The notes under the pieces are model-generated. The model saw nothing but the letters and a program-made list of their open reading frames with translations. It had not been told where the DNA came from and ran no database searches. DNA of 64,000 nt from Clavelina lepadiformis. Its lineage: Eukaryota; Chordata; Ascidiacea; Aplousobranchia; Clavelinidae. The translations under genes were made by a program, and so were the position numbers. Of this stretch, positions 1-64,000 are shown in pieces. Location: the NCBI RefSeq assembly GCF_947623445.1, contig NC_135243.1, positions 24,436,479-24,500,478 of the forward strand, read 5' to 3'. Every line of letters starts with the position of its first letter. Within the stretch, counting starts at the first letter, position 1.

Positions 1-344
1 GTCCATGGTTGTCAATTTGGGCTAAGTTCAGATTATTACGTCAGAACGTCTTCGTCAAACTACAAAAATCAGCATCGAATGAACAGTTTTTTTTCCGGTG
101 AAATAGTGACAGCCTTAGATTGACACGACATGCAGCATACGACGAGCTACATATGCGTCGGTCTGCGAAGCTACTTTTGTTTTTAGAAAATCGAAAATCG
201 TGGTTTGCGTTGTTTCTATTTGGAAAGATTTTATGCTTAATTTTGACTGATGAGTGTTCTCACCACTGTATTATTATCACAGAACCTTTCTATACACAGC
301 ATCTTGTGTAGGATAACGTTTGTATAAAGATCTGCAGCCAGAGA
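1..344 (+). promoter_or_regulatory. U1 ADAM 5' flank (putative promoter / 5' leader)
   Basis: This sequence lies directly upstream of the ADAM start codon and recurs in front of every unit. A TATAAA at 323-328 sits only 17 bp before the ATG, too close for an ordinary TATA box. A possible 3' splice site (ctgcag, 331-336) follows it. The ATG may therefore lie just after a cis- or trans-splice acceptor, since many ascidian mRNAs receive a spliced leader. This reading is inference. No transcription start can be fixed from sequence alone. Confidence 0.3.
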
Positions 345-3300
345 ATGACTGAATCATTTCAGCTCGTCTGTTTTAGTTTCATCGCTTGTATTTTTCTACG
401 ATTGTCATCGGTTGTTGGAGATCAGGAGTTTAATACTGAAGAAATCTTCAGTAAGTGTGAAAATAGACATTAGACATACACAAGTTACGACAAGAACCGA
501 CACTCTGCTTCTTCGAGCAGCTACAATGAAGTAATAATTAATTTAAAGGGATAAGTTTTATGTCATCTTTAATTTCTAGACGAACGGAATTTGGGTTCTT
601 TGCCAAATTTTGAGCTGGTTGAAATCGAACAAAAGATAAACGACAAATGGTCAAGAAATTTGAAAACTCAGGTAAATTTTTGTTTGTTAAGGTTCTCGTG
701 AACATTTCTATTACTAGCAGGGCTGTTACTATGATGGTAGTAGCCGAGCGATTAGATTTATTTACATTATTCGGTAAAGTAAAGGGTTTGGCTCGTAATG
801 ATGCTAACTGGGTTCGATACCGTGCAGTGCGACCGTTGCACTGCAATTGGGAATTATGATATTATACCATACTTTAACATGATCACGAGAATTGTTTAAA
901 TGTCAATGTTTATAGGCCTTATCTAGTTGCAGTAAATACCTGCAGAACATCAAAATGAAAAAAAAAACTTGCAAAAAAAAGGAAAATAACCAATAAAATT
1001 TAGTTTGCCTTCCTACCATACTCTGCAGTTTGGATCCAGATTAGAAAGTTTGCTGTTTTGGTTTGGTTGTTTTTGGTGAAAAACTTCCAGTGGAACAAGA
1101 TTAAACAGCAACCATTATTTATACTTGCAATTAATTTTATTTTCCTGTGCACTTTTTCACTCCGATTCAGGACTAGAGCGACTTAGTGACTGCATCATTG
1201 TAAAGTAACAAAGACCGATACCTCAGAACGTTCTCCTACTCTGTGTCATTGCTTGTAGTAGGACAGTTTGTAAAAGGTTTTTTATGTTTTTATCCAACTT
1301 GTTAGACCCAGCCAGGCCTACACAAACACCAAGTCACATTTCACGCTTCGGAAAAATATTTGTTCAAAGATCTTCAGCTAAATGTTGATGTGGTGGATAA
1401 GCATTTTTGTGTGACAGATCCAAATTCCGGGGAGGTTTTGTTTCCAAAGCCAGAGGTATTTTAGAAATCACTAATTTTTTAATAATAATAAATTTAGATA
1501 TAATCTATTTTAAAACATTTTTAATGTACGTTTCAACTATTTTATAACGATGTTAGCATTATTTTCTTAAAATCCAAGAAAATTGAGCTAGCTTAGCCAG
1601 AATAGAGCCTGTGGAAGATGAACTGCCGATTGTTAATTAATTTCAACACAGCCGGTTACCGACACTTTTTTTAAATTGTTTTATCAACTGAAGTTAATTT
1701 TGTTTAATTGTGATGTGACAATGACAGGTAATAATAATATCTTTTAAATGTAGGATTTGAATTTCCGCCAATATACCGGTTATGCCATTCATGGAAACAA
1801 TGATGTCAGCAAAGCAATCGTTCGTACTGAACCTTTTAGGTATCTAATTTGCCATCATTTGAGTGTATTGCTTGTCGCAGTATATTGAGTATACTGTATA
1901 TATATAGTATATATATTGAGTATATATTGAGTACTTTACTTGAGTATATTGTCGCATTAAACTGCTCATCAAATTTACTCATATAAAGAATTCCACAGAG
2001 AAGTTTCTTTAAAACTGTCCGTACCCATTTTTTTCTATCGGATTAAAATTTTCCTTTGTGAAATTAATGATGGTTTCATGATGTCTATGTACACAGAGCT
2101 GACATATTCATGGATGGTGATATTGCCGTAATCCGGCCGGTTCTTTACGACAATGGAACTCTTGGACACGTCCTCTTCAAACTATCAGCTTTGAAGATTC
2201 CAGAAGGTGTCTGTGGAACCGACTTGTTGACCAACATCACCGGAAATGAAAAGTTAAATTTTGGGATCAACACAGGTGTGAGATTTTTCCGTGATTTGAT
2301 TCAAACGTACATACTATAATCACACATATGATGTCTATTGTGATAGATTTTACGTAGCAGAATAACGTTTTTGTTTATCAGATTTTGATGGAATGGAGAG
2401 TGTTCGAAGAAATAAACGAGATATTTCATCACAAACCCGATACATTCATCTGCAATTTGTGTTTACCCAAAACTTTGTAAGTTTTCACACATTTTTGTCA
2501 AAGTCTTATTACAATCATTTTATTAGCGAACGCAGTGTTTGGGTTTGCAATGTTTGCGGACACATTCGGTCGTGTTTGAAACCCGTGTTATGATTATGAA
2601 CTTGTTACAATTTTTCGATCCCTACCCGGTCTCAAAACTCAGTTCCTCAGCTCACAAAGTGATGAGGGTTTTGATGTTTATGCGGAGTTGGTGATGGTAG
2701 TGATGGTAGTGATGGTAACCTTAGTGATGGTAACCTTAGTGATGGTAGTGATGGTACTTACCGACCATAATCAGCAAAGTTTGTGCCATCAACGTATGAT
2801 GATATATTTTAAATAAGCAATTTTTTCCCTTTTAACTTGAAACGTTTTTAACATGAACAGTTGTATTGATTATTTTTTGCTGAAACTGTAAACTGACCGA
2901 AAGCAAACTTTGAAATTGTTTGTTATTTTTTCGTATGTTACAGAATTTCCTTCCAGATGCAGCTGTTTTGAATACGGTCTTTTATTTTGCGAACTACATG
3001 GACACCTTATTTCAACCATTGGGCATTCGTACGGTTGTCAGCAACGTTGAGAACTGGAGGTCGGGAGATCAAATCTTTGTAAACGAAGAGGATCTATATC
3101 AGGTCTGTGCTATCATATTCCATAAACTTGCTTTTAGCAAAGTTGTTCATAGTAACGGGATGTTCGTCTGTCTGTCTGTCCCTGGATTTGTCTCAGGGGG
3201 CCGGATAGCAAGATCGTTTATTTCATGGGCACTGGAAAATGTTTTCAACGTTTTTTAAAATAACAGTAATTTAACAAGTAAATTTTCTCTAATTAACTGT

Positions 3301-6300
3301 AATTTAACTTGTCGTTATGTCAAATGTCTCTGTCTGCTTCACTACACTGCACTTTTGTCACTGTAGTTTGCTACAGTTCAGTAAAATCATTTTCCATAAT
3401 AGTTTTGAGGGAATCAAGACTTAAAAGATAAATAAATCTTTTGCAGACGTTTGTGGACATGACTCGCTACAGATCGATTCGTGTCGCCGTTGACCCTCCC
3501 ACGTCGCCTTGGGTAAAATCCGACCACACCATTTACCTCCGTCAGGGAGGGTTGGGTCTTTTTCGGGAAGAAAACGTCACCAACATTGTTGGGATTGCCC
3601 ACATTGCTGCAATGTGTCAACCAGAATCTATCACCTATTCCTCAGTGAGTTTCATCTTATCCCGTGAGCTTTGCTCTCATATCACGAACTTCGTTTGCTA
3701 CTGTTAATTAGTTGACGACGTCGTTGTGGAAAATATACTTTATTAAACTTTTATTTTTGAAATTTATACTTCAAAAGTTTCACATTTTTTGAACTTGCAG
3801 ATTTATGCGTTGAACAACAGTCTCGGTTTCACCCCTCAACTTTTAACCCACGAAGTTGGCCACAGTCTCGGCCTACGTCACGATGATAATGACCCCAATC
3901 AACCTCAACCTGGTCCATGTTTATGTGAAGAAGGGGACAGAGACTGCATCATGTCTGCAAGACTTCGGTGAGTTTTAAAGTTAAGCGCAAGCTTTGAAAC
4001 CACAACTGAATCAGCAAATGCTGTGAGCATCGAGAATAATTTGCATTATTTTTTTATTCACTAAAATCATTGGAGATTTTATTAGAAATCTATTTTGTAT
4101 TCAGGAGCGATCGTCCGTTTCCCACAGAGTGGTCCAATTGCAGCATCAAGCAACTTAAAGTTGAACTTGAACTATCGACCGGGCGTTGCCTCCTCGATAA
4201 GCCGGAGATTGCGTCATTGATCCCTCGCTCGTCGTGTGGGAATAAGATTGTGGAGCTGGGAGAAGAATGTGACTGTGGTACGGTGGTGGAATGTACAAGG
4301 TAAGTTTTTAACGTTTTTACAGTTGCTCGTTTATGGACTGAACTATTAATTGTTTCTCTTACAATTCAGTTTTATATCTAAGTTAAGTTACAAAGCTTTT
4401 AATGAAATCATACAAATGCAAAGATTGAAATTAGTTGCTTCTCGTTGTATTTTTTCCAGTCGATGAATATGTTTGATGATAATTAATTAATACAAGACCC
4501 ACATTTTAGCATAACAGAGAATTTAAAACATTAAATTTTCTATTTTCTTGTGGAAACACTTAGTCGATGTTGCAACCCGGCAACTTGTTTGCTTTGGGAC
4601 TTTGCGGAGTGTGATTCGGAGGCGTGCTGTCTCTCGCATCAGTGCAAGGTCGCCCCACCCGGTACTCAATGCAGGGAATCTTGTGGTGATTGCGATCTGC
4701 CAGAATACTGCAATGGACAGAACAAATCTGTGAGTTGAAAAGCTGCCACAAAAATAAAATTTCCTGGAATTTATTTTTGTTTAATAATTCTAATTTTATA
4801 GTTTTTTTTAAAACATACTTTAAATATAAATCTTGTATAGAAATAGAAATCTTTTTGCTTAAATTTCATTTTCTAAGTTAGAAATAATTATTAGATTTAA
4901 ATTCTTAAACAAACTATTTAGGCTTTGAAATTTAATAATTTAAGTCATTGCTTAAATTGAGAAAAGAAACAGCAAAAAATGTGAAAATGACCAACTACCT
5001 TTACAATTATTCAGTGCCCAGCGAACCGCTTGGTAGAAGATGGTGGACTTTGTAGTAACGGGACTAATCGCTGCAGTGGCGGGATCTGCATTAGCCGTGA
5101 TCGAATGTGCCAGTTATCGTATGGTCCAGGTTGATGAAAAAATTTCTATCATTTGTATTTTATTTAAAACATTTCCAACTGCAATATTGAGTTTAAGGCT
5201 CAATGATGTAATTACGCTGTTCAGTTGTTTTCACTATACTGAGAATTGATTAATACTAACAACAAAATCTTGTTTAACGCAGATTCAAGCTACGCTCATT
5301 CCTGTGATGTTTTCAACACACTGGGAATTGCTTCTGGCAATTGTGGTCTCAATTTTACTTCAACAACCTCACCGTATATTGCTTGTACATTGAAGTGAGG
5401 TTTTATAACATTCTCACCTGTTTCTTGTTGTTGGATGATGACAAAGTGTTGCAAGGATCAAATGGTTCCATTAATTTCAAGTGTGCATGCAAATATATCA
5501 CATGTATGCTCAGAGTTTAAGAGCTTGGTTGGAAATCAGTTTATTAAGTTTTTATTTATGTCAATTGTACGTTTCTTTTTGCTGTAGCAACATTGAATGT
5601 GGTAAATTCTACTGCGTCATCCCTTCATTTGTGCGAGGTCCCATCGATCGTGATTTGTTTTACCTAACTCCTGCAACAAACGAAACCTGTGTGGTCCAAG
5701 TGCGTAACCCAGATATAGGATTTATCGACACAACCTACGTCAGCCAATGGATGGGTTGTGCTGATAATTCAAAGGTAACTTTCTACTTGTGACTATTTTA
5801 GATGTCAATATTTTTACAGCTTCATACAATCGGATGTATTATTCCATGTTCGATTTTGGCTGTAACTTGCTCCTATTCGAGAATCATATCAAACTGACAA
5901 AAACGTTTCATATCACAACGCTGATAATCATGTTATCCCCAGTCGCTCGTTGAAGAGCAATAAACATCTACTGAGCAATCACTTCTACTGTAGGGCTCTA
6001 TAAAAAAAATAGATTAATGGCACCGGTACATAAAATTGGAAGCAGAATAGAAGCAGTAATTAGTTGTATTTATGTTTTGCCAGGTGTGCAGGAATGCTGC
6101 TTGTGTTGATTTCACGTCAACTTGCCCAAACAACTGCAGTGGAAATGGGGTAAGTTGCAGCTGATTAACTTTGTACTTGTATTACCACAAGTGACGTCAC
6201 TTTGCTGAAAACAAACATCACCTGCAAGTAAATTCCTATCATTGGTGTCATATTCCGTGGTTGCACAGTAACACAAGAGTTATAGTTAACACAATAGTTA

Positions 6301-6574
6301 AGAATATCTTATTGAAAATATAAAATTTTATTTATACAGTAGCGATAAAATGATAATAATTCAGTCGTTAATCGATCATTTACAGGCTTAAAGTTATTAG
6401 CAATGTGGCTGCTGCACAGACTTGAAACTTTAAGTCGTACGTTAATCTTTCAACACCAATCTTTCATAGATCTGCAACGACAACGGAAACTGTCACTGCT
6501 TCGATGGCTTTGCTCCTCCAGATTGCTTCTCTCCTGGTGGTGGAGGAAGTGTTGATAGCGGGCCACCCCCCTGA
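345..6574 (+). CDS. U1 ADAM-family metalloprotease-disintegrin, 725 aa, 16 exons
   Basis: Exons: 345-450, 580-671, 1306-1455, 1754-1839, 2097-2275, 2382-2476, 2944-3102, 3447-3644, 3801-3967, 4105-4299, 4564-4729, 5015-5129, 5283-5394, 5588-5774, 6084-6149, 6470-6574. All junctions are GT-AG and stay in phase (2,178 nt). Seen in order: hydrophobic signal peptide (about 1-26); prodomain with VCG candidate cysteine switch (C184); furin-like RNKR (214-217); catalytic domain with [12 protein letters not shown] (372-383), the reprolysin HExxHxxGxxHD zinc site, and a CIM Met-turn (M406); disintegrin from C455; cysteine-rich exons 12-14; EGF-like exons 15-16; a [10 protein letters not shown] linker typical of ADAMs; then TGA. 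ADAMs cleave cell-surface or matrix proteins and bind integrins. No transmembrane segment follows, so the predicted product is secreted. The disintegrin loop is [14 protein letters not shown], with an extra cysteine. The larger introns (such as 672-1305) show nothing recognisable. Confidence 0.92.
1880..1942. repeat. TA-rich simple repeat in U1 intron 4
   Basis: A run of tatattgagta/tatatatagta motifs lies in the intron between ADAM exons 4 and 5. The same tract is in U4 (about 45866-45928) but absent from U2, U3 and U5, which makes it a marker for U1/U4 kinship in this part of the gene. Confidence 0.7.
2718..2747. repeat. 15-bp intronic minisatellite, 2 copies (U1 intron 6)
   Basis: Two copies of the 15-mer accttagtgatggta lie between ADAM exons 6 and 7, flanked by shorter gtgatggta repeats. 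This is the low-copy allele of the array that is expanded in U3 and U5. Confidence 0.9.
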
Positions 6575-6614
6575 ATGATATAAGTGAGAAGTCTATTAAA
6601 TTGTCACCTATGTG

Positions 6615-6990
6615 CAGAGGTGGGCAGTCGGTACGTTAAAAGTACCGTCGGTAGCGGTACCGGTACTTGGCAAAAAGTGTAATGACGTTCGCGGTATACG
6701 CTATTGTTTCAAAGAAGTAGCTTGGTACTTTGCCGGTACTCGGTACGTTTTGTGCAGCGGATCCTGCTGTAAGTGCAATCTTTGTCTAATTATTGGGTCC
6801 AATTAAAGGTTACTTCAGGTGATAAGTGATTTCACTCCTTGCGCCTTTATTAGACGTTTGTAGATTAAAACAAGAACAAAAAGCGCTAAAATTGGCATTA
6901 AGGTTTAGTTAAAATGAAGATTTTGAAGACATATTTCTCAAAGCCTCGAAGTAAACATTTTAAAATTACCGAGTACCGAAATTGCAAATT
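6615..6990. mobile_element. Degenerate hAT-like GGTACC-rich element (U1)
   Basis: The element starts with CAGAGGTGGGCAG, a hAT-like terminal sequence, followed by repeated GGTACC/GTACCG-type motifs. It lies 40 bp after the ADAM stop. Only the left end is clear; the matching right end is seen only in U3 (36495). There is no transposase ORF and no clear target duplication. The right boundary given is approximate. Confidence 0.45.
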
Positions 6991-7225
6991 TTTAATACTG
7001 CATTGTTAGCCTATGAATGTACTGATTGACTGATAGTATTTTAGTGCTTTAAGCTCGTCCATAATTATAATTTTAGATTTTTTCAAGGCATCTAGTCAAT
7101 TATTTTAATTTTATATCAATGTATAATCATATAGTCGCATTATATTTTATGAAAATTATGAAAATATTTGCTATTCAGCGACTCTAGAATAATGCATAAA
7201 CGTTTTTCTACTCGTCTCTGCACAG

Positions 7226-7255
7226 ACACCCAACCTCAACCCGCTGTGTGTCGTC
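7226..7255 (+). pseudogene. Relic of ZP exon 19 (U1)
   Basis: Thirty bases after a conserved acceptor match the start of the U3 ZP exon at 37697. The sequence then jumps to unrelated intronic DNA, so the rest of this exon and all of ZP exon 20 have been deleted. U4 carries the same truncated exon near 50909. Confidence 0.75.
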
Positions 7256-7452
7256 ATTTATTGTTTATTGTTTATAAATGTTATCTTAACACTTTTACTG
7301 TTTGTTTTGTGCTGGGGACGAATTTATTGTTTATTATTTTCTTCATCTTGCCTTGTTAGGTGATATTCACATTTTTTGTCTCACTGGTGTATCAAGAATT
7401 CGATGTATGTTACGTCATAATGATCATTGTTAAATAACATTACATTTTGCAG

Positions 7453-7876
7453 TTTGATCATCATCAGTGCAACAGATACCGCGACATTTTCGGTTGACTT
7501 TCTGCTTTTTCGAGACGTCAATTTTGCGATTCCGATCACAGCGAACGACAATGACGTCACAGTGAACACGCTTGTGTACGCGATATTTCGTCTGAACAAC
7601 GCATATGAAGGTTTTCTCTTCTTCTCCGTCTTTGAGTTTTGTCCCAACTTCCTCACACGATCGTTTGAAGACGAAGTTATTCAACGTTCTTTGGCAGCGA
7701 CTGGTTTCGTCAATCTAAATATTTCTCTGCTCTTTAGCCTCAGTCCTGCAACAGCAAAAAACGTCGTCGCCGTGACGTCATGGAAATGGATAAAGGCGCA
7801 CTGGAAAGTGACGTCATCACTTATGGACCTCTTCGGCTCATCGGAAGATAACTTTCTTATAGAACTGTCAAGCTAA
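7453..7876 (+). pseudogene. ZP-domain relic: exon 21 fused to terminal exon (U1)
   Basis: This corresponds to U3 ZP exon 21 (38582-38753) joined directly to the U3 terminal exon (39781-40020). A deletion has removed the two exons that carry the ZP-C cysteines. The reading frame stays open across the scar, with AYEGFLF running into SVFEFCPNF. Upstream ZP exons are missing or truncated and the ADAM frame stops at 6574, so this is probably untranslated 3' sequence. An undetected transcript cannot be excluded, because the frame is still open here and in U4. Confidence 0.7.
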
Positions 7877-8004
7877 TCTAAAGTGACGTCATATTATATC
7901 CAGAAAATAATCCACGTAGTTCATATGATTTCTATGTGAAGGACATGTACGTGAGAGAAAAACTGGTCGAATCCCTCCGATGGAAGCGGCATTTTGTGAC
8001 GTCA
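7552..8004. promoter_or_regulatory. Cluster of five CRE-type octamers (U1)
   Basis: The palindrome TGACGTCA occurs at 7552, 7773, 7809, 7884 and 7997, five perfect copies in about 450 bp. This octamer is the classical CREB/ATF binding site. The first three lie in ZP relic sequence and the others in the 3' flank. Whether they act as an enhancer for the ADAM gene or gene B is unknown. Confidence 0.35.
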
Positions 8005-8148
8005 TACTTGATTGATTGTTGTAGTGTTTTACTAGATCAACCGCCATGTTTTAACTTGTACGATTGCACGTTAACACTTTTCGAAACTAGACAGCATTTT
8101 GTAAATTTTATTTACCTTGATATATTCAGTTCACAGAGAAACCGATTC

Positions 8149-8154
8149 AATAAA
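8149..8154 (+). terminator. AATAAA polyadenylation signal (U1, distal)
   Basis: A canonical AATAAA lies about 270 bp after the ZP relic and is conserved at 23106 (U2) and 51832 (U4). It is a candidate distal poly(A) site for the ADAM transcript. A closer ATTAAA at 6595-6600 lies 20 bp after the ADAM stop and is an alternative. Confidence 0.4.
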
Positions 8155-9656
8155 CTTTACTCGTCTTAAATCACCAGCAAATGCTATTTTCTATTCCAAA
8201 GTGTTCTGTGGTTGGACAATAAAGATAATCTCTGTATTGGATAGGAAGTTATGACTGTGTTATGAATATTCACATTGCTTCGTCACTTAGTGGTGGGTGG
8301 TAAATTAAGAAGCGTATTGCTTCCGCTTTCCAATCTTTCCCAGTGTTAATTGTGCCCACGTATGCAGGTGACAGCACGGAAGATATTGCTTTAGTTTATT
8401 TATTGCTAGTTGGCTTTCTACAATTGTCAACAGTCATGCCAAGTGATTGGAATTGGTAATCTTGTGTATTGCTTAGTGTGCAGGTGCTTACTTCAAAAGA
8501 AGTCGACCAAAATAACAAGCTACTTGCGCGCTTTGATTTAACTAGTTACTGCAGTAACATTTTATGTTAAAATAGTTGCTAACCAGACACGGTTATGTGA
8601 GAATATTGGTCGTCATGGTCACCATCGTTTTGTTGCTGAATTTGTAAAATTGTCACTAAATTTTGTTTCGAGAGGTCTCATGGTTTATTACAACAGTATT
8701 ACACCGGCTGTCGAACACGCAACTCAGAGTTCTAACTATTCAACTACAAAGCAGACTCAGAGTTATTGCTTCCGCATTTTCGACCTGGAGATGAAGGCGC
8801 TGTCGCGTATTACGTCACAATAGTAATTTCCGTGCAGCGCAAGACGTGATTCATCGACGTGAACCTAGACGGTTCTTGAGCGGTTGAAAGTTGAAACGTA
8901 ATCTGCATCAGACTTTGAACAAAAGTTGATATTTGCGAATAATACCATGATATTTATAGAATGTATTAAGACATAAGCAACAATGGACGACATGTTGCGG
9001 TCAGCAAGTCAGGTGACTCACGAAAGAAACGTTGTTTAATTAAGCTACGTAACAATTTATCATTATGACGCAACTAACAGTCATAATGCTGTTCGCTGCT
9101 CATTTTTTGAAAAGACCAAACGTGCGACCTGCTGTCATGATAATTTATTGCCAAATACGTGCGTTTGTTCGTAGTCTGCTTACTCATTCGCTGCCATCTA
9201 AAATCCGTTAAAAGCCAGCCAACCGAGACGTTTTCGAACGTCACAGAGCTTTACGTCCGTTTGTTTGTAAACGTTGAAAGCTAACTAACGTCACGGAGCT
9301 GCCGGCATATTTTGACGTTGATGGCATGATTTTCAGAGGCCCCTTAAAATATTGTTAAATGCTCTTTTTAAGTTACCTTAACCCAACTGTTTATTCTTGG
9401 CCACTTGAGTAAAGTTTTTATTTACGACGTTGAGATGCCAAAACTATCTTTGATCCGTTTGCAGTGCGTTACGAGGTTATCTTGGGTTTATGTATGATCT
9501 ATGCCTTATACTAGTATTTCAACCCAAAAGCTTATTCTTGGCCACTTGAGTAAAGTTTTTATTTACGACGGATAAATCAAAACTATCTTTGAACCGTTAC
9601 CTCAATAGACAAGTCAGTTAGTTCAATTAGTTGTGAATAAGGTTTAGTGAAGTATT
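8155..9656. other. Intergenic region between ADAM/ZP relic and gene B (U1)
   Basis: About 1.5 kb between the two genes, repeated in U2 and U4. I see no protein-coding pattern. The part just before gene B presumably contains its promoter, but no TATA box is convincing. A roughly 50-bp segment (ttattcttggccacttgag and its flank) occurs twice, near 9391 and 9532, in U1. Confidence 0.5.
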
Positions 9657-9879
9657 ATGGCTCAGGTGCGTGAAATCGATGCATCTGACTTCACTGGCAG
9701 AGACCTACTCAAGTCCTTTGAAGATGAAGTGGACGGAGATGAATGGGAAGTGGGAAATAGTTTCACTTTTACCGGTATTCCTTTTTCAATCACAATTACA
9801 GCAAATCCAACTGACAATCAGCCAGGAAATCCGTCAGCAATTCTGAATCTGAGGAAATCCGTCAGCTGAAATCCGTCTG

Positions 9880-9968
9880 CAATTAATCACAATTATTAAT
9901 CACAATCACAATCACAATCACAATTAATCACAATCACAATCACAATTAATCACAATCACAATTAATCC
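9880..9968. repeat. aatcacaat simple repeat inside U1 gene B
   Basis: Irregular repeats of aatcacaat and attaatcac form the core of the 160-bp insertion in gene B exon 1. Similar letters occur in the normal exon just upstream (caatcacaattacagc at 9787), so the array could have grown from the exon itself by slippage. Confidence 0.8.
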
Positions 9969-10150
9969 AACTGACAATCAGCCAGGAAATGGGCTGCTTT
10001 CTATTGACAACGTTGCATCAACATGGTCGAAGTTTAACGATATTTTATCAGACACAGCTTTCAAAGATAAATATGAAACGTTTTTGGAAAACAAACTTAA
10101 TTCGCCACTTGTGAACGACTTCGAGAGAATGGAGTTAGCTTGTTGTGTGC

Positions 10151-10263
10151 TGCTCTTGTTTGAGATCGCTCGAAGTCGTTCGAATGTTGTGCTCTGCTCT
10201 TGTTTGAGATCGCTCGAAGTCGTTCGAATGTTGTGCTCTGCTCTTGTTTGAGATCGCTCGAAG
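10151..10263. repeat. 44-bp tandem triplication in U1 gene B exon 1
   Basis: The segment containing gctcttgtttgagatcgctc occurs three times with a 44-bp period. U2 and U4 have it once. The two extra copies add 88 bp and shift the frame. Confidence 0.85.
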
Positions 10264-10566
10264 GGTTGAGAATGAGAGAGGGATCGATGAAACATTTCTC
10301 ACAAGAGATGAAGTGGACGAAGCGATCGACAAAGCGTTAAACTGTGAGTTGGGAAGCTCATTGACAGGAATATTTTGCGGCAGCATAATGACAAGAAGAA
10401 GCAACTATGACGAAATCATGAGCATGTAAGGTTTATTTACTATTTCGAGCTGTTTTGATTGAAAGTGACCGCGTGCTTTATTATTGGGTTGCGGAAATCC
10501 AATAAGAGCTCTGGTTTATAAGAACTTGCGCTTTTTACTTCGTTTGTAAATATGCGAGCCCGAGCA

Positions 10567-10619
10567 GAACCCGAATCCAAACCCGAACCCGAATCCGAAC
10601 CCGAACCCGAACCCGAAAG
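10567..10619. repeat. (CCCGAA)n simple repeat in gene B intron 1
   Basis: A hexamer repeat with variants (cccgaa, ccgaat, cccaaa) lies between gene B exons 1 and 2. Shorter versions are near 25160-25200 in U2 and 53860-53895 in U4. Confidence 0.8.
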
Positions 10620-11971
10620 TTACCGATGTGAAATGTCAAAAAGGTCCAGCACGTTGCAAGCGTTTCAAGCTTTAAAATGACATAAATTTGATTGCGGAGT
10701 AAAACCGCTTTAAAATGTTACAATTCACTTTTGATTGAGAACACATAAAGTTTTGTTCTAAATGACTTTAGACTTTGCAGCATGAAATTAAAGCCCAGTT
10801 TCCTGGAAAGTTGAACACGCTTCATTGTTTATTGAGTAAAATTGTTTAAAGTTTAAACATATTTTAGTATAGATTATGTAGTATATAGCATATGACAATA
10901 TATCATAAAGATATGCTACATGTTATGAAGTGCTATGCTTTGCAGACCAAATGCTGGCGATGACAACGATGACGGTCATCACCGTGGAGACGACATAGCA
11001 AGTGCAATGGGCAACTTGGCTTTAAACGACAGAGTTCGTGATGTTTGTTTATTTTGTAAAACCTAAATCTCCCAACAACGTTTAAATATCTTTTGAACGA
11101 GCAGTAAGCCCAGATAAATCTTATTTGCTCTGAGCACCGCCTTTATCACTGTCATTAGCTTCTATTTTGTTTGGAGGTATTCTAAAGATGGAAACTGCGT
11201 GTTTGGTAAAAGCAATTTGCGATAACTACAAGGCCACAACTGCAAATAGATCGCAAAGTTTAAAACTCACAATATGTTTGTTGGGATGAATATCCATGTT
11301 TTTACTGATTGGATTTAAATGGGAATGATTTTGTTTTATTTTAGGTTATCTTGGGACCTGGAAACCTGCTGGCAAGAACAAATTCTTCATAAAACCGACC
11401 AGGAAGTGAAACAACTCAAAACCTTTACTCATGAATCGCCATCTTTAGCTCCATCCTAGAATCGTCATCTGCATATCATAACTTTTATGTATCTTCGCAT
11501 CTATTAAGACTTCCCATACGAGTTTCTGCTTATTGGTTTATCTTACAACCGTCATTTGATATTCACATATTTTATCCATTTCCAACCAGCACTTTGAACT
11601 TATTTATAACTTAACATCAATTTATTGGATTGTAAATGTGTGACCAATAAGTTAACTAAACATTAAGTCTAAATCCAATATACTTGAGTATATAGCATAA
11701 TAAGTCGCTATTATCAATGTTTAGCATTTGTTTTGTTTGTTGTTTTACATTACAAACGTTTTACATTTGTATTAATAACCACGTAGTATTTATATTTACA
11801 ACATCTTGCACGATGTGTGTTTTATTACATTTATAAGTGATACTTGTATTTCACTTAAATATTCTTTTTAGTTTGCTTGTATTTATTTAATAGAGAAAGA
11901 TTTTGTGTACATATCATTCATCTATTGTATGCTGCAGCATTATATTGTGCACCTTGTACATGATAATCACG

Positions 11972-11977
11972 AATAAA
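11972..11977 (+). terminator. AATAAA polyadenylation signal of gene B (U1)
   Basis: A canonical AATAAA about 580 bp after the gene B stop codon. It is conserved at 26539 (U2) and 55246 (U4), so gene B probably has a long 3' UTR. Confidence 0.5.
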
Positions 11978-12490
11978 CGTAAAAACGTTTAAGAATCGCG
12001 CGAACTGAAAGGTTTATTTTGTGTGTTGCGTGAGAAAAGCAGCAGCCTGATGCAGCACGCATGTATGGTTGAGCTTATTTTTTCCAAAAGTGTTTCGTAA
12101 AAGCCGCAAAATTGCAATATGTTTGTGACGTACGTGCGGGTAATGATGACGTCAAAATGGAAAAAGAACGTACTTAATGCTGTTTGCCGGCGACAAAAAT
12201 ATCTACTTCAGTGCGTTACAAGATTATTTTGGGTTTATGTATGATCTATGCTTTATACTAGTGAAGACATTTGCTAAATTGTAGCTCATTCGGTGACTAA
12301 CTTATTTAAGCCGCCTTAGTTCGGTTGTAGCACTCCGTGTTGTTCAAACGCGTCCTTATTTGTAACATTTGTCCTTATTTTAAAGGTCTGTGTCTTAGAA
12401 AATATTTTTATGAGAAATTTCCTTATTTTTGCTTTAATTTGAGGGTAGAGGTTATTTCTTTTTTGGGCAGTTTGACCCCTTTAGTATACA

Positions 12491-12902
12491 CAGGCTTGTC
12501 CATGGGACATTTTTTTCAGTCCCATCCCATCCCATCCCATAGCAATTCATGCCTGTCCCATCCCATCCCATCCCATGCCATCCCATCAAAATACAATTCA
12601 ATAAATGTTATTAAATTTATGGAAATTTAAGTCTAATGTCTATTAGAATTGACTACATGTACAAAGAGAGATACAAAACAACAAAATTTATTGACTTTGT
12701 TAACTTTAAAGTTCAGAAAAGTTGTCTATCTATGACAATTTATTATCATTGGTACTCATATTCCGAGTCACTGTGATCATTTAGCAAATTTTCAATGCCA
12801 TGGGAATTGCAATTCGTGCTGTCCCATCCCATCCCATCCAATCCATTTCAGGACATTTCCCATGGGATTCCCGTGGGAATCCCATTCCCATGGACAAGCC
12901 TG
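12491..12902. mobile_element. hAT-type MITE with CCCAT-rich ends (U1), 412 bp
   Basis: The inverted termini are CAGGCTTGTCCATGGGA on the left and TCCCATGGACAAGCCTG on the right. The element is flanked by a perfect 8-bp target duplication, agtataca, at 12483-12490 and 12903-12910. The 8-bp duplication and CAG...CTG ends fit the hAT superfamily. There is no transposase ORF, so it is non-autonomous. Subterminal sequence is (CCCAT)n on both sides. U2 and U4 carry it at the same site; U3 does not. Confidence 0.88.
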
Positions 12903-12910
12903 AGTATACA

Positions 12911-14538
12911 GTTTTAAGCGAAAGAGATACCAAAATTAAGAACACGCAAATAGCGTCTCGTCTTCTCTTGTTGTGCAATTAAGGTATTATTCTTGTTTCG
13001 TTTCCTAGTCGTCCTCATTCTTAAGTCCAGACCGATGGCAACCCTGGCTATGTGCCCAGAAACCCAAGCGATGAATGAACAGACACAATGACCCATTTAC
13101 TTAAAGAAAGTGACAAATTCACCTTATGAAGGTCACGCAGCACAAAATTGAACGTAGGCGGTTAGGTTAGGAGAGAAGGCCATGCCAAAAGTTGATTTTA
13201 ACTCTTTAACATTTCGATGTGAGTTAGAATAGAATGTAGACATGACACCTAATTTAAATTTCACAGTTTCTTTCACGGTCTTTACATGAATTGGGCATTC
13301 CCCTAATTTAAGAAACGGAGGTACCAGTTATTTTTGAAATGTGGGATACGTACGGTTTTATCTCAAATTTAGAATTAATGTCGAAACGGCGGTAAGAGGT
13401 AACGGAATGTAATCAAAGTTTCTAACACTTGACCTGATCTGACCTCACCGTAAATTTTCAAGAGCCACGTTTCCAGTTTACGTTTATATTTATAACATAA
13501 ATTAATATGTTTATTGGTTTGTAAAGTATAAGGCAATACTGTAGTTGGTTAGTTTTCAAATTATCATTGTTACTGTTGCGTAACTATAACGATTACAGTT
13601 TCATTGTTACCGTTATTGTCACGCACTAAATGCAAGAAATCCATTGACTTACTTTTAATAACACTGCTTGAAAGACGACAAGACAAGTGCATGAAAAGAT
13701 AAACACGAAACCTAGGGTTTAATTTCGAGCTCTTCACTGAAACTACCCAGGCAAGATTTTTCTTAGGTGCAAGATTCGCCATCGACGACTCGCGGTCGCG
13801 CATCCTGTTGCTTTGTACTGAAACCGGTATTGTGAAATAAACAAAGGCATTATCTCCAGTGCAAACAATGCGACGGTCAACAACAGCGACAACGACTGAC
13901 TTGTGAGACAAAAACTTCTCAGTTCCCAAGCTGGGCTAGTGTGAGGTCACGTGACGCACCGTAAGTGCGAGATTGTTAACCAGTAGCGGTCAGCGGGGAA
14001 TAAAATTATCCGTTACAAATTACAAACACTGATATACCACGTAACCTCAAACATTTGTCCGTTGTTTCGACACAAATGCAACAAAAGGGGCGAGATGCAC
14101 AGAAAAAAGTTCGTGATTAAAAGTCATTGGTTATTTATTATTAGAAAAAATACAATCCCAGGGTAGAAAATGCCAGTTTACCCGCCATCTTAGGCGTCTA
14201 TGGTTGTCGATTTGGGCTAAGTTCAGATTATTACGTCAGAACATCTTCGTCAAACTACAAAAATCAGCATCGAATGAACAGTTTTTTTTCCGGTGAAATA
14301 GTGACAGCCTTAGATGGACATGACATGCAGCATACGACGGGCTACATATGCGTAGGTCTGCGAAGCTATTTTGTTTTTAGAAAATCGAAAATCGTGGTTT
14401 GCTTTGTTTCTATTGGGAAAGATTTTATGCTTAATTTTGACTGCTGAATGTTCTCACCACTGTATTATTATCACAGAACCTTTCTATACACAGCATCTTG
14501 CGTAGAATAACGTTTGTATAAAGATCTGCAGCCAGAGA
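12911..14538. other. Intergenic region upstream of U2 ADAM
   Basis: About 1.6 kb of sequence conserved between units. It includes an antisense open frame at 13570-13929 that recurs in U2-U4 with a variable start. There is no splice or homology support for a gene. The last 340 bp are the repeated ADAM 5' flank and probably contain its promoter. Confidence 0.45.
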
Positions 14539-17500
14539 ATGACTGAATCATTTCAGCTCGTTTGTTTTAGTTTTATCGCTTGTATTTTTCTACGATTCTC
14601 AGTACCGGTTGTCGGAGATCAGGAGTTTAATACCGAAGACATTTTCAGTAAGTGTGAAAATAGAGACTAGATATAGACAAGTTACGACGAGCTCCGAGAC
14701 TCTGCGTCTTCGAGCAGCTACAATCAAGCAATAATTAATCGAAAGTTTTATGTCTTCTTTTTATGTTTTATATTTAGGATAAGTTTTATGTCATCTTTAA
14801 TTTCTAGACGAACGGAATTTGGGTTCTTTGCCAAATTTTGAGATGGTTGAAATCGAACAAAAGACAAACGACAAATGGTCAAGCGATTTGAAAACTCAGG
14901 TAATTTTATGTTTGTTACGGTTCCCGTGAACATTTCTATTACTAGCAGGGCTGTTACTATGATGGTAGTAGCCGAGCGATTGGATTTATTTACATTATTC
15001 GGTAAAGTAAAGGGTTTACCTCGTAATGATGCTAACTGGGTTTGATACCGTGCAGTGCTACAGTTGCACTGTAATTAAGAATTATCATATTATGCCATAC
15101 TTTAACATGATCACGAGAATTGTTTAAATGTCGATGTTTATAGGCCTTACCTATTTGCAGTAAATACCTGCAGAACATCAAAATGAAAAAAAAAAAAAAA
15201 CTTAAAAAAAAGGAAAATAACCAATAAAATTTAGTTCGCCTTCCTACCATACTCTGCAGTTTGGACCCAGATTAGAAAGTTTGCTGTTTTGGTTTGGTTT
15301 GTTTTCGGTGAAAAACTTCCAGTGGAACAACATTAAACAGCAGCCATTATTTATACTCGCAATTAATTTTATTTTCCTGTGCACTGGGCAAACTTTTCCA
15401 GTCTGGTTCAGGACTAGAGCGACTTTGTGACTGCTACATTGTAAAGTAGTAAAGACTGATAATTCAGCATTTTCTCCTACTCTGTGTCATTGCTTGTAAA
15501 AGCACAGTTTGTAAAAGATCTTTTATATTTCTTTATCCAACTTGTTAGACCCAGCCAGGCCTACACAAACACCAAGTCACATTTCACGCTTCGGAAAAGT
15601 ATTTGTTCAAAGATCTTCAGCTAAATGTTGATGTGGTGGATAAGCATTTTTGCGTGACAGATCCAAATTCAGGGCAAGTTTTGTTTCCGAAGCCAGAGGT
15701 ATTTTAGAAATCACCAATCTTTTAATAATAATGAATTTAGATATAACCTATTTTAAAACATTTTTAGTGTACGTTTAAACTATTTTAGAATGATATTATC
15801 ATTATTGTCTTAAAATCCAAGAAAACTGAGCTAGTTTAGCCAGAATAGAGCCTGCGGAAGATGAACTGCCGATTGTTAATTAATTTCAACACAGACGTTT
15901 ACCGACACTTTTTTTAAATTGTTTTATCAACTGAAGTTAATTTTGTTTAATTGTGATGTGACAATGACAGGTAATAATGATATGTTTTAAATGTAGGATT
16001 TAAATTTCCGCCAATATACCGGTTATGCCATTCATGGAAACAATGATGTCGGCAAAGCAATCGTTCGTACTGAACCTTTTAGGTATGGAATTCATCATCA
16101 TTTGAGTGTATTGCTTGTCGCATTAAACTGCTCATCAAGTTTACTCATATAAAGAATTTCACAGAGAGGTTTCTTGAAAACCGCTAATACTATTTTTTCT
16201 ATTGGGTTAAAATTTTAATTTGTGGAATTAATAATGGTTTCATGATGTCTATGTACACAGAGCTGACATATTCATGGATGGTGATATTGCCGTGATCCGG
16301 CCGGTTCTTTACGACAATGGAACTCTTGCACACGTCCTCTTCAAACTTTCAGCTTTGAAGATTCCAGAAGGTGTCTGTGGAACCGACTTGTTAACCAACA
16401 TCATTGGAAATGAAAAGTTGAATTTTGGGATCAACACAGGTGTGAAATGTTTCCATTATTTCATTCAAACGTACATACTGTAATCACACATATGATGTCT
16501 CTTGTGATAGATTTTACGTAGCAGAATAACGTTTTTGTTTATCAGATTTTGATGGAACGGAGAGTGTTGGAAGAAATAAACGAGATGTTTCAACACAAAT
16601 CCGATACATTCATTTGCAATTTGTGTTTACCCAAAACTTTGTAAGTTTTCACACATTTTTGTCAAAGTCTTATTACAATCAATGTATTAGCGAACGCAGT
16701 GTTTGGGTTTGCAATTTAAGTGGGCACATTCGATCGTGTTTGAAACCCGTATTATGATTATAAACTTGTTACAATTTTTCGATCCCTACCCGGTCTCAAA
16801 ATTCAGTTCCTCAGCTGACAAATGTGATGAGGGTTTTGATTTTTATGCGGAGTTGGTGATGGTAAGGTACTTACCGACCCAAATCAGCAAAGTTTGTACC
16901 ATCAGCGTATGATGATATTTTTATAGAAGCAATTTTTTCCCTTTTAACTTAAATCATTTTTAACATGAACAGTTGTATTCATTATTTTTTACTGAAACTG
17001 CAAACTAACCGAAAGCAAACTCTAAAATTGTTTGGTATTTTTTCGTATGTTACAGAATTTCCTTCCAGATGCAACTGTTTTGAACACGGTCTTTTATTTT
17101 GCAAACTACATGGACACCTTATTTCAACCATTGGGCATTCGTACGGTTGTCAGCAACGTTGAGAACTGGAGGTCGAGAGATCAAGTCTTTGTCAACGAAG
17201 AGGATCTATATCAGGTCTGTGCTATCATATTCCACCAACTTGCTTTTAGCAAAGTTGTTCATAGGAACGGGATATAGTTGTTCATTGTTGTCTGTCCTGT
17301 TGTCTGTCTGTCTTGTTGTTCTGTCTTGTTCATAGTTGTTCATTGTCCGTCTGTCCTTGGATTTGTCTCAGGGTGCCGGATAGCGAGATCGTTTATTTCA
17401 TGGGCACTGGAAAATATTTTGAATGTTTTTTAAAATAGAAGTAATTTAACAATTAATTTTTCTCTACTTAACTGTAATTTGATTTAGTCTTTATGTCAAA

Positions 17501-20500
17501 TGTCTCTGTCTGCTTCACTACACTGCATTTTTGTCACTGTAGTTTGCTACAGTTCAGTAATCTCATTTTCCATAATAGTTTTAAGGGAATCAAGACTTAA
17601 AAGAGAAATAAATCTTTTGCAGACGTTTGTGGACATGACACGCTACAGATCGATTCGTGTCGCTGTTGACCCTCCCACGTCGCCTTGGGTACAATCCGAC
17701 CACACCATTTACCTCCGTCAGGGGGGGTTGGGTCGTTTTCGGGAAGAAAACGTCACCAACGTTCTTGGGATTGCCCACATTGCTGCAATGTGTCAACCAG
17801 AGTCTATCACCTATTCCTCAGTGAATCTCATCTTATCCCGTGAGCTTTGCTCTCATATCATGAACTTCGTTTGTTACGTTTAATTAGTTGGCGACGTCAT
17901 TGTGGAAAATATACTTTATCAAACTTTTATTTTTGAAATTCATACTTCAAAAGTTTCACATTTTTTGAACTTGCAGATTTATACATTGAACAAAAGCCTC
18001 GCTTTCACCCCTCAAGTTTTAACCCATGAGGTTGGCCACAGTCTCGGCCTACGTCACGATGATAATGACCCCAATCAACCTCAACCTGGTCCATGTTTAT
18101 GTGAAGAAAGTGACAGAGACTGCATCATGTCTGCAAGGCTTCGGTGAGTCTTAACGTTTAGTTAAGCGCAAGCTTTGAAATAGAAACTGAATCGGCAAAC
18201 GCTGTGAGCATCGAGAATAATTTGCATTATTTTTTTATTCACTAAAATGAGTGGAGAGTTTATTGGAATTCTATTTCATCTTCAGGAGCGATCGTCCGTT
18301 TCCTACAGAGTGGTCCAATTGCAGCATCAAGCAACTTAAAGTTGAACTTGAACTATCCACCGGGCAGTGCCTCCTCGATAAGCCGGAGATCGCGTCGTTG
18401 ATCCCTCGCTCGTCGTGTGGGAATAAGATTGTGGAGGTGGGAGAGGAATGTGACTGCGGTACGGTGCTGGAATGTACAAGGTACGTCTTTAATGTTTTTT
18501 CTAGTTTCTCGTTTATGGACTGAACTGTTATTTTTTTCTTACAATTCAGTTTTATATAGAGGTTAAGTTACAAAGCTTTTAATAAAATCATACAAATGCA
18601 AAGATTGAAATTAGTTGCTTCTCGTTGTATTTTTTCGAGTCGATGAATATGTTTGATGATAATTAATTAATACAAGACCAACATTTTAGCAAAACAAAGA
18701 GTTTAAAACATTAAATTTTTTGTTTTCTTGTGGAAACACTTAGTCGATGTTGCAACCCGGCAACTTGTTTGCTTTGGGATTTCGCGGAGTGCGATTCGGA
18801 GGCGTGCTGTCTCTCGCATAAGTGCAAGATTGCTCCACCCGGTACTCAATGCAGGGAATCTCGTGGTGATTGCGATCTGCCGGAATACTGCGATGGACAG
18901 AACAAATCTGTGAGTTGAAAAGCTGCCACAAAATTAAAATTGCCTGGAATCTACTTTACTTTAATAACTCTAATTTTGTAGTTTTTAAAACATATGTTAA
19001 ATAGAAATCGTTTTGCTTAAATTTCATTTTCTAAGTTAGAAATTATTGGATGTAAATTCTTAAACAAACTATTTAAGCTTTGAAATTTAATAATTTAGGT
19101 CTTTGCTTAAATTGAGAAAGGAAGTAGCAAGAAATATGAAAGTGACCAACAACTTTTACATTTTTTCAGTGCCCACCGAACCGCTTGGTAGAAGATGGTG
19201 GACTTTGCAATAACGGGAATAATCGGTGCAGTGGCGGGATCTGTATTAGCCGTGATCGAATGTGCCAGTTATCGTATGGTCCAGGTTGATGAAAAAATTT
19301 CAATCATTTGTTTTTTATTTAAAACATTTCTAACTGCAATATCGAGTTAAAGCTTCAATGATGTCTTCAAGCTGTTCAGTTGTTCTCAATATACTGAGAA
19401 TTGAATAATACTAACAACAAAATCTTGTTCAAGATTCAAGCTACGCTCATTACTGCGATGTTTTCAACACACTGGGAATTGCTTCTGGCAACTGTGGGGT
19501 CAATTTTACTTCAACAACCTCACCATATATTGCTTGTACATTGAGGTGAGATTTTATAACATTCTGGTCTGTTTTTTGTTGTTGGATGATGACAAAGTGT
19601 TGTAAGGATCAAATGGTTCCATTAATTTATTGTGTGCATGCAAATATATCACATGTATGCTCAGAGTTTTAGGACTTGGTTGGAAATCAGTATATTAAGT
19701 TTTTATTTATGTCAATTGTACGTTTCTTTTTGCTGCAGCAATATTGAATGTGGTAAATTCTACTGCGTCAACCCTTCGTTCATACGAAGTCCCATTGATC
19801 GTGATTTGTTTTACCTAACTCCTGCAACAAACGAAATTTGTGTGGTCCAAGTGCGTGGCCCAGATATAGGATTTCTCGACACAACTTACATCAGCGAATG
19901 GATGGGTTGTGCTGATAATTCAAAGGTAACTTTCTGCTTGTGACTATTTTAGATGTCAATCTTTTTACAGCTTCACACAATCGGATGTTTTATGACATGT
20001 TCGATATCGGATGTAACTTGCTACATTTCGAGAATCATATCATACTGACAAAAATGTGTCATATCACAACGCTGATAATCATGAGTTGGAGTGCTTTCAA
20101 ATCGAAGTTGTTGAACACCAATCCAAAACAACATGTGATAACTTGCATGGTCGCTTACAAAGCAGACAACTTTATGACGCAATACTGCTCATTGGCCACA
20201 TACTTTGTGGATGATGTAATGAATTTGTAGTTTGTGACCAGTTTAATGTTTGAAAACTTGCCTGACTTTCCAGATGTGCCATTTGACAGATTCTGTTGTT
20301 TCACTTCACATCATGTTACCCCATGTCGCTTATTTAAAAAAGATAAACATGCTACAACTGTACCGAGCAATCACTTGTACTGTAGGGCTCCATGACAAAA
20401 ATAGATTAAAGGCACCGGTACATAAAATTGGAAGCAGAATATTACTTGGTTGTATTTATATTTTGCCAGGTGTGCAGGAATGCTGCTTGTGTTGATTTCA

Positions 20501-20960
20501 CGTCAACTTGCCCAAACAACTGCAGAGGAAATGGGGTAAGTTGCAGCTGATTAACTTTGTACTTGTATTACCACAAGTGACGTCACTTTGCTGAAAATAA
20601 ACATCACCTGCTAGTAAATTCCTATCATTGGTGTCGTATTCCGTGGTGGCACAGTAACACAAGAATTATAGTTAACACAATAATTTACAATATATTATTG
20701 AAAATTGAAAATTTTATTTGTACAGTAACGATAAATTAATAATAATTCAGTCGTTAGTTGATCATTTACAGGTTTAAGGTTATGGGCAATGTGGTTGCTG
20801 CACAGACTTGAAACATTAAGTCGTACGTTAACCTTTTAACACTAATCTTTCATAGATCTGCAACGACAACGGAAACTGTCACTGCTCTGATGGCTTTGCT
20901 CCTCCAGACTGCTCCGCTCCTGGTGGTGGGGGAAGCGTTGATAGCGGGCCACTTTCCTGA
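14539..20960 (+). CDS. U2 ADAM-family metalloprotease-disintegrin with RGD loop, 726 aa
   Basis: Exons: 14539-14647, 14808-14899, 15549-15698, 15997-16082, 16261-16439, 16546-16640, 17056-17214, 17623-17820, 17977-18143, 18286-18480, 18744-18909, 19170-19284, 19434-19545, 19739-19925, 20470-20535, 20856-20960; open throughout (2,181 nt). The domain order matches U1: signal peptide, prodomain, RNKR furin-like site, [12 protein letters not shown] catalytic site, disintegrin, cysteine-rich, EGF-like, stop after VDSGPLS. The disintegrin loop reads [14 protein letters not shown], with an RGD at 18862-18870 where the other units have CGD. RGD at this position is the integrin-binding motif of human ADAM15 and of many snake disintegrins. 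The acceptor of exon 13 is weakened (gttcaag instead of taacgcag) but keeps its AG. With no transmembrane segment, a secreted protein is predicted. Confidence 0.92.
18862..18870 (+). other. RGD codons in the U2 disintegrin loop
   Basis: CGT GGT GAT encodes Arg-Gly-Asp within [15 protein letters not shown]1, U3, U4 and U5 have TGT GGT GAT (Cys-Gly-Asp), so one T/C difference separates the two forms. The surrounding loop framework (CR...CDLPEYC) is the conserved ADAM disintegrin loop, so the motif is in the integrin-contact position. Confidence 0.95.
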
Positions 20961-21000
20961 ATGATATAAGTGAGATGCCTATTAAATGGTCACCTATGTG

Positions 21001-21780
21001 CAGAGGTGGAAAGTCGGTACGTTAAAAGTATCGGTAGAGGTACTTGGCAAAAAATGTACCGACCGTCGCGGTATTCGCTACTGTTTCAAAGAAGTAGCTC
21101 GGTACTTTGCCGGTTCCCGGTACATTTTGTAAGCGGTTCCTGTTGCAAGTGCAATCTTTGCGTAATTATAGGGTCTAGTTCAGGGGTTCTTAACGTGTGG
21201 GTAATTACCCACTAGTGGGGAATTTGAGGATTTCAAGTGGGTAACGAAACACAATGTTAAATCTGGAATCAGATTTGCGTTGTGCAATCTCAAAAATAGA
21301 GCCTGACATTGACTCGATCGTCGATGAAAAGCAAGAACAAAAATCGCATTGACGTTGTTTGAAACTACGTAAACGTTCTTTAATGTTATTCTTCTCATTG
21401 AAATTGTTCTTTTTGTTAAATAGCATTGTGCTTTGGGATATGTCACACAGGTCACTAGGATTCATTTTGATTTTTCAGTCAGTTTTAAAAGTATGTGGGG
21501 AATATAGGTTTATTAAGTAGCGGAAGTGGGTAATGAAAAGAAAAAGGTTAAGAACCCCTGGTCTAGTTACAGGCTACTTCAGGTGAAAACATAAGTGATT
21601 TCACTCCTTGCGACTTTATTAGACGTTTGTAGATTACAACAAGAACAAAAAGCGTTAAAATTGGCCAATTTTAGATTAAATAATTTAAGGTTTAATTGAA
21701 ATGAAGTTTTTAAAAACATATTTCTCAAAACCTTGAAGTAATCATTTTAAAAGTGCTGATTACCGAAATTGAAACTTTGT
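21001..21780. mobile_element. Degenerate hAT-like GGTACC-rich element, interrupted by a MITE (U2)
   Basis: The same element as at 6615 in U1, beginning CAGAGGTGG and rich in cggtac motifs. It is split by the younger MITE at 21181-21560. The right end is not defined. It lies 40 bp after the ADAM stop codon. Confidence 0.45.
21181..21560. mobile_element. hAT-type MITE, 380 bp, private to U2
   Basis: Starts CAGGGGTTCTTAAC and ends GTTAAGAACCCCTG, near-perfect inverted termini. It is flanked by a perfect 8-bp target duplication, gtctagtt, at 21173-21180 and 21561-21568. U1, U3 and U4 show the uninterrupted site (gggtccaattaaagg). There is no transposase ORF. The termini resemble those of non-autonomous hAT elements of the Charlie type. 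It inserted into U2 after the units separated, inside the older GGTACC-rich element. Confidence 0.93.
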
Positions 21781-21787
21781 GGCTTAT

Positions 21788-21853
21788 TGATACGATATCT
21801 CGCAAAATTTGGTTCTTTATGGACCTGACGTACTTTACAACCCTCTTGTTGAT
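21788..21853 (+). pseudogene. Relic of ZP exon 18 (U2)
   Basis: Matches U3 exon 18 (37315-37408) from the YDISQ region to the donor, with substitutions and a lost 5' half. It is unspliceable as it stands because the acceptor side is missing. Confidence 0.7.
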
Positions 21854-22400
21854 GTAACTTTTAATTTGCTCGCGTGATTTCCTGGTGTTTTAGTGCTTTA
21901 AGCTCGTCCAGAATTGTAATTTTAGAGTTTTCCAAGGCATTTGATCAACTATTTTATATTTTAAATCAATGTATAATGATACAATCGCGTTATATTTTAT
22001 GAAAATTACGAAAATATTTGCTATCCACCGACTCTAGAATAATGCGTAAAATTTTTTTACTTGTCTCCGCCCAAACACCCAACCTCAACCCACTGTGTGT
22101 CGTCATTTATTGTTTATTGTTTATAAATGTATGTTAGATTAAGTATGTTGACGTTTAGTTGCTAACGACCGGTTAACGGTTACTGACAATGGGTTCGTGC
22201 AGTTTAGTTATTCAGATTTAACTAAATGTTAACTTCTCACTTTTACTGTTTGTTTTGTGCTGGGGAGGAATTTATTGTTTATTATCTTCTTCATCTTGCC
22301 TTGTTAGATGATATTCATATTTTTTGTCTCACTGGTGTATCAAGAATTCAAAGTATGTTACGTCATAATGATCATTGTTAAATAACATTACACTTTGCAG

Positions 22401-22832
22401 TTTGATCATCATCAGTGCAACAGATACCGCGACATTTTCAGTTGACCTTCTGCTTTTCGAGACGTCAATTTTGCTATTCCGATCATAGCGAACGACAATG
22501 ACGTCACAGTGAACACGCGAGTGTACGCGATATTTCGTCTCAACAACGCATATGAAGGTTTCTCTTCTCCATCTTTGAGTTTTGTCCCAACTTCTTCACA
22601 CGAGCGTTTGAAGACGAAGTCACTCAACGTTCTTTGGCAGCGCACTTTGGCAGCGACTGGTTTCGTCAATCTAGATATTTCTCTGATCTTTATCCTCAAT
22701 CCTGCAACAGCAATAAACGTCGTCGCCATGACGTCATGCAAATGGAAAAAAGCGCATTGGAAAGTGTCGTCATCATTTATGGACATTTTCGGCTCATCGG
22801 AAGATAACTTTTTTATAGAACTGTCAAGCTAA
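22401..22832 (+). pseudogene. ZP-domain relic: exon 21 fused to terminal exon (U2)
   Basis: Has the same deletion scar as U1 and U4, between exon 21 and the terminal exon. A missing base in the poly-T near 22455 shifts the frame, and a short duplication near 22641 (ctttggcagcg repeated) brings it back for the last part. The upstream exon 19 acceptor has changed from ccag to ccaa. Decay is further along here than in U1 or U4. Confidence 0.75.
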
Positions 22833-23105
22833 TCGAAAGTGACGTCATATTATTTCCAGAAAATAAACCACGTAGTTTATATGATTTCTATATGAAGGAC
22901 ATGTAGGTGAGAGAAAAGCTGGTTGAATCCCTCCAACGGAAGCGGCATTTTGTGACGTCATACTTGATTGATTGTTGTAGTATCGTACTAGGTCAACCGC
23001 CGTGTTTTTTAGTTGTACGATTGCACGCTAACACTTTTCGAAACTATACAGCATTTTGTAAATTTTATTTACCTTGATATTTTCAGTTCACGGAGAAACC
23101 GATTC

Positions 23106-23111
23106 AATAAA
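23106..23111 (+). terminator. AATAAA polyadenylation signal (U2, distal)
   Basis: Same position relative to the ZP relic as 8149 in U1. It is a candidate poly(A) site for the U2 ADAM transcript. Confidence 0.35.
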
Positions 23112-24490
23112 CTTTACTCGTCTTAAATCACCAGCAAATGCTATTTTCTATACCAAAGTATTCTGTGGTTAGACAATAAAGATAATCTCTGTATTGGATA
23201 GGAAGTTATGACTGTGTTATGAATAATTCCTTGCTCACATTGCTTCGTCACTTAGTGGTGGGTGGTAAATTAAGAAGCGTATTGTTTCCGCGTTCCAATC
23301 TTTCTACAGTGTTAATGGTTTCCACGTATGCAGGTGACAGCACGGAATATATTGCTTTAGTTTATTTATTGCTAGTTGCCTTTCTACAATTTTCAACAGT
23401 CATGTTAAGTGATTGGAATTGGTAATCTTGTGTATTGCTTAGTGTGCAGGTGCTTACTTATGAAAGAAGTCGACCAAAATAACAAGCTACTTGCGCGCTT
23501 TGATTTAACTAGTTACTGCAGTAACATTTTATGTTAAAATAGTTGGCAACCAGACATGGTTATGTGAGAATATGTCATGGTCGTCATGGTCACCTGCGTT
23601 TTGTTGCTGAATTTGTAAAATTGTCACTAAATTTTGTTTCGAGAGGTCTCATGGTTTATTACAACAGTATTACACCGGCTGTCGAACACGCAACTCAGAG
23701 TTCTAACTATTCAGCTACAAAGCAGACTCAGAGTTATTGCTTCCGCATTTTCGACCTGGAGATGAAGGCGCTGTCGCGTATTACGTCACAATAGTAATTT
23801 CCGTGCAGCGCAAGACGTGATTCATCGACGTGAACCTAGAAGGTTCTTGAGCGGTTGAAAGTTGAAACGTAATCTGCATCAGACTTTGAACAAAAGTTGA
23901 TATTTGCGAATATTACCATGATATTTATAGAATGTATTAAGACATAAGCAACAATGGACGACATGTTGCGGTAAGCAAGTCAGGTGACTCACGAAAGAAA
24001 CGTTGTTTAATTAAGCTACGTAACAATTTATCATTATGACGCAACTAACAGTCATAATGCTGTTCGCTGCTCATATTGTGAAAAGACCAAACGTGCGACC
24101 TGCTGCCAGGATAATTTATTGCCAAATACGTGCGTTTGTTCGTAGTCTGCTTACTCATTCGCTGCCATCTAAAATCGGTTAAAAGCCAGCCAACCGAGAC
24201 GTTTTCGAACGTCACAGAGCTTTACGTGCGTTTGTTTGTAACGGTTGAAAGCTAACTAACGTCACGGAGCTGCCGGCATATTTTGACGTTGATGGCATGA
24301 TTTTCAGAGGCCCCTTAAAATATTGTTAAATGCTCTTTTTAAGTTACCTTAACCCAACTGTTTATTCTTGGCCACTTGAGTAAAGTTTTTATTTACGACG
24401 CTGAGAAATCTAAACTATGTTTGACCCGTTACCTCAATAGACAAGTCAGTTAGTTCAATTAGTTGTGAATAATAGGTTTAGTGAAGTAAC
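23112..24490. other. Intergenic region before gene B (U2)
   Basis: Homologous to 8155-9656 in U1. No coding exon, RNA gene or repeat could be supported. It presumably contains the gene B promoter. Confidence 0.45.
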
Positions 24491-25959
24491 ATGGCCCAGG
24501 TGCGTAATATTGATGCATCTGACTTTACTGGCAAAGACCTACTCAAGTTCTTTGAAGCTAAAGTTGACGGAGATGAATGGGAAGCAGGAAATCATTTCAT
24601 TTTTATCGGTGGTCGATACCAAATAAAAATTGAAGCATATCCTGCACCAACCCAAAAGGGAAATGGAAGACTCTCTGTTGGAGGCCACGCTCACACGTGG
24701 GAGACGTTGGAGCCCACTTTGTCAGGTTCTAAGTTTAATAAAAAATATAAAACATTTTTGGAAAACGAACTTAATTCGCCACATGTGAAAGACTTCAAGG
24801 AAATGGAGTTCGAATGTTGTGCGCTGCTCTTGTTTGAGATCGCTCGAAGGGTTGAGAATGAGAGAGGGATCGATGTAAACTTTCTCACAAGAGATGAAGT
24901 GGACAAAGCGATCGACAAAGCGTTAAACTGTGAGTTGGGAAGCTCATTGACAGGAATATTTTGCGGCAACATAATGACAAGAAGAAGCAACTATGACGTA
25001 ATGATGAGCAGGTAAGGTTTATTTATTATTTCGATCTGTTTTAATTGAAAGTGACCGCGTGCTTTATTATTGGGTTGCGGAAATCTAAAAATAGCCCGAG
25101 TTTAAAAAAATTTGCGCTTTTGACTTCGTTTGTAAGAATGCGAGCCTGAGCCGAGTTGAGCCTAACCCGAACCCGAACCAGAACCCGAACGTTACCGACG
25201 TGAAATGGCAAAAAAGTGTAACACGTTGCAAGAATTTCAGGCTATAAAATGTCATAAATTTGATTGCGGAGATCGCAAAAACGTTACAATTTACTTCTGT
25301 TTTAGAACCCATAAAGTTTTGTTCTCAATGGTTTTAGACTTTGCAGCATGAAATTAAAGCTCAGTTTTCTGGAAAGTTGGACACGGTTCATTGTTTATTG
25401 AATAAAATTATTTTAAAGTTTAAACATATTCTAGTATAGGTTATATAGTACACAGTACATTACAATATATCATAATAATATATTGCATGTTATGAAGTGC
25501 TTTGCTTTGCAGATCAAATGCTGGCGATGACAGCGGTGACGGTAACGACAGTGGAGACGACATAGCAAGTGCAATGGGCAACTTGGCTTTAAACGACAGA
25601 GTTCGTGATGTTTGTTTATTTTTTAAAGCCTAAATCTCTCAACAACGTTTAAACATCTTTTGAACGAGCAGTAGGCCTAGATATATCTTTTTTGCTATGA
25701 GCACCGCCTTTATCACTGTCAGTAGCTTCTATTTTGTTTGGAGGTATTCTAAAGATGGAAACTGCGTGTTTGGTAAAAGCAATTTGCAATAACTACAAGG
25801 CCACAACTGCAAATAGATCGCAAAGTTTAAAACTCACAATATGTTTGTTGCGATGAATATCCATGTTTTTACTGATTGGATTTAAATGTGAATGATTTTG
25901 TTTTATTTTAGGTTATCTTGGGACCTGGAAACCTGCTGGCAAGAACAAATTCTTCATAA
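24491..25959 (+). CDS. U2 gene B, unknown 218-aa protein, 3 exons
   Basis: Exons: 24491-25011, 25513-25600, 25912-25959; GT-AG junctions in phase (657 nt). I do not recognise the family. The product has no signal peptide or membrane segment, so it is probably intracellular. The N-terminal half (about 1-85) looks beta-rich (FIFIGG, YQIKIEA). The central part (about 85-160) looks helical (FLENEL, LLFEIARRVENERG). A short acidic, Asp/Ser/Gly-rich segment follows in exon 2. The last exon encodes VILGPGNLLARTNSS. The start ATG is the first in frame and is shared with U1. The U2 and U4 proteins differ at many sites but keep the same length and exon phases, which argues that both are or recently were functional. 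The 3' UTR probably ends near 26560. Confidence 0.78.
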
Positions 25960-26538
25960 AACCGACCAGGAAGTGAAACAACTCAAAACCTTTACTCATG
26001 AATCGCCATCTTTAGCTCCATCCTAGAATCGTCATCTGCATATCATAACTTTTATGTATCTTTGCATCTATTAAGACTTCCCATACGAGTTTCTGCTTAT
26101 TGGTTTATCTTACAACCGTCATTTGATATTCACATATTTTATCCATTTCCAACCAGCACTTTGAACTTATTTATAACTTAACATCAATTTATTGGATTGT
26201 AAATGTGTGACCAATAAGTTAACTAAACATTAAGTCTAAATCCAATATACTTGAGTATATAGCATAATAAGTCGCTATTATCAATGTTTAGCATTTGTTT
26301 TGTTTGTTGTTTTACATTACAAACGTTTTACATTTGTATTAATAACCACGTAGTATTTATATTTACAACATCTTGCACGATGTGTGTTTTATTACATTTA
26401 TAAGTGATACTTGTATTTCACTTAAATATTCTTTTTAGTTTGCTTGTATTTATTTAATAGAGAAAGATTTTGTGTACATATCATTCATCTATTGTATGCT
26501 GCAGCATTATATTGTGCACCTTGTACATGATAATCACG

Positions 26539-26544
26539 AATAAA
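26539..26544 (+). terminator. AATAAA polyadenylation signal of gene B (U2)
   Basis: Canonical AATAAA about 580 bp past the gene B stop, conserved in U1 and U4. Confidence 0.5.
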
Positions 26545-27057
26545 CGTAAAAACGTTTAAGAATCGCGCGAACTGAAAGGTTTATTTTGTGTGTTGCGTGA
26601 GAAAAGCAGCAGCCTGATGCAGCACGCATGTATGGTTGAGCTTATTTTTTCCAAAAGTGTTTCATAAAAGCCGCAAAATTGCAATATGTTTGTGACGTAC
26701 GTGCGGGTAATGATGACGTCAAAATGGAAAAAGAACGTACTTAATGCTGTTTGCCGGCGACAAAAATATCTACTTCAGTGCGTTACAAGATTATTTTGGG
26801 TTTATGTATGATCTATGCCTTATACTAGTGAAGACATTTGCTAAATTGTAGCTCATTCGGTGACTAACTTATTTAAGCCGCCTTAGTTCGGTTGTAGCAC
26901 TCCGTGTTGTTCAAACGCGTCCTTATTTGTAACATTTGTCCTTATTTTAAAGGTCTGTGTCTTAGAAAATATTTTTATGAGAAATTTCCTTATTTTTGCT
27001 TTAATTTGAGGGTAGAGGTTATTTCTTTTTTGGGCAGTTTGACCCCTTTAGTATACA

Positions 27058-27436
27058 CAGGCTTGTCCATGGGACATTTTTTTCAGTCCCATCCCATCCC
27101 ATCCCATAGCAATTCATGCCTGTCCCATCCCATCCCATCCCATGCCATCCCATCAAAATACAATTCAATAAATGTTATTAAATTTATGGAAATTTAAGTC
27201 TAATGTCTATTAGAATTGACTACATGTACAAAGAGAGATACAGAACAACAAAATTTATTGACTTTGTTAACTTTAAAGTTCAGAAAAGTTGTCTATCTAT
27301 GACAATTTATTATCATTGGTACTCATATTCCGAGTCACTGTGATCATTTAGCAAATTTTCAATGCCATGGGAATTGCAATTCGTGCTGTCCCATCCCATC
27401 CCATCCATTTCAGGACATTTCCCATGGACAAGCCTG
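27058..27436. mobile_element. hAT-type MITE with CCCAT-rich ends (U2), 379 bp
   Basis: Same insertion as 12491-12902 in U1, with target duplication agtataca at 27050-27057 and 27437-27444. It is about 33 bp shorter because a palindromic stretch near the right end is missing. The U4 copy is shortened in the same way. Confidence 0.88.
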
Positions 27437-29097
27437 AGTATACAGTTTTAAGCGAAAGAGATACCAAAATTAAGAACACGCAAATAGCGTCTCGTCTTCT
27501 CTTGTTGTGCACTTAAGGTAGTATTCTTCTTTCGTTTCCTAGTCGTCCTCATTCTTAAGTCCAGACCGATGGCAACCCTGGCTATGTGCCCAGAAACCCA
27601 AGCGATGAATGAACAGACACAATGACCCATTTACTTAAAGAAAGTGACAAATTCACCTTATGAAGGTCACGCAGCACAAAATTGAACGTAGGCGGTTAGG
27701 TTAGGAGAGAAGGCCATGCCAAAAGTTGATTTTAACTCTTTAACATTTCGATGTGAGTTAGAATAGAATGTAGACATGACACCTAATTTAAATTTCACAG
27801 TTTCTTTCACGGTCTTTACATGAATTGGGCATTCCCCTAATTTAAGAAACGGAGGTACCAGTTATTTTTGAAATGTGGGATACGTACGGTTTTATCTCAA
27901 ATTTAGAATTAATGTCGAAACGGCGGTAAGAGGTAACGGAATGTAATCAAAGTTTCTAACACTTGACCTGATCTGACCTCACCGTAAATTTTCAAGAGCC
28001 ACGTTTCCAGTTTACGTTTATATTTATAACATAAATTTATGTCTTTATTGGTTTGTAAAGTATAAGGCAATACTGTAGTTGGTTAGTTTTCAAATTATCA
28101 TTGTTACTGTTATGTAACAATAACGATTACAGTTTCATTGTTACCGTTATTGTCACGCAATAAATGCAAGAAAATCATTGCGTGACTTTTAACAACACTG
28201 CTTGAAAGACGACAAGACAAGTGCATGAAAAGATAAACGCGAAACCTAGGGTTTAATTTCGAGCTCTTCACTGAAACTACCCGGGCAAGATTTTTCTTAG
28301 GTGCAAGATTCGCCGTCGACGACTCACAGTCGCGCATCCTGTTGCTTTGTACTGAAACCGGCATTGTGACATAAACAAAGGCATTATCTCCAGTGCAAAC
28401 AATGCGACGGTCAACGGCACTAACAGCGACAACGACCGACTTGTGAGACAAAAGCTTTTCGCTTCTCAAGTTGGTGAGGTTAATCACGTGGGTGGCTAGT
28501 GTGAGGTTAATCACGTGACGCACCGTAAGTGCGAGTTTGTAAACCAGTAGCGGTCAGCGGGGAATAAAATTATCCACAACAACGACTCATATACCACGTA
28601 ACGTCAAATCTTTGTCCATTGTTCCGACACAAATGCAACAAAAAGGGCGAGATGCAAAGAAAAAAAGGTCGCGATTAAAAGCCATTGGTTATTTATTATT
28701 AGAAAAAATAAAATCCCAGGGTAGAAAATGCCACTTCAGCCACCCATCTTAGGCGTCCATGGTTGTCGATTTGGGCTAAGTTCAGGTTATTATGTCAGAA
28801 CGTCTTCGTCAAATTACAAAAATCAGCATCGAATGAACAGTTTTTTTTCCGGTGAAATAGTGACAGCCTTAGATGAACACGACATGCAGCATACGACGAG
28901 CAACATATGCGTAGGTCTACGAAGCTATTTTGTTTTTAGAAAATCGAAAATCGTGGTTTGCTTTGTTTCTATTTGGAAAGATTTTATGCTTAATTTTGAC
29001 TGATGAGTGTTCTCACCACTGTATTATTATCACAGAACCTTTCTATACACTGCATCTTGCGTAGAATAACGTTTGTATAAAGATCTGCAACCAAAGA

Positions 29098-32000
29098 ATG
29101 ACTGAATCAATTCAGCTCGTCTGTTTTAGTCTCATCGCTTGTATTTTTCTACGATTGTCAGTACCGGTTGTCGGAGATCAGGAGTTTGAAGAAATTTTCA
29201 GTAAGTGTGAAAATAGAGATTAGACATAGACAAGTTACGACAAGCTCCGAGACTCTGCTTCTTCGAGCAGCTACAATGAAGTAATAATTAATTTAAAGGG
29301 ATAAGTTTTATGTCATCTTTAATTTCTAGACGAACGGAATTTGGGTTCTTTGCCAAATTTTGAGTTGGTTGAAATCGAACAAAAGATAAACGACAAATGG
29401 TCAAGCAATTTGAAAACTCAGGTAAGTTTATGTTTGTTTATGTTCTCGTGAACATTTCTAATACTAGCAGGGCTATTACCATGATGGTATCGTAGCTGAG
29501 CGATTAAATTTATTTACGGTATTCGGTAGACTAAAGGGCTTAGCTCGTAATGATGCTAACTGGGTTCGATACCGTGCATCGCTACCGTTGCACTGTAATT
29601 GGGAATTATTATATTATACCATACTTTAACATGATCACGAGAATTGTTTAAATGTCAATGTTTATAGGCTTTAACTATTTGCAGTAAATACCTGCAGAAC
29701 ATCAAAATAACCAATAAAATTTAGTTTGCCTTCCTACCATACTCTGCAGTTTGGACCCAGATTGGAAAGTTTGCTCTTTTGGTTTGGTTTGTTTTTGCTG
29801 AAAAGTCCCAGTGAAACAACATTAAACAACAGCCATTATTTATACTCGCAATTAATTTTATTTTCCTGTGCACTTGGCAAACTTTTCCAGTCTGGTTCAG
29901 GACTAGAGCGAGGTAGTGACTGCATCATTGTAAAATAACAAAGACCGATACCTCAGAACGTTCTCCTACTCTGTGTCATTGCTTGTAGTAGCACAGTTTG
30001 TAAAAGGTCTTTTATGTTTTTTATCCAACTTGTTAGACCCAGCCAGGCCTACACAAACACCAAGTCACATTTCACGCTTCGGAAAAATATTTGTTCAAAG
30101 ATCTTCAGCTAAATGTTGATGTGGTGGATAAGCATTTTTGTGTGACAGATCCAAATTCCGGGCAAGTTTTGTTTCCAAAGCCAGAGGTATTTTAGAAATC
30201 ACTAATTTTTTAATAATAATAAATTTAGATATAACCTATTTTAAAACATTTTTAATGTACGTTTCAACTATTTTAGAATGATGTTTAGCATTATTTTCTT
30301 AAAATCCAAGAAAATTGAGCTAGTTTAGCCAGAATAGAACCTGTGGAAGATGAACTGCCGATTGTTAATTAATTTCAACACAGACGGTTACCGACACTTT
30401 TTTTAAATTGTTTTATCAACTGAAGTTAATTTTGTTTAATTGTGATGTGACAATGACAGGTAATAATAATATCTTTTAAATGTAGGATTTGAATTTCCGC
30501 CAATATACCGGTTATGCCATTCATGGAAACAATGATGTCAGCAAAGCAATCGTTCGTACTGAACCTTTTAGGTATCTAATTTGTCATCATTTGAGTGTAT
30601 TGCTTGTCGCATTAAACTGCTCATCAAATTTACTCATATAAAGAATTCCACAGAGAGATTTCTTGAAAACCGCTAATACCAGTTTTTCTATTGGGTTAAA
30701 ATTTTAATTTGTGAAATTAATGACGGTTTCATGATGTCTATGTACACAGAGCTGACATATTCATGGATGGTGATATTGCCGTAATCCGGCCGGTTCTTTA
30801 CGACAATGGAACTCTTGGACACATCCTCTTCAAACTATCAGCTTTGAAGATTCCAGAAGGTGTCTGTGGAACCGACTTGTTGACCAACATCACCGGAAAT
30901 GAAAAGTTAAATTTTGGGATCAACACAGGTGTGAAATTTTTTCATGATTTGATTCGAACGTATGTGCCATAGTCACATATACACTGTCTCTTGTGATTGA
31001 TGTTTTGTAGCAGAATAACGTTTTTGTTATTCAGATTTTGATAGAATGGAGAGTGTTGGAAGAAAAAAACAAGACATTTCATCACAGACCCGATACATTC
31101 ATCTGCAATTTGTGTTTACCCAAAACTTTGTAAGTTTTCACACATTTTTGTCAAAGTCTTATTACAAACATTTTATCAGCGAACGCAGTGTTTGGGTTTG
31201 CAATGTTTGCGGACACATGATTCGGTCGTGTTTGAAACCCGTATTATGATTATAAACTTGTTACAATTTTTCGATCCCTACCCTGTGTCAAAACTCAGTT
31301 CCTCACCTGACAAATGTGATGAGGGTTTTGATTTTTATGCGGAGTTAGTGATGGTAGTGATGGTAACCTTAGTGATGGTAACCTTAGTGATGGTAACCTT
31401 AGTGATGGTAACCTTAGTGATGGTAACCTTAGTGATGGTAACCTTAGTGATGGTAACCTTAGTGATGGTAACCTTAGTGATGGTAACCTTAGTGATGGTA
31501 ACCTTAGTGATGGTAACCTTAGTGATGGTAACCTTAGTGATGGTAGTGATGGTACTTACCGACCCAAATCAGCAAAGTTTGTGCCATCAACGTATGATGA
31601 TATATTTTAAATAAGCAATTTTTTCCCTTTTAACTTGAAACCTTTTTAACATGAACAGTTGTATTGAATATTTTTTGTTGAAACTGTAAACTGACCGAAA
31701 GAAAACTCTAAAATTGTTTGTTATTTTTTCGTATGTTACAGAATTTCCTTCCAGATGCAGCCGTTTTGAACGCGGTCTTTTATTTTACGAACTACATGGA
31801 CACCTTATTTCAACCATTGGGCATTCGTACGGTTGTCGGTAACGTTGAGAACTGGGAGTCGGGAGATCAAGTCTTTGTCAACGAAGAAGATCTTTTACAG
31901 GTCTGTGCTATCATATTCCATAAACTTGCTTTTAGCAAAGTTGTTCCTAGGAACCGGATGTCCGTCTGTCCGTCCGTCCGTCCCTGGATTTGTTTCAGAG

Positions 32001-35000
32001 GGCCGGAGAGCAAGATCGTTTGTTTCATGGGCACTGGAAAGTTTTTTGAATGTTTTTTAAAATAACAGTAATTTAACAATTAAAGTTTATTTAATTAACT
32101 GTAATTTGACTTTGTCGTTATGTCAAATGTTGCTGTGCACCTCACTACACTGCATTATTGTCATTGTAGTTTGTTACAGTTCAGTAATATCATTTTCCAT
32201 AATAGTTTTAAAAGAATCAAGACTTAAAAGATAAATAAATCTTTTGCAGACGTTTGTGGACATGACTCGCTACAGATCGATTCGTGTCGCCGTTGACCCT
32301 CCCACGTCGCCTTGGGTTCAATCCGACCACACCATTTACCTCCGTCAGGGAGGGTTGGGTCTTTTGCGGGAATTAAACTCAACGAACGTTCTCGGGATAG
32401 CCCACATTGCTGCAATGTGTCAACCAGAATCTATCACCTATTCCTCAGTGAGTTTCATCTTATACCGTGAGCTTTGCTCTCATATCACGAACTTCGTTTG
32501 TTACTGTTAGTTAGTTGGCGATGTCATTGTGGAAAATATACTTTAATAAACTTTTATTTTTGAAATTTATACTTCAAAAGTTTCACATTTTTTGAACTTG
32601 CAGATTTATACATTGAACAACAGCCTCGCTTTCACCCCTCAAGTTTTAACCCACGAGGTTGGCCACAGTCTCGGCTTACGTCATGATGATAATGACCCCA
32701 ATCAACCTCAACCTGGTCCATGTTTATGTGAAGAAGGGGACAGAGACTGCATTATGTCTGCAAGGCTTCAGTGAGTCATAACGTTCAGTTAAGCGCAAGC
32801 CTAGAAATCGCAACTGAATCGGCAAATGCTTTGGACATCGAGATTAAGTTGCTTTAATTTGTATTCACTAAAATCATTGGAGATTTTATTAGAAATCTAT
32901 TTTGTATTCAGGAGCGATCGTCCGTTCCCTACAGAGTGGTCCAATTGCAGCATCAAGCAACTTGAAATTGAACTTGAACTATCGACCGGGCATTGCCTCC
33001 TCGATAAGCCGGAGATCGCGTCGTTGATCCCTCGCTCGTCGTGTGGGAATAAGATTGTGGAGCTGGGAGAGGAATGTGACTGTGGTACGGTGGTGGAATG
33101 TACAAGGTACGTCTTTAATGTTTTTTACAGTTGCTCGTCTATGGACTGAACTGTTATTGTTTTCTCTTACAATTCAGTTTTATATAGAGGTTAAGTTACA
33201 AAACCTTCAATAAAATCATAAAAATGCAAAGATTGAAATTAGTTATTTCTCGTTGTGTTTTTTCCAGTCGATGAAGATGTTTGATGAGAATTAATATAAG
33301 ACCAACATTTTAGCATAACAGAGAATTTAAAACATTAAATTTTCTATTTTCTTGTGGAAACACTTAGTCGATGTTGCAACCCGGCAACTTGTTTGCTTTG
33401 GGATTTCGCGGAGTGCGATTCGGAGGCGTGCTGTCTCTCGCATAAGTGCAAGGTCGCCCCTCCCGGTACTCAATGCAGGGAATCTTGTGGTGATTGCGAT
33501 CTGCCAGAATACTGCGATGGACAGAACAAGTCTGTGAGTTGAAAAGCTGCAACAAAAATAAAATTGTCTGGAATCTATTTTAGTTCAATAATTTTAGTTT
33601 TTTAGTTTTTTAAGTGCTATTTAAATTAAATAGAAATCGTTTTGCTTTAATTTGGTTTTCTAATTCAAACACTAAATACAAATTCTTAAAGAAACTATTT
33701 AAGCTTTGAAATTTAATAATTTAAGTCATTGCTTAAATTGAGAAAAGAAACAGCAAAAAATGTGAAAATGACCAACAACTTTACATTATTCAGTGCCCAC
33801 CGAACCGCTTGGTAGAAGATGGTGGACTTTGTAATAACGGGACTAATCGGTGCAGTGGTGGGAGCTGTATTAGCCGTGATCGAATGTGCCAGATATCGTA
33901 TGGTCCAGGTTGATGAAAACTTCAATTGTTCATTTTCCATTTGATAATATTTTAACTATTGTGGTTAAAGTTTATTTGAGTTAAAGTTTCAATGATACCT
34001 TCATGCTGTTCAGTTGTTCTCAATATACTGAGAATTGATTAATACTGACAACAAAATCTTGTTTAACTCAGATTCAAGCTACGCACATTACTGCGATGTT
34101 TTGAATACACTGGGAATTGGTCCTGGCAACTGTGGGGTCAATTTCACTTCAACAACCTCACCGTATATTGCTTGTACATTGAGGTGAGATTTTATGACAT
34201 TCTCATCTGTTTCTTGTTGTTGGATGATGACAAAGTGTTGTAAAGATCAAATGGTTCCATTAATTTATAGTGTGCATTCAAATATATCACATGTATGCTC
34301 AGAGAACTTGGTTGGAAATCAGTATATTAAGTTTTTATTTATGCCAATCGTACGTTTCTTTTTGCTGCAGCAATATTGAATGTGGCAAATTCTACTGCGT
34401 CATCCCTTCATTTGTGCGAGGTCCCATCGATCGTGATTTTCGTTTCCTAACTCTTGTCACAAACGAGACTTGTGTGGTCTAAGTGCGTGACCCAGATATA
34501 GGATTTATCGACACAACCTACGTCAGCGAATGGATGGGTTGTGCTGGTAATTCAAAGGTAACTTTCTGCTAGTGACTATTTTAGATGTCAATCTTTTTAC
34601 AGCTTCATACAATATCGGATGTTGATTATGTCATCAATATTGGCTGTAACTTGCTACTATTCGAGAATCTTATCATATTAACAAAAATGTAATGTATATC
34701 ACAACGCTGATAATCATGAGTTGGAATGCATTCAAACAGAATTAGTTACGCAGCGGGGAGCGAGGCTAGTTTAGTAACTTCGTTGAAATTTTAATGGGAT
34801 GGTCCAGCCAGATTTAGACCCGAAAGCTGACCGGTTGTTGCATGTTTTGAATGATCGGCTTGTATCAGATTTTGAACCTGGCATTACTTCTGATTCTTGC
34901 CTTTGTTTTCTTTTACTTTTATCTTAGTAGACTTTGTTCTTAAATTGTCTCTATTGCATTTGCTTTATTGAAAGTTGTTGAACACCACCCCAAAACAACA

Positions 35001-38000
35001 TTCGATAACTTGCATGATCGCTTACAAAGCAGCCAACTTTATGACGAAATACTGATCATTGACCACATACTTTGTGGATGATGTAATGAGTTGGTAGTTT
35101 GTGATCAGTTGAAAACTTGCCTGACTTTCCAGATGTGCTAGAATAAGATTTGTGCCTGGATGAAAAGTTTTTTTACTTTTATTACCCATCCCTAAATTTT
35201 ACTGTGTCTTATACTTTGAAATGTTCGTGCAAAATTCCATATTGTTTAGACTTTAGAATAAGAAAGTTGTTTAGTGACATCATATGTCAACCATTTTTAA
35301 ATCGCCATTTGACAGATTCTGTTGTTTTACTTCATCATGTTACCCCATGTCGCTCGTTGAAGATAAACATGCTACAAGTGTACTGAGCAATCACTTGTAC
35401 TGTAGTGCCCCATGAAGACAAGAGATTAATGACACCGGTACATAAAATTGGAAGCAGAAAATTATTTGGTTGTATTTATATTTTGCCAGGTGTGCAGGAA
35501 TGCTGCTTGTGTTGATTTCACGTCAACTTGCCCAAACAACTGCAGTGGAAATGGGGTAAGTTGCAGCTGATTAACTTTGTACTTGTATTACCACAAGTGA
35601 CGTCACTTTGCTGAAAATAAACATCACCTGCTAGTAAATTCCTATCATTGGTGTCGTATTCCGTGATTGCACAGTAACACAATAATTTAGAATATATTAT
35701 TGAAAATATAAAATTTTATTTATACAGTTGCGATAAATTGATAATAATTCAGTCGTTAATCGATCATTTACAGGCTTAAGGTTATGGGCAATGTGGTTGC
35801 TGCACAGACTTGAAACTTTAAGTCATACGTTAACCGTTCAACACTAATCTTTCATAGATCTGCAACGACAACGGAAACTGTCACTGCTCCGATGGCTTTG
35901 CTCCTCCAGACTGCTCCGCTCCTGGTGGTGGGGGAAGCGTTGATAGCGGGCCACCCCCCCTGAATGATATAAGTGAGATGTCTATTAAATTGTCACCTAT
36001 GTGCAGAATTGGGCAGTCGTTACGTTAAAAGTACCGTCGGTAGCGGTACCAGTACTTGGCAAAAAATTTACCGACTGTTCCGGTATTCGGTACTGTATTA
36101 AAAACGTAACCCTGTAGTTTGCCGGTACCCGGTACATTTTGTACAGCAGATCCTGTTGCAAATGCAATCTTTGCCTAATTATTGGGTCCAATTAAAGGCC
36201 ACTTCAGGTCCAAAAGTATGTCACTCCACTCTGTGCGACTTGATTAGACATTAGTAGATTACAACAAGAACAAAAAGAGCCAAAATTGAGATTAAGGTTC
36301 AATTGAAATGAAAGTTTAAAAACATATTTTTCAAAACCTTGGAATAATCATTTTGAAAGTGTCAACCCGAACCGAGTTATATTCCTTGAATAAAATAATT
36401 CAGGACAGGGATTCGGTGCTTAGTACCGACGGTATCGATGCTACTGAAAAGTACCGTGGTACAGTGAGTCGATGGTATATTGCTGCCCATCTCTGCCAGT
36501 CAGTGAAATATTGCCCTTGCACGTGGTTTACGAAATTTAAATTGCGAATTTTTAACACTGCATTTTCGCAGTGAGATGTCTATGTGACTTTTAACCTAAA
36601 TTTATTCGATATTCTTCATTTGCACAACTGGTAAAAATTTGAAACGACAGATTTTTAATAAAAGTTACTCAAGCTCAGATACTTTAAAATGATTGAAATT
36701 TGTATTGGAAATGTTGAAATACTGAAACTTAAATGAAGCTTCGTTAGACACAATTAATTTTACTAGACTGTAGCCATATTGGGGCGAACGAGGCACTTGG
36801 CTCTGTAATTTTTGTGGAATTATGACAAAACAATTTAGTGCTAAACTACATATAACAACATACAAACCTGCGTACTTCAAACATTTGCTCATGTAAATAT
36901 TTTACCTTGTTTTGACTCCTTAGCTTCCTAAATCTATGATTGACAGTCTATGAATTGTCATCCTTTATAAATGCATGACATGCCCTGTTTTATATATTAG
37001 CATATTAAGTTTTGACTTGCTTGCTTGCTTGGATCTATCAATCACAATCTACGAACGTGCTATTTTACAAATGTCTGACACACAGGTTGCTTAGTGGTTA
37101 GTTCAATGCTTGTTACGATATTTTCACTTTTCTCAATTTAGATTGTCCTGCCGTGAACCCCATCAATCAATGGACTTCATTTGACGTTCTGGTGGAAGAC
37201 ATCAACCTGCAATATTCATGCGGACCACCTGCTGTCTGTGTGAGGTCAGAATTCTGTTTTGTGACATCAGCAGAGCTCTTTAGGGCAGGTTTATTTTTGT
37301 CATTCTTGTTTTAGATTTGAGCTGTGCCCATTTGTGGCGTCTGGATACGACATCTCGCAAGATTTGGTTCTTTATGGACCTGATGCACCTTACAACCCTC
37401 TTGTTGATGTAACTTAGATTTTGCTCGCGTTATTTCCTAGTATTTTAGTGCTTTAAGCTCGTCCATAATTGTAATTTTAGAGTTTTTCAAGGCATTTAAC
37501 TAAGTATTTTAGATATTTAGTATGAATATCGATATATATAATATATATAAAATAGTATGATATTTAGAATGATTTTTGATATGAAATCGATGTATAATCA
37601 TACATTCGCGTAATATTTTATGAAAATTATGAAAATATTTGCCATCCAACGACCCTGGAATAATTCGTAAAAGATTTTCTACTCGTCTCTGCCCAGACAC
37701 CCAACCTGAACCCGCTGTGCGTCGTCAAACCGGAACCATTCGTCGACGGGGAATCCCCTACGGGCAGCGCGACTTTGACCTTTGACCTGGAAAATTTATC
37801 TGACCCCGACTCGGCGATGTGCGGGAGCAGAGTTGAGGTACCCGCAGCTTATTGTGACGCATCAACGTTTTAATTATTACGTCATTATAGTTAGACGATG
37901 TAATATTATTGCGTCATTGTGAAGCGACGAATGAGAAACAAGCTGGATATTTTCTTCTTTGTTTTTGATGTGCTTTGTGGCAACAACGACTCATTTATTA

Positions 38001-40020
38001 CAAAACAACCGAACTCGATTTATCAATTGTAATTAAAACTGTCTTTGATTTCCAAAATAAACAAGCCTCAATCCAAGATTGTTGTCATCCACAGTGACAT
38101 CAAATAACTTTACGTTGTTTATTTTTCATCGATATCTTATAACCACCAGGAGACAGACACCACCATCTCATACACATACCGGCTTCAAACGTTGAGAGAA
38201 ATCCTCCCCGCCTCGAACAACGTCATAGTGAGGACGCGACGTGGGTTTGTGTTCGATTTCACATGCACTTACCATAAAAACCTCAGCGATACAGCTGTAC
38301 CGTTCAATCCCGAGGCTAAGTATGTTGGCGTTTGGTTGCTAACGACTAATTAACGATTACTGACAATGGGTTCGTACAGTTTAGTTATTCAGCTTTAACT
38401 AAATGTTAACTTAACACTTTTACTGTTTGTTTTGTGCTGGGGACGAATTTATTGTTTAATATCTTCTTCATCTTGCCTTGTTAGGTGATATTCACATTTT
38501 TTGTCTCACTGGTGTATCAAGAATTCGATGTATGTATGTTACGTCATAATGATCATTGTTAAATAACATTACATTTTGCAGTTTGATCATCATCAGTGCA
38601 ACAGATACCGCGACATTTTCGGTTGACCTTCTGCTTTTTCGAGACGTCAATTTTGCGATTCCGATCACAGCGAACGACCATGACGTCACAGTGAACACGC
38701 ACGTGTACGCGACACTTCGACTCAACAGGGCATATGAAGGTTTTCTCTTGAAGGTAATTCTAGAAATAGATTTGCTGATTGACGGCGACTATAAGCTAGC
38801 AATGTGGTCTGAAGAAAGTTGCAGTTCCAAGCTAAGCTATGCTAACTGTTTAGCAATTTCCACGGCTTACTTCTTGCTAACTGTTCAGCAATAAGCATGG
38901 CTTACTTCATGCTAACTGTTCAGCAATTAGCATGGCTTACTTCATTCTAACTTTTCAGCAATTAGCATAGCTTATTTCATGCTAACTGTTGAGCAATTAG
39001 CATGGCTTACTTCATTCTAACTTTTCAGCAATTAGCATGGCTTACTTCAGGCTAACTGTTCAGCAATTAGCATGGCTTACTTCATGCTAACTGTCCAGTA
39101 ATTAGCATGGCTTACTTCATGATAACTATTCAGCAATTAGCATAGCTTATTTCATGCTAACTGTTGAGCAGTACTGGTTATTTTTGAGAACTTCATCTTC
39201 AACTTCATCTTCAACTTAAGCTTTTAGCATAACTCATTGTTGGTTGGCGTGGTCTGCTTCATGTTAAGAAACTTAATCTGATCAGGAATATTTCTGCTTT
39301 AGGTGGAACGCTGCTGGATCACTCAGAACAATGAACCTTCTTCTTCGCCTTATTATGATGTCATAATAGACAGGTAGTACGCCATAGATCTTGTAACAAT
39401 CTCCATTAAACTTGCCTTTTCCTGTAGAAATGATTTCGTTTTAAAAATGCGCAAAATTATTTACTCACTGTGTGCAGTTGTCCCGCTGAAGACCCACTTG
39501 GTGAGGAGAATGCCACCGTCATAATCACTAATTGTGAGTCACAGAGCGTTCGTTTCTCATTTTTAACATTGTACTGGAGCAACGTAGCTTTGGCGAATCA
39601 GCACTTATATCTCTTCTGCCAATCAAGCGTCTGTAGAACTTGCGATTGCCCTGATGTGAGTATTGTCTTGGCCGGATAGTTGGTTTTCAATTTGTTGTAC
39701 AAACATAAGAATTGTTGTATGTTAACGCAAGCAAATGTAGTTGTAGTTGCTTAAGTTTTCTTAACTTCTTCGTCTTTGAGTTTGGTCCCAACTTCCTCAC
39801 ACGAGCGTTTAAAGACGAAGTCACTCAACGTTCTTTGGCAGCGATTGTTTTCGTCAATCTAAAGATTTCTCTGCTCTTTAGCCTCAGTCCTGCAACAGCA
39901 AAAAACGTCGTCGCCGTGACGTCATGCAAATGGAAAAAAGCGCATTGGAAAGTGATGTCATCACTTATGGACCTCTTCGGCTCATTGAAGGATGAATTTA
40001 TTATAGAACTGTCAAGCTAA
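29098..40020 (+). CDS. U3 ADAM-ZP fusion gene, 24 exons, with a premature stop in exon 14
   Basis: Exons 1-15: 29098-29200, 29330-29421, 30037-30186, 30486-30571, 30750-30928, 31035-31129, 31742-31900, 32250-32447, 32604-32770, 32912-33106, 33368-33533, 33794-33908, 34072-34183, 34371-34557, 35490-35555. Exon 16 (35858-35972) does not stop: a 7-C tract keeps the frame open to a phase-1 donor (gtgagatg) that fits the phase-1 acceptor at 37142. ZP exons: 37142-37244, 37315-37408, 37697-37837, 38150-38319, 38582-38753, 39303-39373, 39478-39655, and a less certain last exon 39781-40020. All phases agree (3,354 nt). However, TAA at 34480-34482 in exon 14 (CAA in U1, U2 and U4) would end the protein at 642 aa, after the disintegrin and part of the cysteine-rich region. 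The furin-like site is RKKQ instead of RNKR. The gene is probably a recently decayed allele or paralogue of an intact ADAM-ZP gene, unless readthrough, editing or another isoform bypasses the stop. Confidence 0.7.
31366..31545. repeat. 15-bp intronic minisatellite, 12 copies (U3 intron 6)
   Basis: Twelve perfect copies of accttagtgatggta between ADAM exons 6 and 7. They create an open frame of TLVMV repeats, but the array lies inside an intron in every unit. Confidence 0.97.
34480..34482 (+). other. Premature TAA stop in U3 exon 14
   Basis: The frame reads TGT GTG GTC TAA, where U1, U2 and U4 have TGT GTG GTC CAA. It is a C-to-T change shared with U5 (63265-63267), so it arose before the U3/U5 duplication. 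Confidence 0.9.
34735..34970. other. Insertion in intron 14, shared by U3 and U5
   Basis: About 235 bp between ADAM exons 14 and 15, present in U3 and U5 (near 63520-63755) but not in U1, U2 or U4. It includes a short open stretch beginning [14 protein letters not shown]. No terminal repeats or target duplication are evident. A transposon fragment is possible. A second U3/U5 insertion lies at about 35139-35310. Confidence 0.4.
36004..36495. mobile_element. hAT-like GGTACC-rich element with both ends (U3)
   Basis: The left end is CAGAATTGGGCAG and the right end, reversed, is CAGAGATGGGCAG, 11 of 13 matching. Flanking 8-mers (cctatgtg and ccagtcag) do not form a clear target duplication. In U3 it lies in the intron that joins the EGF-like exon to the ZP exons. 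Confidence 0.5.
37142..40020 (+). CDS. ZP (zona pellucida) domain exons of U3
   Basis: Eight exons (coordinates in the gene entry) encode a ZP module. The ZP-N part starts near [10 protein letters not shown] and has well-spaced cysteines, ending with [11 protein letters not shown], the usual C-x-Y end of ZP-N. The ZP-C part runs from [12 protein letters not shown] through VERCW and DSCPAED to a RFSFLTLYW strand, then [18 protein letters not shown] modules polymerise into extracellular filaments, as in egg coats, uromodulin and tectorins. The last exon (acceptor ctttgag at 39780) is uncertain; it is only moderately hydrophobic near its start and I see no clear transmembrane helix or furin site. 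A separate ZP gene starting at an unseen upstream promoter is an alternative to fusion with the ADAM exons. Confidence 0.82.
38840..39170. repeat. 35-bp minisatellite in a ZP intron (U3)
   Basis: About nine and a half copies of a 35-bp unit containing gctaactgttcagcaattag, with point variants, in the intron between ZP exons at 38582-38753 and 39303-39373. The units are adjacent, with no spacers. Confidence 0.93.
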
Positions 40021-40049
40021 TCTAAAGTGACGTCATATTATACCCAGAA

Positions 40050-40055
40050 AATAAA
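40050..40055 (+). terminator. AATAAA polyadenylation signal after the U3 ZP exon
   Basis: Canonical AATAAA 30 bp after the proposed ZP stop codon at 40018-40020. The same site is AATAAT in U1 and U4, where the ZP frame is a relic. Confidence 0.45.
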
Positions 40056-43000
40056 CCACGTAGTTTATATGATTTCTATGTGAAGAACATGTACGTGAGA
40101 GAAAAGCTGATCGAATCTCTCCGATGTAAGCGCGGGAAGTGGCATTTTGTGACGTTGTGCTAACTGAGCGTGTTCTTGCGGTTGTAGGTTGTTAATTATT
40201 CCTTGATCGATTGTTCGCTAATATGACTCCATAGAAAGCGCGTTCATTAACCCTTGATAGTCAGTGAAGCATCACAGTATGAAAGTCAAACTTTCAATGT
40301 GATGAATAATTATTTATTATTGATTCTCAACGACACGTTTGCTATTATCACAACGTCATAATTGGTGGATTTTTGTTGTGTCTCGTTGGGTCAACCGCCG
40401 TGTTTTTTAGTTTAGTTCTTGATAGTTGCCTTCTGAGATTGTCAACAGTCATGTTAAATGATTTGAAAATCTTGTGTATTGCGTGTTCCAATAGCGCTTA
40501 GTGTTTTATTATTCACAGTTTATAGCGTTCACTTCTTCCGCTAGGTAGCGGCAGGACACCACGTTTAATTGCCCAAAGAATTATTGTGATTTTCTCTTTA
40601 TTTCCTGTTCGCATTTCGACTCAGTCGTCCTTTAAACCAAGAGACTTTCGTTTGAGACGTTTCTCCACGTCAAGTTATGTCTGTGCTCCGGCCATGTTAT
40701 TTACCAATAAAATAATATCAAGTTAGCTTCAGTGGTCGATCAGGAACATATATATAGCGTAATGTCTTTCGTTGCACTTTATATTTTGGTGACCCCGATA
40801 AGATTGAATGGACGTGACGTTGTTTTGTCTGTTTGGCAAATTTTCCGGCATGGCCCAAGTTTTTGAAGCATTGCTTCACGGCAGTTTACCACACAGGCGT
40901 CGATGCCCAGCTTACACGGAAAGAACCTTCTGAAAAGCATTACTGCATTATAGTTGTATGTACGCTGTAGTTTTGATGGTTCGCATTTGTTATTAACTTT
41001 TACCATGTCAGCATAGTATCCTATAATATAAATTTAGAAATTTGTTTAAATCTTATTCTTTACAGTTTTTCTCTATATTGTGTCATATGGTATATCCTAC
41101 TTTGGTTTCCAGATGCCCATAATGTTGATAACTTTCTCATTATTGCTTCCTGCATCCCGTGTTTTCAACAACTCTGCCCCATTTACTGCATTTTGCAGTC
41201 TCTGGAATGCTCTTGCCAAACCCTGCGACCCGTTTAAGTTTATTGTGAAATTTGCCCCAGCAGTTGTGTAGTTTTATTAATTAATTATCAAATATGATAA
41301 AATGCTCGCCCGTTTCACTTTTTCGAAGGAAGGGAAGTTATGTAGCCTTCGCCACACTGTCCGCTAGATAGCGGAAGGACACCACGTTTATTTACCCAAA
41401 AAGTTAGTGTGATTTTTGTCTTTATTGGGTCATGACCCAATTTAAAAAGATAGGCTTTTCAATACAAAGTGCATTAAATCAAGAAGCTGCTATGGCAAAA
41501 CCACATCATGAACCTCTCCTGATTTTTGGCTTGCAACGAGATGTAGGCTATGATTGCCAACAGTCTGAGTTTGGACAGAATCCTTGTACCAAAATTTCTA
41601 CAACGACCACCAAAACTTTACAGCAAATTTGAGCTTACATTTTTAGAACAGATAATGCAAAATACCAAAATTCCATCCAACCCACACCAAATTTACAACT
41701 TGGCCTTGACCTGCAACCAGCTATCGCCAAAACCATAACAAACCAGTCCACATCGACATCACATGCGCACTGGACCGGAAAATTTCTTACATTTTTTAAT
41801 AGGACGCTTTGGCTTGCGACATCGTCACAATCGGCGTTTTGCCCGCTTCAAGTTGTCCTTCTATTGGGAAGTGACCCTCTATAGGAGAATGTTTTAATCC
41901 AACTGTCTAAAGTTGAAGACGTTTGCATTAGAACATACCAACTGAAAGTGTAACATGCGCGAAAGATTTGCCATTTTTATCCAAAAGAGCTCGAACGTTT
42001 ATCAAACACAATTACACAATACTCAAGCAGAATCTTCAAGAAAGATGATTTTATGCAGTATCAGCCGCCAGATTATCTTTGGAGCGCTCGCAGAAAGGTG
42101 TAAAATGTTGTCAGCAATTGAGGAGTGTCAGCAGGTGTAAAATTGTTCCTTGTGCCTTTTGTTGCTCTATACTAGAAAGAGATAACGATATTTTGCGAAA
42201 CGCATAAAGATCCTAGGCAGGGTATTTGCTATCTAGGTATATTTTTGTTTGACCTGGCGTCTTGTGCCAAATACAAGCCAAAACAGTACATGATAAACAA
42301 TGGGAAAAGCAAACGCAGATAAGCTAACTTCTTATTGGTTAACCAAACATATATATGTTCACGTGATGGGGAGTTGCCGTAAAGTTTAAAGTGGTAAAGT
42401 GACTTGATAGCTCATACGCAGGGTTGCCGTCCTTATTTGTAACATTTGTCCTTATTTTAAAGGTCTGTGTCTTAGAAAATATTTTTGTCTTTTTTTCTAA
42501 GAAGCGTCTTTATTTTTGCTTTATTTTTAGGGTAGAGGGTATTATTTTTTGGGCATTTCGACACCTTTATTATACCGTTTTAGACAAAAGAGATACCAAA
42601 ATTAAGAACACGCAAATAGTGTATTGTCTTCTCCTGTTGTGCACTTAAGGTAGTATTCTTCTTTAGTTTCCTAGCCGTCGTTTTTTTTAAGTCCAGACCG
42701 ATGGCAACCCTGGCTATGTGCCCACAAACCCGAGAGATGAATAAACAGACACAACGACCCATTCACTTAAAGAAAGTGACTGTGACTGTTTATGAAGGTC
42801 ACTCAGCACAAAATTGAACGTAGGCGGTTAGGTTAGGAGAAAAGGCCATGCCAAAAGTTGATTTTAACTCTTTAACATTTCGTTGTGAGTTAGAATAGAA
42901 TGTCGACATGACACCTAACCGAAATTTCTCAGTTCCTTTCACGGTCTTTACATGAATTGGGCATTCCCCTAATTCTTCTTTCGTATGAGGGCTTTTCTCA

Positions 43001-44322
43001 GGTTGTTGATATTAGCCTGACAGACGTCAGTTTCCAGGATTCACCACGAGGAGGTCATCAACTTGAATTCCCCTAATTTAAGAAACAGAGGTACCAGTTA
43101 TTTTTTAAATGTGGGGTACATACGGTTTTATCTCAGATTTAGAATTAATGTCGAAACGGCGGTAAGAGGTAACGGAATGTAATCAAAGTTTCTAACACGT
43201 GACCTGATCTGACCATACCGTAAATTTTCAAGAGCCACGTTTCGAGTTTACGTTTATATTTATAACATAAATTTATGTCTTTATTGGTTTGTAAAGTATA
43301 AGGCAATACTGTAGTTGGTTAGTTTTCAAATTATCATTGTTACTGTTGCGTAACAATAACGATTACACTTTCATTGTTACCGTTATTGTCACGCAGTAAA
43401 TGCAAGAAATCCATTGGCTTACTTTTAACAACACTGCTTGAAAGACGACAAGGCCAGTGCAAGAAAAGATAAACACGAAACCTAGGGTTTAATTTCGAGC
43501 TCTCCACTGAAACTACCCGGGCAAGATTTTTCTTAGGCGCAAGATTCGCCGTCGACGACTCGCGGTCGCGCATCCTGTTGCTTTGTACTGAAACCGGCAT
43601 TGTGACATAAACAAAGGCATTATCTCCAGTGCAAACAATGCGACGGTCAACGGCACTAACAGCGACAACGACCGACTTGTGAGACAAAAGATTATCGCTT
43701 CTCAAGCTGGGCTAGTGTGAGGTTAATCACGTGACGCACCGTAAGTGCGAGATTGTTAACCAGTAGCGGTCAGCGGGGATTCGGGGAATGAAGTTATCCG
43801 CAACAACGACTCATATACCGCGTAACGTCAAATCTTTGTCCATTGTTCCGACACAAATGCAACAAAAGGGGCGAGATGCAAAGAAAAAAAGGTCGCGATT
43901 AAAAGCCATTGGTTATTTATTATTAGAAAAAATATAATCCCAGGGTAGAAAATGCCACTTCAGCCGCCCATCTTAGGCGTCCATGGTTGTCAATTTGGGC
44001 TAAGTTCAGATTATTACGTCAGAACGTCTTCGTCAAACTACAAAAATCAGCATCGAATGAACAGTTTTTTTTTCCGGTGAAATAGTGACAGCCTTAGATG
44101 GACACGACATGCAGCATACGACGAGCTACATATGCGTAGGTCTGCGAAGCTATTTTGTTTTTAGAAAATCGAACATCGTGGTTGGCTTTGTTTCTATTTG
44201 GAAAGATTTTATGCTTAATTTTGACTGATGAGTGTTCTCACCAATGTATTATTGTCACAGAACCTTTCTATACACAGCATCTTGCGTAGAATAACGTTTG
44301 TATAAAGATCTGCAGCCAAAGA
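40056..44322. other. U3 3' flank lacking gene B
   Basis: Where U1, U2 and U4 have gene B, U3 has about 2.3 kb of unrelated sequence (40150-42420). From about 42430 the homology with the other units resumes, without the CCCAT MITE (empty site near 42575). A small private insertion lies near 42980-43070. No gene could be supported. Confidence 0.5.
40538..41426 (+). mobile_element. Possible LTR-retrotransposon remnant (U3)
   Basis: A roughly 66-bp sequence containing ccgctag, gcgg and aggacaccacgttta occurs as a direct repeat at 40538-40604 and 41361-41426. Between them, at 40787-40798, is tggtgaccccga, which has the form of a tRNA primer-binding site (complement of a tRNA 3' end in CCA) shortly downstream of the first repeat. 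There is no gag or pol frame. The call rests on these two signals only. Confidence 0.3.
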
Positions 44323-47300
44323 ATGACGGAATCAATTCAGCTCGTCTGTTTTAGTGTCATCGCTTGTATTTTTCTACGATTGTCAGTACCGGTTGTCGGA
44401 GATCAGGAGTTTGAAGAAATTTTCAGTAAGTGTGAAAATAGAGACTAGATATAGACAAGTTACGACAAGCTCCGAGACTCTGCTTCTTCGAGCAGCTACA
44501 ATGAAGTAATAATTAATCGAAAGGGATAAGTTTTATGTCATCTTTAATATCTAGACGAACGGAATTTGGGTTCTTTGCCAAATTTTGAGCTGGTTGAAAT
44601 CGAACAAAAGATAAACGACAAATGGTCAAGCAATTTGAAAACTCAGGTAATTTTATGTTTGTTAAGGTTCCCGTGAACGTTTCTATTACTAGCAGGGCTA
44701 CTACCATGATGGTAGATGTTGATTGATTAGATTTATTTACATTATTCGGTAGACTAAAGGGCTTGGCTCGTAATGATGCTAACTTGGTTCGATACCGTGC
44801 AGTGCGACCGTTGCACTGTAATTGGGAATTATTATATTATACCATACTTTAACAGTTTAACATGATCACGAGAATTGTTTAAATGTCAATGTTTATAGGC
44901 CTTATCTATTTGCAGTAAATACCTGCAGAACATCAAAATGAAAAAAAAACTTACAAAAAAAGGAAAATAACCAATAAAATTTAGTTCGCCTTCCTACCAT
45001 ACTCTGCAGTTTGGACCCAGATTGGAAAGTTTGCTGTTTTGGTTTGGTTTCGGTGAAAAACTTCCAGTGGAACAAGATCAAATCACAGCCATTATTTATA
45101 CTCGCAAAAAAGTTTATTGTCCTGTGCACTTGGCAAACTTTTCCACTCTGGTTCAGGACTAAAGCGACTTAGTGACTACATCATTGTAAAGTAGTAAAGA
45201 CCGATACCTCAGCATTTTCTCCTACTCTGTGTCATTGCTTGTAGTAGCACAGTTTGTAAAAGATCTTTTATGTTTTTTATCCAATTTGTTAGAACCAGCC
45301 AGGCCTACACAAACACCAAGTCACATTTCACGCTTCGGAAAAATATGTGTTCAGAGATCTTCAGCTAAATGTTGATGTGGTGGATAAGCATTTTTGTGTG
45401 ACAGATCCAAATTCCGGGCAAGTTTTGTTTCCAAAGCCAGAGGTATTTTAGAAATCACTGAATTTTTAATAATAATAAATTAGATATAACCTATTTTAAA
45501 ACATTTTTAATGTACGTTTCAACTATTTTAGAATGATGTTAGCATTGTTGTCTTAAAATCCAAGAAAATTGAGCTAGCTTAGCCAGAATAGAGCCTGTGG
45601 AAGATGAACTGCCGATTGTTAATTAATTTCAACACAGACGGTTACCGATACTTTTTTTAAATTGTTTTATCAACTGAAGTTAATTTTGTTTAATTGTGAT
45701 GTGACAATGACAGGTAATAATAATATCTTTTAAATGTAGGATTTGAATTTCCGCCAATATACCGGTTATGCCATTCATGGAAACAATGATGTCAGCAAAG
45801 CAATCGTTCGTACTGAACCTTTTAGGTATCTAATTTGCCATCATTTGAGTGTATTGCTTGTCGCAGTATATTGAGTATACTGTATATATATAGTATATAT
45901 ATTGAGTATATATTGAGTACTTTACTTGAGTATATTGTCGCATTAAACTGCTCATCAAATTTACTCATATAAAGAATTCCAAAGAGAAGTTTCTTTAAAA
46001 CTGTCCGTACCACTTTTTTTCTATCGGATTAAAATTTTCCTTTGTGAAATTAATGATGGTTTCATGATGTCTATGTACACAGAGCTGACATATTCATGGA
46101 TGGTGATATTGCCGTAATCCGGCCGGTTCTTTACGACAATGGAACTCTTGGACACGTCCTCTTCAAACTATCAGCTTTGAAGATTCCAGAAGGTGTCTGT
46201 GGAACCGACTTGTTGACCAACATCACCGGAAATGAAAAGTTAAATTTTGGGATCAACACAGGTGTGAGATTTTTCCGTGATTTGATTCAAACGTACATAC
46301 TATAATCACACATATGATGTCTATTGTGATAGATTTTACGTAGCAGAATAACGTTTTTGTTTATCAGATTTTGATGGAATGGAGAGTGTTCGAAGAAATA
46401 AACGAGATATTTCATCACAAACCCGATACATTCATCTGCAATTTGTGTTTGCCCAAAACTTTGTAAGTTTTCACACATTTTTGTCGAAGTCTTATTACAA
46501 ACATTTTATCAGCGAACGCAGTGTTTGGGTTTGCAATGTTTGTGGACACTTTCGGTCGTGTTTGAAACCCGTGTTATGATTATGAACTTGTTACAATTTT
46601 TCGATCCCTACCCTGTGTCAAAACTCAGTTCATCAGCTCACAAATGTGATGAGGGTTTTGATTTTTATGCGGAGTTGGTGATGGTAGTGATGGTACTTAC
46701 CGACCCAAATCGGCAAAGTTTGTGCCATCAACGTATGATGATATATTTTACATAAGCAATTTTTTCCTTTCTAACTTGAAACGTTTTTAACATGAACAGT
46801 TGTATTGAATATTTTTCACTGAAACTGTAAATTGACCGAAAGCAAACTCTAAAATTATTTGTTATTTTTTCGTATGTTACAGAATTTCCTTCCAGATGCA
46901 AGTGTTTTGAACGCGGTCTTTTATTTTGCGAATTACATGGACACCTTATTTCAACCATTGGGTATTCGTACGGTTGTCAGTAACGTTGAGAACTGGAGGT
47001 CGGGAGATCAAATCTTTGTAAACGAAGAGGATCTATATCAGGTCTGTGCTATCATATTCCACAAACTTGCTTTAAGCAAAGTTGTTCATAGTAACGGGAT
47101 GTTCGTCCGTCTGTCCGTCCCTGGATTTGTCTCAGAGGGCCGGATAGCAAGATCGTTTATTTCATGGGCACTGGAATATGTTTTGAACGTTTTTTAAAAT
47201 AACAGTAATTTAACAAGTAAATTTTCTCTAATTAACTGTAATTTAACTTGTCGTTATGTCAAATGTCTCTGTCTGCCTCACTACACTGCACTTTTGTCAC

Positions 47301-50257
47301 TGTAGTTTGCTACAGTTCAGTAAAATCATTTTCCATAATAGTTTTGAGGGAATCAAGACTTAAAAGATAAATAAATCTTTTGCAGACGTTTGTGGACATG
47401 ACTCGCTACAGATCGATTCGTGTCGCCGTTGACCCTCCCACGTCGCCTTGGGTAAAATCCGACCACGCCATTTACCTCCGTCAGGGAGGGTTGGGTCTTT
47501 TTCGGGAAGAAAACGTCACCAACATTGTTGGGATTGCCCACATTGCTGCAATGTGTCAACCAGAATCTATCACCTATTCCTCAGTGAGTTTCATCTTATC
47601 CCGTGAGCTTTGCTCTCATATCACGAACTTCGTTTGCTACTGTTAATTAGTTGGCGACGTCGTTGTGGAAAATATACTTTATTAAACTTTTATTTTTGAA
47701 ATTTATACTTCAAAAGTTTCACATTTTTTGAACTTGCAGATTTATGCGTTGAACAACAGTCTCGGTTTCACCCCTCAAGTTTTAACCCACGAAGTTGGCC
47801 ACAGTCTCGGCCTACGTCACGATGACAATGACCCAAACCAACCTCAACCTGGTCCATGTTTATGTGAAGAAGGGGACAGAGACTGCATTATGTTTGCAAG
47901 GCTTCGGTGAGTCTTAACGTTCAGTTAAGCGCAAGCTTTGAAATCGAAACTGAATCGGCAAATGCTGAGCATCGAGATTAATTTGCATTATTTTTTATTC
48001 ACTAAAATGAGTGGAGAGTTTATTGGAAATCTATTTCTTCTTCAGGAGCGATCGTCCGTTTCCTACAGAGTGGTCCAATTGCAGCATCAAGCAACTTAAA
48101 ATTGAACTTGAACTATCGACCGGGCATTGCCTCCTCGATAAGCCGGAGATCGCGTCGTTGATCCCTCGCTCGTCGTGTGGGAATAAGATTGTGGAGGTGG
48201 GAGAGGAATGTGACTGCGGTACGGTGCTGGAATGTACAAGGTACGTCTTTAATGTTTTTTCTAGTTTCTCGTCTATGGACTGAACTGTTATTTTTTTCTT
48301 ACAATTCAGTTTTATATAGAGGTTAAGTTACAAAGCTTTTAATAAAATCATACAAATGCAAAGATTGAAATTAGTTGCTTCTCGTTGTATTTTTTCGAGT
48401 CGATGAATATGTTTGATGATAATTAATTAATACAAGACCAACATTTTAGCAAAACAAAGAGTTTAAAACATTAAATTTTTTGTTTTCTTGTGGAAACACT
48501 TAGTCGATGTTGCAACCCGGCAGCTTGTTTGCTTTGGGACTTTGCGGAGTGCGATTCGGAGGCGTGCTGTCTCTCGCATCAGTGCAAGGTCGCCCCACCC
48601 GGTACTCAATGCAGGGAATCTTGTGGTGATTGCGATCTGCCAGAATACTGCAATGGACAGAACAAATCTGTGAGTTGAAAAGCTGCCACAAAAATAAAAT
48701 TTCCTGGAATCTATTTTTGTTTAATAATTTTAATTTTATAGTTTTTTTTAAAACATACTTTAAATATAAATCTTGTATAGAAATAGAAATCTTTTTGCTT
48801 AAATTTCATTTTCTAAGTTAGAAATAATTATTAGATTTAAATTCTTAAACAAACTATTTAGGCTTTGAATTTTAATAATTTAAGTCATTGCTTAAATTGA
48901 GAAAAGAAACAGCAAAAAATGTGAAAATGACCAACTACCTTTACAATTATTCAGTGCCCAGCGAACCGCTTGGTAGAAGATGGTGGACTTTGCAATAACG
49001 GGACTAATCGCTGCAGTGGCGGAATCTGCATTAGCCGTGATCGAATGTGCCAGTTATCGTATGGTCCAGGTTGATGAAAAACTTTCTATCATTTGTATTT
49101 TATTTAAAACATTTCCAACTGCAATATTGAGTTTAAGGCTCAATGATGTAATTACGCTGTTCAGTTGTTTTCACTATACTGAGAATTGATTAATACTAAC
49201 AACAAAATCTTGTTTAACGCAGATTCAAGCTACGCTCATTCCTGTGATGTTTTCAACACACTGGGAATTGGTCCTGGCAATTGTGGTCTCAATTTTACTT
49301 CAACAACCTCACCGTATATTGCTTGTACATTGAAGTGAGGTTTTATAACATTCTCACCTGTTTCTTGTTGTTGGATGATGACAAAGTGTTGCAAGGATCA
49401 AATGGTTCCATTAATTTCAAGTGTGCATGCAAATATATCACATGTATGCTCAGAGTTTAAGAGCTTGGTTGGAAATCAGTTTATTAAGTTTTTATTTATG
49501 TCAATTGTACGTTTCTTTTTGCTGTAGCAACATTGAATGTGGTAAATTCTACTGCGTCATCCCTTCATTTGTGCGAGGTCCCATCGATCGTGATTTGTTT
49601 TACCTAACTCCTGCAACAAACGAAACCTGTGTGGTCCAAGTGCGTAACCCAGATATAGGATTTATCGACACAACCTACGTCAGCCAATGGATGGGTTGTG
49701 CTGATAATTCAAAGGTAATTTTCTACTTGTGACTATTTTAGATGTCAATATTTTTACAGCTTCATACAATCGGATGTATTATTCCATGTTCGATTTTGGC
49801 TGTAACTTAGTAACAACTGCAGTGGAAATGGGGTAAGTTGCAGCTGATTAACTTTGTACTTGTATTACCACAAGTGACGTCACTTTGCTGAAAACAAACA
49901 TCACCTGCAAGTAAATTCCTATCATTGGTGTCATATTCCGTGGTTGCACAGTAACACAAGAGTTATAGTTAACACAATAGTTAAGAATATCTTATTGAAA
50001 ATATAAAATTTTATTTATACAGTAGCGATAAAATGATAATAATTCAGTCGTTAATCGATCATTTACAGGCTTAAGGTTATTAGCAATGTGGCTGCTGCAC
50101 AGACTTGAAACTTTAAGTCGTACGTTAACCGTTCAACACTAATCTTTCATAGATCTGCAACGACAACGGAAACTGTCACTGCTTCGATGGCTTTGCTCCT
50201 CCAGATTGCTTCTCTCCTGGTGGTGGAGGAAGTGTTGATAGCGGGCCACCCCCCTGA
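44323..50257 (+). CDS. U4 ADAM-family gene with exon 15 mostly deleted
   Basis: Exons: 44323-44425, 44555-44646, 45293-45442, 45740-45825, 46083-46261, 46368-46462, 46883-47041, 47386-47583, 47740-47906, 48046-48240, 48504-48669, 48955-49069, 49223-49334, 49528-49714, then 50153-50257. Domains, furin-like RNKR and [12 protein letters not shown] are as in U1; the Met-turn context is CIMFAR. Exon 15 is reduced to its last 21 bases (49812-49832), and the deletion also took most of intron 14. The remnant behind the new ttag would begin TAA. Because exon 15 is phase 0 on both sides, direct splicing of exon 14 to 16 keeps the frame and gives 702 aa with a shortened EGF-like region. Exon 10 and its flanks derive from a U2-like copy. 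Confidence 0.8.
49812..49832 (+). pseudogene. Remnant of ADAM exon 15 (U4)
   Basis: Only the last 21 of 66 bases survive, with the donor gtaagt. The loss removes three of the four cysteines of this EGF-type exon. Compared with U1, about 260 bp are missing, between 5869 and 6129 in U1 coordinates. Confidence 0.85.
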
Positions 50258-50297
50258 ATGATATAAGTGAGAAGTCTATTAAATTGTCACCTATGTG

Positions 50298-50670
50298 CAG
50301 AGGTGGGCAGTCGGTACGTTAAAAGTACCGTCGGTAGCGGTACCGGTACTTGGCAAAAAGTGTAATGACGTTCGCGGTATACGCTATTGTTTCAAAGAAG
50401 TAGCTTGGTACTTTGCCGGTACTCGGTACGTTTTGTGCAGCGGATCCTGCTGTAAGTGCAATCTTTGTCTAATTATTGGGTCCAATTAAAGGTTACTTCA
50501 GGTGATAAGTGATTTCACTCCTTGCGCCTTTATTAGACGTTTGTAGATTAAAACAAGAACAAAAAGCGCTAAAATTGGCATTAAGGTTTAGTTAAAATGA
50601 AGATTTTGAAGACATATTTCTCAAAGCCTCGAAGTAAACATTTTAAAATTACCGAGTACCGAAATTGCAA
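50298..50670. mobile_element. Degenerate hAT-like GGTACC-rich element (U4)
   Basis: Nearly identical to the U1 copy at 6615, starting CAGAGGTGGGCAG. The right end is not defined. Confidence 0.45.
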
Positions 50671-51135
50671 ATTTTTAATACTGCATTGTTAGCCTATGAA
50701 TGTACTGATTGACTGATAGTATTTTAGTGCTTTAAGCTCGTCCATAATTATAATTTTAGATTTTTTCAAGGCATTTAGTCAATTATTTTAATTTTATATC
50801 AATGTATAATCATATAGTCGCATTATATTTTATGAAAATTATGAAAATATTTGCTATTCAGCGACTCTAGAATAATGCATAAACGTTTTTCTACTCGTCT
50901 CTGCACAGACACCCAACCTCAACCCGCTGTGTGTCGTCATTTATTGTTTATTGTTTATAAATGTTATCTTAACACTTTTACTGTTTGTTTTGTGCCGGGG
51001 ACGAATTTATTGTTTATTATTTTCTTCATCTTGCCTTGTTAGGTGATATTCACATTTTTTGTCTCACTGGTGTATCAAGAATTCGATGTATGTTACGTCA
51101 TAATGATCATTGTTAAATAACATTACATTTTGCAG

Positions 51136-51559
51136 TTTGATCATCATCAGTGCAACAGATACCGCGACATTTTCGGTTGACTTTCTGCTTTTTCGAGACG
51201 TCAATTTTGCGATTTCGATCACAGCGAACGACAATGACGTCACAGTGAACACGCTTGTGTACGCGATATTTCGTCTGAACAACGCATATGAAGGTTTTCT
51301 CTTCTTCTCCGTCTTTGAGTTTTGTCCCAACTTCCTCACACGAGCGTTTGAAGACGAAGTTATTCAACGTTCTTTGGCAGCGACTGGTTTCGTCAATCTA
51401 AATATTTCTCTGCTCTTTAGCCTCAGTCCTGCAACAGCAAAAAACGTCGTCGCCGTGACGTCATGGAAATGGATAAAGGCGCACTGGAAAGTGACGTCAT
51501 CACTTATGGACCTCTTCGGCTCATCGGAAGATAACTTTCTTATAGAACTGTCAAGCTAA
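51136..51559 (+). pseudogene. ZP-domain relic: exon 21 fused to terminal exon (U4)
   Basis: Same structure and deletion scar as U1 7453-7876, with only a few substitutions and an open frame. A truncated exon 19 relic lies upstream near 50909. Confidence 0.7.
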
Positions 51560-51831
51560 TCTAAAGTGACGTCATATTATATCCAGAAAATAATCCACGT
51601 AGTTCATATGATTTCTATGTGAAGGACATGTACGTGAGAGAAAAACTGGTCGAATCCCTCCGATGGAAGCGGCATTTTGTGACATCATACTTGATTGATT
51701 GTTGTAGTGTTTTACTAGATCAACCGCCATGTTTTAACTTGTACGATTGCACGTTAACACTTTTCGAAACTAGACAGCATTTTGTAAATTTTATTTACCT
51801 TGATATATTCAGTTCACAGAGAAACCGATTC

Positions 51832-51837
51832 AATAAA
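51832..51837 (+). terminator. AATAAA polyadenylation signal (U4, distal)
   Basis: Equivalent to 8149 in U1. Candidate poly(A) site of the U4 ADAM transcript. Confidence 0.35.
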
Positions 51838-53201
51838 CTTTACTCGTCTTAAATCACCAGCAAATGCTATTTTCTATTCCAAAGTGTTCTGTGGTTAGAC
51901 AATAAAGATAATCTCTGTATTGGATAGGAAGTTATGACTGTGTTATGAATATTCACATTGCTTCGTCACTTAGTGGTGGGTGGTAAATTAAGAAGCGTAT
52001 TGCTTCCGCTTTCCAATCTTTCCCAGTGTTAATTGTGCCCACGTATGCAGGTGACAGCACGGAAAATATTGCTTTAGTTTATTTATTGCTAGTTGGCTTT
52101 CTACAATTGTCAACAGTCATGCCAAGTGATTGGAATTGGTAATCTTGTGTATTGCTTAGTGTGCAGGTGCTTACTTCAAAAGAAGTCGACCAAAATAACA
52201 AGCTACTTGCGCGCTTTGATTTAACTAGTTACTGCAGTAACATTTTATGTTAAAATAGTTGGCAACCAGACATGGTTATGTGAGAATATTGCTCGTCATG
52301 GTCACCATCGTTTTGTTGCTGAATTTGTAAAATTGTCACTAAATTTTGTTTCGAGAGGTCTCATGGTTTATTACAACAGTATTACACCGGCTGTCGAACA
52401 CGCAACTCAGAGTTCTAACTATTCAACTACAAAGCAGACTCAGAGTTATTGCTTCCGCATTTTCGACCTGGAGATGAAGGCGCTGTCGCGTATTACGTCA
52501 CAATAGTAATTTCCGTGCAGCGCAAGACGTGATTCATCGACGTGAACCTAGAAGGTTCTTGAGCGGTTGAAAGTTGAAACGTGATCTGCATCAGACTTTG
52601 AACAAAAAGTTGATATTTGCGAATAATACCATGATATTTATAGAATGTATTAAGACATAAGCAACAATGGACGACATGTTGCGGTAAGCAAGTCAGGTGA
52701 CTCACGAAAGAAACGTTGTTTAATTAAGCTACGTAACAATTTATCATTATGACGCAACTAACAGCCATAATACTGTTCGCTGCTCATTTTGTAAAAAGAC
52801 CAAACGTGCGACCTGTTGCCAGGATAATTTATCGCCAAATACGTGCGTTTGTTCGTAGTCTGCTTACTCATTCGCTGCCATCTAAAATCCGTTAAATGTC
52901 AGCCAACCGAGACGTTTTCAAACGTCACACAGCTTTACGTGCGTTTGTTTGTAACGGTTGAAAGCTAACTAACGTCACGGAGCTGCCGGCATATTTTGAC
53001 GTTGATAGCATGATTTTCAGAGGCCCCTTAAAATATTGTTGAATGCTCTTTTTAAGTTACCTTAACCCAACTGTTTATTCTTGGCCACTTGAGTAAAGTT
53101 TGTATTTACGACGCTTAGAAATCTAAACTATCTTTGAACCGTTACCTCAATAGACAAGTCAGTTAGTTCAATTAGTTGTGAATAAAGTTTAGTGAAGTAT
53201 C
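51838..53201. other. Intergenic region before gene B (U4)
   Basis: Homologous to 8155-9656. No gene or RNA could be supported. Upstream control sequences of gene B presumably lie here. Confidence 0.45.
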
Positions 53202-54666
53202 ATGGTTCAGAAGCGTAAAATTGATGCATCTAAATTCACTGGCAAAGACCTACTCAAGTCCTTTAAAGCTAAAGTTGACGGAGATGAATGGGAAGCAAGA
53301 CCTCATTTCATTTTTAGCGGTGGTCGTTACCAAATAAAAATTGAAGCAAAACCTACCCCAAACCAAAAGGGAAATGGAAGACTCTTTGTTGGAGGCCAAG
53401 CTCACAGCTGGGAGACGTTGAAGCCCATTTTGTCAGATTCTAGTTTCAACGAAAAATATGAATTGTTTTTGGAAAACAAACTTAATTCGCCAATTGTGAA
53501 AGACTTCGAGAAAAGTGAGTTAGCTTGTTGTGCTGTGCTCTTGTTTGAGATCGCTCGAAGGGTTGAGAATGAGAGAGGGATCGATGAAACATTTCTCTCA
53601 AGAGATGAAGTGGACGAAGCGATCGACAAAGCGTTAAACTGTGGGTTGGGAAGCTCATTGACAGGAATATTCTGTCTCGGCAAACAGAGGAGAAGAAGCA
53701 GATATGACGAAATCATGAGCAGGTAAGGTTTATTTATTATTTCGATCTGTTTTGATTGAAAGTGACCGCGTGTTTTATTATTGGGTTGCGGAAATCCAAT
53801 AATATTTCAATATAAGAATTTACGCTTTTGACTTCGTTTGTAAGAATGCGAGCCCGAGCCGAGCTGAGCCGAACCCGAATCCGAAACCGAACGTTACCGA
53901 CGAGAAATGGCAAAAAAGTCCAGCACGTTGCAAACATTTCAGGCTAGAAAACGACATAAATTTGATTGCGGAGTTAAATCGCTTTAAAACATTACAATTT
54001 ACTTTTGATTGAAAACACATAAAGTTTTTTTCTAATGGTTTGAGACTTTGCAGCATGAAATTAAAGCCCAGTTTTCGGGAAAGTTGAACAAGCTTCATTG
54101 TTTATTGAGTAAAATTATTTTAAAGTTTAAACATATTCTAGTATAGGTTATATAGTACACAGTACATTACAATATATCATAATAATATATTGCATGTTAT
54201 GAAGTGCTTTGCTTTGCAGATCAAATGCTGGCGATGACAGCGATGACCGTAACGACAGTGGAGACGACATAGCAAGCGCAATGGGAAACTTAGCTTTAAA
54301 CGACAGAGTTCGTGATGTTTATTTATTTTGTAAAGCCTAAATCTCTCAACAACGTTTAAACATCTTTTGAACGAGCAGTAGGCCTAGATATATCTTTTTT
54401 GCTATGAGCACGGCCTTTATCACTGTCATTAGCTTCTATTTTGTTTGGAGGTATTCTAAAGATGGAAACTGCGTGTTTGGTAAAAGCAATTTGCAATAAC
54501 TACAAGGCCACAACTGCAAATAGATCGCAAAGTTTAAAACTCACAATATGTTTGTTGCGATGAATATGCATGTTTTTACTGATTGGATTTAAATGGGAAT
54601 GATTTTGTTTTATTTTAGGTTATCTTGGGACCTGGAAACCTGCTGGCAAGAACAAATTCTTCATAA
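53202..54666 (+). CDS. U4 gene B, unknown 218-aa protein, 3 exons
   Basis: Exons: 53202-53722, 54220-54307, 54619-54666; same phases and length as U2 (657 nt). Exon 1 encodes MVQKRKIDASKFTGKDLLK and onwards, and differs from U2 by many amino-acid changes spread along the exon, including GIFCLGKQRR in place of GIFCGNIMTRR. Exons 2 and 3 are almost identical to U2. No signal peptide or membrane segment is seen. Length is conserved despite sequence change, so the protein is probably real, but I cannot assign a function. Confidence 0.78.
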
Positions 54667-55245
54667 AACCGACCAGGAAGTGAAACAACTCAAAACCTTT
54701 ACTCATGAATCGCCATCTTTAGCTCCATCCTAGAATCGTCATCTGCATATCATAACTTTTATGTATCTTCGCATCTATTAAGACTTCCCATACGAGTTTC
54801 TGCTTATTGGTTTATCTTACAACCGTCATTTGATATTCACATATTTTATCCATTTCCAACCAGCACTTTGAACTTATTTATAACTTAACATCAATTTATT
54901 GGATTGTAAATGTGTGACCAATAAGTTAACTAAACATTAAGTCTAAATCCAATATACTTGAGTATATAGCATAATAAGTCGCTATTATCAATGTTTAGCA
55001 TTTGTTTTGTTTGTTGTTTTACATTACAAACGTTTTACATTTGTATTAATAACCACGTAGTATTTATATTTACAACATCTTGCACGATGTGTGTTTTATT
55101 ACATTTATAAGTGATACTTGTATTTCACTTAAATATTCTTTTTAGTTTGCTTGTATTTATTTAATAGAGAAAGATTTTGTGTACATATCATTCATCTATT
55201 GTATGCTGCAGCATTATATTGTGCACCTTGTACATGATAATCACG

Positions 55246-55251
55246 AATAAA
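55246..55251 (+). terminator. AATAAA polyadenylation signal of gene B (U4)
   Basis: Canonical AATAAA about 580 bp past the gene B stop, conserved in U1 and U2. Confidence 0.5.
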
Positions 55252-55764
55252 CGTAAAAACGTTTAAGAATCGCGCGAACTGAAAGGTTTATTTTGTGTGT
55301 TGCGTGAGAAAAGCAGCAGCCTGATGCAGCACGCATGTATGGTTGAGCTTATTTTTTCCAAAAGTGTTTCATAAAAGCCGCAAAATTGCAATATGTTTGT
55401 GACGTACGTGCGGGTAATGATGACGTCAAAATGGAAAAAGAACGTACTTAATGCTGTTTGCCGGCGACAAAAATATCTACTTCAGTGCGTTACAAGATTA
55501 TTTTGGGTTTATGTATGATCTATGCCTTATACTAGTGAAGACATTTGCTAAATTGTAGCTCATTCGGTGACTAACTTATTTAAGCCGCCTTAGTTCGGTT
55601 GTAGCACTCCGTGTTGTTCAAACGCGTCCTTATTTGTAACATTTGTCCTTATTTTAAAGGTCTGTGTCTTAGAAAATATTTTTATGAGAAATTTCCTTAT
55701 TTTTGCTTTAATTTGAGGGTAGAGGTTATTTCTTTTTTGGGCAGTTTGACCCCTTTAGTATACA

Positions 55765-56143
55765 CAGGCTTGTCCATGGGACATTTTTTTCAGTCCCATC
55801 CCATCCCATCCCATAGCAATTCATGCCTGTCCCATCCCATCCCATCCCATGCCATCCCATCAAAATACAATTCAATAAATGTTATTAAATTTATGGAAAT
55901 TTAAGTCTAATGTCTATTAGAATTGACTACATGTACAAAGAGAGATACAGAACAACAAAATTTATTGACTTTGTTAACTTTAAAGTTCAGAAAAGTTGTC
56001 TATCTATGACAATTTATTATCATTGGTACTCATATTCCGAGTCACTGTGATCATTTAGCAAATTTTCAATGCCATGGGAATTGCAATTCGTGCTGTCCCA
56101 TCCCATCCCATCCATTTCAGGACATTTCCCATGGACAAGCCTG
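55765..56143. mobile_element. hAT-type MITE with CCCAT-rich ends (U4), 379 bp
   Basis: Same insertion as in U1 and U2, with target duplication agtataca at 55757-55764 and 56144-56151. It carries the same internal shortening as the U2 copy. Confidence 0.88.
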
Positions 56144-57804
56144 AGTATACAGTTTTAAGCGAAAGAGATACCAAAATTAAGAACACGCAAATAGCGTCTC
56201 GTCTTCTCTTGTTGTGCACTTAAGGTAGTATTCTTCTTTCGTTTCCTAGTCGTCCTCATTCTTAAGTCCAGACCGATGGCAACCCTGGCTATGTGCCCAG
56301 AAACCCAAGCGATGAATGAACAGACACAATGACCCATTTACTTAAAGAAAGTGACAAATTCACCTTATGAAGGTCACGCAGCACAAAATTGAACGTAGGC
56401 GGTTAGGTTAGGAGAGAAGGCCATGCCAAAAGTTGATTTTAACTCTTTAACATTTCGATGTGAGTTAGAATAGAATGTAGACATGACACCTAATTTAAAT
56501 TTCACAGTTTCTTTCACGGTCTTTACATGAATTGGGCATTCCCCTAATTTAAGAAACGGAGGTACCAGTTATTTTTGAAATGTGGGATACGTACGGTTTT
56601 ATCTCAAATTTAGAATTAATGTCGAAACGGCGGTAAGAGGTAACGGAATGTAATCAAAGTTTCTAACACTTGACCTGATCTGACCTCACCGTAAATTTTC
56701 AAGAGCCACGTTTCCAGTTTACGTTTATATTTATAACATAAATTTATGTCTTTATTGGTTTGTAAAGTATAAGGCAATACTGTAGTTGGTTAGTTTTCAA
56801 ATTATCATTGTTACTGTTACGTAACAATAACGATTACAGTTTCATTGTTACCGTTATTGTCACGCAATAAATGCAAGAAAATCATTGCGTGACTTTTAAC
56901 AACACTGCTTGAAAGACGACAAGACAAGTGCATGAAAAGATAAACGCGAAACCTAGGGTTTAATTTCGAGCTCTTCACTGAAACTACCCGGGCAAGATTT
57001 TTCTTAGGTGCAAGATTCGCCGTCGACGACTCACAGTCGCGCATCCTGTTGCTTTGTACTGAAACCGGCATTGTGACATAAACAAAGGCATTATCTCCAG
57101 TGCAAACAATGCGACGGTCAACGGCACTAACAGCGACAACGACCGACTTGTGAGACAAAAGCTTTTCGCTTCTCAAGTTGGTGAGGTTAATCACGTGGGT
57201 GGCTAGTGTGAGGTTAATCACGTGACGCACCGTAAGTGCGAGTTTGTAAACCAGTAGCGGTCAGCGGGGAATAAAATTATCCACAACAACGACTCATATA
57301 CCACGTAACGTCAAATCTTTGTCCATTGTTCCGACACAAATGCAACAAAAAGGGCGAGATGCAAAGAAAAAAAGGTCGCGATTAAAAGCCATTGGTTATT
57401 TATTATTAGAAAAAATAAAATCCCAGGGTAGAAAATGCCACTTCAGCCACCCATCTTAGGCGTCCATGGTTGTCGATTTGGGCTAAGTTCAGGTTATTAT
57501 GTCAGAACGTCTTCGTCAAATTACAAAAATCAGCATCGAATGAACAGTTTTTTTTCCGGTGAAATAGTGACAGCCTTAGATGAACACGACATGCAGCATA
57601 CGACGAGCAACATATGCGTAGGTCTGCGAAGCTATTTTGTTTTTAGAAAATCGAAAATCGTGGTTTGCTTTGTTTCTATTTGGAAAGATTTTATGCTTAA
57701 TTTTGACTGATGAGTGTTCTCACCACTGTATTATTATCACAGAACCTTTCTATACACTGCATCTTGCGTAGAATAACGTTTGTATAAAGATCTGCAACCA
57801 AAGA

Positions 57805-60800
57805 ATGACTGAATCAATTCAGCTCGTCTGTTTTAGTCTCATCGCTTGTATTTTTCTACGATTGTCAGTACCGGTTGTCGGAGATCAGGAGTTTGAAGAA
57901 ATTTTCAGTAAGTGTGAAAATAGAGATTAGACATAGACAAGTTACGACAAGCTCCGAGACTCTGCTTCTTCGAGCAGCTACAATGAAGTAATAATTAATT
58001 TAAAGGGATAAGTTTTATGTCATCTTTAATTTCTAGACGAACGGAATTTGGGTTCTTTGCCAAATTTTGAGTTGGTTGAAATCGAACAAAAGATAAACGA
58101 CAAATGGTCAAGCAATTTGAAAACTCAGGTAAGTTTATGTTTGTTTATGTTCTCGTGAACATTTCTAATACTAGCAGGGCTATTACCATGATGGTATCGT
58201 AGCTGAGCGATTAAATTTATTTACGGTATTCGGTAGACTAAAGGGCTTAGCTCGTAATGATGCTAACTGGGTTCGATATCGTGCAGTGCGACCGTTGCAC
58301 TGCAATTGGGAATTATTATATTATACCATACTTTAACATGATCACGAGAATTGTTTAAATGTCAATGTTTATAGGCTTTAACTATTTGCAGTAAATACCT
58401 GCAGAACATCAAAATAACCAATAAAATTTAGTTTGCCTTCGTACCATACTCTGCAGTTTGGACCCAGATTGGAAAGTTTGCTCTTTTGGTTTGGTTTGTT
58501 TTTGCTGAAAAGTCCCAGTGAAACAACATTAAACAACAGCCATTATTTATACTCGCAATTAATTTTATTTTCCTGTGCACTTGGCAAACTTTTCCAGTCT
58601 GGTTCAGGACTAGAGCGAGGTAGTGACTGCATCATTGTAAAATAACAAAGACCGATACCTCAGAACGTTCTCCTACTCTGTGTCATTGCTTGTAGTAGCA
58701 CAGTTTGTAAAAGGTCTTTTATGTTTTTTATCCAACTTGTTAGACCCAGCCAGGCCTACACAAACACCAAGTCACATTTCACGCTTCGGAAAAATATTTG
58801 TTCAAAGATCTTCAGCTAAATGTTGATGTGGTGGATAAGCATTTTTGTGTGACAGATCCAAATTCCGGGCAAGTTTTGTTTCCAAAGCCAGAGGTATTTT
58901 AGAAATCACTAATTTTTTAATAATAATAAATTTAGATATAACCTATTTTAAAACATTTTTAATGTACGTTTCAACTATTTTAGAATGATGTTTAGCATTA
59001 TTTTCTTAAAATCCAAGAAAATTGAGCTAGTTTAGCCAGAATAGAACCTGTGGAAGATGAACTGCCGATTGTTAATTAATTTCAACACAGACGGTTACCG
59101 ACACTTTTTTTAAATTGTTTTATCAACTGAAGTTAATTTTGTTTAATTGTGATGTGACAATGACAGGTAATAATAATATCTTTTAAATGTAGGATTTGAA
59201 TTTCCGCCAATATACCGGTTATGCCATTCATGGAAACAATGATGTCAGCAAAGCAATCGTTCGTACTGAACCTTTTAGGTATCTAATTTGTCATCATTTG
59301 AGTGTATTGCTTGTCGCATTAAACTGCTCATCAAATTTACTCATATAAAGAATTCCACAGAGAGATTTCTTGAAAACCGCTAATACCAGTTTTTCTATTG
59401 GGTTAAAATTTTAATTTGTGAAATTAATGACGGTTTCATGATGTCTATGTACACAGAGCTGACATATTCATGGATGGTGATATTGCCGTAATCCGGCCGG
59501 TTCTTTACGACAATGGAACTCTTGGACACATCCTCTTCAAACTATCAGCTTTGAAGATTCCAGAAGGTGTCTGTGGAACCGACTTGTTGACCAACATCAC
59601 CGGAAATGAAAAGTTAAATTTTGGGATCAACACAGGTGTGAAATTTTTTCATGATTTGATTCGAACGTATGTGCCATAGTCACATATACACTGTCTCTTG
59701 TGATTGATGTTTTGTAGCAGAATTAGGTTTTTGTTATTCAGATTTTGATAGAATGGAGAGTGTTGGAAGAAAAAAACAAGACATTTCATCACAGACCCGA
59801 TACATTCATCTGCAATTTGTGTTTACCCAAAACTTTGTAAGTTTTCACACATTTTTGTCAAAGTCTTATTACAAACATTTTATCAGCGAACGCAGTGTTT
59901 GGGTTTGCAATGTTTGCGGACACATGATTCGGTCGTGTTTGAAACCCGTATTATGATTATAAACTTGTTACAATTTTTCGATCCCTACCCTGTGTCAAAA
60001 CTCAGTTCCTCACCTGACAAATGTGATGAGGGTTTTGATTTTTATGCGGAGTTAGTGATGGTAGTGATGGTAACCTTAGTGATGGTAACCTTAGTGATGG
60101 TAACCTTAGTGATGGTAACCTTAGTGATGGTAACCTTAGTGATGGTAACCTTAGTGATGGTAACCTTAGTGATGGTAACCTTAGTGATGGTAACCTTAGT
60201 GATGGTAACCTTAGTGATGGTAACCTTAGTGATGGTAACCTTAGTGATGGTAACCTTAGTGATGGTAACCTTAGTGATGGTAACCTTAGTGATGGTAACC
60301 TTAGTGATGGTAACCTTAGTGATGGTAACCTTAGTGATGGTAGTGATGGTACTTACCGACCCAAATCAGCAAAGTTTGTGCCATCAACGTATGATGATAT
60401 ATTTTAAATAAGCAATTTTTTCCCTTTTAACTTGAAACCTTTTTAACATGAACAGTTGTATTGAATATTTTTTGTTGAAACTGTAAACTGACCGAAAGCA
60501 AACTCTAAAATTGTTTGTTATTTTTTCGTATGTTACAGAATTTCCTTCCAGATGCAGCCGTTTTGAACGCGGTCTTTTATTTTACGAACTACATGGACAC
60601 CTTATTTCAACCATTGGGCATTCGTACGGTTGTCGGTAACGTTGAGAACTGGAGGTCGGGAGATCAAGTCTTTGTCAACGAAGAAGATCTTTTACAGGTC
60701 TGTGCTATCATATTCCATAAACTTGCTTTTAGCAAAGTTGTTCCTAGGAACCGGATGTCCGTCCGTCCCTGGATTTGTTTCAGAGGGCCGGATAGCAAGA

Positions 60801-63342
60801 TCGTTTGTTTCATGGGCACTGGAAAGTTTTTTGAATGTTTTTTAAAATAACAGTAATTTAACAATTAAAGTTTATTTAATTAACTGTAATTTGACTTTGT
60901 CGTTATGTCAAATGTCTCTGTCTGTCTCACTACACTGCATTATTGTCATTGTAGTTTGTTACAGTTCAGTAATATCATTTTCCATAATAGTTTTAAAAGA
61001 ATCAAGACTTAAAAGATAAATAAATCTTTTGCAGACGTTTGTGGACATGACTCGCTACAGATCGATTCGTGTCGCCGTTGACCCTCCCACGTCGCCTTGG
61101 GTTCAATCCGACCACACCATTTACCTCCGTCAGGGAGGGTTGGGTCTTTTGCGGGAATTAAACTCAACGAACGTTCTCGGGATAGCCCACATTGCTGCAA
61201 TGTGTCAACCAGAATCTATCACCTATTCCTCAGTGAGTTTCATCTTATACCGTGAGCTTTGCTCTCATATCACGAACTTCGTTTGTTACTGTTAGTTAGT
61301 TGGCGATGTCATTGTGGAAAATATACTTTAATAAACTTTTATTTTTGAAATTTATACTTCAAAAGTTTCACATTTTTTGAACTTGCAGATTTATACATTG
61401 AACAACAGTCTCGCTTTCACCCCTCAAGTTTTAACCCACGAGGTTGGCCACAGTCTCGGCTTACGTCATGATGATAATGACCCCAATCAACCTCAACCTG
61501 GTCCATGTTTATGTGAAGAAGGGGACAGAGACTGCATTATGTCTGCAAGGCTTCAGTGAGTCATAACGTTCAGTTAAGCGCAAGCCTAGAAATCGCAACT
61601 GAATCGGCAAATGCTTTGGACATCGAGATTAAGTTGCTTTAATTTGTATTCACTAAAATCATTGGAGATTTTATTAGAAATCTATTTTGTATTCAGGAGC
61701 GATCGTCCGTTCCCTACAGAGTGGTCCAATTGCAGCATCAAGCAACTTGAAATTGAACTTGAACTATCGACCGGGCATTGCCTCCTCGATAAGCCGGAGA
61801 TCGCGTCGTTGATCCCTCGCTCGTCGTGTGGGAATAAGATTGTGGAGCTGGGAGAGGAATGTGACTGTGGTACGGTGGTGGAATGTACAAGGTACGTCTT
61901 TAATGTTTTTTACAGTTGCTCGTCTATGGACTGAACTGTTATTGTTTTCTCTTACAATTCAGTTTTATATAGAGGTTAAGTTACAAAACCTTCAATAAAA
62001 TCATAAAAATGCAAAGATTGAAATTAGTTATTTCTCGTTGTGTTTTTTCCAGTCGATGAAGATGTTTGATGAGAATTAATATAAGACCAACATTTTAGCA
62101 TAACAGAGAATTTAAAACATTAAATTTTCTATTTTCTTGTGGAAACACTTAGTCGATGTTGCAACCCGGCAACTTGTTTGCTTTGGGATTTCGCGGAGTG
62201 CGATTCGGAGGCGTGCTGTCTCTCGCATAAGTGCAAGGTCGCCCCTCCCGGTACTCAATGCAGGGAATCTTGTGGTGATTGCGATCTGCCAGAATACTGC
62301 GATGGACAGAACAAGTCTGTGAGTTGAAAAGCTGCAACAAAAATAAAATTGTCTGGAATCTATTTTAGTTCAATAATTTTAGTTTTTTAGTTTTTTAAGT
62401 GCTATTTAAATTAAATAGAAATCGTTTTGCTTTAATTTGGTTTTCTAATTCAAACACTAAATACAAATTCTTAAAGAAACTATTTAAGCTTTGAAATTTA
62501 ATAATTTAAGTCATTGCTTAAATTGAGAAAAGAAACAGCAAAAAATGTGAAAATGACCAACAACTTTACATTATTCAGTGCCCACCGAACCGCTTGGTAG
62601 AAGATGGTGGACTTTGTAATAACGGGACTAATCGGTGCAGTGGTGGGAGCTGTATTAGCCGTGATCGAATGTGCCAGATATCGTATGGTCCAGGTTGATG
62701 AAAACTTCAATTGTTCATTTTCCATTTGATAATATTTTAACTATTGTGGTTAAAGTTTATTTGAGTTAAAGTTTCAATGATACCTTCATGCTGTTCAGTT
62801 GTTCTCAATATACTGAGAATTGATTAATACTGACAACAAAATCTTGTTTAACTCAGATTCAAGCTACGCACATTACTGCGATGTTTTGAATACACTGGGA
62901 ATTGGTCCTGGCAACTGTGGGGTCAATTTCACTTCAACAACCTCACCGTATATTGCTTGTACATTGAGGTGAGATTTTATGACATTCTCATCTGTTTCTT
63001 GTTGTTGGATGATGACAAAGTGTTGTAAAGATCAAATGGTTCCATTAATTTATAGTGTGCATTCAAATATATCACATGTATGCTCAGAGAACTTGGTTGG
63101 AAATCAGTATATTAAGTTTTTATTTATGCCAATCGTACGTTTCTTTTTGCTGCAGCAATATTGAATGTGGCAAATTCTACTGCGTCATCCCTTCATTTGT
63201 GCGAGGTCCCATCGATCGTGATTTTCGTTTCCTAACTCTTGTCACAAACGAGACTTGTGTGGTCTAAGTGCGTGACCCAGATATAGGATTTATCGACACA
63301 ACCTACGTCAGCGAATGGATGGGTTGTGCTGGTAATTCAAAG
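57805..63342 (+). CDS. U5 ADAM-family gene, partial, with the U3 stop codon
   Basis: Exons: 57805-57907, 58037-58128, 58744-58893, 59193-59278, 59457-59635, 59742-59836, 60539-60697, 61035-61232, 61389-61555, 61697-61891, 62153-62318, 62579-62693, 62857-62968, 63156-63342. The gene continues beyond the window; exon 15 would be expected near 64275. It keeps [12 protein letters not shown] and the disintegrin loop (SCGDCD), but has RKKQ in place of the furin-like RNKR and TAA at 63265-63267, as in U3. The frame therefore ends at 642 aa. Whether the ZP exons follow, as in U3, cannot be seen. Confidence 0.85.
60073..60342. repeat. 15-bp intronic minisatellite, 18 copies (U5 intron 6)
   Basis: Eighteen copies of accttagtgatggta, against twelve in the otherwise near-identical U3 intron. 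It is intronic. Confidence 0.97.
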
Positions 63343-64000
63343 GTAACTTTCTGCTAGTGACTATTTTAGATGTCAATCTTTTTACAGCTTCATACAATAT
63401 CGGATGTTGATTATGTCATCAATATTGGCTGTAACTTGCTACTATTCGAGAATCTTATCATATTAACAAAAATGTAATGTATATCACAACGCTGATAATC
63501 ATGAGTTGGAATGCATTCAAACAGAATTAGTTACGCAGCGGGGAGCGAGGCTAGTTTAGTAACTTCGTTGAAATTTTAATGGGATGGTCCAGCCAGATTT
63601 ACACCCGAAAGCTGACCGGTTGTTGCATGTTTTGAATGATCGGCTTGTATCAGATTTTGAACCTGGCATTACTTCTGATTCTTGCCTTTGTTTTCTTTTA
63701 CTTTTATCTTAGTAGACTTTGTTCTTAAATTGTCTCTATTGCATTTGCTTTATTGAAAGTTGTTGAACACCACCCCAAAACAACATTCGATAACTTGCAT
63801 GATCGCTTATAAAGCAGCCAACTTTATGACGAAATACTGCTCATTGGCCACATACTTTGTGGATGATGTAATGAATTTGTAGTTTGTGATCAGTTGAAAA
63901 CTTGCCTGACTTTCCAGATGTGCTAGAATAAGATTTGTGCCTGGATGAAAAGTTTTTTTACTTTTATTACCCATCCCTAAATTTTACTGTGTCTTATACT

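Follow-up and report, generated by a model that had tools for sequence, protein, structure and literature searches.

Organization of the ADAM Array

The analysis of a 64,000-nucleotide stretch of the Clavelina lepadiformis genome (contig NC_135243.1; hereafter the window, whose own numbering is used throughout) revealed five tandem ADAM units, U1 to U5, the exons, stops and relics described below being located on the + strand. The last unit leaves the window before its exon 16, so that four units are readable through this exon. The blast comparison covered pieces of at least 100 bases. U3 and U5 are 99.2–99.7% identical in the two long pieces. Spliced exons of the window exactly match two public proteins, P0001 and P0121.

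U3 is composed of 24 exons (29098–39995), whose phases agree and whose introns are all of the GT-AG type (23/23). According to the exon chain and to Pfam, exons 1–14 (29098–34557) encode the reprolysin domain (PF01421, E = 1.9e-20), the disintegrin domain (PF00200, 1.3e-16), and most of the cysteine-rich domain (ADAM_CR, PF08516, 6e-11); the zinc motif HExxHxxGxxHD can be read in both U3 and P0001. By eye, the N terminus of U3 is signal-like and is followed by a short propeptide. Exons 15 and 16 (35490–35972) contain the end of the cysteine-rich domain, an EGF-like domain (EGF_2, 1.2e-5), and a 16-residue linker, with a phase-1 donor after position 35972.

Exons 17–24 (37142–39995) encode a ZP module, a furin-type site (KKRRRR), an 11-residue tail, and the stop, and a candidate poly(A) signal (AATAAA, 40050–40055) lies 55 bases further on. 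The preliminary description had assigned a ZP module to these eight exons, and this holds for ZP-C (PF00100, 6e-19 across 135 residues), the ZP part also matching uromodulin (E = 3.6e-10); the ZP-N match (PF23344, E = 3.8e-4) covers profile positions 45–100 of 101 and scores 21.2 bits, below the cut-off of 24.7. The strings KKRRRRD and ITYGPLRLI are read directly in exon 24, and we take them to be, respectively, a furin-type site at which cleavage is predicted and the hydrophobic patch that follows it in ZP proteins. The exon stops two residues past the latter, with neither a C-terminal transmembrane helix nor a GPI anchor. In the three scanned pieces, Pfam detected no thrombospondin type 1 repeats, even with E values allowed up to 1.

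Phase 1, in which exon 16 (35858–35972) ends, is continued by exon 17 (37142–37244); the leave-one-out scores of this junction (donor 7.3, acceptor 10.7) are within or above those of the other sites of the gene. In the frame dictated by exon 16, exons 17–24 contain the terminal stop only, versus 15 and 23 stops in the other two frames. The splice sites, phases, and scores thus bear out what a first reading had proposed, i.e., phase agreement over 24 exons and a phase-1 joining of exon 16 to exon 17.

Stop Codons and ZP Relics

It had also been proposed that the ADAM frame stays open into the ZP part. This reading missed an in-frame TAA (34480–34482) at codon 643, in exon 14 of U3, which interrupts the fusion reading frame and is the sole internal stop of the U3 model. 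The same TAA is present in exon 14 of U5 (63265–63267), the corresponding codon being CAA in U1, U2, and U4. One frame-keeping acceptor after the stop and five frame-keeping donors before it, all internal to exon 14, would avoid the TAA; these alternative sites were judged weak by eye.

A further difference among the units affects exon 16, where a run of C residues is C7 in U3, C6 in U1 and U4, and CTTTCC in U2. The frame of U3 is open through this exon because of the C7, and the exon, one base shorter in the other three units, ends the frame at a TGA in U1 (exon 6470–6583, after ...SGPPP), in U2 (exon 20856–20969, after ...SGPLS), and in U4 (exon 50153–50266). Up to this TGA, where it ends with SGPPP and without a transmembrane helix, the public ADAM P0001 does not differ from the U4 model. 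Given the TAA in U3 and the exon 16 TGA in the other three, an open ADAM and ZP frame is found in none of the four units readable through exon 16.

Relics of the ZP exons are located in U1 (7226–7841) and U4 (50909–51524), in both cases comprising the start of exon 19, exon 21, and exon 24, and in U2 (21776–22797), comprising the greater part of exon 18, interrupted by an in-frame stop, the start of exon 19, exon 21 with a broken frame, and exon 24; the ZP exons of these units are thus either relics or lost. These findings indicate that, in the common ancestor of the units, the ADAM was already followed by ZP exons. The suggestion that the fusion was ancestral is therefore upheld as far as this gene order is concerned, but not for the reading frame, since none of the three relic units has an open frame across exon 16.

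A search of U3 intron 16 for phase-matched acceptors with hydrophobic frames of at least 22 residues, as candidates for a transmembrane exon, gave none. The same acceptor scan over U1–U4, evaluated by hydrophobicity alone, gave the strongest frames at 7226 in U1 (KD 2.54) and at 50909 in U4 (2.26), both sitting past the exon 16 TGA.

Public Gene Models

The public protein P0121 of C. lepadiformis (410 aa), annotated as "zona pellucida sperm-binding protein 4-like", joins EGF to ZP at the U3 junction. It consists of ATGACACCG followed by U3 exons 15–24, with which it is identical after its first three residues. This first coding piece (35429–35437, donor score 3.6) is located downstream of the TAA, and its ATGACA...GTACAT pattern has a single occurrence in the window, at these same positions. 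P0121 lacks protease and disintegrin, its start lying past the TAA, and its N terminus (MTPVCRNAAC) shows no signal peptide evident by eye. The public models are split, the ADAM one terminating in exon 16 and the ZP one beginning past the TAA. As regards the preliminary description, it is confirmed at the gene level that a meltrin-type ADAM and a ZP cassette are joined, at a junction used also by P0121; a single protease-disintegrin-ZP protein in this genome is unsupported, in view of the TAA (U3, U5), of the TGA (U1, U2, U4), and of the start of P0121 past the TAA.

A separate ZP start with its own signal peptide would speak against a fusion. Two ATG exons longer than 30 bases and provided with a phase-1 GTR donor were found in intron 16, one of which (36975–37056) is hydrophobic; despite its low donor score (−1.3), it can be retained as a candidate, because the accepted exon 12 donor scores −1.7. 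No in-frame ATG was seen by eye directly before exon 17.

Comparison with Known Proteins

Up to the GGSxDSGP motif, this locus shares its domain order with meltrin-type ADAMs (ADAM9/12/15/19), and ADAM15, ADAM19, and ADAM9 are, among the matches listed, named matches near the top of the ADAM search. In the relatives P0002 and P0003, GGS(L/V)DSGP is followed by a stretch that looks hydrophobic by eye and by a long tail, whereas here it is followed by ZP exons or by a stop. An EGF domain followed by a ZP module is also the arrangement of uromodulin and of the ascidian egg-coat proteins HrVC120/HrVC70, HrVLP-1 and -2, as described in the portion of PMC9265791 considered here; that portion lists no metalloprotease for these proteins, whereas at this locus the EGF belongs to an ADAM. 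In contrast to these ZP proteins, no transmembrane helix follows the ZP module here. The locus resembles ADAMTS proteins in combining reprolysin and disintegrin without a membrane anchor; however, no thrombospondin repeat was detected here in the pieces scanned, and the C-terminal module is ZP.

The U3 ZP region had no match (E up to 0.001) among 2674 candidate proteins of 592–1883 aa, and a single one, P0121, among 1356 candidates of 191–609 aa. PF00100 was absent from the best 120 of the 682 ADAM matches. Proteins without exact words in common with the query lie beyond the reach of the search, so that this absence is a weak negative. Among the titles and abstract openings listed by literature searches, which covered few subscription journals, none reports an ADAM-ZP protein.

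Selection on the ADAM and ZP Exons

The probability that the eight ZP exons stay intact under neutrality was evaluated by a simulation assuming equal rates and no gene conversion, with the neutral rate estimated from intron alignments after dropping those with a length difference >150 or an identity <0.8. It was about 0.005 at half of the U3–U1 intron divergence, 0.003 at half of the U3–U2 one, and 0.07 (not strong) at a quarter of U3–U1; the trial rates gave P values of 0.0000, 0.0003, and 0.0053. In ADAM exons 2–14, with exon 1 and the alignment column holding the stop codon set aside, dN/dS ranged from 0.25 to 0.32 in 9 of the 10 unit pairs, and was 0.56 in the U3–U5 pair, which differs at only 3 sites.

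The codons at which U3 and U5 agree with each other and differ from a state shared by U1, U2, and U4 comprise 18 synonymous and 20 replacement ones, the stop included (changes not polarised). These counts suggest either that the stop is recent or that a truncated ADAM still serves. Six of the 20 replacement codons, again counting the stop, fall within the 15 codons ending at the stop, a cluster for which gene conversion or a relaxation of constraint may be responsible.

Proposed Origin and Fate of the ADAM-ZP Combination

Since the TAA interrupts the joined message, U3 has the look of a novel gene combination that was disabled not long ago, and not of one at work; with a probability of roughly 0.55, it is a recently disabled chimeric gene in which the membrane anchor of a meltrin-type ADAM was replaced by a ZP cassette and which was under constraint until fairly recent times. 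Such an ADAM would formerly have spliced its EGF exon, just past the GGSVDSGP juxtamembrane motif, into the ZP cassette instead of the transmembrane exon, and the intact protein would have been a ZP filament subunit with a metalloprotease-disintegrin at its N terminus, presumably released at the furin-type site. The idea of a filament is weakened by the lack of a membrane anchor after ZP. The array might then have decayed along two paths, one through the TAA in exon 14 (U3, U5), the other, in U1, U2, and U4, through the shorter exon 16 with its TGA and the disappearance of ZP exons. In the animal that was sequenced, these last three units can encode ADAMs without a membrane anchor; U3 and U5 would encode at most a truncated ADAM of 642 residues, and the U3 transcript would be a likely target of nonsense-mediated decay. 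Purifying selection on the ADAM exons of U3 and U5 could also mean that function resides in the truncated ADAM, with the ZP part as a bystander.

Two adjoining genes represent a different, rather doubtful reading, in which the ADAM end at the exon 16 TGA is ancestral and ZP is either a separate gene or came into the frame of U3 at a later time through the extra C of the run. The TGA of three of the four readable units, the split of the public models, and the hydrophobic candidate at 36975–37056, whose low donor score is nonetheless above that of exon 12, are in keeping with it. However, the public ZP model itself contains ADAM exons 15 and 16 and the 16–17 junction and begins with no evident signal peptide, and the scores of that junction (7.3 and 10.7) compare with just 3.6 for the P0121 start piece and −1.3 for the signal exon candidate.

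We deem it unlikely that the fusion is live, the TAA then being a minority variant carried by the sequenced haplotype, or being bypassed by skipping exons 12–14 to give a protease-disintegrin-EGF-ZP protein. The stop is the only internal one, exons 12–14 amount to 414 bases, in frame, and the joins 11–15, 11–16, and 12–17 all keep the frame; yet the same stop is present in U5, none of the 2674 larger candidate proteins matches the ZP region, and skipping would remove exons that hold much of the cysteine-rich domain. That the TAA or the C7 run stems from faulty assembly or sequencing is very improbable: errors typically arise at sites such as C7 versus C6, and haplotype duplication of U3 might in principle account for U5, but the TAA is a substitution found at two loci, and the assembly quality given in the part of PMC10884593 considered (117-fold HiFi reads, QV 67.4, haplotypic duplications removed) counts against it, provided that the window belongs to that assembly.

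Returning to the disabled chimera, it is a tentative idea that some Clavelina alleles or sister species may have the same gene without the TAA and secrete, in the egg coat or tunic, a protease-disintegrin-EGF-ZP filament subunit tipped by the metalloprotease; the array would then be a chimeric family whose birth and decay are in progress. The public "ZP4-like" gene model should be used with caution, as it includes ADAM exons and starts past a stop codon. If a live version existed, it would place a metalloprotease-disintegrin within a polymerising matrix protein, so that shedding or the cutting of matrix would be tied to a filament. Were it dead, the array would still suggest that exon shuffling took place at a phase-1 intron, with a ZP module in place of a membrane anchor, and that the chimeric product was then lost twice, by different lesions.

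Exon structure and domains of U3

The U3 model (i.e., the unit of the tandem ADAM array spanning 29098-39995) was rebuilt from the sequence as a chain of 24 exons with consistent phases throughout, as maintained in the preliminary description; all of the 23 introns are GT-AG, and the spliced form comprises 1076 codons, the final stop included. Pfam recognizes reprolysin, disintegrin, and ADAM cysteine-rich domains in the ADAM part; exons 15-16 encode an EGF-like domain, and exons 17-24 a ZP-C domain (E 6e-19) along with a sub-threshold ZP-N match. In sequence comparisons with solved structures, the ADAM part comes closest to snake-venom metalloproteinase-disintegrin proteins and ADAM22, and the ZP part to uromodulin (E 3.6e-10), followed by GP2 and TGF-beta receptor type 3. 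The exon 16 donor (score 7.3) and the exon 17 acceptor (10.7) look like genuine splice sites. Intron 6 contains a tandem array whose period is 15 bases (31340-31570 in U3; 60040-60400 in U5, where it is longer), and repeats with a 35-base spacing are embedded in U3 intron 21 (38839-39170).

Stop codons interrupting the ADAM-to-ZP frame

The frame had been described as open from ADAM into ZP; however, an in-frame TAA in U3 exon 14 (34480-34482, codon 643) had been overlooked. An identical TAA is present in U5 (63265-63267), a unit truncated by the window end at 64000, and the corresponding codon is CAA in U1, U2, and U4. These three units have an exon 16 shorter by one base, and there the frame reaches a TGA two residues past a 10-residue stretch; hence, an open ADAM-to-ZP frame is absent from all four units whose exon 16 falls inside the window. 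U3 and U5 share 99.2-99.7% identity in two long aligned pieces of their common 6.4 kb (98.0% once the intron-repeat length difference is counted), so that the TAA is either older than their duplication or was copied along with it. The codons distinguishing U3 and U5 from U1, U2, and U4, unpolarised by an outgroup, comprise 18 synonymous and 20 replacement differences, the stop being one of the latter. Six of these 20, the stop among them, fall in a 15-codon stretch that has the stop as its last codon (34438-34482, 63223-63267), which suggests gene conversion or relaxed constraint.

Public protein models and a separate ZP start

The top ADAM match in the protein database, P0001 from C. lepadiformis, matches the spliced U4 model (without exon 15) at every residue as far as the U4 TGA; most of exon 15 is gone from U4 (49715-50152), and P0001 skips it. 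Only one protein carrying the U3 ZP module was found: the 410-aa P0121, annotated as "zona pellucida sperm-binding protein 4-like". No match to the U3 ZP region was detected among public proteins of 592-1883 aa. P0121 corresponds letter for letter to ATGACACCG (35429-35437) plus U3 exons 15-24; thus, a second gene model also splices ADAM exons 15-16 to ZP exons 17-24. Its start piece, whose donor scores 3.6 and whose sequence pattern occurs within the window in U3 only, lies downstream of the U3 TAA, and we infer that this position was chosen in the gene model to dodge the stop.

The ADAM and ZP parts might instead be two neighbouring genes, the latter with its own start, a possibility foreseen in the preliminary description. 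A candidate signal exon does exist at 36975-37056, but its donor scores only -1.3, which counts against it. Accepted U3 sites can score poorly as well: exon 12 has a donor at -1.7 and exon 19 one at 1.3, and the acceptors before exons 11 and 20 reach -1.4 and 1.2. The value therefore makes two genes only less probable, and we regard them as unlikely.

Evolutionary history of the array

U1, U2, and U4 each retain relics of ZP exons 19, 21, and 24, and U2 one of exon 18 as well; these remnants indicate that the common ancestor of the units had ZP exons downstream of ADAM. To this extent the ancestral fusion previously proposed is supported; judging indirectly, from the in-phase junction and the intact ZP exons, the frame may once have been open as one protein. 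The 10-residue stretch aligns with the position of GGS(L/V)DSGP in the relatives P0002 and P0003, where a hydrophobic stretch follows; the ZP cassette therefore occupies the expected membrane-anchor site.

Downstream of the exon 16 TGA, the relic exon 19 acceptor of U1 (7226, +) and U4 (50909, +) opens, in the exon 16 donor phase, a strongly hydrophobic 44-residue frame (KD 2.54 and 2.26, respectively). In the same units, deletions joining relic exon 21 to the intron preceding exon 24 result in a 150-aa stop-to-stop frame (7424-7876, 51107-51559). U1, U2, and U4 also have in common roughly 4 kb of intergenic sequence with no U3 counterpart. In U2 (24491-25012, +) and U4 (53202-53723, +) it contains an open frame starting MAQVR/MVQKR without Pfam match; by eye, the U1 copy near 9657 is apparently interrupted.

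In a neutral simulation that counted the eight ZP exons as intact if they acquired no stop, frameshift, or loss of a splice site, the probability of intact exons was about 0.005 at half the U3-U1 intron divergence, 0.003 at half the U3-U2 divergence, and 0.07 at a quarter of the U3-U1 divergence. The simulation argues for constraint on the ZP exons until fairly recently. In ADAM exons 2-14, nine of the ten unit pairs have a dN/dS of 0.25-0.32; the U3-U5 pair, with only 3 differing sites, has 0.56.

As one protein, U3 would be a secreted metalloprotease-disintegrin with a C-terminal ZP module, and cleavage at KKRRRR might allow this module to join a filament; the lack of a membrane anchor downstream of ZP speaks against easy polymerisation. 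In the sequenced genome, U1, U2, and U4 more likely yield anchor-less ADAMs, and U3 either a shortened ADAM or a transcript subject to decay.
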